Assembly: GCA_002717365.1 (NCBI GenBank)
Contig: PBDJ01000027.1
Coordinates: 1-64,000, forward strand
Direction: 5' to 3'
Source: Acidimicrobiaceae bacterium
Lineage (GTDB): Bacteria > Actinomycetota > Acidimicrobiia > Acidimicrobiales > MedAcidi-G1
Length of the DNA: 64,000 nucleotides
Position numbers and translations under genes: made by a program. The notes under the pieces are model-generated. The model was not told the origin of the DNA and made no database searches. It was given only the letters and a program-made list of their open reading frames with translations. This document shows positions 1-64,000 of the stretch, piece by piece (position 1 is the first letter of the stretch; the number at the start of each line of letters is the position of its first letter).

Positions 1-1178
1 TCGGCCTCCGTCCCGATCACAAACCCTGGGTTATCCACCAGGTGGACGACCGGCAGGTGGAACGTCTCTGCCAAGTCCACGAACCGGCAGACCTTCTGCG
101 ACGAGTCGGCCGTCCAACCCCCGCCGTAGTGATATGGGTCCCCAGCCATCAGAGCCACTGGCCATCCGTCCAGACGGGCCAATCCACAGATGGCGGATCT
201 ACCGAAAGCCTTCCCCATCTCGAAGAACGAGCCGTCGTCAACCACCGAGTCGATGATCGCCCGCATCTGGTACACCTGGCGGCGGTCTCGGGGCACCAGG
301 TCGGCCAGGGAGTCGTCAGTGCGATCTGGATCGTCGGTGGTCGGTCCCCGATCTGCCACCTCGTATACCGAGGATGGCAGGTACGTAAGAAACCGCCGGG
401 TCCGCTCGAAGGCCTCAGCCTCTGAGCCCACCTCGTCGTCGACCACACCATTCCGGGTATGAATCCGGCTGCCTCCAAGATCCTCCTTGTCGACCTGTTC
501 AGCGCCCAACCGATTGACCACAGGTGGACCGGCGACGAAGAGGTGAGACATCCCCTTCACCATCATCGAATAGTGGCTGGTCACCGCCCGGGCTGCGCCC
601 AGACCGGCCACTGATCCCAGGCACAGAGCCACGGTCGGCACAGTGGCCAGATTGGTTACTACGTGCTCCCAGCCCGGGTTCAGAGGCACGTAGGTGCGGG
701 CTCCGCTGCCATATCCTCCGTCGCCATCTGAGACTTTCTTCGACGGATCTGAGTCCAGGGTCCGTACTGACCCCCCTCCTCCCGTGCCGTCGATGAGGCG
801 CACGATGGGGAGTCGAAGCTCACCGGCCATCTTCTCGGCGGCCACCTGCTTGCCGATGATCGCCGCGTCAGCCGCCCCACCGCGCACTGTGAAGTCGTCG
901 GCGGCCACCACCACCGTGCGGCCGCCCAGGCGGGCTCGTCCAAACAGGAAGTTGGCTGCCCGCAAATCAACCAAGGCGCCCTCGCCGTTGTAGGTGGGGC
1001 TGCCTGCAATCTTGCCGATCTCGTGGAACGACCCCTCGTCGACCAGGGCGTCGATGCGCTGACGAACGTCCATCTTGCCCCGTTCGTGCTGTCGGGCGAC
1101 CTTCTCCTCGCCGCCCATCCGTTCAGCCAGCGCCTCCCGGTCGCCAAGTTCGGTTAGTTCCGGATCCCATTCGGCCAC
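1..1178 (-). CDS. acyl-CoA carboxylase carboxyltransferase (beta) subunit, C-terminus runs off the window
   Basis: Reverse-strand reading from GTG at 1178 gives MAEWDPELTELGDREALAERMGGEEKVARQHERGKMDVRQRIDALVDEGSFHEIGK...; typical biotin-dependent carboxyltransferase N-half. Not in the ORF track because it is open at the window edge. Confidence 0.85.
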   Translation of the reverse strand, partial: MAEWDPELTELGDREALAERMGGEEKVARQHERGKMDVRQRIDALVDEGSFHEIGKIAGSPTYNGEGALVDLRAANFLFGRARLGGRTVVVAADDFTVRGGAADAAIIGKQVAAEKMAGELRLPIVRLIDGTGGGGSVRTLDSDPSKKVSDGDGGYGSGARTYVPLNPGWEHVVTNLATVPTVALCLGSVAGLGAARAVTSHYSMMVKGMSHLFVAGPPVVNRLGAEQVDKEDLGGSRIHTRNGVVDDEVGSEAEAFERTRRFLTYLPSSVYEVADRGPTTDDPDRTDDSLADLVPRDRRQVYQMRAIIDSVVDDGSFFEMGKAFGRSAICGLARLDGWPVALMAGDPYHYGGGWTADSSQKVCRFVDLAETFHLPVVHLVDNPGFVIGTEA

Positions 1179-1200
1179 GGTTTGTCCTCCGTCGGTCGTC

Positions 1201-2388
1201 CTAGGTGGGCCGCAACTCAGTGAGCGACCGCGTGTTGTCTCGCATCACGAGCCGCCGGTCGCCGTAATCCAACCTTTCGACTTCGGCCAGGTAGTCCAGC
1301 GGACTAGGCAACCCCTCGATGTGGGGCCAGTCCGAACCGAACACCACGTGATCCGCCCCCATGAGTTCCACCAGCTCGTACACGTCGTCCTCCCAGAAGG
1401 GGTTCATCCAGACGTGTCGACGAAACAGCTCGACCGGATCGTCGTCGAACCATCCCGGAGCCCTCGAGGCCTGTTGGCTGAGCTTTCGAAGGAGGAGGGC
1501 CAGGTAGTCAGACCCATTCTCCACCGAAACAACCCTAAGGCCTGGGAATCGGGTGTACATCTGCTCCAAGGACATGGTGATCAGCCAGTCGTGCGCAGCC
1601 CGCTCAATATTGAACGCCTTGATGGAGGGCCGGTAGCGACCTTTCATGTTCAGTCCGAAGCCTCCTCCACTTGCGTACCCATGTGTCGTGTAGCCGCTGT
1701 CGCCGGCATGAGCGACAACGGTGATTCCTGCCTCGTTGACCCGTGCCCAGAACGGGTCGAATGTCGAGTACCCGGGTGATCTCGGCCCGTCAGCGGTCCA
1801 TACCGCAGCGGGTCGCATGACAACCAAGCGGGCTCCCCGGTCGAGGCACCACTCCAGTTCGATCACCGCCTCGTCGACATCGGCCAGCGAAAGGTACGGG
1901 GCGGCGTAGATCCGGTCCTGATACTTGAAACCCCAGTCTTCGTCCAGCCAGCGGTTAAGCCCTCGCATGAGGGCCACTACAGCCTCGATGTCGTGCTTAA
2001 GAAGTTCCTCGTAGAGCACGCCGAGGGTGGGAAACAACCAGACCGCCTCGAGACCCTGGGATTCAATCCGTTCGACCCGGGCGTCACGTTCGACGTAAGC
2101 AGCAGGTAGTTGTTCTCGGTCCTCCAAGTACTCCATGGGGACCTTGCCGTCCGGGTTGCCCCGGAAGTACCGGTGTAGCGCACCGGGTTTAGCTATTGGA
2201 TTCCACGTCGGGTTAACCACGGCCCGGCTCAACTTGCCACCGACCAGGTGGTGTTGTCGTCCGTCCACCTCCACCCACTGAACCACCCGCGGCTGCATGG
2301 CGGCCGGCACGTGACGGGTGAAGGCATCGGGACCCTCGTAGTAGTGGTTGTCGCAGTCGAAGGGCCGGTATTCCAACTCTTCGCTCAT
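1201..2388 (-). CDS. amidohydrolase family protein (ACMSD-like, Amidohydro_2)
   Basis: FDCDNHYYEG..., VVAHAGDSGY, MGADHVVFGSDWPHIEG motifs. Confidence 0.8.
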   Translation of the reverse strand: MSEELEYRPFDCDNHYYEGPDAFTRHVPAAMQPRVVQWVEVDGRQHHLVGGKLSRAVVNPTWNPIAKPGALHRYFRGNPDGKVPMEYLEDREQLPAAYVERDARVERIESQGLEAVWLFPTLGVLYEELLKHDIEAVVALMRGLNRWLDEDWGFKYQDRIYAAPYLSLADVDEAVIELEWCLDRGARLVVMRPAAVWTADGPRSPGYSTFDPFWARVNEAGITVVAHAGDSGYTTHGYASGGGFGLNMKGRYRPSIKAFNIERAAHDWLITMSLEQMYTRFPGLRVVSVENGSDYLALLLRKLSQQASRAPGWFDDDPVELFRRHVWMNPFWEDDVYELVELMGADHVVFGSDWPHIEGLPSPLDYLAEVERLDYGDRRLVMRDNTRSLTELRPT

Positions 2389-2559
2389 GGCCCCTCCCGG
2401 ACGGGGAAGACAGCGGACGGTCTTGGCCCGTTTCTAAGGGTACCGGCGACTGAATCCACCGGCCCGGCCGGATGAACGGTCCGACGACCACCTGAAAGAT
2501 CGTCTCGACCTACCATCTGACCAGAGGTACCACCCCGATGGACACCGGAGGCACCAACG

Positions 2560-3372
2560 ATGGCCAACTACGAGACCTTGGTGGTTGAGGAACGGGACCG
2601 TGTGGCCTGGGTGACCCTGAACCGACCGGAAGCCCACAACGCCTTCACCGCGTTGATGCAGGAGGAGTGCCGGAACCTGTGGCGCTCACTGCGCACTAAC
2701 GACGAGGTTCGCGTCGTCGTCCTGACCGGCGCCGGCGAACAGGCTTTTTGCGTGGGCATTGACCGCAACGAGCCGTTTACGGCCCTGGGCGACTCATCGT
2801 CGTTGTACGGCACGTCCAACAACTTTATGTACGACGATCCCGGCGACTGGCTGGGCCCGAAGTCCAACGACCTCTGGAAGCCCGTGATCGCCGCCGTCAA
2901 CGGCATGGCCTGTGGTGGCGCCTTCTACTTTCTCGGCGAGTGCGACATCCTGATCGCCGCTGAGCACGCCACCTTCTTCGACCCCCACGTGACCTACGGG
3001 ATGCCCGCGGTCTACGAGCCCATGAAGATGCTCCACCGGATGCCGTTCGGTGAGGTGATCCGCATGTCCCTGACTGGAAACGCCGAGCGGATCTCGGCTC
3101 AAGCAGCCCTGCGCATGGGCCTAGTCACCGAAGTAGTCCCGATTGATGACCTGACCGACGCGTCGGCCCGCTTGGCAGCGTCCATCGCCGCCAACCCGCC
3201 GCAGGCCGTGCAAGGAACTCTGCGGGCCATCTGGGCCGCTCAGGACCTAGGTCGCCTGGGGAGCCGCACCATGGCGGCCTCTATCCTGAGCACGGCTACT
3301 GACAAGGCGGCGCTCCTAGACGGTGCCGCCGAATTCGATTCTGGCGACCGCCCGGATTCGCGGATCCGCTGA
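2560..3372 (+). CDS. enoyl-CoA hydratase/isomerase family protein
   Basis: VAWVTLNRPEAHNAFT..., AVNGMACGGAFYFLGECDILIA crotonase motif. Confidence 0.85.
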   Translation: MANYETLVVEERDRVAWVTLNRPEAHNAFTALMQEECRNLWRSLRTNDEVRVVVLTGAGEQAFCVGIDRNEPFTALGDSSSLYGTSNNFMYDDPGDWLGPKSNDLWKPVIAAVNGMACGGAFYFLGECDILIAAEHATFFDPHVTYGMPAVYEPMKMLHRMPFGEVIRMSLTGNAERISAQAALRMGLVTEVVPIDDLTDASARLAASIAANPPQAVQGTLRAIWAAQDLGRLGSRTMAASILSTATDKAALLDGAAEFDSGDRPDSRIR

Positions 3373-3388
3373 CCCGAGCTGCTATCTG

Positions 3389-4579
3389 TCAGCGGTTGGG
3401 GGGCTCCTCACACAGGAGGGACCCGATACGGGGCCCCCACAGGTGGGCCAGAGAGTCGTCGCCGTAGTCCGCCTCATAGGCGCCTTCGATGAGAACCGTC
3501 CGATAGGCCTGAAGAGCCAGCACGATGTCGCAGTCTTCGAGGAACTCGTCCAATGGGTGGTCGTCGACTCCAGCGGCAACCAAAGCCCTGTGGTACTCGC
3601 GGCACAGCCGGAGGAAAGTGTCCCGGGCTCCGGGGCCTGGTGGGACGGTCTCCGACAGTAGGTAAGCCACGTCGCCGGCCGGTCGCCCCGACCCCATGAC
3701 GCCGAAGTCGACCAGTACTAGACCGCCGGCAGCAAACAGCATGTTGTCGGTCCGACAGTCGCCGTGGCGGAACGAGAGTGGCTCGTCCAAATGAACCACC
3801 AAGTCGACGATGTGGTCTCTGAACCAGTCGGCGTGACGCATGAACCGATCGGTAAACACCTCGGGGTCCCGGAGCACCACATCATCGCGCCAGGCCCGGT
3901 ATACGCCGTTCATAACATTCGGCATCTGGGTCACCATCGACCACTCGATGACCGTCTTGTCAGCCAGAACCGGTCGGCGCCAGAAGTAAGCGTGCATGCG
4001 GGCCAGGGTGGACAGGATCGTCGATAGGTCTTCCTCGGGGGGCAGGTCCAGAGCTGTGGTGACCCGGGCATCAGGCACATACTCCAGCACCAAGGCGTAG
4101 CGACGTTTCGAGGCCCGGAGGAGCCGTCGAGCGTGGCGGCCGATGAGGCGCAGAAGCGGCGCCGGTAGGCCATTCACGATCTGCTCCTGGCGCTTTCGGG
4201 TGACCTGTGGGGGCCCGGGGTCCCGCACCGAGTAGACGAGGCGCGGCACCCGCACAGGAAAGTTGGCCGAGAAGCGCTCGTAGAAGTCGAACTCCCGATC
4301 GTAGGCACCCTCGGTTTCGCCTAGACCACGGTTGCCCCGATTGGCGCTGGGGAACTTGACAAGTACGGCCGTCGGGGCATCCGGTTCGTTGACATCCCAG
4401 TCCAGCGAAACCCGAATGGTCTGGCCCTGGAAGCCCACGCCTGAACCTGGACTCCCAGCCTCGAAGCCCACGACGCGAGAGTCCTGGACTAGACCGGAGG
4501 AGCGGACAGCGTCGGTCAGCCAACCCGCTGTCAGTTCACCGACAGACTGCGGGATCTCCAGGGGGAGACAACGGGTCAC
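3389..4579 (-). CDS. phosphotransferase family protein (aminoglycoside phosphotransferase/ecdysteroid kinase-like)
   Basis: FRHGDCRTDNMLF and LVDFGVMGSGRPAGDVAYLL kinase-like motifs. Confidence 0.75.
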   Translation of the reverse strand: MTRCLPLEIPQSVGELTAGWLTDAVRSSGLVQDSRVVGFEAGSPGSGVGFQGQTIRVSLDWDVNEPDAPTAVLVKFPSANRGNRGLGETEGAYDREFDFYERFSANFPVRVPRLVYSVRDPGPPQVTRKRQEQIVNGLPAPLLRLIGRHARRLLRASKRRYALVLEYVPDARVTTALDLPPEEDLSTILSTLARMHAYFWRRPVLADKTVIEWSMVTQMPNVMNGVYRAWRDDVVLRDPEVFTDRFMRHADWFRDHIVDLVVHLDEPLSFRHGDCRTDNMLFAAGGLVLVDFGVMGSGRPAGDVAYLLSETVPPGPGARDTFLRLCREYHRALVAAGVDDHPLDEFLEDCDIVLALQAYRTVLIEGAYEADYGDDSLAHLWGPRIGSLLCEEPPNR

Positions 4580-4615
4580 CAGGCGACCTTAGGTCGGCGG
4601 AAGCGACGGGGCCCG

Positions 4616-5650
4616 TCAGACCAGGGTGATGAGGCCTTCGCCGACTGCAGTCTGTCCGACCACCGACGGCCGGTGATCGGAGGCCTTCAAAGCCACCACC
4701 ACGTCATCTACCTTGTCCTCAGCGACACCGAACAGGAGGCCCCCAGAGGTCTGGGCATCGGCCAGCACCAGAACGTCCAATTCGTCGATACTTCCGCGAT
4801 CTAGCCGCTCGTCGGCCCAAGCCAGGTTGCGACGACTCCCTCCCGGTACAGCCCCCGATTCGACCAGAGCCCGGACCCCGCTCGGAACGGCCACGGCGGC
4901 TACCTCCAGACGGGCGTCCAGGCCGGATTCGACCAGCGCTCGGCCGAGATGACCCAAGAGGCCGAAACCGGTCACGTCGGTGGCGCCTGTGGCGCCTGCC
5001 TCCACTGCGATCCGGGCTGCGTCGTCGTTGAGACGGACCATAGAATCCAAGACCTCGGTCACCAGTTCGGAAGGGGCATCGCCCCGCTTGATGGCCGTAG
5101 TAGTCACGCCTACACCCAGTGGTTTAGACAGGACCAGAAAATCGTCGGGTCGGAACCCGGCATTGGTCAAGACGCGTTCGGGGTGGACCTCGCCCACGAC
5201 AGCCAGGCCGAACTTGGGCTCCGGATCGTCGACGGTGTGCCCTCCGGCGATCACGAATCCGGCCTCGGCCGCTACGTCCTGCGCTCCGAGAAGAACCTCA
5301 GCCAGCAGGCCACTCGACAGTTCCTCACTGTTCCACCCCACCAAGTTGAGGGCCAGCAGCGGCCGGCCTCCCATGGCGTACACGTCGGATACTGCGTTGG
5401 CGGCCGCCACGCGACCCCAAATCCGAGCGTCGTCGACGACCGGGGTGATGAAGTCGGCCGTGACCACTAGGGCTCGCTGGTCGTCCAGGCGCCACACGGC
5501 GGCGTCGTCGCCGGTGGCAACACCGACCAGCAGGTTGGGATCGGTCACGGGGGTCAGGCGGCGCACGACGTGCGCCAGCTCACCAGGGGCGAGCTTGCAG
5601 CCTCAACCGGCACCGTGGCTGAACTGGGTCAGTCGGCGGGTCTCCGCCAT
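4616..5650 (-). CDS. selD: selenide, water dikinase, predicted selenoprotein (UGA = Sec at codon 16)
   Basis: ATG at 5650; [54 protein letters not shown]...; aligns with E. coli SelD RLTQYSHGAGCGCK with UGA replacing the catalytic Cys. The ORF track starts at an internal GTG (5566). Confidence 0.9.
5577..5595 (-). promoter_or_regulatory. candidate bacterial SECIS hairpin downstream of the selD UGA
   Basis: AGCTCGCC-CCT-GGTGAGCT forms an 8-bp stem (one G-U pair) whose loop starts ~15 nt after the UGA (5603-5605). Confidence 0.6.
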
Positions 5651-5710
5651 GTCGTCACCCCCTCCCGGATCGCCGGTGGTTCCCTGTCAGGAGCCAGAGT
5701 AGGCGGCGGG

Positions 5711-6967
5711 TCAGGTAGCGCCGATGACGCCGCTGAACCGGAGGTCGGTTAGCTCATCAGCACCTAGTCCCAGCTCGTCGGCCAGCACCCGGTCGGTGTG
5801 CTCTCCTAGCCATGGGACTCGTTCGTCGGGGACCTCGGGTATCTCAGAAAACTTGACCGGATTACCGGGTACTAGGACGGGGTTCCCGTCGTCAGAGGGA
5901 ACTGTCTTGATCAGCATGTTGCGGACGTCCAGGTGCGGATCGGCCACGACCTGGGCACTGGTCTGAGATGGACCACAGGCCATCCCGGCGCCAGACAGGA
6001 TGCCCACCACTTCGGCCAGCGACCGGTTGGAGGCCCACGATTCGATAGCCGGGCGAAGCACCTCGTCTAGATGATTCTGCCATCCGGCTCGGGTAGCGAA
6101 GCGCTTGTCGTCGACCAACTCGGGGTGTCCAATCTCGGTACACAGGGTGGCGAAGTGGTGTTCTCGTACGCATTGCAGCACGAAGTGTCCGTCGGAGGCG
6201 GCAAACGTCTCTACGATGCCGATGCCGCTCCCCCACTCCCGTTCGACGCCAAGGGAGTGGAAGTTGGCCACGATGTCGGTCATAGCCACCGTGGCGTCCA
6301 ACATGGCTACGTCGATGTGCTGGCCGACGCCGGTGTGATCCCGGTGGCGTAGGGCGGCGAGCACCCCCACGGCACCAAAGAGAGCCGAGCTGATATCTCC
6401 CAATGCGCCAACTGGGTTGGCGGCCGGGGGTCGTCCCGGGGCCCGTTTGTACTCGTAGATCCCGGACATGCCCTCAACGATCGCCGCGTAGGCACCCATA
6501 TCCCGGTAGGGAGAAGCCGGGTCTTGTCCAAATCCGGAGATCGATAGATATACAACCGCTGGATGAACAGCCCGGACCGCCTCGTAGCCGATACCTAGAC
6601 GGTCGGCCGTGCCGGCTCGGAAGTTCTCGCCAAACACATCGAAGCGCTGTGCCAGACGCAGTACTAGATCCACGCCCTTGGGATGCTTGAGGTCGATGGC
6701 AAGGCTCTGCTTGTTCAAGTTGTTGCGTAGGAAGGTGGCACCTACGGGCCGTCCGTTCGGATCGGCCACGGTGGGATGAGAGCCCCGGCCGCTATCGCCG
6801 GTAGTTGGGTGTTCGATCTTGACCACCTCGGCCCCCAGACGGGCCAGCAACTGGGTAGCAAACGGCAGGGCAGCCATCTGTTCGATGGCCAGGATCCTTA
6901 CACCGTCCAGGGGCCGCTTTCCCCTGCGGTCGTCTTCTACCGTCTGTTCGACATCCGAGGTCCCCAT
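5711..6967 (-). CDS. CaiB/BaiF (family III) CoA-transferase
   Basis: LDGVRILAIEQMAALPFATQLLARLGAEVVKIEHPTTGDSGRG... and NFRAGTADRLGIGYE. Confidence 0.85.
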   Translation of the reverse strand: MGTSDVEQTVEDDRRGKRPLDGVRILAIEQMAALPFATQLLARLGAEVVKIEHPTTGDSGRGSHPTVADPNGRPVGATFLRNNLNKQSLAIDLKHPKGVDLVLRLAQRFDVFGENFRAGTADRLGIGYEAVRAVHPAVVYLSISGFGQDPASPYRDMGAYAAIVEGMSGIYEYKRAPGRPPAANPVGALGDISSALFGAVGVLAALRHRDHTGVGQHIDVAMLDATVAMTDIVANFHSLGVEREWGSGIGIVETFAASDGHFVLQCVREHHFATLCTEIGHPELVDDKRFATRAGWQNHLDEVLRPAIESWASNRSLAEVVGILSGAGMACGPSQTSAQVVADPHLDVRNMLIKTVPSDDGNPVLVPGNPVKFSEIPEVPDERVPWLGEHTDRVLADELGLGADELTDLRFSGVIGAT

Positions 6968-7122
6968 GGGCTATCAGTCTGCCGTATCTGACGGTTCGTC
7001 AGAAACCTCGTCGATTTGCTATCACAGCCTGGGCAGACGGTTCACGAAGCGTCGAGCCTCCGGTAGGTAGCACCAGCCGCCGCCGGTCACGGCCCTCCTG
7101 TCAACTGGCAGGTTGTGCCCGG

Positions 7123-8307
7123 TCATACCGATACCGGACGGTCGACCACGTCGGCCACCGCAACCAGCAAGCGCTCTACGTCTTGGTCAGTCGTGTAGAC
7201 GCTGATCCCAGCCCGCACCGCGCCATCCTCGGCGTCCAGTCCCAGCGGAACCATGGCCTCTACGGCATAGTTGTGGCCGTCCCAAACGGACACCTGAACG
7301 TCGGCCAGCATTTCAGCCACCGAGGCCGGGGACTTGCCCTCCACCTCAAACATCAAGGTCGGGGCCCGGTCGGCGATGTCCTGAGGTCCCACTACCCGTA
7401 CACCGTCGATCTTGTGGAGGCCATCTAACAAACAGGCAAACCGCTTCGCCTCGTGGGCAGCAATCTCCTCCAGGCCTACGTCCAGCAAGAAACAAGCAGC
7501 GGCATCAATCCCAGCCAGACCCTCCCACGACGGCGTGCCGTACTGCAGGCGGCCCGGCCCGGTGTCGGGCGCCGGTCGGACTTTGTAGGGAGACAGGGAG
7601 TCGAGCAGGCCGGGCTCAACCCACATGATCCCAGCGTGCGGGCCGTACCACTTGTACGACGAGGTGGTAAAGACGTCGCAGCCTAAGGCGCCGATGTCGA
7701 CGGGCTGGTGTGGAGTCAGGTGCACACCGTCAACCACCACCCGGGCGCCAGCGGCGTGAGCGGCCGCCGTAATGGCCGCTGTGTCGGGAATGGTCCCCAC
7801 GGCGTTAGACGAACCGGTGACGGCCACCCACCGGGTGGCCGGCCCTACTAAATCGACCACCGCCTCGACTGGGAGACGGCCGGTCGAGGCGTCGAACTGG
7901 GCCATGCGTACCTTGGCCCCCATGTCCCGAGCCATAAGTAGCCACGGCGCCACATTCGAGTCGTGATCCAGTGTCGTGCACACCACCTCGTCGCCCGGCC
8001 CCAGATCGCGGGCTATGGCCCGGGTCAGAGCCATCATGTTGGCCGTCGTGCTGGAGCCGAACACCATGCCTGCCGGATCGGCGCCCAGCAGTCGACCCAT
8101 CGAGGCGCTGGTCCGCTCGACCAGAGCGTCACAGGCCGTCGAGGCGGTAAAGGCTCCATGGGTGTTGGCGTTGTCTCCACTCCGCTGCCAGTCGGCTGCC
8201 GCTTCGATGGCTGAATCCACCACTTGGGTACCGGCCGGGCCGTCGAAACGGGCCCAGTCGCCTGGAATGCCGGGAAATCGGTCGCGGATATCGTGGAGGT
8301 GGCCCAT
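7123..8307 (-). CDS. cysteine desulfurase-like aminotransferase class V protein
   Basis: PLP-fold motifs VVDGVHLTPHQPVDIGALGCDVFTTSSYKWYGPHAGIMW; start taken at ATG 8307 (MGHLHDIRDRF) to avoid overlap with the divergent gene. Confidence 0.8.
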   Translation of the reverse strand: MGHLHDIRDRFPGIPGDWARFDGPAGTQVVDSAIEAAADWQRSGDNANTHGAFTASTACDALVERTSASMGRLLGADPAGMVFGSSTTANMMALTRAIARDLGPGDEVVCTTLDHDSNVAPWLLMARDMGAKVRMAQFDASTGRLPVEAVVDLVGPATRWVAVTGSSNAVGTIPDTAAITAAAHAAGARVVVDGVHLTPHQPVDIGALGCDVFTTSSYKWYGPHAGIMWVEPGLLDSLSPYKVRPAPDTGPGRLQYGTPSWEGLAGIDAAACFLLDVGLEEIAAHEAKRFACLLDGLHKIDGVRVVGPQDIADRAPTLMFEVEGKSPASVAEMLADVQVSVWDGHNYAVEAMVPLGLDAEDGAVRAGISVYTTDQDVERLLVAVADVVDRPVSV

Positions 8308-8349
8308 TGTCGGGCACGCTAGTGCTCGACCCCGAACGGGAAGGACCCC

Positions 8350-8802
8350 ATGGAGGCCTGGGAACTCGACGCCCGTGAGCAGATCCGCGACCTCGTCGCG
8401 GCCTATAACGCTCATGGCGACCGGGGTCGGTTCGATGAGTTGCTGGCCCTTTTCGCCAACAGCGCCTCTATGGACATCGGCGATGGTGTCACCTACGAGG
8501 GCGTCGACGCTATTCGGTCAATCTTCACCAACACCCGGGACGCAGTCGTCGATGCCGACGGGCCGAAGTTTCTCCAGCATCACATCAGTGGGCTCCTGCT
8601 CACTGTCACCGACCGGGAACACGCCACCGGGCACGCCTACTTCACGGTCATGACCGACCGGGGCATCGACCACTGGGGTCGCTACCAGGACGTCTACTGG
8701 CTGGTTAACGACACCTGGCGGTTTGGTTCCCGAAGGGTCAGAACCGACGGTCGCACACCGGGTGGATGGGCCGACCAGCGGGTGGACGGAGGCGGAACGT
8801 GA
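8350..8802 (+). CDS. SnoaL-like/NTF2-fold protein
   Basis: EQIRDLVAAYNAHGDRGRFDELLALFANSASMDIGDGV... Confidence 0.7.
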   Translation: MEAWELDAREQIRDLVAAYNAHGDRGRFDELLALFANSASMDIGDGVTYEGVDAIRSIFTNTRDAVVDADGPKFLQHHISGLLLTVTDREHATGHAYFTVMTDRGIDHWGRYQDVYWLVNDTWRFGSRRVRTDGRTPGGWADQRVDGGGT

Positions 8803-9332
8803 CGGCCGGGGTCTCGCCCCTAGACCGTCTGGTCGCCGAGGCCGAGATTCGCCAACTGGTGGCCCGCTACGCGGTGGCCACCGACCGCCGAGACCTCGAC
8901 GCGCTAGTTGCCCTGTTCGTTCCCGACGTGCGGGTAAGACGCGACGCCAACGGACACGATGCCCTTCGGGAATCCTTCGCTGAGCAGCTCCGATCCGTCG
9001 GGGTGACCATCCTCAACGTGGGCACCCATCAGATCGACTTGCAGGGACCCGACGACGCCACCGGCCACGTGTATTGTAAGGCCGAGGTTCAGGACGGCGA
9101 CCGGTGGATTCACCAAGCCATCCGCTATGACGACACCTACCGACGTGTCGACGGTGTCTGGCTCTTCGTCCGTCGCATCCACCAACTCTTCTACGGAGCT
9201 GAGGTCGGGGCTAGCCCTCTGGGCCTTCCGCCCGCCAACTGGCCCCGTAACCACGATGGCTGGGGCACGCTGCCCGCCGCTGATCCCACCTGGCAGGAGT
9301 TCACCGGACCAGAGGCCACGGGGTTGGGCTGA
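8799..9332 (+). CDS. SnoaL-like/NTF2-fold protein, tandem paralogue
   Basis: GTG start overlapping the previous stop (GTGA); EAEIRQLVARYAVATDRRDLDALVALFVPDV... Confidence 0.7.
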   Translation: MTAGVSPLDRLVAEAEIRQLVARYAVATDRRDLDALVALFVPDVRVRRDANGHDALRESFAEQLRSVGVTILNVGTHQIDLQGPDDATGHVYCKAEVQDGDRWIHQAIRYDDTYRRVDGVWLFVRRIHQLFYGAEVGASPLGLPPANWPRNHDGWGTLPAADPTWQEFTGPEATGLG

Positions 9333-11098
9333 TGGCAGACGAACCTACTTCCGAGGCGGCAGGACGACAGATCTCCGACACAATCCTGGCCGGTTTCGTG
9401 GACTACATCGCCGGGTTCCGAAAGGTCTCCAAACGGGCCCAGCGCCACTTCGCCGAACGGGAGTGGACCGAACAGGACGACGATTCGCGCCAGCGTCTGG
9501 ACCTTCACCGGTCCACCGTCCTCGAGACCGTGGACCATGTCCGACCACTAGTCGACGGGGTAGCTGACCGGCGCGGCGTCTGGCGGACTGCTCGATCCCA
9601 CTACAAGCGCCGGGTGGCCCAGCGGTCCGACCTTGTACTGGCCGAGACCTTCTTCAACTCGGTAACTCGAAGAGTCTTCACCACCATCGGAGTGGACAAC
9701 GATGTGGAATTGCGCTGGTTCGGTGCCACATCAGTCCCCCGGGGCGAGGGGCGAGCCGAACTGTTCACCACGGCAACCCGAGTTCGGGACACGGCGGCCA
9801 TGGTCCGCGAGATTCTGGGGGCCTACGACTTCGGCGCCCCGTGGGCCGACCTGGAAGCCGACTCTCGTCAGGTGGCAGCCCGTATCGACTCCTACCTCCT
9901 CGAGGAGTGGGACAGTCTGGAAGCCGACGGAATCGACATGCTGCGACCTGTCTTTTACCGAAATAAGGCTGCCTACCTGGTGGGCCGCCTGAGCCAGCTC
10001 AACCGGATCACCCCCATCGTGTTCCCTATCCTCCACGAGGACGACGGCCTGAGGATCGACACGGTGCTGGTCACCGAGTCCCAGGCCAGCCGCCTATTTA
10101 GCTTCACCCGGTCGTACTTCTTCGTGGAATGGCCCAACCCGTCGGAACTGGTGGGCTTCTTGAAGTCACTGCTGCCTAGAAAGTCTCTGGCCGAGCTCTA
10201 CACAGCGGTCGGCTTCCCTCAGCACGGCAAGACCAGCCTTTACCGCTCCCTATACCGGCACCTCGAACACTCTCACGACAAGTTCGTCCGTACTCGAGGC
10301 ACGCCAGGCATGGTCATGGCCGTCTTCACGCTGGTGTCGTTCAACGTGGTGTTCAAGATCATCAAGGACCGGTTCGATCCGCCCAAGAACACCACTCGGG
10401 AGGCGGTGAAACGCCGCTACGCCCTGGTGTACAACCGTGACCGGGTCGGCCGCATGGTGGAAGCCTGGGAATTTGAGAACCTGTCCTTTGACCGGGACCG
10501 CTTCGACCCCGAATTGCTTGACGACCTACTAGCGACCGCGGCGGATTCAGTCTGGGTGGAGGGCGACCGGGTAGTCATCAACCACGTCTACAGCGAGCGG
10601 CAGGTATACCCACTGAATCTCTACCTGCGGGAGATGACGACCGACAAGGCGGTAGCGGCGGCCATCGACTGGGGCTGGGCCATCAAAGATCTGGCGGCAG
10701 CCAACGTGTTCCCCGGCGACCTGTTCACTAAGAACTTCGGGGTGACCAACCACGGCAACGTCGTCTTCTACGACTACGACGAGCTCGTGTTACTGGAGGA
10801 GTGTCGATTCCGGTCCATCCCCCAGTCCGATGACCCATCCGACGAAATGCGCTCTCAGCCGTGGTTCTCCATCGAGCCGGGCGACGTGTTTCCTGAGCAG
10901 TTTCCGACCTTCATGGCCTTCCCTAACGACGTGTCACCCGAGGTCCGTCAAAGGTTCGACGAGGTGCACTCCGACCTGTACACCCCGGTCTTCTGGAAAG
11001 GAGTTCAGGCCAGTCTCGCTCGCCGAGACCTGCCCGACTTCTATCCGTATGTTGAGGGCCTCCGATTTCGCCGTAGGCCGACCGAGGCGCTCGGTTAG
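9332..11098 (+). CDS. aceK: isocitrate dehydrogenase kinase/phosphatase
   Basis: FPQHGKTSLYRSLYRHLEHSHDKFVRTRGTPGMVMAVFTLVSFNVVFKIIKDRFDPPKNTTREAVKRRYALVYNRDRVGRMVEAWEFENLSF is highly characteristic of AceK. Confidence 0.93.
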   Translation: MADEPTSEAAGRQISDTILAGFVDYIAGFRKVSKRAQRHFAEREWTEQDDDSRQRLDLHRSTVLETVDHVRPLVDGVADRRGVWRTARSHYKRRVAQRSDLVLAETFFNSVTRRVFTTIGVDNDVELRWFGATSVPRGEGRAELFTTATRVRDTAAMVREILGAYDFGAPWADLEADSRQVAARIDSYLLEEWDSLEADGIDMLRPVFYRNKAAYLVGRLSQLNRITPIVFPILHEDDGLRIDTVLVTESQASRLFSFTRSYFFVEWPNPSELVGFLKSLLPRKSLAELYTAVGFPQHGKTSLYRSLYRHLEHSHDKFVRTRGTPGMVMAVFTLVSFNVVFKIIKDRFDPPKNTTREAVKRRYALVYNRDRVGRMVEAWEFENLSFDRDRFDPELLDDLLATAADSVWVEGDRVVINHVYSERQVYPLNLYLREMTTDKAVAAAIDWGWAIKDLAAANVFPGDLFTKNFGVTNHGNVVFYDYDELVLLEECRFRSIPQSDDPSDEMRSQPWFSIEPGDVFPEQFPTFMAFPNDVSPEVRQRFDEVHSDLYTPVFWKGVQASLARRDLPDFYPYVEGLRFRRRPTEALG

Positions 11099-11107
11099 GG
11101 TCAAGCC

Positions 11108-11779
11108 GTGGCCCGCCCCCTGTCCATCGCTCCGTCGGTTCTGCCGGTCGACTTCTCTCGCCTAGGTGACGAAATCATGGCCCTGGAGAAAGCCGGGGTG
11201 GATCTCATCCACTGGGACGTCATGGACGGCGTGTTCGTCCCCAACCTGACCTTCGGCCCCGACGTGATCGCCTCTACCCGACCGTTGGTCGACTTGGAGT
11301 TTGAGGCCCACCTGATGGTTGTTGAGCCCGACCGTCTGGTGGAACGCTACGTGGAGGCGGGCTGTTCGACGGTGCTGGTCCACGCCGAGGCTTGCGATCA
11401 CCTCCACCGAACGCTGACCTATATCGCCGACCTGGGAGCCACCCCCGGCGTGGCACTGAACCCGCACACCCCGGCCGAGGTAATCCGCAACGTACGCGAT
11501 CTGGTTGGGGTAGTTCTCGTTATGACTGTTAACCCGGGCTTCGGCGGGCAGTCCTACATCGAGACCATGGAATCCAAGGTGGTCGAGGTGACATCGCTGC
11601 TCGACGGCTACGACTGTGCCGTCGAGGTGGACGGCGGCATCGGCCCGACCACGGTAGGCGCCGTGGTAGCCGCTGGCGCCGACCGGCTGGTGTCGGGCAG
11701 CGCCCTATTCCGAGATGACAAAGGCCTTGAACACGCTGTGGCTGACCTTCGGGCCCATGCCGAAGCGGCGCAGGCCTGA
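11108..11779 (+). CDS. rpe: ribulose-phosphate 3-epimerase
   Basis: SIAPSVLPVDFSRLGDEI..., HWDVMDGVFVPNLTFGPDV, MTVNPGFGGQSYI, EVDGGIGP. Confidence 0.95.
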   Translation: MARPLSIAPSVLPVDFSRLGDEIMALEKAGVDLIHWDVMDGVFVPNLTFGPDVIASTRPLVDLEFEAHLMVVEPDRLVERYVEAGCSTVLVHAEACDHLHRTLTYIADLGATPGVALNPHTPAEVIRNVRDLVGVVLVMTVNPGFGGQSYIETMESKVVEVTSLLDGYDCAVEVDGGIGPTTVGAVVAAGADRLVSGSALFRDDKGLEHAVADLRAHAEAAQA

Positions 11780-11806
11780 CCGGACACGCCGCTACCCTGC
11801 GCCGTC

Positions 11807-12424
11807 ATGGACACCCCTCTCGCTCCCCCTCCCCTGACCCGCGCCACGTCTGTCGATACCGAAGGCTTGGAGCTTGGACGCTTCGACGTCTACACCCGCC
11901 TGCTGAAAGACCGCATCGTCTTCCTGGGAACCGACGTCAACGACGACGTGGCGAACTTCATCATCGCCCAGATGCTCTTCCTGGAAGCTCAGGATCCCGA
12001 CAAGCCGATCTGGTTGTACGTCAACTCGCCCGGCGGGTCGGTGACATCAGGCATGGCTATCTACGACACCATGCAGTTTGTCGGTCCCGAGGTGGGCACC
12101 ATCTGTATGGGTCTGGGCGCATCGATGGGCCAATTTCTGTTGTGTGCTGGAGCTCCCGGTAAGCGTTACGCCCTACCCCACGCTCGAATCATGATGCATC
12201 AGCCTCTGGGCGGGGTCCGGGGCCAGGCATCTGATATCGCTATCCAGGCCGAGCAGATGGCATATACGAAGAAAATGCTCCAGGAGCGGATCGCCGAGCA
12301 CACCGGCCAGTCGGTGGAGACAATCGAAGCTGACAGTGACCGGGACCGGTGGTTCACCGCCGAGGAAGCCCGAGAGTACGGGATCATCGATCAGGTAATC
12401 GTGCGACGCGGAGAGATGCGCTGA
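11807..12424 (+). CDS. clpP: ATP-dependent Clp protease proteolytic subunit
   Basis: [75 protein letters not shown]. Confidence 0.95.
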
Positions 12425-12462
12425 GCCCCAGCTGATGACTTCCCGCCCGTAGGCTCATAGAA

Positions 12463-12544
12463 GCGGACGTGGCGGAACTGGCAGACGCACCGGCTTTAGG
12501 AGCCGGCGCCGAGAGGCGTGGGGGTTCGAGTCCCCCCGTCCGCA
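12463..12544 (+). tRNA. tRNA-Leu, anticodon UAG
   Basis: GCGGACG...CGTCCGC acceptor stem, CCGGCTTTAGGAGCCGG anticodon arm (TAG), long variable arm, GGGGGTTCGAGTCCCCC T-arm, discriminator A. Confidence 0.93.
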
Positions 12545-12545
12545 C

Positions 12546-15026
12546 GTGACTGAACCATTCCCTGACATGTCGTCCGACCTCCAGGTTCTCGACGCACTGG
12601 TCGACGCTGCTCCGTCGGGAATGGCTCGACTGGATACCGAGGGCCGGCTGGTGCGGGTGAACGCGCGGTGGACGCAGGCCACCGGCCAGGATCCGATCGA
12701 TGCTCAAGGCGAGGGCTGGATCACGATCATCGACTCGGATGGTCGTTCAGAATTCCTAGCCGACCTTCGCCGAACTTTGGTCGACAGGGTAGCCCTCCGA
12801 GGCCGCCTCCGCCTTTTGCTCGACGACGGCACCTCTCGGTGGCTGGATCTATCCACGGTGCCTCTAACCGGCCTGGGTGATCTGGACGGTGCGCTGCTGA
12901 CCGTTACTGACATCTCCGACGACGTCGACGAGACACGGCGAGCCCACGAGTTGACACGGGTGCTGGAATCCAGCCCCGACCCGGTGGCCGTTCTGGACCC
13001 GTCAGGCGAGCTGGTGGTGTGGGCCAACGACGCCATGCTGCACCACATCGGCGGTCGGACCGGCACTACTCCCCCGCGGTTGTTGGACCTGCTGGACGGC
13101 TGGTCTCAGGCCCAGTACGCCACTACCGCCCTCCCTGCCGTGCGTAGTGGTGGGACGTGGCGAGGTGAACTGCGCCTGATTAGCGACGGTCCGGCAGTCC
13201 CAGTGTCTGCCGTGTTGGTGGCCCACCGCGATGCCGAAGGTGTAGTGGACGCCATCTCGATGATGGCCCGTGACCTTACTGACCTCCACGCAGCCCAGCA
13301 GCGGGTGGAGGCCACCGAGATGCGCCTGGCTGCTCTCGTAGAGCACGCATCGGACCTAGTGTGTGTAATCGGCGAAGACGGGCGAATCCTGTACGCCAGC
13401 CCGGCCGTGGCCCGCATCTTGGGCCGGGAGGCCCACGAAATGGAGGGCGTGCCGGTAGGCGAACTCGTACACCCCGACGACGTCGGTAAGTTGGCTGAAC
13501 GGGCTGAAGAGGTGGTAGCCCGACCGGGCATGTCGCCGGCCTTTGAAGCCCGGATCGCCCACGCCACCGGGGGCTGGCGCCACATGGAGATCGTGGCCAC
13601 CAATTTGTTGGGCAACCCTGCGGTAGCCGGTGTGGTGGTCAACGCCCGAGACGTAACCGAACGCGTAGAGGTAGCAGCGCAGCTTGAGGAGCGGGCGTTC
13701 CACGACGAGTTGACCGGGCTTCCTAACCGGGCACTGCTCTTGGACCGTCTGCAGGACGCCCTGCACCGGTCGGCGCGTCACGACCGGATGGTAGGCGTGC
13801 TGTTCTTGGATCTAGACCGGTTCAAGGTGGTCAATGACTCACTAGGACACGGAGCCGGCGATGACCTGCTTCGGGAAGCGGCTCGACGGCTGCTCCAAAC
13901 GGTGAGGCCTGGCGACACGGTGGCCCGCCTAGGTGGAGACGAGTTCGTAGTGGTAATCGGCGACATGATCCGTACCACTGACGCCCTTGCCGCCGCCGAG
14001 CGGGTGCGAACAGCTTTGGCCCGCCCCATCCTGCTGGGTAGCGACTCGACGGTGGTGTCGGCCAGCGTGGGAATCGCCGTAGCCCACGGTGCCGAGACAC
14101 CAGCCGACCTCCTACGGGACGCCGATACGGCCATGTACCGGGCTAAGGAGCAGGGTCGGGACCGGGCCGAGTTGTTCGGGGACCACCTACGAGCCCAGGC
14201 GGTGCGCCGCCATTCGGTCGAACAGGAGCTCCGGGCCGCCTTGGAGGAGGACCGGATCGAGGTCCACTTCCAGCCCGTGGTCCGCCTCTCGGACGGGGCG
14301 GTAACCGGCGCTGAGGCACTGGCCCGAATCCGCGGTACTTCAGGCGAGTTACTCCAGCCGGCCCAGTTCATCGACATCGCCGAGGACAGTGGCCTGATCG
14401 CTGACTTGGGGGCCCGGGTACTGACCATTGCCGTAGGCCGCCTGGCCACCTGGGAGGCCCGGCGAATCGGCGACGGCCCGACGCTCAGCGTGGCCGTCAA
14501 CGTCTCTGCCCGCCAGTTAGCCGATCCAACGTTCCCCACTGTTGTAGCCGACGCGGTTGCCGACAATGCCGTTCAGCCCGAGCAAGTGGCTTTGGAGTTC
14601 ACCGAGAGTGCCCTGATTGCCGCCAACCCGGTGACCGAGATGGTGCTCAGCGAGTTGACCGCTCTTGGGGTCCGGATCGGCCTCGACGACTTTGGGACCG
14701 GCTTCTCATCGCTGGCCTATCTGAAGCGCTTTCCCATTGACTTTCTGAAAATTGATCGGTCGTTCGTCTCTGGCTTGGACGAGCCGGAAGGTGGCGACGA
14801 GGGACGAGATGACACGGCCATCGTTACTGGGACGGTGGCTCTGGCCCACAGCCTGGGATTGCAGGTGGTGGCCGAGGGTGTGGAAACCGAATCGCAGCTG
14901 CGAAGCCTCCGACGCTTGCGGTGCGACCTGGCTCAGGGGTTCCACTTCTCCGAGCCGGTAACCGATGCCGAATTCGACCGCTTTCTTGGGCGTCGGTTCT
15001 CCGAGGCTCCGGTTTCGCCGAACTGA
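12546..15026 (+). CDS. PAS-domain GGDEF-EAL protein (diguanylate cyclase/phosphodiesterase)
   Basis: FHDELTGLPNRALLLDRL, VARLGGDEFVV (GGDEF), EALARIRG, GLDDFGTGFSSLAYLKRFPIDFLKID (EAL-type motifs). Confidence 0.93.
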   Translation: MTEPFPDMSSDLQVLDALVDAAPSGMARLDTEGRLVRVNARWTQATGQDPIDAQGEGWITIIDSDGRSEFLADLRRTLVDRVALRGRLRLLLDDGTSRWLDLSTVPLTGLGDLDGALLTVTDISDDVDETRRAHELTRVLESSPDPVAVLDPSGELVVWANDAMLHHIGGRTGTTPPRLLDLLDGWSQAQYATTALPAVRSGGTWRGELRLISDGPAVPVSAVLVAHRDAEGVVDAISMMARDLTDLHAAQQRVEATEMRLAALVEHASDLVCVIGEDGRILYASPAVARILGREAHEMEGVPVGELVHPDDVGKLAERAEEVVARPGMSPAFEARIAHATGGWRHMEIVATNLLGNPAVAGVVVNARDVTERVEVAAQLEERAFHDELTGLPNRALLLDRLQDALHRSARHDRMVGVLFLDLDRFKVVNDSLGHGAGDDLLREAARRLLQTVRPGDTVARLGGDEFVVVIGDMIRTTDALAAAERVRTALARPILLGSDSTVVSASVGIAVAHGAETPADLLRDADTAMYRAKEQGRDRAELFGDHLRAQAVRRHSVEQELRAALEEDRIEVHFQPVVRLSDGAVTGAEALARIRGTSGELLQPAQFIDIAEDSGLIADLGARVLTIAVGRLATWEARRIGDGPTLSVAVNVSARQLADPTFPTVVADAVADNAVQPEQVALEFTESALIAANPVTEMVLSELTALGVRIGLDDFGTGFSSLAYLKRFPIDFLKIDRSFVSGLDEPEGGDEGRDDTAIVTGTVALAHSLGLQVVAEGVETESQLRSLRRLRCDLAQGFHFSEPVTDAEFDRFLGRRFSEAPVSPN

Positions 15027-15042
15027 TCTCGCCAATCAGCAA

Positions 15043-15636
15043 TCAGTCGTAGGCGGCTAGGCGCCGGGCCAGGATTCGAAAGGCCCGGCCCCGGTGCGAA
15101 ATGTTGTGCTTCTCGTCGCCCATTTCGGCAAAGGTCCGACCGTCGCCCTCGACGGGCACGAAGACTGGGTCGTAGCCGAATCCGCCGTCGCCAATCGGTG
15201 CTTCGGCGATACGACCCTCCACCGTTCCGGTGGCCATCACCTCGGTGCCGTCCGGGCGTCGTACGAGGGCCACGGTACGGAACCGGGCTGTGCGTCGACC
15301 GGCGGGAATCCCGTGGAGTTCGGACAGAAGCCGGGCCGTGTTGGCCGCCGAGTCTCCGTTGTCACCGGCGTAGCGGGCCGACCGTACGCCTGGCGCCCCA
15401 CCCAGAACGTCGACCTCCAGGCCGGTGTCGTCGGCCACCGCAGCTCGACCGGTGGCCTCACAGACAGCAACGGCCTTCAGCCGGGCATTGTCTTCGAGGG
15501 TGTCGCCGTCCTCGACCACGTCGGGGAGGTCGGGGGGTCGAGGTTCGAGCTCGACCAGGCCTTTGAGAACTAGGGAGATCTCGGCAACCTTGTCGGGGTT
15601 GGCACTGGCCACTACCAGCCGGGGCCGAACAGTCAC
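15043..15636 (-). CDS. rdgB: non-canonical purine NTP pyrophosphatase (RdgB/HAM1)
   Basis: VVASANPDKVAEISLVL, ADDTGLEVDVLGGAPGVRSARYAG, GFGYDPVFVP. Confidence 0.92.
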   Translation of the reverse strand: MTVRPRLVVASANPDKVAEISLVLKGLVELEPRPPDLPDVVEDGDTLEDNARLKAVAVCEATGRAAVADDTGLEVDVLGGAPGVRSARYAGDNGDSAANTARLLSELHGIPAGRRTARFRTVALVRRPDGTEVMATGTVEGRIAEAPIGDGGFGYDPVFVPVEGDGRTFAEMGDEKHNISHRGRAFRILARRLAAYD

Positions 15637-15677
15637 GGCGCGGTCAGAGACGCTGTGTGGTGGCCCATGTCCAACTG

Positions 15678-16397
15678 TCAGGGGCGGGCAGGTGGGGGAT
15701 CGGCCAAAACAGTTCTTTGGGCGTCCACGATCTGGGAGATCCCAGTGGCTGCCAGGTCGACCAGAGCGTCGAGTTGGGACCGGTCGAAGGCCCGGCCCTC
15801 GGCGGTGCCCTGTACCTCGACGAAGCGTCCGGAGCCGGTCATAACCACGTTGAAGTCCACTTCGGCGATGGAGTCCTCGGAGTACGGGAGGTCCAGGAGG
15901 GGCGACCCATCCACAATGCCTACCGAAATAGCGGCCAGTTCGTCGAGGATCGGCAAAGCAGGCATGGTGCCATCAGCCACTAGTCGGGTGAAAGCGTCGT
16001 GGAGGGCGATGTAGCCGCCACAGATTGAGGCCGTCCGGGTACCTCCGTCGGCTTGGAGCACGTCGCAGTCCACCGTGACCTCCATCTCGGGCATGGCCTT
16101 CAGGTCGACCACGGCTCGCAACGAGCGAGCGATAAGCCGTTGGATCTCCTGGTCGCGCCCTGAGGTGCGGCGGCGGATCCGTTCGTTGCTGGACCCGGGG
16201 AGCATTGAGTACTCGGCGGTTACCCAACCCCGGCCGGTATTACGCAGCCATGGAGGGACGCCGTCGCCCAGTGAGGCGGTGCACAGCACCCGGGTCCGTC
16301 CGAAGGTGACCAGGCAGGAGCCAGCAGCCATCTCGGTGAAGTCTCGCTCGAAGGAGAGCGGTCGCAGTTCGTCGTCGGCGCGTCCGTCAGATCGCAC
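15678..16397 (-). CDS. rph: ribonuclease PH
   Basis: RTRVLCTASLGDGVPPWLRNTGRGWVTAEYSMLPGSSNERIRRR...GRDQEIQRLIARSLRA. Confidence 0.95.
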   Translation of the reverse strand: MRSDGRADDELRPLSFERDFTEMAAGSCLVTFGRTRVLCTASLGDGVPPWLRNTGRGWVTAEYSMLPGSSNERIRRRTSGRDQEIQRLIARSLRAVVDLKAMPEMEVTVDCDVLQADGGTRTASICGGYIALHDAFTRLVADGTMPALPILDELAAISVGIVDGSPLLDLPYSEDSIAEVDFNVVMTGSGRFVEVQGTAEGRAFDRSQLDALVDLAATGISQIVDAQRTVLADPPPARP

Positions 16398-16432
16398 GTG
16401 ACCTCCCGGTCGGCGACCGGTGTCCGGTCACC

Positions 16433-17392
16433 CTAGAAGTAGATGATGCTTTCAGCGTTGGCCGCCGCCTCATCAAGGTCGTCGGTCCAAGCACCAGTGG
16501 AAAGGTACTTCCACCCAGCGTCACAAACGACGAACACCACGGTGGCCGTCTCTCCCTCAGGGACCTGCTCGGCTACCCGGACCGCCCCGGCGAGGGCCGC
16601 TCCGGCCGAAAGGCCGGCGAAGATGCCGCACGTGTCGGCTAGTCGGCGCGTGTATTCGATGGACTCCCGGGGTCGCACGATGCGTTTGCCATCCAAGAGG
16701 TCGAGGCCGCCCCACTTCTCAAAGACCGGCGGGATGTACCCGTCGTCGAGGTTGCGGAGGCCTTGGACAAGTTCGCCGGAAGGCGGCTCGACGGCCAGTA
16801 CCTGTACGTCGGGCTTCTGTTCCTTGAGGTAGGTCCCAACGCCCATGAGGGTTCCACTGGTGCCCAGGCCGGCCACGAAGTGGGTGATGTCGGGGACGTC
16901 GCGCAGAATTTCCGGCCCGGTGGTCGTGTAGTGGGCCCGGGGGTTGGCTTCGTTGGCGTATTGGTAGAGGAACACCCACTCGGGGTTCTCGTCGGCCAGC
17001 TGACGGGCCAGGCGGACGGCACCGTTGGAGCCCTCCTCCCCGGGTGATGGGATGATCTCGGCTCCGAAGACCTCCAGAGTTTGGCGGCGTTCAGGTGACA
17101 CGTTCTCGGGCAACACGATCTTGATCGGGTAGCCACGGATGCGGGCAATCATGGCCAGGGCGATACCGGTGTTCCCGGAGGATGGTTCGATGATGGTGCA
17201 GCCGGGTACCAGGGTGCCGTCAGCTTCGGCCTCGACGACCATGGCCAGAGCGATGCGGTCCTTGACTGAACCGGCCGGGTTCTGACCTTCCATCTTGGCC
17301 AGCAGGCGGGCTGACGGGTTCGGGCTGAGCTCGCTCACGTCGACGATCGGCGTGTCGCCGATCAAGTCGAGTATGGAGGGGTGGACGGCCAT
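16433..17392 (-). CDS. cysM: cysteine synthase, CysM-type
   Basis: EGQNPAGSVKDRIA, EPSSGNTGIALAM, C-terminus VVCDAGWKYLSTGAW resembling mycobacterial CysM. Confidence 0.9.
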   Translation of the reverse strand: MAVHPSILDLIGDTPIVDVSELSPNPSARLLAKMEGQNPAGSVKDRIALAMVVEAEADGTLVPGCTIIEPSSGNTGIALAMIARIRGYPIKIVLPENVSPERRQTLEVFGAEIIPSPGEEGSNGAVRLARQLADENPEWVFLYQYANEANPRAHYTTTGPEILRDVPDITHFVAGLGTSGTLMGVGTYLKEQKPDVQVLAVEPPSGELVQGLRNLDDGYIPPVFEKWGGLDLLDGKRIVRPRESIEYTRRLADTCGIFAGLSAGAALAGAVRVAEQVPEGETATVVFVVCDAGWKYLSTGAWTDDLDEAAANAESIIYF

Positions 17393-17451
17393 GGGGTGTC
17401 GTTCTGAGTTCGGGGGCGGCCGACCTAAAGGTGACCGATCTAGTCAGGATT

Positions 17452-17889
17452 CTAACCCTGTTCAACCTCGACCAGCACCTCGGTGATCTCACCGTCCAGG
17501 ATCCGGTAGGCCCGGAGCTCCGGATCGGAATGCTGCAGCGACACAATCACGAAGACCCAAGCCCCGAAAGGGTCGAAACGCGAAGCGTCGGCCACGTCGG
17601 TGGGTGACGGGTAGGCCTCAGTGTGAGTGTGGCTATGCATCACACCGAGGACGGCCTGACCATCAGCGTCAGCTGCCGCTTCCACGTCCAGCATTTCCTG
17701 GCCGTCCAGCAAATAGAGCTTCCATGCCTCATCCGGATCGGCCGCGTTGGTCATCGGGTGATAGCCGTCGACCCGCAGACCTCCGGGAGCCCCAGTGAAC
17801 AACCCACAGGCCTCGTTCGGGGTCTCGGCCAGGGCGCGGTCGATCATGGCCCGGTAGACGTCATTGGTCAGAATCAAGATCTCAGCCAC
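17452..17889 (-). CDS. Mov34/MPN/PAD-1 (JAMM, M67) family metallopeptidase, Mec-like
   Basis: EACGLFTG, GVMHSHTHTEAYPSPTDVADAS (HxHx...SxxD motif); GTG start at 17889. Confidence 0.85.
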   Translation of the reverse strand: MAEILILTNDVYRAMIDRALAETPNEACGLFTGAPGGLRVDGYHPMTNAADPDEAWKLYLLDGQEMLDVEAAADADGQAVLGVMHSHTHTEAYPSPTDVADASRFDPFGAWVFVIVSLQHSDPELRAYRILDGEITEVLVEVEQG

Positions 17890-17970
17890 GGTCGGAAGGC
17901 TAACGGCGGTCCCCCGCTCCCCCGGGCCGACACCCCGGGGCCACGAGAGGCGACCGGTACGATCGGTGGG

Positions 17971-18441
17971 GTGAGCGACACCAACGACCGTACGGTCGCC
18001 ACCAACCGCCGGGCCCGACACGCCTTTGACCTCCTCGACACCTGGGAGGCCGGCCTTGTACTGCGCGGCAGCGAGGTGAAGTCGCTCCGAGACGCCAAGG
18101 TCCAGATCGCCGAAGCGTTCGGCCGTGAAGAAGACGGCGAACTGTGGATGGTTGGCCTACACATCTCGCCCTACTCAATGAGCGGCGAAGGCATGGGTCA
18201 CGATCCGGACCGCCCTAAGAAACTGCTGTTACACCGGGCCGAGATCCGCCGCATCGTGGAACGAATGAACCTGGAGGGGCTGACTCTGGTCCCGCTGCGG
18301 TTGTACTTCCAGGGCGGCAACGCCAAGGTAGAAGTGGCGTTGGCTCGTGGTCGGAAGTTGCACGACAAGCGGCAGGCCATCACCCAACGAGAGGCCGATC
18401 GGGAGGCCCGGCGGGCCATGTCTCGACACCGACGCCGCTGA
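17971..18441 (+). CDS. smpB: SsrA-binding protein
   Basis: NRRARHAFDLLDTWEAGLVLRGSEVKSLRDAKVQIAEAF...NPLEGLTLVPLRLYFQGG-type SmpB sequence; GTG start 17971; directly upstream of ssrA. Confidence 0.95.
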   Translation: MSDTNDRTVATNRRARHAFDLLDTWEAGLVLRGSEVKSLRDAKVQIAEAFGREEDGELWMVGLHISPYSMSGEGMGHDPDRPKKLLLHRAEIRRIVERMNLEGLTLVPLRLYFQGGNAKVEVALARGRKLHDKRQAITQREADREARRAMSRHRRR

Positions 18442-18561
18442 GTTGCACCCGTGCCGGCGGGCGCCCTGTCTCAACCCGCCGGTACCCTTGGGATGCGGAT
18501 TCTTGACAACCGAGCACCTGACATCCGCACGCGTCGCGGCCTTCGGGTCGTGGCCACCCAC

Positions 18562-18948
18562 GGGGCTGATCGGTTTCGACGCCGATGGCAGTGGGCGTGT
18601 CGTGCGACCGGAGTTGCCCAGACTCCAAAAACGGGGCACCCAAAGAGACGCCAATACGGACGATCTCGCTCTCGCTGCCTGACCTAGTCAGACAGTAGAG
18701 AGTCATCGCGACCGGTAACGGCACGCGGGGTCGGTCCACCGCAACCCGGCAACAGAAGCGGTGGAGACAGCTGGGACAGACCGCTGACAGCTGGGACAGA
18801 CCGCTGACCCGGGGGAAAGACCCTGTGGCTGGGTCCTCGTGGCCCGCCCGACCCGGCGGGGTGGCAGCCAAAAGCCACGGACTCGGGAATGGTCGTAGCA
18901 CGCACGGTCACTCTTCGACGGACGGGGGTTCGATTCCCCCCAGCTCCA
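18562..18948 (+). ncRNA. ssrA: transfer-messenger RNA (tmRNA)
   Basis: 5' GGGGCTGATCGGTTTCGAC; tag reading frame GCC AAT ACG GAC GAT CTC GCT CTC GCT GCC TGA = ANTDDLALAA* (18650-18682); T-arm GGGGGTTCGATTCCCCC; CAGCTCC pairs with 5' GGGGCTG. Confidence 0.95.
18766..18805 (+). repeat. exact 20-bp tandem duplication inside tmRNA
   Basis: GACAGCTGGGACAGACCGCT at 18766-18785 and 18786-18805. Confidence 0.95.
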
Positions 18949-18949
18949 C
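18929..18949 (+). repeat. attL core: 3' end of tmRNA
   Basis: TTCGATTCCCCCCAGCTCCAC, identical to 52150-52170. Confidence 0.92.
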
Positions 18950-18961
18950 AAGACAAATGAT

Positions 18962-19000
18962 CGACGAGAGGCCTGATATTTCAGGCCTCTCTGTCGTTTT
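18962..19000 (+). terminator. island-borne intrinsic terminator downstream of tmRNA
   Basis: CGACGAGAGGCCTGA-TATT-TCAGGCCTCTCTGTCG-TTTT near-perfect hairpin followed by T-run. Confidence 0.8.
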
Positions 19001-19023
19001 GGGCCTCCTCAGGGGGCGCCCCG

Positions 19024-19040
19024 TTGCACACAATTGCACA
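19024..19040 (+). repeat. candidate integrase arm-type sites (TTGCACA x2), left end
   Basis: TTGCACA at 19024-19030 and 19034-19040. Confidence 0.45.
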
Positions 19041-19095
19041 AAGGCGCGTTCGCTCCCATGTTGTCCAATACGTCCACCTCGGTACCTTCGTAAGC

Positions 19096-20256
19096 ATGCA
19101 AGCACGGAGTGGATCAGGGCAGATTCGGTCATTGGGTCAGGACCGGTTCCTCGTCCGGATCAGCGCTGGCGTAGACCCCGCCACGGGTAAACGCCGTCAG
19201 CCCTCAAGGGTTGTACGCGGAACTCGTCAAGATGCTGAACGGGTCCGAGCGGAGCTTCTCCTCGCTGAGACGGGAACATGCGCATCGGAGAGCACGGTCC
19301 CGCTCAGGAGTCTTGTCCTCAAACACCTTGCTGCTCCAACGAAGAGTGGGCAGCAACGTGCGCCTTACAGCAAGCATCGAGAACAGCGTCGTTTCAACTG
19401 CCATGTTGGCCCTGTTCTCAGTGGTCGTATTGCTGACGACGTTCATCCTCATGAGTTGACCCGCCTTTACGACACCTTGATCGCCAAGGGACTCAAGCCC
19501 TCCTCAGTTCAACGAGTCCACGGCCTCCTCTGTGCCGCCTACTCATGGGGTTTGAAAAGAGGATTCGTTTCCTCCAACCCGGCCAAGCTCGCGGAGTGCC
19601 CCACGGCCCGCACGGAACCACCACATGCGCCGTCCATGGAGACTGTCCAGGCGCATCTTGAAATCCTCCAGGAAGATCCCGAGACCGCCCTAGCCGTCAG
19701 GCTCGCTGCCACCATCGGTCTACGACGCAACGAGATCGCCGGTCTTCGATGGGCACACATCGACCTCGATGAGGGACTCGTCTCAATCACAGAAGGCATC
19801 ACCGTTACTCCCGGTCAAGGTGCCTCTGTGACCTCAACCAAAACCGGCCATCACGGCCACGGGGTCCTCTCAATCGATGAGGGATTGGTGGCCATGCTTC
19901 GTGACGCCTACGACAACCTTGAGAAGGTCGCAGCAGATCTTGGGGAGGACGTTCCTTCCGATGCCTATGTGTTCTCTTCAGGTCCTCTTCATGAGAAACC
20001 AATCAACCCGGACACGTTGACGAAGCGTCTCCGAAGGCACATGGACCGCCATCCGGAAATCCCTTCATTCACCTTGAAGGATCTGCGGGCGTTTACGGCC
20101 ACGATGCTTGAGGCCACCGGTGCTGACATCACCACCGCCCAGGCGGTTCTCAGGCATGCCTCAGGCCAGACGACGATGAGGCATTACCGGGCGGCGCGTA
20201 TGGACCGGGTTCGTGGGGCCACCGTTGAGTTGGGACAACTGATAGGCGGCGTGTAG
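19096..20256 (+). CDS. tyrosine recombinase/integrase
   Basis: GLRRNEIAGLRW (Arg box I), LKDLRAFTATML, LRHASGQTTMRHYR (H-x-x-R/H ... catalytic Tyr); ATG 19096 preferred over the track start 19024. Confidence 0.9.
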   Translation: MQARSGSGQIRSLGQDRFLVRISAGVDPATGKRRQPSRVVRGTRQDAERVRAELLLAETGTCASESTVPLRSLVLKHLAAPTKSGQQRAPYSKHREQRRFNCHVGPVLSGRIADDVHPHELTRLYDTLIAKGLKPSSVQRVHGLLCAAYSWGLKRGFVSSNPAKLAECPTARTEPPHAPSMETVQAHLEILQEDPETALAVRLAATIGLRRNEIAGLRWAHIDLDEGLVSITEGITVTPGQGASVTSTKTGHHGHGVLSIDEGLVAMLRDAYDNLEKVAADLGEDVPSDAYVFSSGPLHEKPINPDTLTKRLRRHMDRHPEIPSFTLKDLRAFTATMLEATGADITTAQAVLRHASGQTTMRHYRAARMDRVRGATVELGQLIGGV

Positions 20257-20396
20257 TCGAGGTTTTAGTGGTACGCCCCCCGGGACTCGCCAATAAAGGC
20301 GGAATGAACCCTTGGCCGTATGCCCTGGCACCACCAATTCAAGCCTCTCAGGGTGCCGGATTGGTGTACCGCCCGGCGTTTGGATCCAATGGGCGG

Positions 20397-21512
20397 GTGA
20401 AGTCCCGACACCCACTCCTCGCCGCAGGCGTCCTGGCAGCGCTTGTCGTCGCGTGCGCCGGGAACGAGGCGGCCACCAGGACGGTTCCTACCCCGATCGT
20501 CGCCGATGGCTACCCGGCACAGTCCGAGGCCGTGCCCTGGCCGACCGACGTCTGGCCCCGGGCGGACCTTCCGGCCGAGGTCGCCAGAGAGGTCCGGCGA
20601 CTCGTCGCTATGGCGTTGCGTGACCCGGGTCGTCCCTATGGGGGCATCGACGCCGTGGCGATCGTCCGTAGTGGCAGCCTGCTGCTGGTCGACAGCCACG
20701 AGGCCTACGACCCGTCGACGCCCCACTCGTCGTTCTCGATCGCCAAGAGCGTCACGCACGCCGCCGTGGGAATCCTCACCGGTGACGGGCGCCTCGACAT
20801 CGACACCCCGACCGGGCTGGCCGAGTGGCCGGCCGACGACCCCCGGGCGCAGATCACGATCGACAACCTCCTCCGCATGCAGAGCGGCCTCGGGTGGAAC
20901 GAGAGCAACCCTGACTACGCGCTCGGCGACGCCGTGGCGATCGTCGTCGGCCAAGGGAACGCCGATGCCTCGGGCTACGCGGCGGCGAAGCCGCTCGTGG
21001 CAGAACCCGGAACCACCTTCAACTACAGCACCGGCGACACGGCGATCGTGGCGTCGCTGCTGGCCGATGAACTCGGCTCCGGAGAAGCACTCGAAGCCTG
21101 GTTGGCCGACCGGTTGTTCGGGCCACTCGGCATCCGGTCGATCAAACTGGAGTTGGACGGCACGGGCAACTGGCTGGGTGGCACCGGCGCCAACATGTCG
21201 CTCGAGGACTTCGCCCGCTTCGGGCTGCTCTACCTGCGCGGCGGCGTCTGGGAGGACGGGTGGCTACTCCCCGAGGGCTGGGTCGACCATGCCCGGACGC
21301 CCAGCGGCTCATTCGCCGGCTACGAATACGGAGCCGGTTGGTGGCTGGGCGAGGGCGGGTTCTCGGCCGTGGGCTTCCTCGGCCAGCAGGTCGTGGTCGT
21401 GCCGGGCCTGGACCTCGTGGTCGTGGTGTTGGCCACCGGCGGTGAGACAGACCGACTCGTCTACGACCTCGTTTCCGTGTTCGCCTGGTGGTTGGGGATA
21501 GACGTCCGGTAG
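20397..21512 (+). CDS. serine hydrolase (beta-lactamase/class C-like), predicted lipoprotein
   Basis: GTG 20397, MKSRHPLLAAGVLAALVVAC lipobox; SFSIAKSVTH (SxxK); class C-like fold sequence. Confidence 0.8.
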   Translation: MKSRHPLLAAGVLAALVVACAGNEAATRTVPTPIVADGYPAQSEAVPWPTDVWPRADLPAEVAREVRRLVAMALRDPGRPYGGIDAVAIVRSGSLLLVDSHEAYDPSTPHSSFSIAKSVTHAAVGILTGDGRLDIDTPTGLAEWPADDPRAQITIDNLLRMQSGLGWNESNPDYALGDAVAIVVGQGNADASGYAAAKPLVAEPGTTFNYSTGDTAIVASLLADELGSGEALEAWLADRLFGPLGIRSIKLELDGTGNWLGGTGANMSLEDFARFGLLYLRGGVWEDGWLLPEGWVDHARTPSGSFAGYEYGAGWWLGEGGFSAVGFLGQQVVVVPGLDLVVVVLATGGETDRLVYDLVSVFAWWLGIDVR

Positions 21513-22081
21513 GCGTCGAGTCGTCAGCGGGTTTATCCGACGGCGTTCCGCTTTTATTGATACGCCCCCCGAGACGGCGGACATTGGCCCTAAACCGAAG
21601 ACCTCGGTGTGGCAGAGTTTGGGCAGCGCAACCAACGCCTTGGGCGCAGGTGCTGTGAATTTGTTGTACGCTCCCCAGGACGTACAACACAAAACTCAAT
21701 CTTGAACCTGCCTCCGTGTATCTCCACCCCAGAGGCTCATCCTCAGATTTGAGTCCTCATCAGATGTAACCCACCCCACCCGCCGGGATGGCACCGAACT
21801 ACCTATCTGCAGCAACCTCAACCGGCGTTTGGAGGGGTCCGCCATCTTGTGCTCACAGTGGACATACGTAATACTCGTCTTTGCTTTATAAGAAATAAGG
21901 AGAGGTCTTCATGCAGAGGACTCACAATCGATTCCATATGCTGCAAAGTTCAAGTGTCGCTGTGGGTTTCGCTTCCGGCTTCTTCGAACTCACCACAGTT
22001 CCGCAAGGACTCCCGCTTCCCCGCAAGAGCCTTCGCACGTTGAACTGGCGTCGACCGACCATTACTTGGTGCACCAGTTAG

Positions 22082-22957
22082 ATGAAACCGGCACCCTTCC
22101 GTCTAGAAACTCCTCGGAGTCTTGGTGAGTGCGTTGAATTCCTGACAGAACATGGGGACGAGGCGAAGATCCTCGCCGGCGGCCAAAGCCTCGTCCCTCT
22201 GATGAACTTGCGACTCGCCCAGCCTTCGGTTCTCCTTGATATAGGCGGCCTAGAAGCCCTCGATTTCGTGGAAAAGAACGAACAAAGTTTTCGAATCGGT
22301 GCAGTAACTCGCCTCAGGGACTTAGAGCGCGACGCGAACGTTGCCGAATCCCAACCGTTACTCGCCGAGGCGCTTCCCTATATCGGACACATCCAAATCC
22401 GTAACCGAACAACGGTCGGCGGCAGTATCGCTCATGCTGACCCCGCAGCGGAACTACCTGCGGTCCTTCTTGCCTGCGGAGGCACCATAAAATCAGTCGG
22501 CCCAAACGGCGAACGAGAAATACCAGCAAACAATTTCTTTGAATCCTACTTCAGCACCAACCTGGAAGAAGATGAGGTGATTGCTGAGATAGAACTTCCT
22601 CGGTGGAAGCCTGCATGCGGCTGGTCTATTCAAGAGGTCAGCAGACGTCACGGCGACTTCTCGCTCATCGGAATCGCATGCCGCGTATCCTGCGATGAAG
22701 AAGGGGTAGTTACCGAGGCCGCCGCGGCATTCTTTGGAGTTGGGGCAACCCCAAGTCTTGCCGAAAGCGCCTCGTCTCTAGTCGGCACCAAAGCCGACGA
22801 CGAAGCCCTGCGCCAAGTAGCGGAAGCGACTACCGCTGAGTTAGATCCGCCGACAGACATACATGTCTCTGCGGATTACCGCAAGCAAGTAGGTGGCGCT
22901 CTCGCCCGGCGCTCTCTCTCAATCGCCTACCAACGTGCAACCAGGAGTATCACATGA
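22082..22957 (+). CDS. molybdenum hydroxylase FAD-binding (medium) subunit
   Basis: KILAGGQSLVPLMNLRLAQPSVLLDIGG, RNRTTVGGSIAHADPAAELPAVLLA. Confidence 0.92.
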   Translation: MKPAPFRLETPRSLGECVEFLTEHGDEAKILAGGQSLVPLMNLRLAQPSVLLDIGGLEALDFVEKNEQSFRIGAVTRLRDLERDANVAESQPLLAEALPYIGHIQIRNRTTVGGSIAHADPAAELPAVLLACGGTIKSVGPNGEREIPANNFFESYFSTNLEEDEVIAEIELPRWKPACGWSIQEVSRRHGDFSLIGIACRVSCDEEGVVTEAAAAFFGVGATPSLAESASSLVGTKADDEALRQVAEATTAELDPPTDIHVSADYRKQVGGALARRSLSIAYQRATRSIT

Positions 22958-23433
22958 CCGGTACAACGTCTATCGGCATACGGGTCAACGGAGAAGACTT
23001 CGAGAGAGAGGTAGAAGACCGCCTTACGCTCGCAGACTTTCTGCGGAGCGAACTGAGACTTACCGGGACACACCTAGGGTGTGAACAAGGATCCTGCGGA
23101 GCGTGCACTGTGCTCCTTGATGGTTCAGCCATACGGTCATGCCTCGTCTTTGCTTCCCAGTTAACTGGAGCAGAAGTAACAACGGTCGAGGGCCTCGCTA
23201 ATCAAGCGGACCTCCATCCCCTTCAGTCCGCCTTCATCAAGAACGATGCTTTGCAGTGCGGATTCTGTACCCCCGGCTTTCTTCTAACAGCTGTCGAAAT
23301 CCTTAACGAAACTGACCACGCGGACGAAAGTACGATCCGCGAGGCCATTTCGGGAAACATTTGTAGGTGCACTGGATATCAAGGCATCGTCGATGCCATC
23401 GTTGAAGTCGCCCGATCAGGATCGGAACGATGA
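22954..23433 (+). CDS. molybdenum hydroxylase [2Fe-2S] (small) subunit
   Basis: GTHLGCEQGSCGACTVLLDG, LQCGFCTPGFLLTA, GNICRCTGYQGIVDAI. Confidence 0.95.
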   Translation: MTGTTSIGIRVNGEDFEREVEDRLTLADFLRSELRLTGTHLGCEQGSCGACTVLLDGSAIRSCLVFASQLTGAEVTTVEGLANQADLHPLQSAFIKNDALQCGFCTPGFLLTAVEILNETDHADESTIREAISGNICRCTGYQGIVDAIVEVARSGSER

Positions 23434-25715
23434 AGGCCGAAGAGTTTGTCCGCGGTCAGGGCCAGTACCTCGCAGATCTCCCTGACCAAGACTGTCTCCA
23501 CGTTGCGTTTGTCAGAAGCCCTCATGCACACGCAAGGGTTGGAGAGATTCGAGCGCCAGAATCAAGTGCGCTCATTGCAATATGTACGGGGGCCGATCTT
23601 CTAGCTGACATCAGCCCATTCCGTGTAATCGCCCCAGGTCATCTGGACTATGACTGGTATCCACTTGCCCACGATCGTGTTCTTTTTGTTGGAGAGCCCG
23701 TGGCGGCCGTGGTAGCTGAAACCCCATACATCGCTGAAGACTTGGCCGCAGAAGTCGAGGTCGAATATGACCCTCTAGACGCTGTCACGACCCTTGATGA
23801 GTCGATAACCGGCGGAACCGTTCTCCATGCAGAACTGGAAAACAATGTCCTTTTCAATCTTCCTGTTAATGAAGGTGCAACAGCAGACACGTTTGCCGCA
23901 GCCCATCTCGTTGTAGAGCAAGAATTCGAGTACCCAAGGCAGAATGCACTACCACTCGAAACGCGCGGAGTCTTGGCCCGCTTTGATCCCAGAGACCAGC
24001 GCTACACGGTCTTCACCTCCACGCAAATGCCCCACTTGATTCGCTCGGCACTCTCACAAATCCTGAACGTCAACGAAGACGACATCCGCGTGATTAAGCC
24101 CGATGTTGGAGGAGGCTTCGGCCTCAAGGGACAACTCTTCCCTGAAGAGGTCGTCCTTCCGGCACTAGCTCGGAAACTCGGTCGCCCTCTGAAATGGATT
24201 GAAGACCGCCGAGAAAGCCTGATGGCCGGTGGTCACGCCCACGAGGAACGACTTCATCTTTCTGCTGCGTTTGACGCTGACGGAAATCTTCTCGCGACCA
24301 AGTCCCTACTTGATGGTGACGCCGGTGCGCACTCCACCTTTCCATTTGGAGCAGGGCTGGACCCTCTGACTGGTGCGTTAAATATCTTTGGCGCATACCG
24401 CCACAAGGCTTCTGAATTCACGGCTCGCGCTTTCGCAACTAACAAAGCCCCTGCTGTTAGTTACCGTGGAGTCGGCCAAATACAGAGCGTTTTCGCAGTT
24501 GAGCGACTAATGGACATCGCTGCGGATCAACTCAAGTTGGACCCAGCAGAGTTGCGGAAACTTAACCTCTATGAAAACTCTGAGTTCCCAGTTACTTCTC
24601 CTGGTGGAAATGAATTTGATACTGGGTCATACAGGGAAACTCTGGAGATCGCACTTGATCGAGCCGACTACACGGGCCTCCGAAGAGAGCAAGAAACTGC
24701 CCGCGAAGAGGGTCGGCTGTACGGCATAGGGCTAGCAACCTTTAATGAAGTCTCTGGAGTCTCGATCTTTGGGTACGACGGAGCTTCAATCCGGATCGGC
24801 CCCGATGGCCAAGTAAGGGCATTTATTAGCACCGGGTCCAGCGGGCAGGGACATGAGAAGGTCTATGGTCGACTGGTCGCAGAAGCTCTTGGTATCTCTC
24901 CAGAACTTGTCCGGGTTATAGAAGGAGATACTGACTTCTGTCCGGTGGGCGCCGGGACGTACGCAAGTCGCTCAATGGTTACTACGGGGAACTTGCTTGA
25001 AAGTGCCGCTAGAGAACTACGCGACAAGATCCTAATGATCGGCGGGCTCCTATTGAGCCCAGATGATCTGATTCCAATGGAGAACGCGGCTAACGAACTT
25101 CGGATCGCTGACGGTGTGATCAGCCTCGTTCGTGAGCCAACGGCGACGGTGACGTTCGAAGCGGTCGCGCAGTTGGCTCATATGAAGAACTTTGACTTCC
25201 CTCTTCCACAAGAACTAGTAGAAGCGGGCCTTGAGTGCACACACTACGAACAACACAAGACTGTCTATTCGAATTCTTCCGCTGTGGCCGCAGTGGAAAT
25301 CGATCCTGATACGGCTCAGTTTTCTATCCGTCGCTGTGTAATCATCGGTGACTGCGGAAGGATCTTTGACTCCTCAACCGTTGATGCTCAACTTGTGGGC
25401 GGAGCTGCGATGGGCTTGGGATGTGCACTGTTTGAACATCTCGCATACGACAGCAACGGACAGATACTCACCACCAGTCTCCTGGATTACTTAGTTCCAG
25501 TATCAACTGATATTCCACAAATTGAAATTGGTCATCTAGAGACGCCATCAACCTTCTCCGCAAATGGGACTAAGGGAATGGGGGAAGGGGGGACTATGGC
25601 CATGCCAGCGGTTCTTGCAAACGCCGTTGCAGACGCTCTCATGGACAAGGGCCGACTGCTCAACAAGATTCCACTCTCTGAAGAGAATATCTTCCAGTTG
25701 CTTCAAATTTCCTAG
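23430..25715 (+). CDS. molybdenum hydroxylase molybdopterin-binding (large) subunit, xanthine dehydrogenase/form II type
   Basis: DVGGGFGLKGQ, VSYRGVGQ, GMGEGGTMAMPAVLANAVADAL; ATGA overlap with small subunit. Confidence 0.92.
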   Translation: MKAEEFVRGQGQYLADLPDQDCLHVAFVRSPHAHARVGEIRAPESSALIAICTGADLLADISPFRVIAPGHLDYDWYPLAHDRVLFVGEPVAAVVAETPYIAEDLAAEVEVEYDPLDAVTTLDESITGGTVLHAELENNVLFNLPVNEGATADTFAAAHLVVEQEFEYPRQNALPLETRGVLARFDPRDQRYTVFTSTQMPHLIRSALSQILNVNEDDIRVIKPDVGGGFGLKGQLFPEEVVLPALARKLGRPLKWIEDRRESLMAGGHAHEERLHLSAAFDADGNLLATKSLLDGDAGAHSTFPFGAGLDPLTGALNIFGAYRHKASEFTARAFATNKAPAVSYRGVGQIQSVFAVERLMDIAADQLKLDPAELRKLNLYENSEFPVTSPGGNEFDTGSYRETLEIALDRADYTGLRREQETAREEGRLYGIGLATFNEVSGVSIFGYDGASIRIGPDGQVRAFISTGSSGQGHEKVYGRLVAEALGISPELVRVIEGDTDFCPVGAGTYASRSMVTTGNLLESAARELRDKILMIGGLLLSPDDLIPMENAANELRIADGVISLVREPTATVTFEAVAQLAHMKNFDFPLPQELVEAGLECTHYEQHKTVYSNSSAVAAVEIDPDTAQFSIRRCVIIGDCGRIFDSSTVDAQLVGGAAMGLGCALFEHLAYDSNGQILTTSLLDYLVPVSTDIPQIEIGHLETPSTFSANGTKGMGEGGTMAMPAVLANAVADALMDKGRLLNKIPLSEENIFQLLQIS

Positions 25716-25810
25716 GGCCTCATTGTTCAACAAGTAAAGATCCAATACCAACTAATAGAAACACCATTCACTAAGACTCGATGTCTAAGTAGCGATTGAG
25801 AGGATTTGCT

Positions 25811-26959
25811 ATGCGACACCCATTAAAGACACTTATAGCCACCTTGGTCATTTCTATGGTTGCAATCGGTTGTAGTTCTGAAGCGGACGAGAGTGCCGCT
25901 TCTGCCACAACGGCTGCTCCGGCCACAACGGCTGCTCCGGCCACAACGGCTGCTGGTGTTGAGCCAATCGGGGTCGCGATGCTGATCGCTGATTCCACTT
26001 GTGCGGATGAGGGTTATTTCCTCACGCATTGTGAAGGTCTCGAAGCGATTGGGGCCATGGACGGAGTCGAGTGGACTGCGCTTGAGGAATTCATTCCTGT
26101 GACCGAGGAATACACGCAGCTCACTGAGCAGTACATCGCTGATGGTGCCAGTATTGTGATTGATCCGGGAGCAGTCGGTGATGTCTTCCTGGACGGATGT
26201 TCTGGTATGGGTGTTGCCTGTTTCCAGACGTATGGCCTTCCAGATGCTGACGGAAACTTTGCGGATGATGTCGTGGCTTACTACCCACGGCACTGGGAAT
26301 CCGCTTACCTGTCAGGTGTCGCAGCTGGGCATGTGACAGAAACTGGCCACCTCGGGTACGTGGTTTCGTTCGATGTTCCTCTCATCGTCGCAAACGTAAA
26401 CGCGTTCCTGATGGGCTGTCAGTCCGTCCGAAGTGACTGCATGATCAGCACGGTGACGATCAACTCTTGGTACGACCCGCCACAGGAGGTCGAAGCCACT
26501 AACGCTTTGGTCAACGGCGGCGCTGATGTTCTCTTCGGCTTCATCGATGATCCTTCGGTGATCGCGACAGCAGAGGAGCGCGGTGTTTGGGCCGTCACGA
26601 TGTTCAAGGACATGCGCCGCTTCGGTGAGAACGCTTACCTGACTTCTGCCCTGATGAACTGGGATGACTTCTACACAGAAGAGGTCGGAAACGTTCTCAA
26701 CGGCACATGGACTGGTGGACGCCTAGAACTATTCGACCTTGGTGTAGGCCATGACATCGATGCGTTCGGAGCCAACGTGCCTGCGGACGTACAGAGTGCC
26801 GTGATGGACGTGCGTCAACAGATGCTCGACGGTTCCTTCAACCCGTTCGTCGGACCTATCTACGACACCAATGGTGAAATGCAGATTGGTGCTGGAGAGG
26901 AACTCACGGACGACTACATGTACTCCAAGTGGGATTGGTACATCGACGGCGTCGGGTGA
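25811..26959 (+). CDS. BMP-family ABC transporter substrate-binding lipoprotein
   Basis: MRHPLKTLIATLVISMVAIGCSS lipobox, Thr/Ala linker, BMP-type sequence with NAYLTSALMNWDDFY; upstream of matching ABC genes. Confidence 0.82.
   Translation: MRHPLKTLIATLVISMVAIGCSSEADESAASATTAAPATTAAPATTAAGVEPIGVAMLIADSTCADEGYFLTHCEGLEAIGAMDGVEWTALEEFIPVTEEYTQLTEQYIADGASIVIDPGAVGDVFLDGCSGMGVACFQTYGLPDADGNFADDVVAYYPRHWESAYLSGVAAGHVTETGHLGYVVSFDVPLIVANVNAFLMGCQSVRSDCMISTVTINSWYDPPQEVEATNALVNGGADVLFGFIDDPSVIATAEERGVWAVTMFKDMRRFGENAYLTSALMNWDDFYTEEVGNVLNGTWTGGRLELFDLGVGHDIDAFGANVPADVQSAVMDVRQQMLDGSFNPFVGPIYDTNGEMQIGAGEELTDDYMYSKWDWYIDGVG
25905..25956 (+). repeat. 18-bp tandem repeat (~3 copies) encoding Ala/Thr/Pro linker
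   Basis: CCACAACGGCTGCTCCGG repeated from 25905. Confidence 0.9.
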
Positions 26960-27017
26960 GGTTTGATTCAAAAGAGTGCTTCACGGCAGATGGGCCCTAC
27001 ATAGACAACGCTGGTAC

Positions 27018-27046
27018 GGGGGAACTCCGAAATCGGGGGTTCCCCC
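27018..27046 (+). promoter_or_regulatory. intra-operon hairpin between SBP and ABC ATPase genes
   Basis: GGGGGAACTCC-GAAATC-GGGGGTTCCCCC, 11-bp stem (one G-U). Confidence 0.55.
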
Positions 27047-27139
27047 GGCCAGTGGGCCGAGTTGGGCGGGTAGTAGGTCCAGATTCGAAGGATGCTCCTG
27101 CCCTTGAAGGATCATTTACCTGGTGAGGGGATTTAGGAA

Positions 27140-28690
27140 ATGATTGTCGAGGACAATGCCCCACGGTCGGCGATCGCACCCCTCGTGGAAATGCGTGAAG
27201 TCACCAAACAGTTTGGCAGTTTGACAGCAGTTAACCGCGTTGACCTGGACATTCATGCAGGTGAAGTCCATGCAATTCTCGGTGAGAATGGCGCGGGAAA
27301 AACAACACTCATGAATGTCCTCACAGGACTCCTCAAGCCTGATTCAGGTCAAATATTCCTTGATGGATCAGAAATCTCCATCTCTTCGCCGCGGAAAGCA
27401 CTTGAACTGGGAATCGGTATTGTCCACCAGCACTTTCGTCTAGTCGAGAACTTTACTGCCGCCGAGAATCTCCACCTCGGCTGGAACGACACACCTCGAC
27501 TCGCGGGCAACAAGGATCTCATTGACCGGACACATGCCTTGGCAAAGCAATTCAACCTTGACGTTGAACCCAATGCCCGGATCTGGCAGTTATCCGTTGG
27601 CGAACAACAGCGTGTTGCAATCTTGCGCACACTGTCACGCGGAGCCCGAATCCTGATACTGGATGAACCAACTGCAGTTCTAACTCCGCCCGAAGCCGAG
27701 CGACTATTTGAAATGCTTCGCGGCCTCGCAGAAAGCAGTAACCGTGCCGTGATCTTCATTTCCCACAAACTGGACGAAGTAATCACTGCTTCCGATCAGG
27801 TAACAGTCCTCCGAGCAGGTAGTCGTGTCAACACACTGAGAACGGTTGACTGCAATCAAGAACTTTTAGCAGAGATGATGATCGGCCGACACCTAGACAC
27901 CCAACCTGCTCCACCTGCCAAGGATTTGGGTCCGGCGGTACTGGTTGGAAAAAGAATCGTAGTCAGAAATGACCGCGGACTTCCTGCACTGGAGAACATC
28001 GATCTTGAACTCCGATCAGGTGAAATCATCGGAGTAGCGGGAGTTGCCGGAAATGGACAACGAGAGTTATCTGAAGTTCTCACAGGACTCCGTTCTATAG
28101 ATACCGGACAGATTTTCGTGGGTGATCAAGAGCTAACCAATGCGGACCCAGCAGATTTTCTTCGAGCCGGAATAGGCCACATCCCCGAAGACCGCTATTC
28201 CTCTGGCCTTGTCTCATCCGAATCAATCGAACACAACGCCATTCTTCGCGCCTTTCGAGACCCACCAATCCGGCGGGGCCTATTCCTCAGCCCAGCAGAT
28301 ATCAAGAACCATGCAGAACAGTTGGTTAATACGGTCAAGATTGCAGTTAGAGACCTGAGGTCTAGTGTCCGAGCACTTTCCGGCGGAAATGCACAGCGAT
28401 TACTCACAGGACGTGAGATTGCTGCCGCATCAAAGGTGCTTGTGGCCGTCCACCCCACGCGAGGACTTGATGTCGGGGCGGCTGAGGCAGTTCGTCAAGT
28501 ACTACTGAAGGCCCGAGATTCAGGAGTTGGGATTCTCTTAATATCTGAAGATCTTTCAGAATTGCTGAGTTTGGCTGATCGTATTGTTGTGATGTTCCGG
28601 GGGCGATTGACCGGTGAGTTCAACAAGTACGAATACGACGTCAACACCCTTGGTCTACTAATGGGCGGCAGCCCGGTAGAAGTCAGTTAG
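27140..28690 (+). CDS. ABC transporter ATP-binding protein, double-domain nucleoside/BMP type
   Basis: GENGAGKTTLMNVLTGLLKPDSG, SVGEQQRVAILRTLSRGARILILDEPTAVLTPPE; second degenerate domain. Confidence 0.93.
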   Translation: MIVEDNAPRSAIAPLVEMREVTKQFGSLTAVNRVDLDIHAGEVHAILGENGAGKTTLMNVLTGLLKPDSGQIFLDGSEISISSPRKALELGIGIVHQHFRLVENFTAAENLHLGWNDTPRLAGNKDLIDRTHALAKQFNLDVEPNARIWQLSVGEQQRVAILRTLSRGARILILDEPTAVLTPPEAERLFEMLRGLAESSNRAVIFISHKLDEVITASDQVTVLRAGSRVNTLRTVDCNQELLAEMMIGRHLDTQPAPPAKDLGPAVLVGKRIVVRNDRGLPALENIDLELRSGEIIGVAGVAGNGQRELSEVLTGLRSIDTGQIFVGDQELTNADPADFLRAGIGHIPEDRYSSGLVSSESIEHNAILRAFRDPPIRRGLFLSPADIKNHAEQLVNTVKIAVRDLRSSVRALSGGNAQRLLTGREIAAASKVLVAVHPTRGLDVGAAEAVRQVLLKARDSGVGILLISEDLSELLSLADRIVVMFRGRLTGEFNKYEYDVNTLGLLMGGSPVEVS

Positions 28691-28700
28691 GGATATTGCC

Positions 28701-29903
28701 ATGTCAGGTGAGATCACATCTTCTATGGAGAGTGAATCAATTCAATCTTTGCAAGATCCCAGAGAACGAAAGCCACGCAGTTGGAAGATTGAATTAAGGA
28801 CAGATAATCCTAAGAGAGGCTTATACCGGCTATCTGCAATCTTACTAGGAGTTTGCATTGCACTAATTGCCATTCAACTTGGAATTAGCGAGGGGAATGC
28901 TTTCGAACGAATCCTAAAAGCAACTGTTGGTAGTAGGAGAGGAATAGAAAACGTCCTCGAACTGGCGGCGCCCCTAATGGTAACCGGGCTTGCAGCAGCC
29001 ATTGCAATAAAACTTGGTGCCTGGAACGTCGGTGTCGAGGGACAATTCTTTATGGGTGCTTGGGCCGCAGCAGGTATTGCCTTCGCTCTAGATGGTCTTT
29101 CTGGTCCACCGCTCCTAACACTCATGTTCATGGGTGCCACCGGAGCTGGCGCTGTCTGGATGCTCATCCCTGCTCTCGCACGCGCCTATCTGAATATCAG
29201 CGAAATCCTTACAACCTTGATGCTTAATTTCGTAGCGATGGCCTTCCTCGCGTACTGGACGACTGGCCCATGGCGGGACCCCCGCTCCCAGGGGGCTGTC
29301 CTCGCAACTCCAAAGCTTCCTGAACAAACAAGACTTCCAACAACCTCAATCGCCGGAGTCGAAATAGGATTTGGCATCTTCATCGGGTTGGTTCTGGCAA
29401 TACTCCTCACGACCATATTCCGTAAGTCAGTTCTCGGATATATGGTCACAACGGTTGGAGCCAGCGAGCGCGCTGGAGCATACGCTGGTATAAAAGTCCG
29501 CCGGCTCCTAGTAACAGTTCTCCTCGCATCCGGTGCTGCCGCCGGTCTCGCCGGCGTAACCCATATGACCGGCGGGGCAATCAACCGGTACTCGACCTCT
29601 CTCTCGAGCAACACTGGCTACATGGGAATCGCTGTCGCAGTTCTCGCCGGAGGGTCATTCCTCGGAACCGCCGCGATGGCTCTGGTCGTAGGAGCGATCG
29701 TCGCTGCCGGAAATTCATTACGTATCTTGGACGTCGGATCTGAACTAGGTCGATTTGGGCTGACCGGATTCATACTAGTTATAGCAGCAGTAGGTGAAGG
29801 ACTCTCCCGCTACCGACTCGTCCGGCGCCGTCCAATCGACGCAGCAAATATTGCTGATTCTCCACCCACCGCGACCAATTCAACAGAGGATACGAATACT
29901 TAA
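28701..29903 (+). CDS. ABC transporter permease (BPD_transp_2, nucleoside type)
   Basis: Hydrophobic; GAWNVGVEGQFFMGAWAAAG, YAGIKVRR. Confidence 0.9.
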   Translation: MSGEITSSMESESIQSLQDPRERKPRSWKIELRTDNPKRGLYRLSAILLGVCIALIAIQLGISEGNAFERILKATVGSRRGIENVLELAAPLMVTGLAAAIAIKLGAWNVGVEGQFFMGAWAAAGIAFALDGLSGPPLLTLMFMGATGAGAVWMLIPALARAYLNISEILTTLMLNFVAMAFLAYWTTGPWRDPRSQGAVLATPKLPEQTRLPTTSIAGVEIGFGIFIGLVLAILLTTIFRKSVLGYMVTTVGASERAGAYAGIKVRRLLVTVLLASGAAAGLAGVTHMTGGAINRYSTSLSSNTGYMGIAVAVLAGGSFLGTAAMALVVGAIVAAGNSLRILDVGSELGRFGLTGFILVIAAVGEGLSRYRLVRRRPIDAANIADSPPTATNSTEDTNT

Positions 29904-30839
29904 ATGGAACTTGATCTCTGGCAAGAAACTCTGCTCCAAGCGATTGTTCTTGGCACTCCTCTGCTTTTCGTGGCTTCCGGTGAACTCCTTGGACAAAAGG
30001 TGGGAGTATTTAACATCGGCATAGAGGGTGTCATGCTGATGGGAGCTGTAGCTGGTTTTGTAGGCATGCACGAATCCAGCAATATCGCAATTGGCATCCT
30101 CAGTGCTGCAGTATTTGGGGCACTATTTTCATCTCTATTTGCACTCGCAACTGTTGTATTCCGCGCCAATCAGGTGGTCTCTGGATTTGGTCTATGGCTG
30201 TTAGGATTAGGATTATCAAGCCAAATAGGACGTGGCTATACCGGAATTAGAGCTAGTAATCCTATCGAACGGTGGGAAATTCCATTACTGCACGACATTC
30301 CGATTTTCGGCCCAGTATTGTTCGCACATCTTTGGGCCGTATATCTTGCATTTCTTTCCCCCCTTTTGCTGTGGTTTATCTTACAGAGAACACGCCATGG
30401 GTTGAATATCAGATCGATCGGTGAGGACCCCGCCGCCGCCGACACAACCGGCGTTGCAGTGACTGCGTGGAGATTCCTCTATGTCTCTCTCGGTGGTGGC
30501 TTAGTTGGCTTGGGTGGAGCCTTCCTCTCACTTGGCACCTCACAAACTTTTACACAGTTCATGACTAGTGGCCTTGGCTGGATTGGACTGGCGATAGTGA
30601 TGTTCGCTGGCTGGCAACCGCTACGACTAATCCTGGGTGCCTACCTCTTCGGAGGACTTCGAGCTCTAGATTTCGCCGCTCAATCAGCCGACTGGAACAT
30701 TCCATCAGAATTTCTTGCCATGCTGCCCTTCTTAGGGACACTGTTGGTGCTGCTAGTCGGCGCATGGCGATTTAGAAATCGTCCAGGTGCAAGTGCCGCA
30801 CCTGCTGCACTTGGAATATCCTTCTTTCGCGGAGGGTGA
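29904..30839 (+). CDS. ABC transporter permease (BPD_transp_2, nucleoside type)
   Basis: GVFNIGIEGVMLMGAVAGFVG; hydrophobic; one base after the previous stop region. Confidence 0.9.
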   Translation: MELDLWQETLLQAIVLGTPLLFVASGELLGQKVGVFNIGIEGVMLMGAVAGFVGMHESSNIAIGILSAAVFGALFSSLFALATVVFRANQVVSGFGLWLLGLGLSSQIGRGYTGIRASNPIERWEIPLLHDIPIFGPVLFAHLWAVYLAFLSPLLLWFILQRTRHGLNIRSIGEDPAAADTTGVAVTAWRFLYVSLGGGLVGLGGAFLSLGTSQTFTQFMTSGLGWIGLAIVMFAGWQPLRLILGAYLFGGLRALDFAAQSADWNIPSEFLAMLPFLGTLLVLLVGAWRFRNRPGASAAPAALGISFFRGG

Positions 30840-30848
30840 AAGGCCAGG

Positions 30849-31736
30849 ATGATTAAAGCCATAGACGTTCATACCCATCCCTCCGATGCCTGCACCCACC
30901 GGCGCCAAGGAGAGTGGCTGGAACACGCAGAACGCTATTTCAAGCAACCACAGACAGAGATCACCCTCGACCAGCAAGCCGACCTCTACCGAGAGCGTGA
31001 AATGTTGGCGGTGGTTCTTGCCCTCGACGAGGAAACCGTTACAGGCCGGCCCCCTGACTCCAACGACGAACTCGCGGCGGCCGTAGCGCGTAACTCAGAC
31101 GTCTTAGTTGGCTTTGGTTCAGTCGACCCAGCGAAGGGCGCTCTAGCAGTGAGGGAAGTACATCGATGCGTGGAGGATCTCGGGCTCCGAGGCATGAAGT
31201 TTATGCCTCTTACCCAAGCTTTCTTTTTGGACGACCCATCCGTACGACCGGTCTTTGAAGCCTGTGCCGACCTGTCTGTACCGGTAATGATCCATACCGG
31301 TACAACTGGCATCGGAGCGGGTGCACCCGGAGGAATGGGTATCCGGTTGAAGTACGGTCGTCCAATTCCCCACTTGGACGATCTCGCAGCCGAAATACCT
31401 CAGCTGACAATAATTGGGGCCCATCCCGGTTGGCCCTGGTGCGAGGAGATGATCGCCGTCATGTGGCATAAGGCCAACGTGTTCATGGACCTCTCGGGCT
31501 GGGCGCCGAAATACCTACCAGAATCCATAATTCAGAATGCGAATACCCTTCTGAAGGATCGAGTTCTCTTTGGTTCTGACTTCCCTGTCTTCCATCCTGA
31601 TCGATGGATGTCCGAGTTTGCGGAAGCGGATTTCCGTGATGAAGTGAGGGATGGAATCCTTCGAGAGAATGCTGCTCGACTACTTGGAATCAATCTTGAT
31701 GCTTGTGTGCCAGGAAGCCCAATTCCATATACATAG
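30849..31736 (+). CDS. amidohydrolase family protein (Amidohydro_2)
   Basis: MIKAIDVHTHPSDA, MIHTGTTGIGAG, IIGAHPGWPW, VLFGSDFPVFHPDRW. Confidence 0.88.
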   Translation: MIKAIDVHTHPSDACTHRRQGEWLEHAERYFKQPQTEITLDQQADLYREREMLAVVLALDEETVTGRPPDSNDELAAAVARNSDVLVGFGSVDPAKGALAVREVHRCVEDLGLRGMKFMPLTQAFFLDDPSVRPVFEACADLSVPVMIHTGTTGIGAGAPGGMGIRLKYGRPIPHLDDLAAEIPQLTIIGAHPGWPWCEEMIAVMWHKANVFMDLSGWAPKYLPESIIQNANTLLKDRVLFGSDFPVFHPDRWMSEFAEADFRDEVRDGILRENAARLLGINLDACVPGSPIPYT

Positions 31737-31790
31737 AGGGAACAGGAGAGGTCGGTTGCTTGGGCAACCCACCGATAGGTACGTAGAAAC

Positions 31791-33446
31791 ATGTCGATTG
31801 AGATAGAGCGCGACCTTCCGGTTCAAGTACGCGACGGAACCGTCCTGAAGGTAGATGTTTACCGCCCTACCAACTCAGATTCCTACCCTGGCCTCTTACT
31901 CCGCACTCCATATAGCAAGGACACTCCCCAAACAATTGGCTATGCGCACCCTATTTGGTACGCGCGGCATGGATTCCTGGTAGTCGTCGGTGATACCAGA
32001 GGAAGGTTCAAATCTGAGGGAAGCTTTTTCCCACTCCTTCACGAGGCCCAGGACACCCTCGACACCCTGAACTGGATGCGAAAACTTCCGGGTGTCCGGC
32101 CAGACCGTCTAGGAATGTACGGGTATTCCTATTCGGGATGGACGCAGTTGCTAACGGCGACCAGCGGTGATTCTCGCCTCTCTGCGATCGCTCCTGCATT
32201 TTGCAGTGCCGGTCTATACGAACTCTTTTTCACTAACGGAGTACTGAACCTCGCCTTTGCCCAGTCATGGAGTCTCCAAGTTGCCCTAATGGAGGCACAG
32301 GTGAGCGGCGATAGACCAGCCTGCGCCTTGCTCCAGGAAGCATTGGCGGGCATCCCAGGTATCTACTCGCACCTTCCCGTCGATGAAATGACGGCTCTTC
32401 GCTCAACCGGGCTATCTCCCTTCTACTTTGATGCACTCCAGCATTCTGAGAACTCCGACCCTTATTGGAATCCGCTTCGAGCTAAGAAGGAGCGCCTAGC
32501 CGAGCTAAACGTTCCAGCTCTCCATATTGGGGGCTGGTATGACACTTTCATCGATCAGTCCACAGAGAACTTTCAAATGGCATCGGCTCAGCCCAACCAG
32601 CACCTCCTTGTCGGACCCTGGTATCACATGCCTTGGGCACAGCAGGTCGGCGAGATTGATTTTGGCGAAGACGCACGTAATGAGATCGACCACATACAGA
32701 GGGAATGGTTCGCTCACTGGTTGCAGAACGAGCCTGACCGACCAGCAGATCTTCCGAGAGTTCGACTCTTTGTCATGGGGAGAAATTCTTGGCAGGACGA
32801 GGATGCTTGGCCGCCTAGCAGGTCTCGGCCATTAACGTTTTTTCTTCATAGTGCCGGCCTAGCCAATTCATCCAATGGTGACGGAACTCTTGGACTGGAA
32901 GCCCCGACAGATGAGCCGGAAGACATCTTTGCCTATGACCCGAATCTGCCCGTACCAAGCGTAGGCGGCAATTCTTGTTGTGTTCCCGAATTCGCACCTA
33001 TGGGTGCACGCGATCAACGATCTATCGAGATGCGTAATGACGTTCTCGTCTACACGTCAGAAATATTGACTTCTCCGGTTGAGGTCATCGGTGAAGCTTG
33101 GATTCGTTTCTTTGTGGCCACCACCGCCGCAACAACTGACTTCACAGCAAAGCTTGTTGACGTGTATCCAGACGGACGTGCAATCAACATTGTCGATTCA
33201 ATTTTTAGGGTCCAACCTAGGACAGACCAAATCCTTGAAGTCTCAGAGGCTATTGGCGTGACTGCAATTGTCTTTCAGGAAGGGCATCGGATTCGATTGG
33301 AGATTTCTAGTAGCAGCTTTCCCACATACGAACGGTCGCTGAATTCTGTTGGCTCTCGGGATCAGTTTGACGGTCAGGTTGCCCTACAACGCGTATTTCA
33401 CAACAGCGATAGACCCTCTGCGCTAGTCCTTCCGGTCATCGAATGA
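31791..33446 (+). CDS. CocE/NonD family hydrolase (X-Pro dipeptidyl-peptidase S15-like)
   Basis: VRDGTVLKVDVYRPTNSDSYPGLLLRTPYSKD, LGMYGYSYSGWTQLL, C-terminal jelly roll LVDVYPDGRAINIVDSIFR. Confidence 0.9.
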   Translation: MSIEIERDLPVQVRDGTVLKVDVYRPTNSDSYPGLLLRTPYSKDTPQTIGYAHPIWYARHGFLVVVGDTRGRFKSEGSFFPLLHEAQDTLDTLNWMRKLPGVRPDRLGMYGYSYSGWTQLLTATSGDSRLSAIAPAFCSAGLYELFFTNGVLNLAFAQSWSLQVALMEAQVSGDRPACALLQEALAGIPGIYSHLPVDEMTALRSTGLSPFYFDALQHSENSDPYWNPLRAKKERLAELNVPALHIGGWYDTFIDQSTENFQMASAQPNQHLLVGPWYHMPWAQQVGEIDFGEDARNEIDHIQREWFAHWLQNEPDRPADLPRVRLFVMGRNSWQDEDAWPPSRSRPLTFFLHSAGLANSSNGDGTLGLEAPTDEPEDIFAYDPNLPVPSVGGNSCCVPEFAPMGARDQRSIEMRNDVLVYTSEILTSPVEVIGEAWIRFFVATTAATTDFTAKLVDVYPDGRAINIVDSIFRVQPRTDQILEVSEAIGVTAIVFQEGHRIRLEISSSSFPTYERSLNSVGSRDQFDGQVALQRVFHNSDRPSALVLPVIE

Positions 33447-33472
33447 GTCCCGAAAAGGCCCAAACTGGGTAA

Positions 33473-34330
33473 TTAGCATGCAATCGAAGGTAGGACCACC
33501 CCTTGCGGCTCTCGATAACTCCCGCGACTCATCAGGGAGAGCGGTTGCTCTATTCGAAGTCCTTGCTTGAGGCACCACATCAATAGATCAGTAGATCTCA
33601 GAGGTAAGAGAAACCCTGAGCCGCGAATACGGTCGGCCGCTGAGACCAAGGCCATGACAGCGGCAGAGTCTCGCCCCACCGTATGTCCCCCAAAGCCAAT
33701 ATTGGTCGTATACGCCGAAACCCGGCCACCGAGCTCAGCCAAGAAAGCGTTACCTGCTGAGATTGCATCTTGCAATTCCCAATTTCTACTAAAGCCTTGC
33801 GTGAACTGGCAAAGTTCCCTGCACTCTTCTAGATCTGAGATCTCCACTGCACGAACATGATGATCCGGCACGTCCAACCTGCGCAATGTTCCCCTCATCG
33901 CGGCCAAGGGTTCACGAATTTCAAAGCCCTGTTTGAGGTACAAGGCCATGGACCTTCCGTGGTAAGCGGCTTGCACTAGACGAACACCGGAAGCCTTGCG
34001 CCGATCCGAACGTTCAAGGGCGTCCCCCAGAAGCAGCTGGCCTACCCCCTCATTCTGCGCCTGCCGCAGAACTGTGATCGGACCTAGTCCAACTATCTCC
34101 GCGCGCTCATCTAAAAAGTTGCTGCCAACAATTTCTCCGTTGCGTTCAGCGACTGCACAATAGAATCCCTCGTGCTCCAGCATCGCCGAAACGACTCGAA
34201 CTGTGGCTTCCACCGAGGGGAAGTCGGGTTGAAAGTTGTGCTCTGTGGCTATATCCCAGAATGCATCAAAACATATCTGGGCACATTCTTGAGTATCTTC
34301 AATTCGACCTTCACGAATGACTAGGTCCAT
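33473..34330 (-). CDS. GNAT-family N-acetyltransferase, probably two GNAT-like halves
   Basis: MDLVIREGRIEDTQECAQICFDAFWDIA..., VLRQAQNEGVGQLLLGDALERSDRR. Confidence 0.75.
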   Translation of the reverse strand: MDLVIREGRIEDTQECAQICFDAFWDIATEHNFQPDFPSVEATVRVVSAMLEHEGFYCAVAERNGEIVGSNFLDERAEIVGLGPITVLRQAQNEGVGQLLLGDALERSDRRKASGVRLVQAAYHGRSMALYLKQGFEIREPLAAMRGTLRRLDVPDHHVRAVEISDLEECRELCQFTQGFSRNWELQDAISAGNAFLAELGGRVSAYTTNIGFGGHTVGRDSAAVMALVSAADRIRGSGFLLPLRSTDLLMWCLKQGLRIEQPLSLMSRGSYREPQGVVLPSIAC

Positions 34331-34409
34331 CTCGAACGGCCCTCAATACATTTCTCTAGCTCACTTGGTGATTTTTCTTCCAAGTTCTCAAACTGCAGAA
34401 ATTGTTGCC

Positions 34410-35201
34410 CTAAGACAAAGCGTCAAGATCTGCATGCCCATAAGAGAATCCGCCGTTAGGGCTAATAAGCTCACCCGTCATATACTCCGCTTCGTTGGAA
34501 GCAAGGTAGACCGCGAGAGCACCAACTTCCTCGGGACGACCAAATCTTCCAACTGCAATACATTCTTGCAAAAGTCGTAATTCTTCAGCAGGAATCATCG
34601 CACTCAATGGGGTATCGAAGTAGCCGGGGCGAATGGCATTTACCGTCACCCCGCGAGAAGCAACTTCGCGAGACAGCGATCGAACTAGGCCATCAATGCC
34701 GCCCTTGGCTGCTCCATAGTGGGTTTCGTATGCCACACCCGTTGTCGAAACAATTGACGAAATGCAGATGACCCGACCAAACCCTCTTTCGAGCATTCCA
34801 GGCAAGCCATAGCGGGTACAAAGAAATGTGCCATCAAGATGAATCCCTAGCATCTCTCGCCACTCGGCAAATGTCATCTCTTCGAATCGAACAATGGTTG
34901 CGATTCCAGCGACATTCACCACGATATCAATATCACCGACTCCGGCCTTTGCCGCTTCATATGCCGCTTGGACATTTGCTTCGTCGGTCACATCAAGCTG
35001 AATCGCCTCAAATCTCTGATCTGGGAATCTGGAAGAAAGATTATCTGCAGTAACAGCCGCAGCATCTTCGAGAATATCTGTTACGGCAACGGAAGCTCCT
35101 TGACCAGCAAGACTTTCAGCGATGGCCGACCCCAGGCCACCACCTGCGCCTGTAACCAATGCATTTCGTCCGGTGAGATCAAACATCATCTTCCTTCCCA
35201 C
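34410..35201 (-). CDS. SDR family oxidoreductase
   Basis: ALVTGAGGGLGSAIAESLAGQGASVAVTD, YGAAKGGIDGLVRSLSREVASRGVTVNAIRPG. Confidence 0.93.
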   Translation of the reverse strand: MGRKMMFDLTGRNALVTGAGGGLGSAIAESLAGQGASVAVTDILEDAAAVTADNLSSRFPDQRFEAIQLDVTDEANVQAAYEAAKAGVGDIDIVVNVAGIATIVRFEEMTFAEWREMLGIHLDGTFLCTRYGLPGMLERGFGRVICISSIVSTTGVAYETHYGAAKGGIDGLVRSLSREVASRGVTVNAIRPGYFDTPLSAMIPAEELRLLQECIAVGRFGRPEEVGALAVYLASNEAEYMTGELISPNGGFSYGHADLDALS

Positions 35202-35359
35202 GCTGTCTCGTATTTCTCAATAGTGCTAGAACATCTCACAGATCACAGTCCTCAATAGTCAGGACACAAACCGAAAGATTGCTCAACCGATTACGTAGAT
35301 CGTACTGGTCAACCAGAAGGGTCGCCAATGTCAAGTCGACCAGAAGGTCAGGCTTAGGT

Positions 35360-36820
35360 TCAGCTTGACGGATTCAGAACGTAGCCACTTCGAGTCCCCA
35401 GGTGCCGTCCATTGCTCACAACTAGATCTCCGTTGACGACCACATGAAGAACGCCTGTCGAAAGCAGCCTTGGATTTTCGTAGGTCGCTCTGTCGATAAT
35501 TATCTTTGGATCAAAGAGGCTCAAATCCGCGTACCAACCCTTCCGAATAGCGCCTCGACGATCAAGGCGGAACTTCTCTGCTGGCAGTGAAGTCATTTTT
35601 CGAATGGCCTCTGGAAGAGTAAGTACCCCTGACTCCCTGACATAGCGTCCAAGGACGCGCGGGAAGGTCCCGTAGAGTCGAGGGTGGGGTCGTCCATCTG
35701 CCGATGGAAGTCCGTCGGAACCAATCATTGCGACTTCATGGCGCATTGCTGCACAAACATCTACTTCGGTCATGCCGTGGCGTACAACCACTGTTCCAGG
35801 GTCAGTTTCCGTGATACGGAAGGCCATCTCATCAAACGTCAACCCATTGAGTTCGCCTAAGTCGAGCAGGGAACGACCTACGGAATCTGGATAGGTCGAC
35901 GAGGCAACGACAACAGACGCGGCCTCATCAGATCCGATTCCTCCCTTAACGACCGTATGGAGAAGCGTGCTAGAGGCCGTGTAGGGATAGACGTCAGTAG
36001 TTACATCAAGACTCTCTAGTCGTGCAGAATCAATGGCCGAGATCGATTGTTTGACCTTTCCCCAGTTTGCCTGGCCGAGCGCTTTGTGGTGGGAGATATG
36101 GAGACCGCAGCCACCCTTCATGCCAATTTCGATGGCTTCCTCCACGGCTTCTACCAACCCACTGCCTTCATCCCGAATATGACTCACATAAAGGCCCTTG
36201 TCCTCAGAAACCGGCTCAATGGCACGTATTAACTCTTCAGTTGACGAATACCGGCCAGGCTCATAGGTCAAACCAGTGGATACCCCCAGAGCACCTGCGT
36301 TCATTCCTGCAGAGAGGTGTCGGTGAATCTCTCTGAACTCTTTCCGCGTCGGCCTCTCTTTGCTCGACCCGAGCACCGCTCGCCTAACAGCCCCATAGCC
36401 AATAAGGATCGCCACATTGCAGGAAGGATGGGCACTATCGATACGTGCCCTGTACTCACCTACATCCTTCCAACTCGGAGGCCTCTTCGATCCAAGGATC
36501 CCGCTCTCCAACCATCGGTCATTAATCGGTGAGCGAGGGACTGTAGCCCACCCACAATTTCCAATAATGTCAGTTGTAACTCCCTGCGAAATCTTGTGGT
36601 TCATCTCTGGATCTTCCAGAACTGCCAAGTCATCATGGGAATGGACGTCGACAAAACCTGGGGCAACAATCAGATTTGTTGCATCAATTTCTATTCGTCC
36701 TACGTCCTGACATGGCCCAATCGCGTCGATTAGGTCACCATCGATCGCAATGTCCGTCTTGATGCCTGCCGAGCCGCTGCCGTCAATGACTACGCCATTT
36801 CGTATTACAAGGTCATGCAT
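35360..36820 (-). CDS. N-acyl-D-amino-acid deacylase/D-aminoacylase family amidohydrolase
   Basis: DLVIRNGVVIDGSGSAGIKTDIAIDGDLIDAIG, VAPGFVDVHSHDDLAVLEDPEMNHKISQGVTTDIIGNCGW. Confidence 0.87.
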   Translation of the reverse strand: MHDLVIRNGVVIDGSGSAGIKTDIAIDGDLIDAIGPCQDVGRIEIDATNLIVAPGFVDVHSHDDLAVLEDPEMNHKISQGVTTDIIGNCGWATVPRSPINDRWLESGILGSKRPPSWKDVGEYRARIDSAHPSCNVAILIGYGAVRRAVLGSSKERPTRKEFREIHRHLSAGMNAGALGVSTGLTYEPGRYSSTEELIRAIEPVSEDKGLYVSHIRDEGSGLVEAVEEAIEIGMKGGCGLHISHHKALGQANWGKVKQSISAIDSARLESLDVTTDVYPYTASSTLLHTVVKGGIGSDEAASVVVASSTYPDSVGRSLLDLGELNGLTFDEMAFRITETDPGTVVVRHGMTEVDVCAAMRHEVAMIGSDGLPSADGRPHPRLYGTFPRVLGRYVRESGVLTLPEAIRKMTSLPAEKFRLDRRGAIRKGWYADLSLFDPKIIIDRATYENPRLLSTGVLHVVVNGDLVVSNGRHLGTRSGYVLNPSS

Positions 36821-36870
36821 AGTCGTTCTGCCAGCTAGCGGAAGTTGAATTAAGGGTTGCTTTTGAGCCT

Positions 36871-38253
36871 CTACGAGTCACGAACTTGCACTAATGCAGT
36901 CTTGTAGTCAGTCCGGGGAATTGTTCCGGGCGCAACTACTGTCAAGGCCACCCGGATACCCAGCCTTTCCCGAACCGTCGCTTCGACTCGGCCTGAAAGA
37001 GCTTGGACCATAGTCTCTTCTAAGTCCATGTTGGCTTCGACCTCTAGGGGAATTGGGTGATCAAATTTCACCTGACCTACCTCTTCCGCCCAGATCCTCA
37101 TGTGCGGCGAGAGATGGTCGGAGTGCTCGTCAAGAATGACGTCACGAATAGCCGATGGGAAAACATTCATCGCCTTGTAGATCAACATGTCGTCGCTTCG
37201 ACCAATACAACGAATCTTCGGTGAGGTTCTGCTACATGCACAGGAAGTTTCAGTAACTACAACAATGTCTCCTGACCTAAACCGAAGAACTGGAGTCGCT
37301 TCACGGCTAAACGTTGTATAGAGAACTTCTCCGGTTGCGCCCTCAGCCCAAGGGACCTGGTCTTGAGTGTCCGGATCAATCAATTCAATAGCCACGTGTC
37401 GTTGTGCACAAAAATGCATTCCGTTGCCCTGTCCACACTCAGCCCACATTCCAGCCATTACATCGCTCAAACCCATTGCCTCTCGGAGATGCGTTACACC
37501 CCAGGCCTCACTGATCTGTGATCGGATCTCCGGCTGGCCCATCCCGGGTTCCCCACCACCAATCAACTTCTCCAAACCCAGTGAACTGGGCGGATAGCCC
37601 ATCACTTCACGACAGTGCTCCGCCAAGTAGACCTCGAATGAGACGGTCGCAGTCAGTGCCGTTGCTTGGAGAGTCTTGATCGTCTCCAATGTTCGTTCCG
37701 TCGACATTCCACCCGCCCAAACAACGGTCGCACCAAGTTTTCTGAGGCCATCTGCGTATGGGAGCCCACCCCCCACCATCGGTAATCGAGTGAGGTGGGC
37801 TATGACATCTGTTGGCCTAATCCCAGCAGTGAAGAACATGTTCGCGATTCCGTCATTCCACTTCGCATGGTCACTTGCAGTTAGTGCGTAATGGACTGAC
37901 CTTCCCGAGGTTCCGGAAGAGGAAACCGTTTGAACAATCTCGGACGTTGGCATCCCTTGGATCGTTCCAAATGGTTCACCATCCGATGGGCTCTCCTGAG
38001 CAACCCGAAGATCCGACTTAGTTGTGAGGGGCAGTGATTCAAGAGCTTCGATGGTTGGCACAGACTTTGGAGAGGCACCCAACTTTTTGGCGTAGAACAG
38101 TGAACGACGGGCGAGTCCGGATACGAAACTCTTCACTTGAGTTCCCTGCCACGCTTCGACTTCGACCCAGGGAAGCGGGTCCAATTCGTTGTCCCACAAC
38201 TCCTCAGTCTGGCTAGTCACTCCCCTACCGCCCTTCCGCTCTGGCTTGGTCAA
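36871..38253 (-). CDS. phenylacetate-CoA ligase-like AMP-dependent synthetase (copy 1)
   Basis: TVSSSGTSGRSVHYALT, GGGEPGMGQPEIRSQISEAWG, GRSDDMLIYKAMNVFPSAI. Confidence 0.85.
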   Translation of the reverse strand: MTKPERKGGRGVTSQTEELWDNELDPLPWVEVEAWQGTQVKSFVSGLARRSLFYAKKLGASPKSVPTIEALESLPLTTKSDLRVAQESPSDGEPFGTIQGMPTSEIVQTVSSSGTSGRSVHYALTASDHAKWNDGIANMFFTAGIRPTDVIAHLTRLPMVGGGLPYADGLRKLGATVVWAGGMSTERTLETIKTLQATALTATVSFEVYLAEHCREVMGYPPSSLGLEKLIGGGEPGMGQPEIRSQISEAWGVTHLREAMGLSDVMAGMWAECGQGNGMHFCAQRHVAIELIDPDTQDQVPWAEGATGEVLYTTFSREATPVLRFRSGDIVVVTETSCACSRTSPKIRCIGRSDDMLIYKAMNVFPSAIRDVILDEHSDHLSPHMRIWAEEVGQVKFDHPIPLEVEANMDLEETMVQALSGRVEATVRERLGIRVALTVVAPGTIPRTDYKTALVQVRDS

Positions 38254-39016
38254 ATACCTCGCCCAACCTAGACACGTCTACTCCAACTCCTACTTCTTCT
38301 CTGGTCGTAACTAGCCATGGACGCTCTATTTCGTCCGTTGGATTTGTCGGTAATCCTTCCAGAGTCTCATTTGCCAAACACCGCACTCCAGGCTCTATGT
38401 AGTTCGGTGAGACATGGACAATCGCTGCTCCGAAATAGTTGATAATTGGCCTTACACGGGTAGGAATTTCCCGAGCGGTACCAACGAACATGAAGAGATC
38501 TGGTTCAAGGGTTCCGAAAGCTCGGATCACATGAATCAGGACTTCCTGCACCCATTCTGGTTGCTCCTGAAGTGCCAGTTGGTCTTGAAGGGCCTGATCG
38601 TCCGGAACAACGATCGCAACACCAGCTCGGTCATCTAGAACTGATTTGATCCGTTTACAAGCCTCTAGATATACATCCAGAACCGGGGTGTTAACGACTG
38701 CTTCAGGCGACGGCAATTCGACAAGGGGCATCCCTTCAGTATTCTGGCTCAAGGCTTCAAGTGGTCCTAGTCCAGGCGAAGAGGCTTGGCGACAACCCAC
38801 GGCAACCTTGCAGCCATCCCCCAGCGTGACTGCATCAAGGCCATAGAGATTCTGGGCATTCCGCAAGGAACGAGCAACTGCTTCTGGATCAGTCCAAGCT
38901 GCAAAATCTGAAATCTGCTCAATAGCAGCTGCATGGCGGTGAATCCTTGGGACTATGGCTATCTCGCTACCATCCCGTGACTGCAACGCACTGTTAAGGG
39001 AGTGTTTGCCCATCAA
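38225..39016 (-). CDS. hypothetical protein; faint uroporphyrinogen-decarboxylase-like character; possible accessory subunit of the carboxylase
   Basis: 263-aa ORF overlapping the CoA ligase start by 29 nt and 22 nt from the HyuB-like gene; AQNLYGLDAVTLGDGCKVAVGC. Confidence 0.6.
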   Translation of the reverse strand: MMGKHSLNSALQSRDGSEIAIVPRIHRHAAAIEQISDFAAWTDPEAVARSLRNAQNLYGLDAVTLGDGCKVAVGCRQASSPGLGPLEALSQNTEGMPLVELPSPEAVVNTPVLDVYLEACKRIKSVLDDRAGVAIVVPDDQALQDQLALQEQPEWVQEVLIHVIRAFGTLEPDLFMFVGTAREIPTRVRPIINYFGAAIVHVSPNYIEPGVRCLANETLEGLPTNPTDEIERPWLVTTREEVGVGVDVSRLGEVFDQARAEGR

Positions 39017-39038
39017 CGATCCTGCTGACGTTGCCGAC

Positions 39039-41159
39039 TTAGATTCTTACTATTGGTGTTTCGGCAACCCCTTCGGGCCAAGAACCAAAATACTTTAACG
39101 CTTCCGGATTGGGTGAAAGTTTGGACCATTCAGAAATAAACTCGTCCCACGGCTTACCGCGCTTGAGTCGAGTTTGACGAGCTGAGTCCCGTGCATGCTC
39201 TGTAGCAGTCTCATCTAGGATGCGGGTGTCTTCCTCGTACCGAATTTGGTAAACCTCCTTTGCAGTCCAACTCGAGATTTGGCCGTTCTTCAGGTCGTCG
39301 AGAACTAGGCCGGGGTCGCGTTCGAGGACGTCTCCGTAGCCTCCTCCGCCTGCAGCAAGTTGCACAATCAGGTCTCCGCTGTAGCCAATTCGCGTCAACC
39401 TCGTTAGATGTTCAAGTAGATACTCACCCTGAAGCGCCCGATCGGCAGCGACGGAGACGGCATCTTCGGGAAGGTCTTCATCCCCTCGATTCATCTTCTC
39501 CCACAGATCCGTTCCACTTACCCAGATTCCGGGGCTAGCACTCGATGGGTAGCCGCCAAAGAGTCCCACAGCAACAGAAATGTGGGTGCTCTTCCCGATC
39601 GAACTCCAGAACATTGTTGGGACGTGATGAGGGGCAATGGCTGTCTCGGTGCCAAGTCCTCCCTGCCACTTGCCGAAACCTCCGGAATCTCGTCGTAAGT
39701 GGTAAAAGAGGCGCAGAAACGGATATTCATCCTCATAGAACTCCGCATCGGGTGCCCGGCCAGCATGAGCCCAGGGGAACCCATAGGCATTTACGCCATC
39801 CATGTCGGGCCTAGCTCCTTGGCCCTCTGTATTCAAAGTACATCCATCAAGGTCGGCATAGGGCATTTCGTGTTGGCTGGTTCCCGAAAAAACGATCTCG
39901 CTGCCCATGTTCCCATTAGGTGCACCAATCTTGTCTCGGTCTTCGCTATCGAACATCATCTTTGATAGCGCCAAAGTGACCGGAGTCATGACAATGCAGC
40001 ACAGCGGAGGGCTGTTACTTATAGCTGCATTTGGTGAGGCGTTGAGGACGCTGCCTTCAGGAATATCCCAATCAAACAGAGCGAGGGTTCCATTTGATGC
40101 AGGAAGGTCATTAAATGGATAGGCAAATAGGAAGATTGCGGCATGAGCAGCAGCTATATGGGGATAGGCATTGTAGGAAGAGTCGTTCTCCGGAGACGTG
40201 CCACTAAAGTCCATGTGAATCTTGTCATGGGTTTTGGTGGCAGTAAGCATGCCCCGGACTAGGGCGGGTTCTCTCCCGATTGTGTCGGCAAACGCGACAG
40301 CGCGATAGGTGCCGTCATTCCACCGAGATACACGCCGGCGAGCACTTTCCTCAGCTTCCACGACCAACTTTCGCAATAAGCCCCGAACGAAATCATTGCC
40401 TTTCGCTGCGGCTAGTTCTTGGACCCGTACTCGCAATCGGTCAGCACCGGTAACTCGGGCTCGAGTATCGATCTCCTGCATTCGAGGAGAGCGGTCGATG
40501 AAGTTGACCATCATGTCTAGGAGGTCGCGCTTGATGCGATAGTCCTGCCCAATCTTTATCGGAGTCAACTTCATTCCCTCATCCGACCGACTCCGAGCAA
40601 GGATTGGCATTCCCCCAGGCTCCACTGCTCCAGTTTCTGGCTGGTGAGCCAACGCTGCAGTCCAGGCAATTAGTACGCCTTCATGAAACACTGGCATAAA
40701 AGCCATTTGGTCTGGATTGTGAATACCTCCATACCGTGCTTCATTTGTATAAAAAATGTCTCCTGCTTCTACTCGGACTGAGGAGTCGGAGTAGTACTTA
40801 TGCATGACATATTTGACCGGCAGGCAGCCGGTTACACAGTGGAGATAGGTCCCAGCTGAAGCATTAGCAAGGTCACCATTTGCGGTATAGATTGCAACAA
40901 TCAAATCTCCAGCTGTTAACAAGTTTGTTACGCCACTACGAGTAAAGATTTCACGCGCTTCGTCCAAGATATTTTTTAGTTTTTCATCATAGATTTCGTA
41001 GTCTCCAGGTTCTAAACCATCGACCCAGCTTCTCTCAGTCTCGCCAACAGGTTCTGGCTTCAGCCACTGAACCATGGTGGCTGGCGAAATCTCAATGGGC
41101 GTTACACGCATGTATTCAGGGATTTCAGATTCATCTATGAAAGCGTGATCTAAGGACAT
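39039..41159 (-). CDS. hydantoinase B/oxoprolinase-like, acetone/acetophenone carboxylase-type subunit
   Basis: DEAREIFTRSGVTNLLTAGDLIVAIYTANGDLANAS..., GSEIVFSGTSQHEMPYADLDGC...; HyuB-like with associated gamma subunit gene. Confidence 0.82.
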   Translation of the reverse strand: MSLDHAFIDESEIPEYMRVTPIEISPATMVQWLKPEPVGETERSWVDGLEPGDYEIYDEKLKNILDEAREIFTRSGVTNLLTAGDLIVAIYTANGDLANASAGTYLHCVTGCLPVKYVMHKYYSDSSVRVEAGDIFYTNEARYGGIHNPDQMAFMPVFHEGVLIAWTAALAHQPETGAVEPGGMPILARSRSDEGMKLTPIKIGQDYRIKRDLLDMMVNFIDRSPRMQEIDTRARVTGADRLRVRVQELAAAKGNDFVRGLLRKLVVEAEESARRRVSRWNDGTYRAVAFADTIGREPALVRGMLTATKTHDKIHMDFSGTSPENDSSYNAYPHIAAAHAAIFLFAYPFNDLPASNGTLALFDWDIPEGSVLNASPNAAISNSPPLCCIVMTPVTLALSKMMFDSEDRDKIGAPNGNMGSEIVFSGTSQHEMPYADLDGCTLNTEGQGARPDMDGVNAYGFPWAHAGRAPDAEFYEDEYPFLRLFYHLRRDSGGFGKWQGGLGTETAIAPHHVPTMFWSSIGKSTHISVAVGLFGGYPSSASPGIWVSGTDLWEKMNRGDEDLPEDAVSVAADRALQGEYLLEHLTRLTRIGYSGDLIVQLAAGGGGYGDVLERDPGLVLDDLKNGQISSWTAKEVYQIRYEEDTRILDETATEHARDSARQTRLKRGKPWDEFISEWSKLSPNPEALKYFGSWPEGVAETPIVRI

Positions 41160-41169
41160 GGTATTGGTC

Positions 41170-43323
41170 TCACATTTGTTGAATAATTAAGTTGAAATTG
41201 TTGTCAACTGTAAGTTGAAATCCGGGATCCAGTACGGTAGTTGTGTACTCTGCCTCTATTACCGCTGGCCCATTGATCTCGTGGCCAGGTTTAAGGAGCC
41301 CTTGGTCAAATATAGGTGTGTCCAGAAAATCTGCCGCTTCGGACCAGTAAACCGCTCGTTCTCCAGTTAACGCGCCGTCAGCCTTTGTTCCGTCAGGTTC
41401 CGACGCTTCTAGTTCCCATCCCGGTTCTGGCATGGCTGCCGTAAGTACAAAGTTATGAATCTCTACCCCACCTTCCGGGTATACATTCACTGGGCTAAAG
41501 AATGCCGCATAATCACCCTCAAATGCGGAATAGATAGCCATTACGTCATCTGTACTATTTATTCGCAATAGTGGTGACTCACTACGGTGACTGTGGATCT
41601 GGCCGCCGTACTTGACGTCCAATTCAAGTCTGAGATGAGCCAAGTCAGGGTCGTACCCTTCACCGCTCAAGTCTCTTCTGGCTCGACCTTCCAGCTCCTC
41701 GACGATCGCATTGAATACTTCAAAGTCCGCTGTAGGGGCCTTCGTGGCAGCTTTCAGCAATTCGACACGTCTCGAGGTTTCATAGATATGCGCAACCGGC
41801 ATTGTGGAAGAGCCCCACGCACAAAAAACAGGTGAGAACGGACAAACGATGATCCTTTGGATCCCAAGACGGGAGCCATACCCGACACAGTGGGCAGCAC
41901 CTGCTCCGCCATACGCGAGAAGAACAAAGTCCTTCGGATCAAAACCGCGAAGGAACGTCTCTCGAGCAATCACGTCAGCCATGTTCGAGTCGACCGTCCG
42001 TTTGATGCGTGCTGCGGCCTCTTCGACAGAAACTCCAAGTGGTTCCGCGATTCTGGACTTGATTGCCGCATAAGCAAGATCTCGATCCAGCATTGCCTTG
42101 CCTGAGAAATAACTTTCTGGACTGATGTAGTTCAAAACAACATCAGCATCGGTAACAGTGGGCTCAGTGCCACCTAGTCCGAGAGCAGCCGGTCCCGGTA
42201 GCGAACCGGCGCTTTGGGGTCCCACCTCAATCCTGTTCCCAACCGCTTCATTAAGCCAGGCAATAGAACCGCCACCAGCACCGATTGACTTAACCTCCAG
42301 CATGCTTTGATCAACCCAATAGCGGTCAATGATCGGCCGGAACTGGTAGGCCCGGGCACTTCCATCACTGATAATCCCTACTTCGAAACTCGTTCCTCCC
42401 ATATCGGTAACGATCACGTTTCCGTCGCCTTGACGTTTCCCGAGTGCTGCTCCTCCGATCAATCCCGCGACCGGGCCACCATTGAAGGTTGCTGCAGCCG
42501 AGGTGCGGTAAACCTCAGCCATCCCACCCGAATTGTGAACCAGCATGATTCCTTTGGGGTAGCCATAGCTCCGAAGTTCATCTGCCATTCCGGCAAGCTC
42601 TTCCCACATTGACTGATGCAAGTAGGCATTAAGGATGGAAGTATTTGTTCTCGTATATTCAAGACGCTTCGGCACTACCTCTGACGAAAGCATTATCGGC
42701 ATTGATCCGAGATATTCGTCCGGAAATTCAGATTCAATCAGTTCTCGAATCCGAATTTCGTGAGAAGGATTTAGATAGGAAAACAAAAGCGATATAACAA
42801 ATCCTCGAGCGCCACGATCCACTACCTTGTGAAGCTCTGTAAGGAATTGGTCTTCATCTAGTGGTCGAACGACCTGTCCAAAACTATCAATTCTCTCCTT
42901 TGCTCCAATTATCATTCCTGCTTCAACTAGCGGATCAGGCTTCGTGATCCGAGCAACGTTGCGAATCTCTCGTACGACTGCAGCGTCCATCCAAGCAGCC
43001 CCTCGAGCAATGTTGAGAACGTCACCAAATCCAGCCGTTGTCACCAGACAGAGCTTGGGCCCGGACCTCTGCAGGAGAGTGTTCATGGCTACCGTAGTTG
43101 AATAACGAATAGTGCTCGTTTCAAGAAGGAGTTCGCTTGTCGTCAACCCAAATCGTTTTGCCGCCTCCTCAAGACCTTGCCTGAAGCCCACCGCAAGACG
43201 AAATCCAGTTGTCGGCGTCTTGACGGCAGTCGACTCGCCCGTGCCACGACGGACGAAACAGTCAGTGAACGTTCCGCCAATATCGATGTCAATAACGGTT
43301 CCGTGATCAGATTCTGTTGTCAT
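41170..43323 (-). CDS. hydantoinase A/oxoprolinase-like carboxylase subunit (alpha-type, copy 1)
   Basis: IDIDIGGTFTDCFVRRG, VIVTDMGGTSFEVGII, FVLLAYGGAGAAHCVGYGSRLG. Confidence 0.87.
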   Translation of the reverse strand: MTTESDHGTVIDIDIGGTFTDCFVRRGTGESTAVKTPTTGFRLAVGFRQGLEEAAKRFGLTTSELLLETSTIRYSTTVAMNTLLQRSGPKLCLVTTAGFGDVLNIARGAAWMDAAVVREIRNVARITKPDPLVEAGMIIGAKERIDSFGQVVRPLDEDQFLTELHKVVDRGARGFVISLLFSYLNPSHEIRIRELIESEFPDEYLGSMPIMLSSEVVPKRLEYTRTNTSILNAYLHQSMWEELAGMADELRSYGYPKGIMLVHNSGGMAEVYRTSAAATFNGGPVAGLIGGAALGKRQGDGNVIVTDMGGTSFEVGIISDGSARAYQFRPIIDRYWVDQSMLEVKSIGAGGGSIAWLNEAVGNRIEVGPQSAGSLPGPAALGLGGTEPTVTDADVVLNYISPESYFSGKAMLDRDLAYAAIKSRIAEPLGVSVEEAAARIKRTVDSNMADVIARETFLRGFDPKDFVLLAYGGAGAAHCVGYGSRLGIQRIIVCPFSPVFCAWGSSTMPVAHIYETSRRVELLKAATKAPTADFEVFNAIVEELEGRARRDLSGEGYDPDLAHLRLELDVKYGGQIHSHRSESPLLRINSTDDVMAIYSAFEGDYAAFFSPVNVYPEGGVEIHNFVLTAAMPEPGWELEASEPDGTKADGALTGERAVYWSEAADFLDTPIFDQGLLKPGHEINGPAVIEAEYTTTVLDPGFQLTVDNNFNLIIQQM

Positions 43324-43673
43324 TGTTCGGAGTCCTTTGAAGACATGTCTACAGAGCCCTCATCGGCGAACGTATTTGGGTCTAGTTCAATGTCGTGCGT
43401 TATTGGATGCCCTGGGGGGAGCATTTCGACTTCCAGTAGTGCTCCACACCCCGGACAGTAGAACTCGACAATTCTCGACCACGTGTCGTCATACGAGAAG
43501 TTCAGAACTCCTTCGATGAGCGGTTCCCAGATCTCCTTTGGGTCACGCTGGGCAACTAGACACCCCTTTTTGTAGTTTTCCGTAACCGAGCCAAGCGAGT
43601 ATTCGCAGCGGCGACACTCCCACTCCAGCAATTCCGTGTCTACCAATAGAGATTCCGTGATCGCCCGCTTCAT
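43320..43673 (-). CDS. acetone carboxylase gamma subunit-like small zinc-ribbon protein
   Basis: CRRCEYSLG...WEPLIEGVLNFSYDDTWSRIVEFYCPGCGALLEVEMLPPGHPITHDIELD; ATGA-type overlaps with both HyuA-like neighbours. Confidence 0.82.
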   Translation of the reverse strand: MKRAITESLLVDTELLEWECRRCEYSLGSVTENYKKGCLVAQRDPKEIWEPLIEGVLNFSYDDTWSRIVEFYCPGCGALLEVEMLPPGHPITHDIELDPNTFADEGSVDMSSKDSEQ

Positions 43674-45610
43674 GAGTTCTCCCCGCCCTCTCCCTGACCG
43701 AACACTGCTTCCCCGTTGTCGCCAATGGTGAGGGTTACCAACGGAGGAACGACCAGTGTGCTGTCCACACTTTCAAGGATCGCTGGCCCCCGGACCTCGG
43801 TGCCTCGGGGTGCCTGATCCCAGTCGAAGACAGGGGTCGAGGACTCTCCTGTCTTCCACTTGATGATTCGATTCGATTCGAGGGAAAGGCTTCCACTAGG
43901 ACTTGAAGGAAGCGGCAAGGCAGAAATGGACTCTGTCGCTCGTAGTCTCACCAATTGGGCACCATTTGAAACCAATTCACTTACTGTCTCGTCTGAGATT
44001 TCTTCGGTCACATCGCCGAATTGGACGTCTTGAATGTCTCCAGGATGTCCTGGTATCTCAAATTCCGCTTCAAGAGAGAGACTGACTCGTTCTAGATCTA
44101 TGGCCTCACCCTGCATGTCGCGGTAAGCGCGGCGGCGAAGATCTTGCAATTCAATGCCAAGCTGAGGGTCTGGGCGTGCTTCGTAGGAATGCGATATTGC
44201 AAGGGTTGATAATCCAAATGCACTAAATACAGGGTTTGAAGCAAATACGTACGTGGAACCCACATTGGTCATCAATGCAATCTGGTGGGCTAAGTACCCC
44301 CCGGCGCCCCCTATGACAAATATTGCACAGTCTTCTGGCTTCTTCTCGGTCTTTAGCATAATTTCAAGCAGCGCTTGAGCTATGTGGTTAGAGGCTAGAT
44401 CGATAACTTCCCAAGCAGCTTCAGAAATAGAAAGACCTAGCGGCTCTGCAATCTTCTCTTGAATTATCTGATTAGCAGCTTCAAGGTCAAGCTTTTTACG
44501 ACCACCCAAGAAATGAAGGGGGTCCAAAATCCCTAGACAAGCGATTGCGTCGGTGACGGTCGCCTGATCCCCACCTAGACCAAAGGCAGCGGGCCCTGGC
44601 TGAGCCCCGGCACTTTGCGGCCCAACTGTTAGCACGCCATCGATCACCTCGGCGATTGAGCCTCCGCCAATCCCGATCGAATCGATGTCCACCGCTGGTA
44701 GCGCTACCGGCACATTTGCTATTGAGGGTTGGACACGGTAGGTCCAGCGAGAATCACTGAGGGTGCTGATGTCTGAACTGGTTCCACCTACGTCCAAAGT
44801 AATTACATGACTCAGACCAAGTTTTTCAGAATACGCCGAGGCGCCAGCAACCCCACCGGCTGGACCTGATCCCCAGGTCCGGAGAGCGGTGGTCTTTGCC
44901 ACTCGAGAAGTCCCAGCATCTGCCGTGGCGACCAAAAGCGGATATCGGTAGCCATCTAGACGAAGTTGATCTTCTACTCGATAAAGCACCCGACTCATGT
45001 CGTGATGCAAGTACGCATTAACTACTGCCGTATTGACACGTACCGCATCACTGTTGCTAAGGGTCACCTGATTAGAACAGAGGACCGGAACTGCTCCTAG
45101 ATAGTGCCGTGGAAAGTCGTTCGTGATTGCCTCGCGAACAGCTCTTTCCCGCTCCGGGAGACCTTCTCCCGAATCTAGAGCCACAACTAGAATCCGTGCA
45201 CCTCGTTCGAGCAACTGATGGACGGCTTCAGTTACATCTCTAGCGTCAACTTCTCCAGAAGTCTCATCAAGACAAACGTTAAGTTCTTCTTGGAGTGGTA
45301 AATCTTCTGGGAGCACATTGAGTACTGACTTGGCGAGTCGCGAACCAATCAGAAGACCCACCTTTGGCCCTGACCGATTGATTAGGGCATTAGTGCCAAT
45401 CGTTGTGGAGAATCGGACTGTCTCTGTAGTTTGAAGCAGCTCGGATCGAGTAAGCCCCAAATAGGCAGCCCCTTGATCAATGCAAGCAAGAATCCCAGCC
45501 GTTAGGTCATGTGGTGTCGTCTCCACCTTGGTCCTAATCGCGATCGTCTGATCGGTAATGAACCCGTCGGTAAACGTTCCACCAGTGTCAATGTTTATCG
45601 TGTAGCTCAT
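43670..45610 (-). CDS. hydantoinase A/oxoprolinase-like carboxylase subunit (alpha'-type, copy 2)
   Basis: INIDTGGTFTDGFITDQ, VITLDVGGTSSDISTLSDS, CAIFVIGGAGGYLAHQIA. Confidence 0.87.
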   Translation of the reverse strand: MSYTINIDTGGTFTDGFITDQTIAIRTKVETTPHDLTAGILACIDQGAAYLGLTRSELLQTTETVRFSTTIGTNALINRSGPKVGLLIGSRLAKSVLNVLPEDLPLQEELNVCLDETSGEVDARDVTEAVHQLLERGARILVVALDSGEGLPERERAVREAITNDFPRHYLGAVPVLCSNQVTLSNSDAVRVNTAVVNAYLHHDMSRVLYRVEDQLRLDGYRYPLLVATADAGTSRVAKTTALRTWGSGPAGGVAGASAYSEKLGLSHVITLDVGGTSSDISTLSDSRWTYRVQPSIANVPVALPAVDIDSIGIGGGSIAEVIDGVLTVGPQSAGAQPGPAAFGLGGDQATVTDAIACLGILDPLHFLGGRKKLDLEAANQIIQEKIAEPLGLSISEAAWEVIDLASNHIAQALLEIMLKTEKKPEDCAIFVIGGAGGYLAHQIALMTNVGSTYVFASNPVFSAFGLSTLAISHSYEARPDPQLGIELQDLRRRAYRDMQGEAIDLERVSLSLEAEFEIPGHPGDIQDVQFGDVTEEISDETVSELVSNGAQLVRLRATESISALPLPSSPSGSLSLESNRIIKWKTGESSTPVFDWDQAPRGTEVRGPAILESVDSTLVVPPLVTLTIGDNGEAVFGQGEGGENS

Positions 45611-45620
45611 CTTGAGGTCA

Positions 45621-47009
45621 CTATTCGCTATTCCGCGCTATTCCGATCTGGGAGGAAAACGAGTCTCTTCTGCGGTTGTCAGTCCACCTAGGTACCTTTA
45701 CAAATCCTTCTGGGATCTCGAGTGATAGTTCACCAGGGCTGAGGGTTTGAACCTCAGCTCTCAGGCCAATAGATCCACTGATCGCCTCCCGGACTTCACG
45801 AGGGATGGCTTCACTGCGGTTTGGTGGACACTCGACTCGAACTCGAATGGTTTCTTGTCCATTCGCAACTTCGACGCTACCCCGATAATTCATCACTCCT
45901 GGCACACCGAAAATTGCAGCATCGAATTGTGCTGGCCACACGTTCATTCCCTTAATTTTCAACATGTCGTCGTAGCGTTGAACTCCCCCTGCACGAATGC
46001 CTGCCAAGGGCCGATCACACGAGCAAGAGCCCGGAGCGATCCATTGGACGCGGTCACGGGTCCTATAGCGAAGGAGAGGAGACGCTTCTGCAATTAGAGG
46101 GGTGACGACCAGTTCCCCTAGTTCCCCGTCTTGAACATCTCCGCCGGTTGAAGGGTCAATTACCTCGCAGTAGGCAGTCTCTGGTGGAAAATGCAAGACG
46201 CCCAATCGGCCGTCTTGGAGAACGCCGCCTGGGCACGTCCACGCTACTGCTCGTTCCGTACACCCGTATTGCTCATAGAGCGTCGCATTCCAGAGAAGCT
46301 CCATCTCTCTTGCCCAGGCTTCCTCATAAGACTCACCAGCGACAATAAGAACTTCCACGCCAAACTGTTTTGGGTCGAGCCCTGCTGCGGTCGCGGCTAC
46401 CGCCATCCGTTGGACATAGGAAGGTGTTCCAACCACGACATCTGCTCCAAATCGCCGGAGGAAAGCTATCTTGCGCTCCGTCGGGTACGAGCCGACCGAA
46501 AAGACGTTGGCCCCTAGCAGCCGAAGACCTCCGTAGTACCAAAGTCCTGCAGCGGTTGTGCCCACCGGCAGGGTTAGGAGTACTCGTGTGCCAGGTCGAA
46601 TTCCGCTCCACCAAAATCCCGTTGCTTCCATTTGGATAGCAGCAGCCTCATCGACTTCGTTCATTACATAAACCTCGCGGCCCTGCCCAGAGGTTCCGCT
46701 GGTTTCGACGAGATTCCGGATGTCTGCAGGCTCACAAGTAGTACGGGACCCGTAGGGAGGATTTTCTTCGCAGTCCACTACTACTTGATCTTTGGTCGTC
46801 GTAGGAAGACAACGAAATGCTTCGGCTGATCGCTCAGTCGGCAAGCTCCCTAGATGGCCCTTATAAAAAGGATTCTTTTCCGAAAGATCTTCAGCGATCC
46901 GCCACGCACTCGCAAGTTGCCACTCCCTGAGTTCCACCGGGCACTCGGGAGTTTCTGGATGCCAACTGCCTAGGTAGGCGTTATGCGGAACGGCTGTAGA
47001 GGTTTGCAC
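45621..47009 (-). CDS. phenylacetate-CoA ligase-like AMP-dependent synthetase (copy 2)
   Basis: LVETSGTSGQGREVYVM, YEQYGCTERAVAWTCP, RYDDMLKIKGMNVWPAQFD. Confidence 0.87.
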   Translation of the reverse strand: MQTSTAVPHNAYLGSWHPETPECPVELREWQLASAWRIAEDLSEKNPFYKGHLGSLPTERSAEAFRCLPTTTKDQVVVDCEENPPYGSRTTCEPADIRNLVETSGTSGQGREVYVMNEVDEAAAIQMEATGFWWSGIRPGTRVLLTLPVGTTAAGLWYYGGLRLLGANVFSVGSYPTERKIAFLRRFGADVVVGTPSYVQRMAVAATAAGLDPKQFGVEVLIVAGESYEEAWAREMELLWNATLYEQYGCTERAVAWTCPGGVLQDGRLGVLHFPPETAYCEVIDPSTGGDVQDGELGELVVTPLIAEASPLLRYRTRDRVQWIAPGSCSCDRPLAGIRAGGVQRYDDMLKIKGMNVWPAQFDAAIFGVPGVMNYRGSVEVANGQETIRVRVECPPNRSEAIPREVREAISGSIGLRAEVQTLSPGELSLEIPEGFVKVPRWTDNRRRDSFSSQIGIARNSE

Positions 47010-47023
47010 GAATGAGGCTACTT

Positions 47024-47947
47024 CTAATCGATCCCGAGAGCCTGCTGCGCGGCACCACCAAGGAACAGGTCGATCTCTTCTCTCGTAAAGTCAACCCCAG
47101 AAGTTTCGTCCCCGGGAAGGGCCTGAATGATCTCTACCCAGTTAGCATGGTTAACCTTGGTAACGGTCCGAAGAGCAGGCCAATCACTCCCAAAAAATAC
47201 TTTTCCACTACCTGCTAAGGAAAACAGGGCTCGAAGTTTTCTCGGGAAATCCTCCGGTTCTTGAAGGTACTTCGACTGCCAATAAGCGGTATCGACATAA
47301 ACATTGGGGTGGTGCCAGGCCAAACTGGCGGCCTCTTCCCACCATGCCATCCCCGCATGGGCAAGAACGAACGTGACTTCCGGGAAGTCATTCGAAGGTT
47401 GATCGACGTAGATGGGGCGAGTGGGTTCCGAACTCGCAGGCGCAATCTCCTGTCCCGTATGAACTACAACAGGAAGATTCAGTTCAGCGCACTTCTCATA
47501 TACCCGATAGCAGGCCCTGTCCCCAGGGTTGACTCCAGTACACCAGAGCTTGAACCCTCTTAGGCCCCATTCGTTGACGGCTCTTTCTACGAATTTCGCC
47601 GAATGTGGTCGACGCGGATCGATTCCACCATAAAGGATAAGTCTGTCGGAATATTTTTGGACAGCTTGATGGTAGATTTCATATCGTTTTTCCAGAGATA
47701 TTTCATCATCTACGCCAGCATACAATGCAAAGTCAATTGCTATAACTACCGCTTTATCGATCCCCGCTTCGTCCATGTCTGAAATCAAGAGGTCACCACA
47801 TTCATCAAACCAAGTTTCTTCTACTCGACCTCTGACAAACTCGGGCGGACGGCTCGAAATTGCACATCCATAGTCTACGAATGCGTTGATCCATGCTCCT
47901 GGTGTAAGCCGCGGGCCATACAAGTGCGCATGCGAGTCAATAATCAT
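47024..47947 (-). CDS. amidohydrolase family protein (Amidohydro_2)
   Basis: MIIDSHAHLYGPRL, VVVHTGQEIAP, VLAHAGMAWWEEAASLAWHHPNVYVDTAYW, VFFGSDWPALR. Confidence 0.88.
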   Translation of the reverse strand: MIIDSHAHLYGPRLTPGAWINAFVDYGCAISSRPPEFVRGRVEETWFDECGDLLISDMDEAGIDKAVVIAIDFALYAGVDDEISLEKRYEIYHQAVQKYSDRLILYGGIDPRRPHSAKFVERAVNEWGLRGFKLWCTGVNPGDRACYRVYEKCAELNLPVVVHTGQEIAPASSEPTRPIYVDQPSNDFPEVTFVLAHAGMAWWEEAASLAWHHPNVYVDTAYWQSKYLQEPEDFPRKLRALFSLAGSGKVFFGSDWPALRTVTKVNHANWVEIIQALPGDETSGVDFTREEIDLFLGGAAQQALGID

Positions 47948-47996
47948 GGTCGTGTGCTCCTTATGACTTTCAACACTACTTCTATCTCAATTCTAT

Positions 47997-49007
47997 CTAC
48001 TTTGTAGTATTCATATTCTCAATTAACGGCATTAGCTCTTTGCCAAATCTACTTATTCGTTCCATGCGACCACCGGGAAGAAGGGTGAATGTCAGTTGGT
48101 CGATTTTCAAATCAAGAAGTGGTCTTATCTTTTCAGCGCACCGTTCAGGAGGTCCAGCTACAGCAATGAAATCAACAAACTCGTCGCTAATCGCTGTTGC
48201 GTGCTTAGCGTGACGAGAAAGGTGTTCAAAAAAGTCATACTCCTGAAATGCGCGTTCGAATTCTTCGCGAAATGGCTCTACGGATCTAGGCAACTCTTTC
48301 CATCGCGCCAAAAATCTTGCCTGACTAGTTGCCCACGGCCTGACGTCCTGAATGGCCCTTTCCGTGTCATCGGCGAGTGAGATGCCAAACCAAAGATCTA
48401 CAAAAACGTCATCTAGGCTGCGGCCTGCGGCCTCTGCCCCTCGACGAACATGATCGATCTGCCATTCCGTTATTCCGGGTTCTGCCCCACCCATCACGAC
48501 AACTCCGTCTGCTACCGCTCCTGCCAGTTGGAGCATGCGCGGCTGGCTAGCAGAGATCCAGATAGGAACCGTTTCCCCAGCAGTCAATAGCCGAGCTGGA
48601 GTCTCGTTGATCAGCACCTCATCACCCGTAAAAAGTGCGCGCATGCATTCCACGTCTGCTCTCAACTGCTTAACGGTTGCCGGTCGAGCACCAATCGTGT
48701 GCACTGCGCTATCACCCGTTCCAATCCCCAGAACCGCACGGCCCTTACCAATTTCATTCAACGCAGCCATGGTGTTCGCTAAGACTGTCGGATGCCGGGT
48801 GACCGGGTTCGCTACCCCGGGTCCCAAAAAGATCTTCTTGGTCTCCCTTGCAGCCAGGGCCAGCGCCATATAGGCGTCTTTGGAAATCATTTGGGACTCA
48901 CCGAGCCACGCCATGTCAAACCCGACTTCTTCCGCGTGGGAGGCGATGTCCGGAAACCGGAGAATCGGCTCTCGAGGGCTGAGGACCATCATGAATCCAA
49001 TGCGCAT
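47997..49007 (-). CDS. LLM-class (F420-dependent-like) oxidoreductase
   Basis: MRIGFMMVLSPREPILRFPDIASHAEEVGFDMAWLGESQ, RAVLGIGTGDSAVHTIG. Confidence 0.87.
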   Translation of the reverse strand: MRIGFMMVLSPREPILRFPDIASHAEEVGFDMAWLGESQMISKDAYMALALAARETKKIFLGPGVANPVTRHPTVLANTMAALNEIGKGRAVLGIGTGDSAVHTIGARPATVKQLRADVECMRALFTGDEVLINETPARLLTAGETVPIWISASQPRMLQLAGAVADGVVVMGGAEPGITEWQIDHVRRGAEAAGRSLDDVFVDLWFGISLADDTERAIQDVRPWATSQARFLARWKELPRSVEPFREEFERAFQEYDFFEHLSRHAKHATAISDEFVDFIAVAGPPERCAEKIRPLLDLKIDQLTFTLLPGGRMERISRFGKELMPLIENMNTTK

Positions 49008-49040
49008 CAGGAACTCCTAGAAACTTCCGTCATCTCACAT

Positions 49041-50162
49041 TCACCTCGAAAAAGAATGCATATTTATACCACCCACGCCAGAGTTGTGACACACCCCTAT
49101 CTTCGGCGCACCCTGAACCTGACGCGGTCCGGCTTCCTGCCGCAACTGGCGCAGTATCTCAATTATTTGCGCTAAACCTGTCGCACCCATGGGGTGACCG
49201 CGACTGATTAGGCCTCCATCGGTATTGATTGGGACCGGACCATCAATTCCGGTCTTACCCTCTGATACAAATCTTGCTCCACTGCCCTCTGGGGCTAACC
49301 CCATAGCCTCCATACGAATAATCTCCGCAGGAGCAAATGCGTCATGCAACTGAACGACGTCGATGTCCTCCGGCCCTATTGCTGCTCGCTCATATAGTTC
49401 ATTACTTAACCGAGTCACACATGGCTCCAATTCATCAGAGTCATCGTCACCATAGGAATCTGTTCCGCAAGCCCATCCAGTGACATATACCTCTCCATGA
49501 GTATTTCTATATTGCCGAGCCTTAGTGGCCGAAGAAAGAATGACAGCTGACGCCCCGTCGCTGGTAGGTGAACATTGGAGCAGTGTTATCGGAGTAGCAA
49601 TCATTCGAGACTCCATTACCTCCTGAATAGTCACCTCCTTTCGGTACTGCGCATATGGATTAAGCTTTGCATTTGCATGTGACTTGACCGATACAGCAGC
49701 GAATTGTTCCGCTGTGGCGCCATATCGGTCCATATATATCTGTGATTTAAGTCCATAGTTAGCCGGTGCCAGCGATTGGCCCATCCTAAGGTCATAGGAA
49801 TCTGATGCCGCAATCTCTACTGGCCCGCGTTCCATCTTCTCAAATCCAACAACTAGTACCAGGTCGTAAATACCTTGCTCAATGGCCCAAACTGCTTGAC
49901 GAAATGCTGTTGAACTGCTTGAGCATGCCTGTTCAATGTTGATAATCGGTATACCAGTTTCACCAAACTGAGTAATTACCTCAAGGCCAGTACCCATTGG
50001 CGCATATACACGTCCGCAGAATGCTGCCTGAATTGCAGAAAATTGAACACCAGCATCGTCAAGGCAGTTTGAGATTGCTACTCGCGTAAGTTCTCTAAAT
50101 GATTTCTCTGGATATCTCCCAAATGGATGTAATCCACCACCCAATATCACTACCTTACTCAT
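49041..50162 (-). CDS. thiolase family protein (acetyl-CoA acetyltransferase/SCP2-thiolase-like)
   Basis: INIEQACSSSSTAFRQAVWAIEQGIYDLVLVVGFEKM, VQLHDAFAPAEIIRMEAMGL, NTDGGLISRGHPMGATGLAQI. Confidence 0.9.
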   Translation of the reverse strand: MSKVVILGGGLHPFGRYPEKSFRELTRVAISNCLDDAGVQFSAIQAAFCGRVYAPMGTGLEVITQFGETGIPIINIEQACSSSSTAFRQAVWAIEQGIYDLVLVVGFEKMERGPVEIAASDSYDLRMGQSLAPANYGLKSQIYMDRYGATAEQFAAVSVKSHANAKLNPYAQYRKEVTIQEVMESRMIATPITLLQCSPTSDGASAVILSSATKARQYRNTHGEVYVTGWACGTDSYGDDDSDELEPCVTRLSNELYERAAIGPEDIDVVQLHDAFAPAEIIRMEAMGLAPEGSGARFVSEGKTGIDGPVPINTDGGLISRGHPMGATGLAQIIEILRQLRQEAGPRQVQGAPKIGVCHNSGVGGINMHSFSR

Positions 50163-50568
50163 TTGTATTCCTAGAGCATTTCAGAGCAAACACGAGTCCG
50201 AGACGCGTACCACTACCAGTCTCTAATTTCCGTGTAGTCAGCGAGACCTCACTGCCAATTGACAATTCTAACTCCTCAGTCGACACACAACGTATGCAAT
50301 TTCCATCATTTAGCCTGATCTCAGCTAGTACATAGGGCGGATCGATCAGACTTTGGGCAATCTCTTGATGCACTACTGTGAACGACTCAATCACACCATT
50401 GTGATCAGTAATAGTAGTCTCCGACATGTCTTCTGAACATCCTGGGCAATTTTCTCTTGCTGGGTGCGACCGAACACCACAGTGGTTACAAATACTTCCC
50501 CGTATTTCTAACAACCCTTCAGGGGTAACCAAGAAACGGCCTGAATCTAAGGGTTCTATTGGATCCAC
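50155..50568 (-). CDS. DUF35/OB-fold zinc-ribbon protein, thiolase partner
   Basis: GSICNHCGVRSHPARENCPGCSEDM; GTG start 50568 chosen to avoid the upstream overlap; overlaps thiolase start. Confidence 0.82.
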   Translation of the reverse strand: MDPIEPLDSGRFLVTPEGLLEIRGSICNHCGVRSHPARENCPGCSEDMSETTITDHNGVIESFTVVHQEIAQSLIDPPYVLAEIRLNDGNCIRCVSTEELELSIGSEVSLTTRKLETGSGTRLGLVFALKCSRNTNE

Positions 50569-50575
50569 AACAGGA

Positions 50576-51559
50576 TCACCCTTCTTGTGACCGGAATTTG
50601 TATGCCCCAAGTGGCAATTCAAGAACCGAGATTAGGCCTGTTCGTGCTGACTTTATGACCTTTGCGGCCTGAAGCACTGCCGCTGCCGTAGCATCATCGC
50701 CCGCCACCCCGCCAGCGATGTGCAGATCAATCTCAGGCAGACCCTCGATCTTGATCGAGTCGAAACACTCATCGACTGAAGAATGTGCCACAAAGCGGAG
50801 GGCAAGCGTCCGACCGTCAGCAGTGCTTGCCTTTAGGGTCTCGATTAGTCCATTTACCCTCTCGGCTGTCTCTGCGTGTACTGGCTCGATATGGTGATCC
50901 CACTTCTCGAGGTCCCATCCGAGCCCAGTAGCAATTAACCGTGCGCTCTCCTCAAGCCCCACATGCCCAAAACTTCCTTTACTTGCCAATTCTTCGAATT
51001 CTTTCGTAGACATTCCCATTCCAACCTTAACTTGAAATGGACGTCGTCGACTTGTCGGATCCTGTACACGATCCACCTGAATCGATCGAATGGAATGGCT
51101 TATAGAAGCCATTGCTAACGGAAGACGGTCCATCATGAATCCTGGGTTTACACCAGTCCCAACAACCGTAAGGCCGTGATCCAGAGCGAGACTATCTAGT
51201 GTTTCACTAATAGAAGGATGCCGAACGAACGGAAACGACAACTCTTCGCAGGTGCTTACTACGTTAAGTCCCATAGTAAGAGCTTCCTGTATCTGTGGAG
51301 CGACAGACTCCAGGTAGGACCCGGTGGCATGGAGGACCACATCTGCAGTGTTGCCGGCTTCAAGACTGGAAGAGATAACTATATTGCCGGGTTCAAGACC
51401 ATGATCACTCAATCTCGTCCCGACTAAAGAACTATCGATGTCCACAACCCCAACAACATTCAAGCGAGGGTCTTGATGCGCTGCCTTTAGGATCTCCTTG
51501 CCCATGGGGCCGAGCCCTTGGACGATTACGGGAGTTGGATCGATTTTTTGGTCAAGCAT
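50576..51559 (-). CDS. dihydrodipicolinate reductase-like/2,4-diaminopentanoate dehydrogenase-like NAD(P)-binding protein
   Basis: VIVQGLGPMGKEILKAAHQDPRLNVVGVVDID, NVVSTCEELSFPFVRHP, VVGTGVNPGFMMDRLPLAMA. Confidence 0.8.
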   Translation of the reverse strand: MLDQKIDPTPVIVQGLGPMGKEILKAAHQDPRLNVVGVVDIDSSLVGTRLSDHGLEPGNIVISSSLEAGNTADVVLHATGSYLESVAPQIQEALTMGLNVVSTCEELSFPFVRHPSISETLDSLALDHGLTVVGTGVNPGFMMDRLPLAMASISHSIRSIQVDRVQDPTSRRRPFQVKVGMGMSTKEFEELASKGSFGHVGLEESARLIATGLGWDLEKWDHHIEPVHAETAERVNGLIETLKASTADGRTLALRFVAHSSVDECFDSIKIEGLPEIDLHIAGGVAGDDATAAAVLQAAKVIKSARTGLISVLELPLGAYKFRSQEG

Positions 51560-51860
51560 GTAGGAAGTCAGACAGGCCGATCAGAACCTTGCCACTCGAC
51601 AAGTCGAAAACGCCCTCAGTAGGCGAGTCTTCTGCATGAAGACTTATCTCCTTTATGTCCTGTGGTTTGTATAATATAGAGAAGCGAGTATCGCGTATGC
51701 CTGATATGAACACAAGATGTCCGCCCTTTAAGGAGGGCACTCTTAGCGTGTTGCCAGACTTTCTGGCAACAGTTCTAACCGTGGCCTGAGCTGCCAATGG
51801 CAACGATTCCAGGTTTTTCGGATTCGTACTTGGAACCTCCATATTGACCACTCTCGGCAT
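51552..51860 (-). CDS. hypothetical protein, translationally coupled (ATGCTTGA overlap) to the DapB-like gene
   Basis: 102-aa ORF ending ...DFLHA* overlapping the next start; no family recognised. Confidence 0.5.
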   Translation of the reverse strand: MPRVVNMEVPSTNPKNLESLPLAAQATVRTVARKSGNTLRVPSLKGGHLVFISGIRDTRFSILYKPQDIKEISLHAEDSPTEGVFDLSSGKVLIGLSDFLHA

Positions 51861-52027
51861 GGCAGGGACAAGTCCTGAGGCCCGCTCCTTCGTCGAAGGC
51901 TCTGGCTTATCAGGCTTGGAGGATCTGAGTTCCTAGCCTTCGGTCGAACCAGCAGCGGCAGTGTTTTGGGACACCAAGCCGCCGATGTGATCTTCGAGGA
52001 CTAGGCCCTTCTGGCCGGCTCTACGCG

Positions 52028-52055
52028 TTGCACACTTCATTGCACAGAATGCACA
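52028..52055 (+). repeat. candidate integrase arm-type sites (TTGCACA x2 + ATGCACA), right end
   Basis: TTGCACA 52028-52034 and 52040-52046, ATGCACA 52049-52055; same motif as 19024-19040. Confidence 0.45.
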
Positions 52056-52149
52056 CCACCACACGGACACAGACCTACCCGTTAGACACACATCGTTGAA
52101 TCCACGGGCGCTAGCGGCCCAGACGGACGTCCCGGACAGATTTCTGTGT

Positions 52150-52170
52150 TTCGATTCCCCCCAGCTCCAC
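52150..52170 (+). repeat. attR core: duplicated 3' end of tmRNA, followed by encoded CCA
   Basis: TTCGATTCCCCCCAGCTCCAC identical to 18929-18949, continuing CA (CCA encoded). Confidence 0.92.
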
Positions 52171-52212
52171 CAAGGCGTGTTCGCAGTTTCTGCGTGCACG
52201 TGTTCGCAGTTT

Positions 52213-52245
52213 CGAGAAGGCAGCGCTTTTGGCGCTGCCTTCTCG
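52213..52245 (+). terminator. hairpin, presumed displaced native ssrA terminator
   Basis: CGAGAAGGCAGCGC-TTTTG-GCGCTGCCTTCTCG, 14-bp perfect stem; no strong T-run. Confidence 0.6.
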
Positions 52246-52328
52246 GCCTCTCGGTGCATGTGTGACACAACCTCCGGCATGCTCCCTTTACTCCCCCGTA
52301 CCAGCACCAAAGTGGAAGGCAGGCCGTA

Positions 52329-53393
52329 GTGGCATCAGAGACCTCAAGTGAGCCGGAGAAGACAGGGTTGACCCCGGCTGCGCCAGTCGGACGGGTCGAG
52401 CGAATCGTCGCCATCGACGTGCTGCGGGGATTCGCCCTGTTGGGGATTCTCGTCGCCAACATCACCCTGTTCGACCTCGATGGCTTCGACGCGGTCGACC
52501 AGTCCTTTGAGGACCTCGTGATCGGTTCGGCGGGAGCGCCGTTCATGGTCGTGCTGCTCATTTTCGTCTTGAACAAGATGATGGCGGTGTTCTCAATGCT
52601 GTTCGGGGCGGGAGTGCTGCTGGTGACCGAACGCATCGAGGCCCGGGGGGAGTCGGCCTTCAGCGTGCACTACGTCCGCAACGTGCTCCTTGCGGGCATC
52701 GGCCTGGCACACAGCGCCCTCTGGTTCGGCGACGTCCTGTTGATCTACGGCCTGAGTGCCCTGTTCCTGTACCCGCTGAGACGCCTAGCGGCCCGCACAC
52801 TTCTGGTCGCCGGCGCCGCCGTGTGGCTGGTCGCTGCTTGTGTGGGCGACCCGGTGGCTGAATACGTGGTGCGGGCGCCGGCGATGATGCTGGTCGGAAT
52901 GGGCCTCTACCGCTTGGGCGTCATCAACGCCGGTAGGGACGCCGCGTGGTACCGGATGGCGACGCGTCGGTCGTTTGCCATGGGGCTGCCGCTGTGCTCA
53001 GTGGCATGGGTGTTCGTGGAGGATCAGGAGGACCTGGCCCTGCTCGTCAACAACCTGGGCGTGCCGTTCATGGCACTGGGATACGTGTGTCTGGTGATGT
53101 GGGTCTGCGAAGAGGGGCGTCTTCCGCGGGTGCAGGCACGTCTGGCGGCAGCCGGGCAGATGGCGCTCACCAACTACCTGATGCAGACGGTCCTCGGGAT
53201 GCTGTCCATCCACGCGCTCAACCACCTGCGGGGCGAGCGGGTCACGGCGTTCTGGATGATGGTCGCCACGTTCACCATCTGGACGGTGCAGTTGGCGTGG
53301 TCGGCGCCGTGGTTGCGGGTGTTCCGGTTCGGTCCGGCCGAGTGGGCATGGCGCAGTGCCACATACCGGAGAATGCAGCGCTTCCGGACCTGA
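52329..53393 (+). CDS. DUF418 domain-containing membrane protein
   Basis: RIVAIDVLRGFALLGILVANI..., C-terminal GQMALTNYLMQT; GTG start. Confidence 0.88.
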   Translation: MASETSSEPEKTGLTPAAPVGRVERIVAIDVLRGFALLGILVANITLFDLDGFDAVDQSFEDLVIGSAGAPFMVVLLIFVLNKMMAVFSMLFGAGVLLVTERIEARGESAFSVHYVRNVLLAGIGLAHSALWFGDVLLIYGLSALFLYPLRRLAARTLLVAGAAVWLVAACVGDPVAEYVVRAPAMMLVGMGLYRLGVINAGRDAAWYRMATRRSFAMGLPLCSVAWVFVEDQEDLALLVNNLGVPFMALGYVCLVMWVCEEGRLPRVQARLAAAGQMALTNYLMQTVLGMLSIHALNHLRGERVTAFWMMVATFTIWTVQLAWSAPWLRVFRFGPAEWAWRSATYRRMQRFRT

Positions 53394-53523
53394 GCTCGGC
53401 CCTCAGTTGCGGTTGTTCTCCAGTTGATTCCTCTAGTTGGAGACTGTGGAGCCTCCCCCACTTATCGGGTGAAGCCTCCGGTCAGAGTCCCATCAGACCC
53501 CAGTCGCCACACGGCGCTGGCAG

Positions 53524-53561
53524 AACTGCGAACACGTGACCAAGGCGTGTTCGCAGTTTTA
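53524..53561. terminator. bidirectional intrinsic terminator between convergent genes
   Basis: AACTGCGAACACG-TGACCAAGG-CGTGTTCGCAGTT inverted repeat with A/T flanks. Confidence 0.75.
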
Positions 53562-53566
53562 CGTGC

Positions 53567-54958
53567 TCACCACTCAGTACAAATCGCCGAAAGCAACTGG
53601 CCGCCAATCGCCGGGTCGAAGTTCCCGTAGTAAATGATCCTTTCGCCGCTCGGCAGCAGGAGCACTTCCGGGTCGTTCCCGAAGTAGAGGCCTGTATACG
53701 CCTCGTCAACAAAGGTCAGGCCGTCAACCGACGTAGCGCGCCAGAGGCCGTCGGGTGCACCTCCCTGCGAGGCCCGGAACTTGCCATAGAACAGTGAGAC
53801 TGAACCATCGGCCGCAATCACTGGGAACGGGTGCTCAGCCGAGTCCGTGAGGTACGGCGCTCCCTCTCCCAGACGCCAGCCGGGGTCGACCGTCCATTCG
53901 AGGAGGTCGGTAGAGGTAGCGCTGCCGGACCGCTTGCCACCCGGTCCCGTACCCGGCACTGCCAAGGTGGAGTAATACATCCGCCATAGGCCCGGCTCGA
54001 CCTCGACGATAGACGGGCTACTGATAGCCGCCAGACCGGCGGCCTGAGCCGTCAATCGGTCCCCCGGATCTTTGACGAAATCGAGGCCGTCATCGCTGGT
54101 AAATGACGCAATCTCCCTGACCTTGCTCACGTACATCCGCCATCGGCCGTCAGGAAGACGCCACACGCGCGGCTGTCCCGCCTCAGTCCCGGCGATTCGG
54201 ACCCCCGGCTCCTCAGCAAACACCCGACCGTCATCGGACACGGCGCTCACAATGCCGATCCCCTGAGCAAAGGCGTAAAGGCGGATCCGCCCGTCGTCGA
54301 GAACGGTGGCTGTCGGATCGGCGATCGGCTGTCCGAGCGCCACACCGAAGGCCGGCGGTTGGTAAAAGACCCCGTGACTGGTGCAGATAGTCGGCCCATC
54401 CCAAACATCACCTGCCGGTTGTGGCGGGTCACCCGCGGGCTGCGGCGGGTCCACCACCTGGCCGCCTTCGGTTCCACGCCCGAAGCAGTGCATGACCTGA
54501 TCGGTCTCTGCTTGGTCCATGGGGCGGGTCCGCAGCGCCTTGAAGGTGGCATCACCCAACGCATGGAAAATGCACGCCTCGTTGTCGGGCCTCAGATGGT
54601 TTAAGACATTGGCACCGTCAAGGCGATAGTCGTAGCCGTCGACTACCTGCGTGTTAACGGATTCGGGCAAGTTGGTTGGATCCATTGTCGTGGTTGGTGC
54701 CGCAGTGGTGGCCGGTGCCGCAGTCGTCGTCGCGGCAACCGTTGTTGTCACCGCAACCGTTGTTGTCGGCACAGCAGTCGTCGTCGCGGCAACCGTTGTT
54801 GTCACCGCAACCGTTGTTGTCGGCACAGCAGTTGTGGTCGGCGCCTGAGTCTCTGCTGGGGCAACCGTCGTAACTGGTGTAGCGGTGTCTGAACTACCGC
54901 CACATCCCGAGACGACCAACAAGAACGTCAGCGCAACCACGCACTTCCTCATCGCCAC
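53567..54958 (-). CDS. secreted lipoprotein, possible five-bladed beta-propeller (glycosyl hydrolase family 43/32-like) domain
   Basis: VVSGCGGSSD lipobox; Thr-rich linker; repeated GQPRVWRLPDGRWRMYVSK..., EPGLWRMYYS... blade-like motifs. Confidence 0.65.
   Translation of the reverse strand: MAMRKCVVALTFLLVVSGCGGSSDTATPVTTVAPAETQAPTTTAVPTTTVAVTTTVAATTTAVPTTTVAVTTTVAATTTAAPATTAAPTTTMDPTNLPESVNTQVVDGYDYRLDGANVLNHLRPDNEACIFHALGDATFKALRTRPMDQAETDQVMHCFGRGTEGGQVVDPPQPAGDPPQPAGDVWDGPTICTSHGVFYQPPAFGVALGQPIADPTATVLDDGRIRLYAFAQGIGIVSAVSDDGRVFAEEPGVRIAGTEAGQPRVWRLPDGRWRMYVSKVREIASFTSDDGLDFVKDPGDRLTAQAAGLAAISSPSIVEVEPGLWRMYYSTLAVPGTGPGGKRSGSATSTDLLEWTVDPGWRLGEGAPYLTDSAEHPFPVIAADGSVSLFYGKFRASQGGAPDGLWRATSVDGLTFVDEAYTGLYFGNDPEVLLLPSGERIIYYGNFDPAIGGQLLSAICTEW
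54721..54828 (+). repeat. exact 54-bp tandem duplication encoding Thr/Val/Ala linker
   Basis: CAGTCGTCGTCGCGGCAACCGTTGTTGTCACCGCAACCGTTGTTGTCGGCACAG at 54721-54774 and 54775-54828. Confidence 0.92.
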
Positions 54959-55101
54959 ATTCTGTCATCCCTCCCCTGAGGGGGGGGGCGGGGGTTCTGC
55001 CGCCCTCTACCTCCCGGCAGGACTCCAAACACTCGACCAACCAGGCGCTCGAAAGAGACTGCCAATGAGAGTTGCTTTGGCACTCGTGGGAAACTCCGAC
55101 C

Positions 55102-58100
55102 ATGAAACGGACTGCTGTCTCGTTGGTGGTCCTGGCCATGTTCGTCTCAGCCTGCTCGGGTGACACCTCCAAGACTGCTCCGATCGATACCACCGGGCCC
55201 GCATCGCTCGCCACAACCAGACCTGTAACCACGACCACGCCAGCCCCGACGACCAGTGTCCCCCCGGCGACCACGCCAGCGCCGACGACCAGTGTCCCCT
55301 CGACGACTACGACTGCGCCGACGACCAGTGTCCCCTCGACGACTACGACTGCGCCGCCCGCCACAACCACCTCTACGGTCCCGCGACCTGATTGGCCCGC
55401 AATCGTCGAGGTAGTGGTTGACGATTGGCGGTCCAAGGGTGTGCCAATTATTCCCGGTGTCAGTGTCGCTGTACTGCTCCCGGACGGCACCGAGGTCGTT
55501 GTGGCACGGGGCGTGGCTGACCTCGTGACGGAGGTTCCGGTGACCCCCGACGACTACTTCCGTATTGGCTCAATTTCGAAAACCATCACGTCGATTGCCC
55601 TCCTTCAATTAGTGGCCGAAGGGCTCGTCGCTCTCGACGAGCCGGCATCCACCTACGTGGGTGACCTCCTTGCCGGCTACACCCTTAACGGTGTCGACTA
55701 CGGAAATTCGGTCACAGTGCGTCAACTCCTGAACCACACCGACGGCTTTGCCGAGTACGCCTATGACCTCGGGTTCTACCTGCAGACCTCCGAGCGGTTG
55801 GACCAGGTGTTCGAACCCGGAGAAATCATCGACTGGGCCATCTCGAGGGGCCCGCAGCACGCTCCAGGAACCGCTTACGCCTACAACACAGTCGGCCACA
55901 ACGTGGTCGGACTGGTCATCGAGGCCGTCACCGGACAGCCCGCCCACGAGGTACTCCGGGAGAGGATCTTCGACCCGCTAGACCTCAAAGCAATCTTCCT
56001 CCCCCCTGCCGAGGACCCTCCCCAGCCGGTCGTTCACGGCTACGCCGCTACGACTCTCAAGGCCGCTTTCGACCTACTCCCGGCAACCGCCGCCATGGCT
56101 CCAACGGCCACGGTGGGCGAGGTCTACGACATCTCCGTCGTCCCCCAAGAAGCGATCCGGTCGGCTGGCTGGACGGGTGGTGGCATCGAGGCCCAGATGA
56201 AAGATGTGGCCCACATCTTCCGAGCGATGTTCAACGGCTCGCTGCTCGATGAAGACATGATCACCGAGTTCCTGACAACCAGCGAGTTCAGCAACTACGC
56301 CCTCGGCATCAGCATCGGCGAAGCCGACGTAAACACCGCCGGTGCAGCGGTTGAACTCTCCGAGGGAACCATTTCTTACTCTCACGGTGGCGGCGTACCA
56401 GGCTTTCGAAGCCATGCCGCCTACTACCCGGAACTCGACATCGCCCTGGCCATCTCAACCAACGTGCTGCCCGCAGATCCGGACGTTGTCATACTCGCCA
56501 ACGGAATCATCGCCGCGATCCTCGCAGAGAGCGACGGTCTCCTTGACGGCAACTGCGAGTCGTGCTCTACACCGGCCACGGATTCCACTTCTGCTGCTTC
56601 TGAAGCACTAGCTGGCCTTGACTCATTCCTCGCCCGGGGTCCTTGGGAGGTCGGTGTACGAACCCTCCAGTTGGATGACCGAGCAGTAGAGGTCTGGTAC
56701 CCGGTTGAACCTCTTGCCGTTGCGAGCAAGTCCACAGAGGTGGTTAACGGCGTCGATCTGATTTCAGAGGTTCTCCAACCCTTTATTCCCGGGGACTTGG
56801 GCGGCGAGGTGGATACCGGCGCTTATCGAGATGCACCCGCTGCAACTAGCGACGAACGGTTCCCTGTAGCTGCCTACAGCCATGGAAGCCCCGGCTACCG
56901 ACAGGCAGCCACATTTCTGACCGGGCATCTAGCCAGCCATGGTGTCATCACGATCGCGGTGGAGCACCTCGGTCGAAGCCTCTCCACGCTCTTGACTCCA
57001 CTTGCAGGAGCTGACACGGCTGAAGATGACGTGACGGATCTTCTGAACGCTCTCGATCTAGTTGGTGACGACTCGGAACTAGGTGCGGTCGTGGACACCT
57101 CGCGCATGGTGGTCATTGGCCATTCGGCCGGTGCGCGAACCGCGGCTCTGGCCACCGCGGATGAGCGGGTAGTCGGTGTTGCTCTTCTTGCCGGAGTCTC
57201 ACAGGAGCTTGCAACCAGCCGACCTGCTTTGATGGTGGTCTTCGAAAACGATGGAATAGTCGACCCGGCGAACATCTGGAATCTCCATGAGTCTCTCGAC
57301 GACTCGATCTTTGTGAATATCGCCGGAACCGGCCATGCGGCACCACTTGACGCCTGCCCTTTGATTCAGGACCGAGGGGGGCTCACTGAGTTACGCGAAG
57401 CGCTTGGAGAGGCGATAGTCCGTAGCGGTGAGGACGGCTGCCTGCCTAAAGACACCGACGCCCGAGCTGTTCAGGATCTCTTGCGCATTTACATAACTGG
57501 CTTCGCCTATGAAGTCCTTGGTCTCTCAGCAGGACCGATCGGGCTGACCGCTGAGGTCGCCGACCTAGTGACAGGAGTTGAGCTTCAAGGGTTCAACGAG
57601 CCACCTCCACCGCAAAGCCCGACAGCGAACCAGGAATCAGCGACTACGACTACTCAGGCGCCGGAGACCGTGATAGCCGCTACACCATCTGCGACCTTTT
57701 CCCAGGAGGTAAGCGGTCATTTGGTGGAGACGGCCGTCATCTGCGGGCTTGACGGCTTGGAGGTCGAATATCGGGTGGATGGGCTACCAATTGACCCGGA
57801 GACGGCTGGCCTCCGCTTTACCCAGGGCGCTCAGAGCTTTCACCGGGTGGTGGGAGCAGAAGATGGTGGCGACCCGGACTATCTGTTCGATGGTGGTTGG
57901 TGGGTTGAGGACCGCACCGACGGTGTGTCTTGTGAACCGTACGAAGGACCCAACTGGGAGGACTTCACCAACGACTCGATTCTGGTCACGGAGATCATCT
58001 GGGCGAACACCGACCTCCGGGATGTTCGGTGCCCCGGGAACGAAGATTGTGTCGTGGACTTCGACTATGTGCGTCGGACCACCGTGGATGGGAACCTTCT

Positions 58101-58749
58101 CGAAATCGGGTTCGACTGTGCAGAAGCCGGTGTGGCTGAAGCGTGGTGGGTGGTCGATGGCGTGATGGTGGGGAACCGCTACTACCACCCGCCGGAGTTC
58201 AATTATGAAGATTACGAGGAGTGGGTGGTTGGGCCGATGCGCAACCTCTACGGCGACACCGTCTACGACTACGTGGCCTACGTCCACTGGATGGACGGTG
58301 AGGCCTTAGTGTTCGACATCGGACGAGTAAAGATCGATCTGAGCCTAGAAGCATTTATTGAGGGCGATAACTGCGTTCTACTCGACTGGTTCGCCGCTCC
58401 ACAGACACCTACGACACAGGCACCCGCTACCACTACGACGACCACACCACCAACGACGACGACTACGACTCAGGCACCGGCCACGACGACCACGACTCCA
58501 CCGCCGGCACTGGTGAACATCTCTGGGTTCGCCTACAGCGGCGCAACCGAGGCGTCGGTTGGACAGACGATTCGGTTTACCAACATGGACGGGGCAGCAC
58601 ATACCGCATCGGCTGCTGGTAACAGCTTTGACACCGGCACGCTTTCCGGCGGCCAGTCAGCCGACGTGGTGATCAACCAGCCCGGGACCTACGCGTACTT
58701 CTGCTGGTTCCACGGCGGAATGACGGGGACGATCACCGTCACCGACTAG
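55102..58749 (+). CDS. multidomain lipoprotein: serine beta-lactamase-like + alpha/beta-hydrolase + C-terminal cupredoxin
   Basis: ATG 55102, FVSAC lipobox; GSISKTIT (SxxK), YAYNTVGHN (YxN); MVVIGHSAGARTAAL nucleophile elbow; C-terminal HTASA...YAYFCWFHGGM type-1 copper ligands. Confidence 0.8.
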   Translation: MKRTAVSLVVLAMFVSACSGDTSKTAPIDTTGPASLATTRPVTTTTPAPTTSVPPATTPAPTTSVPSTTTTAPTTSVPSTTTTAPPATTTSTVPRPDWPAIVEVVVDDWRSKGVPIIPGVSVAVLLPDGTEVVVARGVADLVTEVPVTPDDYFRIGSISKTITSIALLQLVAEGLVALDEPASTYVGDLLAGYTLNGVDYGNSVTVRQLLNHTDGFAEYAYDLGFYLQTSERLDQVFEPGEIIDWAISRGPQHAPGTAYAYNTVGHNVVGLVIEAVTGQPAHEVLRERIFDPLDLKAIFLPPAEDPPQPVVHGYAATTLKAAFDLLPATAAMAPTATVGEVYDISVVPQEAIRSAGWTGGGIEAQMKDVAHIFRAMFNGSLLDEDMITEFLTTSEFSNYALGISIGEADVNTAGAAVELSEGTISYSHGGGVPGFRSHAAYYPELDIALAISTNVLPADPDVVILANGIIAAILAESDGLLDGNCESCSTPATDSTSAASEALAGLDSFLARGPWEVGVRTLQLDDRAVEVWYPVEPLAVASKSTEVVNGVDLISEVLQPFIPGDLGGEVDTGAYRDAPAATSDERFPVAAYSHGSPGYRQAATFLTGHLASHGVITIAVEHLGRSLSTLLTPLAGADTAEDDVTDLLNALDLVGDDSELGAVVDTSRMVVIGHSAGARTAALATADERVVGVALLAGVSQELATSRPALMVVFENDGIVDPANIWNLHESLDDSIFVNIAGTGHAAPLDACPLIQDRGGLTELREALGEAIVRSGEDGCLPKDTDARAVQDLLRIYITGFAYEVLGLSAGPIGLTAEVADLVTGVELQGFNEPPPPQSPTANQESATTTTQAPETVIAATPSATFSQEVSGHLVETAVICGLDGLEVEYRVDGLPIDPETAGLRFTQGAQSFHRVVGAEDGGDPDYLFDGGWWVEDRTDGVSCEPYEGPNWEDFTNDSILVTEIIWANTDLRDVRCPGNEDCVVDFDYVRRTTVDGNLLEIGFDCAEAGVAEAWWVVDGVMVGNRYYHPPEFNYEDYEEWVVGPMRNLYGDTVYDYVAYVHWMDGEALVFDIGRVKIDLSLEAFIEGDNCVLLDWFAAPQTPTTQAPATTTTTTPPTTTTTTQAPATTTTTPPPALVNISGFAYSGATEASVGQTIRFTNMDGAAHTASAAGNSFDTGTLSGGQSADVVINQPGTYAYFCWFHGGMTGTITVTD
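55281..55352 (+). repeat. 36-bp tandem duplication encoding Pro/Thr linker
   Basis: GCCGACGACCAGTGTCCCCTCGACGACTACGACTGC at 55281-55316 and 55317-55352. Confidence 0.9.
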
Positions 58750-58831
58750 CTCAGCCCCCGATGGTCACGCGGTAAGCCGACGTAACTGACTAGCTCAGCC
58801 CCCGGTGGTCACGCGGTGAGCCGGCGTAACT
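58744..58831 (+). repeat. 44-bp tandem duplication (3 mismatches) between convergent genes
   Basis: GACTAGCTCAGCCCCCGATGGTCACGCGGTAAGCCGACGTAACT followed by GACTAGCTCAGCCCCCGGTGGTCACGCGGTGAGCCGGCGTAACT. Confidence 0.95.
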
Positions 58832-59609
58832 GGTGAACGGCAAGGGCCCCGGCAACAGCCACCATGGAACCGAGAGCCACGAGACCTGGCCACGTCGTCG
58901 TCCAGGTGAGGTCGCCCAGGAACCCTTGACGGGCAAACCGCAGCACGTTGGTGACCGGGTTCACCCTGGCAACGGCATGGAGCCAGCCGTTCATGAAGTG
59001 GATCGGCACCTGGCCGGTGGACAGGAACATCAAACTGAACCCGCAGACCTGGATCAAGATCATGGAGCGCATTGTGCGAAATCGGTAGACGACCGCCAGG
59101 CCGAGGAGGCAGAACGCAGAGGCCATGCCCGCCGTAGCCACGTAAACGGTCACCAGGGCAAGTGGGCCGCCGGGCAGCCTGAGCCCTCCGAGGGCCGAGA
59201 CGAACAGCACGCCAGTCGTCGGGATCGTCGACCGCAGAGCGCTGTAGGCCATCGTTCCAACCAGGATCGGCACCCGGCTACCGGGAGTCAGCAACAGCCG
59301 GTCAAAAAAGCCGTTCTCGATGTCCTCGGCAGTGGTCGAGGCACCACCCACACCGGCGAACACCGCCCCCTGCATTGCCGCGTATACCGCCATCCAGTTA
59401 AAGACGTTGTCGGTCCCGTAACCCTCGACCCGGGTGAGGGACACGAATGCCCCGGTGAAACTCAGAACGAAGATCAGCGGCATCAGGAGTACCGGCATAA
59501 TCAAGGTTGGTCGCGCCATGATGCGGCGCATCCCCCGACCACAGACCGCCGATGCCACCATGCCAGCGAATCCAAGATTCGTGGGGTGATCGACTGTGGC
59601 GGCGCTCAT
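58809..59609 (-). CDS. ABC-2 type transporter permease (DrrB-like)
   Basis: Hydrophobic; GAVFAGVGGASTTAEDIENGFFDRLLLTPGSRVPILVG; start MSAATVDHP at 59609. Confidence 0.87.
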   Translation of the reverse strand: MSAATVDHPTNLGFAGMVASAVCGRGMRRIMARPTLIMPVLLMPLIFVLSFTGAFVSLTRVEGYGTDNVFNWMAVYAAMQGAVFAGVGGASTTAEDIENGFFDRLLLTPGSRVPILVGTMAYSALRSTIPTTGVLFVSALGGLRLPGGPLALVTVYVATAGMASAFCLLGLAVVYRFRTMRSMILIQVCGFSLMFLSTGQVPIHFMNGWLHAVARVNPVTNVLRFARQGFLGDLTWTTTWPGLVALGSMVAVAGALAVHQLRRLTA

Positions 59610-60406
59610 GAGGAACTGAGCTTTCGGTTCAGGGCGACCACGGCCATCGTCACCGTGACGGCAGAAATCACCAACGGAACGGCGAGTGCCTGTCCGACGT
59701 CCGACCACGACCAGCCCTCGAGGATGAGGCGCCTGACCGGGTCGATAATCCAGGTCACCGGGTTGGCCTCAGCCACCTCACGGAACCAGCCGCTCATCAA
59801 GTTGGTCGGAAAGAACGCCGAGCTCATAAAGATGCTCGTGAACACCAGCGGGAACGTGGCGTTGACGGCCTCCTGGCTGCCCGTGAGGATGGCCAGAACC
59901 TGGCCCAGCCCTCCAATGGCGATGACGAGGAGGACCGCTGCGGCCACCAGGACTACGGCAGCTGCCGGTCCACCGGCGATCTCGGTGCCGAACATCAGGA
60001 AGATGGCAATGATGAGAATCCCCTTGGCGGCAGCCACTACCACGGCCCCGCAGAGTCGTCCCAACAGCAAAGGAAGGCGCTTGCAGGGCGAAGCCCGAAG
60101 CCGATCAAAGAAGCCGTTTTCGATGTCACGGGCTAGTTCCGTTCCGGCTTCGGTCGCACCGAATGACACCGACTGGACGAGGCTGGCCGGCAACACGAAG
60201 TCGAGGAACGAGTCGACGACCGGGAAGCCGGGCAGCAGGATGGCGCGGGTGAACTGGTGTGTGTAGACAGTGGCCAGCAGCAGCGGGAACACGATCCCCG
60301 GAATCACGTTGCCGAGTTGACGCCACTCCGTTATGACGGAACGGCGGGTAAGGGCCAGGGTCTGGACTCCGGCGAGGCGAAGCCCTGTTGCCGCACCAGC
60401 GTTCAC
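59606..60406 (-). CDS. ABC-2 type transporter permease (DrrB-like)
   Basis: TEAGTELARDIENGFFDRLRASPCKRLPLLLGRL; GTG start 60406; overlaps next permease start. Confidence 0.87.
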   Translation of the reverse strand: MNAGAATGLRLAGVQTLALTRRSVITEWRQLGNVIPGIVFPLLLATVYTHQFTRAILLPGFPVVDSFLDFVLPASLVQSVSFGATEAGTELARDIENGFFDRLRASPCKRLPLLLGRLCGAVVVAAAKGILIIAIFLMFGTEIAGGPAAAVVLVAAAVLLVIAIGGLGQVLAILTGSQEAVNATFPLVFTSIFMSSAFFPTNLMSGWFREVAEANPVTWIIDPVRRLILEGWSWSDVGQALAVPLVISAVTVTMAVVALNRKLSSS

Positions 60407-60416
60407 GGTCGGGTGT

Positions 60417-61391
60417 TCACTGTTCGGCCCCCTCGAGGCGACGACCAGTCGCTTCGGCGAACACGTCATCGAGGCTCGGGGCGTCGAGTTCCAGGTGGGA
60501 GACGGTGACTCCGGCATCGTCCAGGGCCCGGACCACCTCGGCCACCCGTGCTGTACCCCCGTCGAGACCGATAGCGCACCGACCCTCACGGGCCGGACGC
60601 TCGGGTCCGAAGCCGACAAGTACCTGGCGAGCCGACTCGAGGAAGACCGGGTCGACGTCCACCCGCAGCGTCGGAGAACCGACCGTGGACTTGAGGTCCT
60701 CCGGTGAACCTTCACGAACCAGCCGGCCGCGGTCGATGATGGCGATTCGGCCTGCCAACTCGTCCGCCTCCTCGAGGTACTGGGTGGTGAGGAAGACTGT
60801 CGTTCCTAGTTCGCTGTTGAGCCGGCGCACCTCCTCCCAGAGAGCAAGTCGGCTAGTGGGGTCCAGCCCAGCGGACGGCTCGTCAAGGAAAAGGATGCTG
60901 GGCTCGTGCACCAGCGAGAGGGCAAGGTCGAGGCGCCTCCGCATGCCCCCCGAGTAGGTCGCCACGCGCCGACTCGCCGCACCGGTCAGCCCGACCCTGG
61001 CCAGGAGTTCCGCTCCACGACTCCTGGACTCCGACCGGGAAATGCCGTGGAGCACCGCCTGGAGTCGCATCAGTTCGTTCCCCGTCATGAGCGGATCGAT
61101 AGAGGCGTCCTGTAAGGCCACGCCAATGATCCGCCGGACATCCGCTGCTGACTTCTCTACGTCGTGGCCGCCGATCCTCGCTGCACCCCCGGTGGGTCGA
61201 AGCAGGGTGGTGAGCATCCGGACAGTGGTCGACTTGCCGGCACCGTTGGGCCCCAGAAATCCAAAGACCTCGCCCCGGGTAACGGCCAGGTCAATTCCGT
61301 CAACAGCGACCACCTCACCGAAAGTCCGTTCGAGGCCACTGGCCTCGATCACGACGTCGCCGCCGAATCGTGCCCCCGTGTTCCCGCCCAT
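60417..61391 (-). CDS. ABC transporter ATP-binding protein (DrrA/daunorubicin-resistance type)
   Basis: GFLGPNGAGKSTTVRMLTTLLRPTGG, YSGGMRRRLDLALSLVHEPSILFLDEPSAGLDP. Confidence 0.93.
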   Translation of the reverse strand: MGGNTGARFGGDVVIEASGLERTFGEVVAVDGIDLAVTRGEVFGFLGPNGAGKSTTVRMLTTLLRPTGGAARIGGHDVEKSAADVRRIIGVALQDASIDPLMTGNELMRLQAVLHGISRSESRSRGAELLARVGLTGAASRRVATYSGGMRRRLDLALSLVHEPSILFLDEPSAGLDPTSRLALWEEVRRLNSELGTTVFLTTQYLEEADELAGRIAIIDRGRLVREGSPEDLKSTVGSPTLRVDVDPVFLESARQVLVGFGPERPAREGRCAIGLDGGTARVAEVVRALDDAGVTVSHLELDAPSLDDVFAEATGRRLEGAEQ

Positions 61392-61554
61392 ACGCGGCCC
61401 TTCCTACTCGCTGAAACCCATCGGAGTGCCAGACGGGCGATGGGTAACCCGGAGCATCGGACCTCTCCGCGGATTCAGGCCCTGTCGATCAACCTGCTCT
61501 CCAGGCGGCCGACGCGTACCTTCCACCGACCACCGTCGACGGCCCTAGGGTCGG

Positions 61555-62349
61555 ATGATGCGGGACGACATCAGCACCTGGCACTACGGGCTGGTCGCAC
61601 GCTGGTGGGCAGAGTTCAAGGTAGGCGGGGAGGACGTCGAGTACTTCCGTGGTGTCATTGAGCGATGCGGTGAACCAGCGTTGGACGCCGGATGTGGAAC
61701 CGGACGCCTGCTGCTCCCCTTCCTTCGGTCCAACATGGACGTCGACGGCAGTGACGTCTCTCCGGACATGCTCGGCTGGTGCGCTGCGAAGGCCGAAATG
61801 GAGGGACTCTCCGCGAACCTGTACCCACAGGCAATACACGAACTCGATCTGCCACGCCGGTATCAAACGATCATCGTTTGCGGCTCGTTCGGCTTGGGTG
61901 GCACGCGTGCTGATGACCTCGAAGGTTTGCGTCGTCTTCATGCGCACCTAGAACCGGGTGGAACGCTCGTCATGGACCACTACCCACCCAAACGCGACAC
62001 GGACTATGACCAGGCGCTGGTTGAGAGCCACGACCTCCCGCACCCCTGGCCATACCAAGGTGATCGCCGACGGACCGAGAGCGGAACAGAACTCGAGTTG
62101 CGGGTTCGCCTACTTGCAACAAACCCGGTGGAGCAGACCATCACCCGAGAGATCTCGGTGCGTGAGTTCGTGGATGGCGTAGAGGTTGACCACCAAGTCT
62201 ATTCGATCGTGATCTGTGGCTACTCGATTTCAGAGGTCGAGTCGATGCTCGGAATAGCCGGGTTTGTCGATATCCGAGTAACCGGGGCACTCGAAGATCG
62301 GCCCCCACAGTCCCAAGACGAGTTCATCGTGTTCAAGGCGACGGCCTAG
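61555..62349 (+). CDS. class I SAM-dependent methyltransferase
   Basis: ALDAGCGTGRLLLPFLRSNMDVDGSDVSPDML. Confidence 0.85.
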   Translation: MMRDDISTWHYGLVARWWAEFKVGGEDVEYFRGVIERCGEPALDAGCGTGRLLLPFLRSNMDVDGSDVSPDMLGWCAAKAEMEGLSANLYPQAIHELDLPRRYQTIIVCGSFGLGGTRADDLEGLRRLHAHLEPGGTLVMDHYPPKRDTDYDQALVESHDLPHPWPYQGDRRRTESGTELELRVRLLATNPVEQTITREISVREFVDGVEVDHQVYSIVICGYSISEVESMLGIAGFVDIRVTGALEDRPPQSQDEFIVFKATA

Positions 62350-62414
62350 GTCGCTTCGACCGTGACCAGCCAGCCTCCGGGGCTCTAACGGAAACGCCGA
62401 ATTAAGCGATCGCC

Positions 62415-63935
62415 TCAGCCTCCGACGTCGATCGGTTCGGAAATGGCCTCGAAGTCCATCTCCTCGTTGTTCCACCGGGCGAGTGTCAGGGAGTCGCGCG
62501 CGTCGTGCTTGTCCGGACCCAGTGAGGCGGACGCGTAGCCCGGGAGATCAATGTGGCCTAAAGACGCCGCGGAGGCGGCAAACGACTCGTTGGTGAGATG
62601 GGGTCCGGCAGCGGAAGCCACCAACTCGAACAGGGTGAGGGACTGACAGGCATTAACCATCCCGGCCCAGTGGTTGGTCTCTCCGTCGGCTAGGTCAGTG
62701 GGCGGGCGGACGGTCGTTCCGGCCACGGCGTCGGCGATTTGAAGACATCGCCCCCACGTCGGGTCGTCTCGGGAGGAAAAGTCCATATTGGTGATGACGA
62801 GCGTCGACTCCAGGTTGGGCGGCGGATCCTGCGACCAAGAACTGATCGAGTCGCCGTTGTGGATCAGTAGGTTGAACTCGCCTCCTAGACGTGCGAGGTA
62901 CTCGTACGTGTAGGGGTCCTCCCCGACCACCAGGAAACTCGCCACTCCCTCCACTCGCGCCCTCTCCGTGAGGACATCGAGGAAGGCGATGGTGGCCGCC
63001 TCGTCACCCGTGTAATCACTGATGGCGACAACCGAGACCGTCTCGCCAGTTACTTCGAGAGCGGCCACCATGTCGTCAATGATCGGCTGGTAGTCGGAAT
63101 TCGCTCCGAGGAGCAGATAGGGGCCAAGGTCGTCAAGCCACCCCGTCTCACGCAGCAGGTTCACGAAGGCCACGCCCCGTCTCGTGAGGCTCATGTCGTA
63201 GGAGATCCAGGGCGCCCGGGCCCGGTCGACTTGTTCGGGCGTGGGATGGCCGCCCACGAGAATCGTCTCGTGGAGGTCCGTGAAGCACTCGTTGACGTCC
63301 TCGGCACCCGGACCAGCGAAGCCATTCACCACAGCGAAGACCTGCTCGTCCTCGGTCAGTTCTGTGCAAGCGGTATCGGCGGTCACCGAGCCGACGGGTA
63401 AGAAGCTGCGGGAGACGAGGTCGACGCGTCGGCCGAGGACCCCGCCTCGGCTGTTGATATCGGCAACCATCGCCTCAAAGACGGGGATCCAGTTGTCGTA
63501 GGTGAGCGATAGGTCGAAAATCTGGTTCAAGCTCTCGAAGTCGATCACGGTGAGACCGATCTTGATCGCTTCCGACGTGACACCTCGGAAGGTGTCCTCC
63601 AGGACGAACGTCGTCGTCGGAACGGCTGAGGTGGTTGTCGCTGCGATAGTCGTCGAAGTCGACACTGTCGTGGTCGCCGGTGGGGACATCGTCGAAGTGA
63701 CGGTCACCGGGGCAGCGGTCGTCGGGATAGCCAAGGTGGTCGTCGCGACGACAGTCGTTGATCTGGGAGCTGTCGTGGTGGCCAATGCGATCGTCGTCGT
63801 CGTCACGGTCGCCGTGGTCGATACGGCAACCACCTCGACCGGCGGTGTGGACCCACCTTGCCCGCAGGTTGTTGTCCCCGCCAGGACAGCCGTCAGGACG
63901 GCCAGGGTGACCCGGGGGTTAGGTCGCATCGGCAC
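62415..63935 (-). CDS. ABC transporter substrate-binding lipoprotein (periplasmic-binding type I, branched-chain amino acid-like)
   Basis: TTTCGQGG lipobox, Thr-rich linker, TSEAIKIGLTVIDFESLNQIF..., FEAMVADINSRGGVLGRRVDLVSRSF. Confidence 0.75.
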   Translation of the reverse strand: MPMRPNPRVTLAVLTAVLAGTTTCGQGGSTPPVEVVAVSTTATVTTTTIALATTTAPRSTTVVATTTLAIPTTAAPVTVTSTMSPPATTTVSTSTTIAATTTSAVPTTTFVLEDTFRGVTSEAIKIGLTVIDFESLNQIFDLSLTYDNWIPVFEAMVADINSRGGVLGRRVDLVSRSFLPVGSVTADTACTELTEDEQVFAVVNGFAGPGAEDVNECFTDLHETILVGGHPTPEQVDRARAPWISYDMSLTRRGVAFVNLLRETGWLDDLGPYLLLGANSDYQPIIDDMVAALEVTGETVSVVAISDYTGDEAATIAFLDVLTERARVEGVASFLVVGEDPYTYEYLARLGGEFNLLIHNGDSISSWSQDPPPNLESTLVITNMDFSSRDDPTWGRCLQIADAVAGTTVRPPTDLADGETNHWAGMVNACQSLTLFELVASAAGPHLTNESFAASAASLGHIDLPGYASASLGPDKHDARDSLTLARWNNEEMDFEAISEPIDVGG

Positions 63936-64000
63936 CCGTGGGCACGGCGCCCGAACGGGTTGCCTGATCCAGGGCGTAAGCCCAGCCTTCGGGTGGCAGG
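63919..64000 (-). CDS. 3' end of an upstream CDS on the minus strand
   Basis: Reverse strand reads ...LPPEGWAYALDQATRSGAVPTGADAT* with stop at 63919-63921, overlapping the next gene's start. Confidence 0.4.
   Translation of the reverse strand, partial: LPPEGWAYALDQATRSGAVPTGADAT

Follow-up and report, generated by a model that had tools for sequence, protein, structure and literature searches.

The present analysis of a window of 64,000 nucleotides (the whole stretch examined, from contig PBDJ01000027.1 of an Acidimicrobiaceae bacterium) identified six genes on the minus strand, from position 45610 to position 36871, that probably encode a five-subunit (alpha alpha' beta gamma epsilon) Apc-type ATP-dependent ketone carboxylase of a separate clade, acting on a ketone other than acetophenone, together with a CoA ligase. 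This type of enzyme is rare but already known; what is new is the form found here and the set of associated genes, predicted to serve substrate uptake and breakdown (Table 1), with which it arrived on an island integrated in the tmRNA gene. The first-pass annotation had proposed an alpha/alpha'/beta/gamma carboxylase with two HyuA-like genes, one HyuB-like gene, a small gamma-type protein and, in the same block, a thiolase with a DUF35 partner. All these genes are present on the minus strand, at the stated coordinates wherever it had given any, and its interpretation is supported, neither of the two contradicting observations that it had named having been made. The proposed composition holds for every subunit but is incomplete, since the set has five subunits and the gene encoding epsilon, located inside the interval that had been described, was not mentioned.

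Table 1. Features of the island, its payload and its integration site in the window.
Feature	Position	Strand	Evidence or remark
tmRNA gene, 3′ end = integration site	18562-18949	+	ARAGORN
Left att repeat, 21 bp, tmRNA 3′ end	18929-18949	+	Perfect copy at 52150-52170
Tyrosine (phage-type) integrase	19024-20256	+	PF00589, 7.5e-16
Molybdenum hydroxylase, three subunits (FAD, 2Fe-2S, Mo-binding)	22082-25715	+	Pfam; conserved in UBA1148 and Chloroflexi MAGs
BMP-type ABC importer (binding protein at 25796-26959, ATPase, two permeases)	25796-30839	+	Pfam
Amidohydrolase 2 (AH2a)	30849-31736	+	PF04909
CocE/NonD-family hydrolase	31791-33446	+	TIGR00976 above cut-off; absent from Chloroflexi copy
GNAT acetyltransferase	33473-34330	-	Pfam
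SDR dehydrogenase	34410-35201	-	Pfam
D-aminoacylase-like amidohydrolase 3	35360-36820	-	Pfam; PRK09061 below cut-off
LigB, Bal-type (beta-keto acid) CoA ligase	36871-38253	-	49% identical to ligase after apcE in L062/L070
Epsilon (ApcE homologue, URO-D fold)	38225-39016	-	AF2 model and family profile
Beta (ApcD-like), Hydantoinase_B	39039-41159	-	NF042976, 624 bits; 5l9w_A best PDB match
Alpha (ApcC-like), Hydantoinase_A	41170-43323	-	NF042975, 750 bits; 5l9w_B best PDB match
Gamma (ApcB-like), Acetone_carb_G	43320-43673	-	PF08882, 1.5e-29; 5l9w_C best PDB match, 2.5e-30
Alpha' (ApcA-like), Hydantoinase_A	43670-45610	-	NF042960, 381 bits; 5l9w_b best PDB match
LigA, second PaaK-like CoA ligase	45621-47009	-	Pfam/NCBIfam
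Amidohydrolase 2 (AH2b)	47024-47947	-	PF04909
LLM-class, F420-type oxidoreductase	47997-49007	-	PF00296; TIGR03842 below cut-off
SCP2/BbsB-type thiolase	49041-50162	-	Pfam; NF053628 below cut-off
DUF35/ChsH2-type thiolase partner	50155-50622	-	PF01796/PF12172 just under gathering scores; weak BbsA match
2,4-diaminopentanoate-dehydrogenase-like oxidoreductase	50576-51559	-	PF19328; absent from Chloroflexi copy
Right att repeat	52150-52170	+	Perfect copy of 18929-18949; GC shifts from 0.51 to 0.63 here

The cluster is real and fuller than previously seen. According to ORF positions and family or fold assignments, its order (alpha', gamma, alpha, beta, epsilon, Bal-type CoA ligase) is exactly the apcABCDE-bal order of Aromatoleum (PMC5214803, PMC4729919). 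From 51559 to 35360, neighbouring genes overlap or stand 11-51 bp apart, the order of the cluster is kept in genomes of two further phyla, and the dN/dS ratios relative to the nearest relative (0.03-0.15 for the 19 payload genes tested) indicate purifying selection. Therefore, this arrangement is not due to chance.

The structure of acetophenone carboxylase (5l9w) is the best PDB match of all four core subunits, each to the corresponding chain, and their best NCBIfam models are those of ApcA, ApcB, ApcC and ApcD. All the equivalog cut-offs of these models are missed (381/1250, 133/250, 750/1500 and 624/1500 bits for ApcA to ApcD, score/cut-off), and identities to acetophenone carboxylase reach only 47% for alpha, 40% for beta and 33% for alpha'. 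In a quick ML tree, both alpha and alpha' fall in the Apc branch, outside the clade of acetone carboxylases and hydantoinases (SH-aLRT 96-99 at the separating forks); neither HyuA protein nests with hydantoinases or oxoprolinases. An assignment to the usual clusters of acetone carboxylase, hydantoinase or oxoprolinase finds support in the shared Pfam domains, but it is contradicted by the tree and by the subunit composition (two HyuA proteins, a short gamma and an epsilon), as well as by the gene order and the best PDB matches, and is thus extremely improbable. Acetone carboxylase AcxABC (PDB 5svb, 5m45) shares the HyuA/HyuB/gamma architecture and the type of chemistry but has a single HyuA, no epsilon and a gamma about 50 aa longer at its N end (168 aa compared to 117 in the window), and lies outside the clade of the window. 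Caprolactamase, 5-oxoprolinase and N-methylhydantoinase (PDB 6yra, 7hk5) share the HyuA and HyuB folds and the ATP-dependent activation of a carbonyl but lack gamma, alpha' and epsilon and are also placed outside this clade.

Gamma is a true carboxylase gamma whose zinc cysteines (Cys20/23/73/76) are conserved, as are the metal ligands of beta (Asp85/His147/Asp150/His172, Asp-His-Asp-His). Pfam and NCBIfam searches of epsilon gave no match, and this subunit was identified by a family profile that matches ApcE (9fou) at 3e-69 and by an AF2 model (pLDDT 92.7) whose top fold matches are 9fou, then UROD. It is shorter than ApcE (263 aa), and our search of the available literature found no publication on epsilon after 2017. 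Both gamma and epsilon are under purifying selection.

ASKHA ATP motifs are present in both alpha and alpha'. The alpha subunit includes the R/KERiDsxG motif as KERIDSFG, but its phosphate-2 motif is DMGGTSFE, with Glu314 right after the core where a near-invariant Asp (Asp315 of Apc) is expected. In alpha', Gly247 and Asp280 occupy the positions of Glu248 and Lys281, the proposed bicarbonate site of Apc. Bicarbonate activation may thus differ from that of Apc. These substitutions could be read as the mark of a repurposed complex whose alpha' no longer activates bicarbonate, the enzyme instead hydrolysing its substrate (for example a lactam or an N-heterocycle) at the expense of ATP or activating it in some other way through a phosphoryl group. 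The genes nearby, which encode two proteins of the amidohydrolase 2 family, one of the amidohydrolase 3 family and a molybdenum hydroxylase, and the hydrolysis of lactams by relatives like caprolactamase (PMC8453981) also speak for this reading. However, gamma, which is absent from hydantoinases (PMC5214803), and epsilon are retained under selection, and the cluster comes with a thiolase and a ligase of the Bal type. Furthermore, the Asp of alpha' is also found in other clusters that encode gamma and epsilon and is therefore not a sign of lost function. Overall, such a repurposing appears rather unlikely.

The match of the subunits, of the gene order and of the Bal-type ligase would also fit a genuine acetophenone carboxylase, converting acetophenone to benzoylacetate, then benzoylacetyl-CoA and finally benzoyl-CoA and acetyl-CoA. 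Four of the seven residues of the alpha pocket are indeed those of Apc (Phe281, Asn282, Pro285, Ile333). The three others differ (Leu81 to Met, Gln344 to Glu, Thr345 to Val), the Glu248/Lys281 pair of alpha' is missing, and the clade of the window is separate from that of the acetophenone enzymes (5l9w) with 100% support, its subunits being 33-47% identical to acetophenone carboxylase compared to 69-85% for the closest apc loci. This reading lost further weight because no marker of benzoyl-CoA degradation (boxB or an HGD-D-type benzoyl-CoA reductase subunit) was found in the three host genomes searched (one 78% complete, two of unstated completeness). Acetophenone itself is an unlikely substrate, and a genuine acetophenone carboxylase is quite improbable.

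The preferred reading, a carboxylase of another ketone, takes acetophenone-type chemistry as a model by homology. Alpha would use one ATP to phosphorylate the ketone in its enol form, alpha' would spend a second one, presumably on bicarbonate, and beta would join both products at its metal site, yielding a beta-keto acid. Gamma would be a structural zinc subunit, and the URO-D-fold barrel of epsilon a detachable subunit required for turnover. LigB would then convert the beta-keto acid to a beta-ketoacyl-CoA, to be cleaved by the thiolase/DUF35 pair, and the importer, the molybdenum hydroxylase, the amidohydrolases, the LLM oxidoreductase and LigA would be involved earlier or later in the pathway. 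The thiolase pair resembles benzoylsuccinyl-CoA thiolase BbsAB in associating a thiolase with a DUF35/OB partner but remains well under the family cut-offs. A PaaK-like ligase had been proposed on each side of the carboxylase genes; both exist, but that encoded downstream of epsilon is located just outside the interval initially delimited, and the two are not equivalent. LigB is a Bal-type ligase in the canonical place, related to those of bona fide apc loci (L062 and L070, where alpha shares 80-85% identity with 5l9w), whereas LigA is an extra ligase whose orthologues (63-86% identity) were found only in L022 and L023 among the scanned loci.

Compared to ApcABCDE and Bal (benzoylacetate-CoA ligase) of Aromatoleum aromaticum (PDB 5l9w, 9fou), the window thus shares all five subunits, their order, the ATP motifs, the metal and zinc ligands and the URO-D-fold epsilon, but differs by its clade, by its alpha and alpha' substitutions, by its shorter epsilon and by the addition of an extra ligase, an LLM oxidoreductase, amidohydrolases, an importer and a molybdenum hydroxylase. 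Its gene order, the tree position of alpha and alpha', the ATP motifs, the gamma cysteines and the beta metal ligands are those that define the Apc-type branch (PMC5214803), while it has neither the equivalog-level scores, nor the Glu248/Lys281 pair, nor the 5l9w clade membership of acetophenone carboxylase proper. In that study, only one enzyme of the branch had been biochemically characterised, and caution was advised in assigning a function to its distant members (PMC5214803). The Apc-like clusters of Prauserella salsuginis and Quadrisphaera granulorum (L026, L027) belong to the clade of the window and share its gene order from alpha' through gamma, alpha, beta and epsilon to LigB, but they retain the Asp of the alpha phosphate-2 motif and lack adjacent orthologues of LigA, LLM, AH2b, thiolase and importer. 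To our knowledge, there is no known biochemistry for members of the branch beyond the acetophenone clade. We tentatively propose that the cluster could represent a new functional Apc-type subfamily with retuned ATP sites (Glu for Asp315 in alpha, Asp-type alpha' devoid of Glu/Lys), active on a natural, probably more complex ketone and forming the core of a 22-gene module found across at least three phyla. As a complete, selection-maintained relative of Apc with a different ATP-site signature, it can be used to probe the role of epsilon and of the Glu/Lys pair of alpha'. The split between Glu/Lys and Asp in alpha' also provides a simple annotation rule, which would prevent distant clusters from being labelled 'acetophenone carboxylase'.

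The island spans 33 kb between two 21-bp repeats and has a GC content of 52%, compared to 64% in the host. It shows the features of a tmRNA-integrated island: an integrase gene beside the tmRNA gene, a second copy of the tmRNA 3′ end, in direct orientation, at the opposite border and a GC shift. The sharp GC change and the origin of the contig (a MAG of 78% completeness) might suggest that a 52% GC fragment was joined to a 64% GC contig during assembly or binning. Furthermore, no intact empty site was found in six genus or family relatives: the tmRNA end matches but no match crosses the junction into the right flank, which is located elsewhere or missing in these genomes. However, high-GC DNA is present on both sides of the island within one contig, and the integrase and the perfect tmRNA-end repeats exactly at both borders are the trace expected of a real integration. 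Therefore, an artefact is very improbable.

An actinobacterial context had been put forward for this locus, but the closest copies of the module are in MAGs of Pseudomonadota and Chloroflexota, so that it is not specific to actinobacteria. A search of a plasmid collection revealed no close relative, the best alpha match (47%) being carried by a Haloterrigena plasmid. Guesses on the substrate from the importer, whose closest matches in NCBIfam ('putative B6 ABC transporter') score below cut-off, or from the molybdenum hydroxylase were set aside because of scores below cut-off and broad families. In total, 22 genes of the island, including those encoding the importer, the molybdenum hydroxylase, the amidohydrolases, the LLM oxidoreductase, the two ligases and the thiolase/DUF35 pair, recur under purifying selection in MAGs of these two other phyla, so that the payload is conserved in three phyla overall. 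The best reading of this distribution is a catabolic module moving as a package between phyla, and the cluster points to an undescribed ketone route common to bacteria of three phyla via gene transfer.

The cluster is a distinct clade of the acetophenone carboxylase (Apc) type located inside a mobile catabolic module. The ORFs proposed by the first-pass annotation were all retrieved, on the minus strand, and its reading of them agrees with Pfam and NCBIfam, which give two Hydantoinase_A, one Hydantoinase_B and one acetone-carboxylase gamma proteins besides PaaK-like ligases. The top NCBIfam models of the four core genes are precisely the four acetophenone carboxylase subunits, with bit scores far under the equivalog cut-offs (alpha' 381 for 1250, gamma 133 for 250, alpha 750 for 1500, beta 624 for 1500). 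In the PDB, each of them best matches its own counterpart in 5l9w, the acetophenone carboxylase core structure (47% identity for alpha, 40% for beta and 33% for alpha').

Coordinates of the main features
Feature	Position	Strand	Remark
tmRNA gene	18562..18949	+	followed by phage-type integrase
tmRNA gene and adjoining integrase	18562-20256
Serine hydrolase, beta-lactamase family	20268-21512		within island, beside integrase
LigB, Bal-type CoA ligase	36871-38253	-
epsilon	38225-39016	-	missed initially
beta	39039-41159	-
alpha	41170-43323	-
gamma	43320-43673	-
alpha'	43670-45610	-
LigA, second PaaK-like CoA ligase	45621-47009
tmRNA-end repeat	52150-52170		perfect copy of last 21 bases of tmRNA; GC back to 0.63
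Second beta-lactamase-family serine hydrolase	55072-58749		part of 1225-aa ORF, outside island

The subunit set initially proposed holds but was incomplete, the gene encoding epsilon having been missed. This gene, which has no match in Pfam or NCBIfam, occupies the place of apcE. The proteins encoded at this place in other apc-type loci are members of the uroporphyrinogen decarboxylase superfamily, with E-values for PF01208 as low as 3.4e-35, and profile-profile comparison relates the window-like epsilon proteins to them (253 columns, probability 99.2%), as it does those encoded beside the carboxylases most closely related to the genuine acetophenone enzyme (99.8%). The AlphaFold model of the window protein is confident (pLDDT 92.7, pTM 0.91); the first three matches of its fold in the PDB are ApcE (9fou, E 1.3e-11, TM 0.70), followed by UROD structures, and the profile of the whole epsilon set matches 9fou at 3e-69. 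Therefore, the order alpha', gamma, alpha, beta, epsilon, ligase is identical to the apcABCDE-bal order of Aromatoleum (PMC5214803, PMC4729919). LigB, in the bal position, has 49% identity with the ligases at that position in two bona fide apc loci whose alpha subunits are 80-85% identical to 5l9w, whereas LigA shares only 26-27% identity with these ligases. In an archaeal Apc-type cluster on a Haloterrigena plasmid (L117, 4608-12199), the URO-D-family gene does not follow beta but separates alpha' from gamma.

A tree of 82 HyuA proteins (short search, SH-aLRT support), whose deep order is uncertain because of several long branches, groups the window alpha among Apc-type alpha subunits, away from acetone carboxylase, caprolactamase and N-methylhydantoinase; alpha' is likewise apart from hydantoinase and acetone carboxylase, so that the nesting with hydantoinases considered initially is not observed. 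The window alpha forms a clade (SH-aLRT 100) with those of a UBA1148 MAG (L022), a Chloroflexi MAG (L023), locus L024, Prauserella salsuginis and Quadrisphaera granulorum (L026, L027). This clade adjoins a NaphS2 protein (99), and the acetophenone enzymes fall outside it (100). As for alpha', the window protein clusters with those of L022, L023, L026 and L027 (100).

The Asp-His-Asp-His metal ligands of beta are the same in 75 of 75 rows and all zinc cysteines are present in gamma. The phosphate-2 motif of alpha, DMGGTSFE, ends with Glu, where Apc, acetone carboxylase and the hydrolases have Asp. Of 171 HyuA proteins in which the motif is present (some loci overlap, and L023 is counted twice among the six Glu cases), only the alphas of the window, L022 and L023, plus two distant proteins, carry this Glu. 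At this motif position caprolactamase has Asp302 and Apc Asp315; the caprolactamase paper (PMC8453981) locates the residue next to the gamma-phosphate site and the substrate channel and equates it with Lys281 of Apc alpha'. The ketone pocket of alpha retains four of the seven Apc residues, the changes being Leu81 to Met, Gln344 to Glu and Thr345 to Val. In Apc alpha', Glu248 and Lys281 are among the polar residues of the bicarbonate site proposed for Apc (PMC5214803). Both co-occur in all 22 acetophenone-type alpha' rows, whereas the window clade carries Gly and Asp. Since this Asp is also found in other clusters retaining gamma and epsilon, Asp281 without Glu248 marks a second alpha' type rather than a dead subunit. 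Apc-type alpha' from the compared loci divide cleanly between these two types, a split that could serve as an annotation rule.

By homology, a ketone would be phosphorylated in its enol form by alpha, and a second substrate, for Apc presumed to be bicarbonate, by alpha'; beta would join the two, gamma would be structural and epsilon would enable turnover. LigB would then form a CoA thioester, cleaved by the thiolase and its DUF35 partner, while the BMP-type ABC importer, molybdenum hydroxylase, amidohydrolases, SDR and LLM oxidoreductase may take up and prepare the compound and LigA may activate another acid of the route. Acetophenone itself is an unlikely substrate because of the separate clade, the altered sites and the lack of boxB and HGD-D matches in three host genomes (78% completeness for that of the window).

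The cluster lies in an island of about 33.2 kb, bordered on each side by a perfect 21-bp repeat of the tmRNA 3' end and adjoining an integrase gene; GC drops from 0.64 to 0.52 across about 22-52 kb. Sampled relatives of the host lack an ApcB match, both in its genus (two genomes) and in its family (seven). In six genus or family relatives compared for an empty integration site, the tmRNA end has a match, but no match continues over the junction into the right flank. In the UBA1148 MAG, labelled Proteobacteria, one contig is colinear with the payload (51.6 to 22 kb), with 82% DNA identity across the main block, dN/dS of 0.03-0.15 (19 genes tested) and a GC content of 52%, as in the other contigs of this genome. 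The base composition points to a donor with a GC near 52%. The ends of this 30,207-bp contig almost coincide with those of the payload (DapB-like gene at 196, flavoprotein gene end near 29,846), which hints at mobility or flanking repeats of the payload in that genome as well. The Chloroflexi MAG (68% GC) carries 22 payload genes on one stretch (37-79% protein identity), with a single rearrangement; nothing but the CocE hydrolase, the DapB-like gene and a small ORF is missing there. Once epsilon is included and the emphasis on Actinobacteria dropped, since the payload is also carried by these two MAGs, the initial finding is real and its interpretation upheld. In Prauserella and Quadrisphaera, LigB accompanies the five subunits, but LigA, the amidohydrolase 2 AH2b, LLM and the thiolase are not present beside them. 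Alpha subunits at 76-91% identity were found in one of 393 sampled genomes of the class of the Chloroflexi MAG and in one of 399 from the phylum of UBA1148; each time it was the MAG already known. Similar parts are arranged differently at locus L110, where a short protein resembling acetone carboxylase gamma has a molybdenum hydroxylase, an amidohydrolase and a thiolase in its vicinity and a HyuB-like gene lies about 7 kb away.
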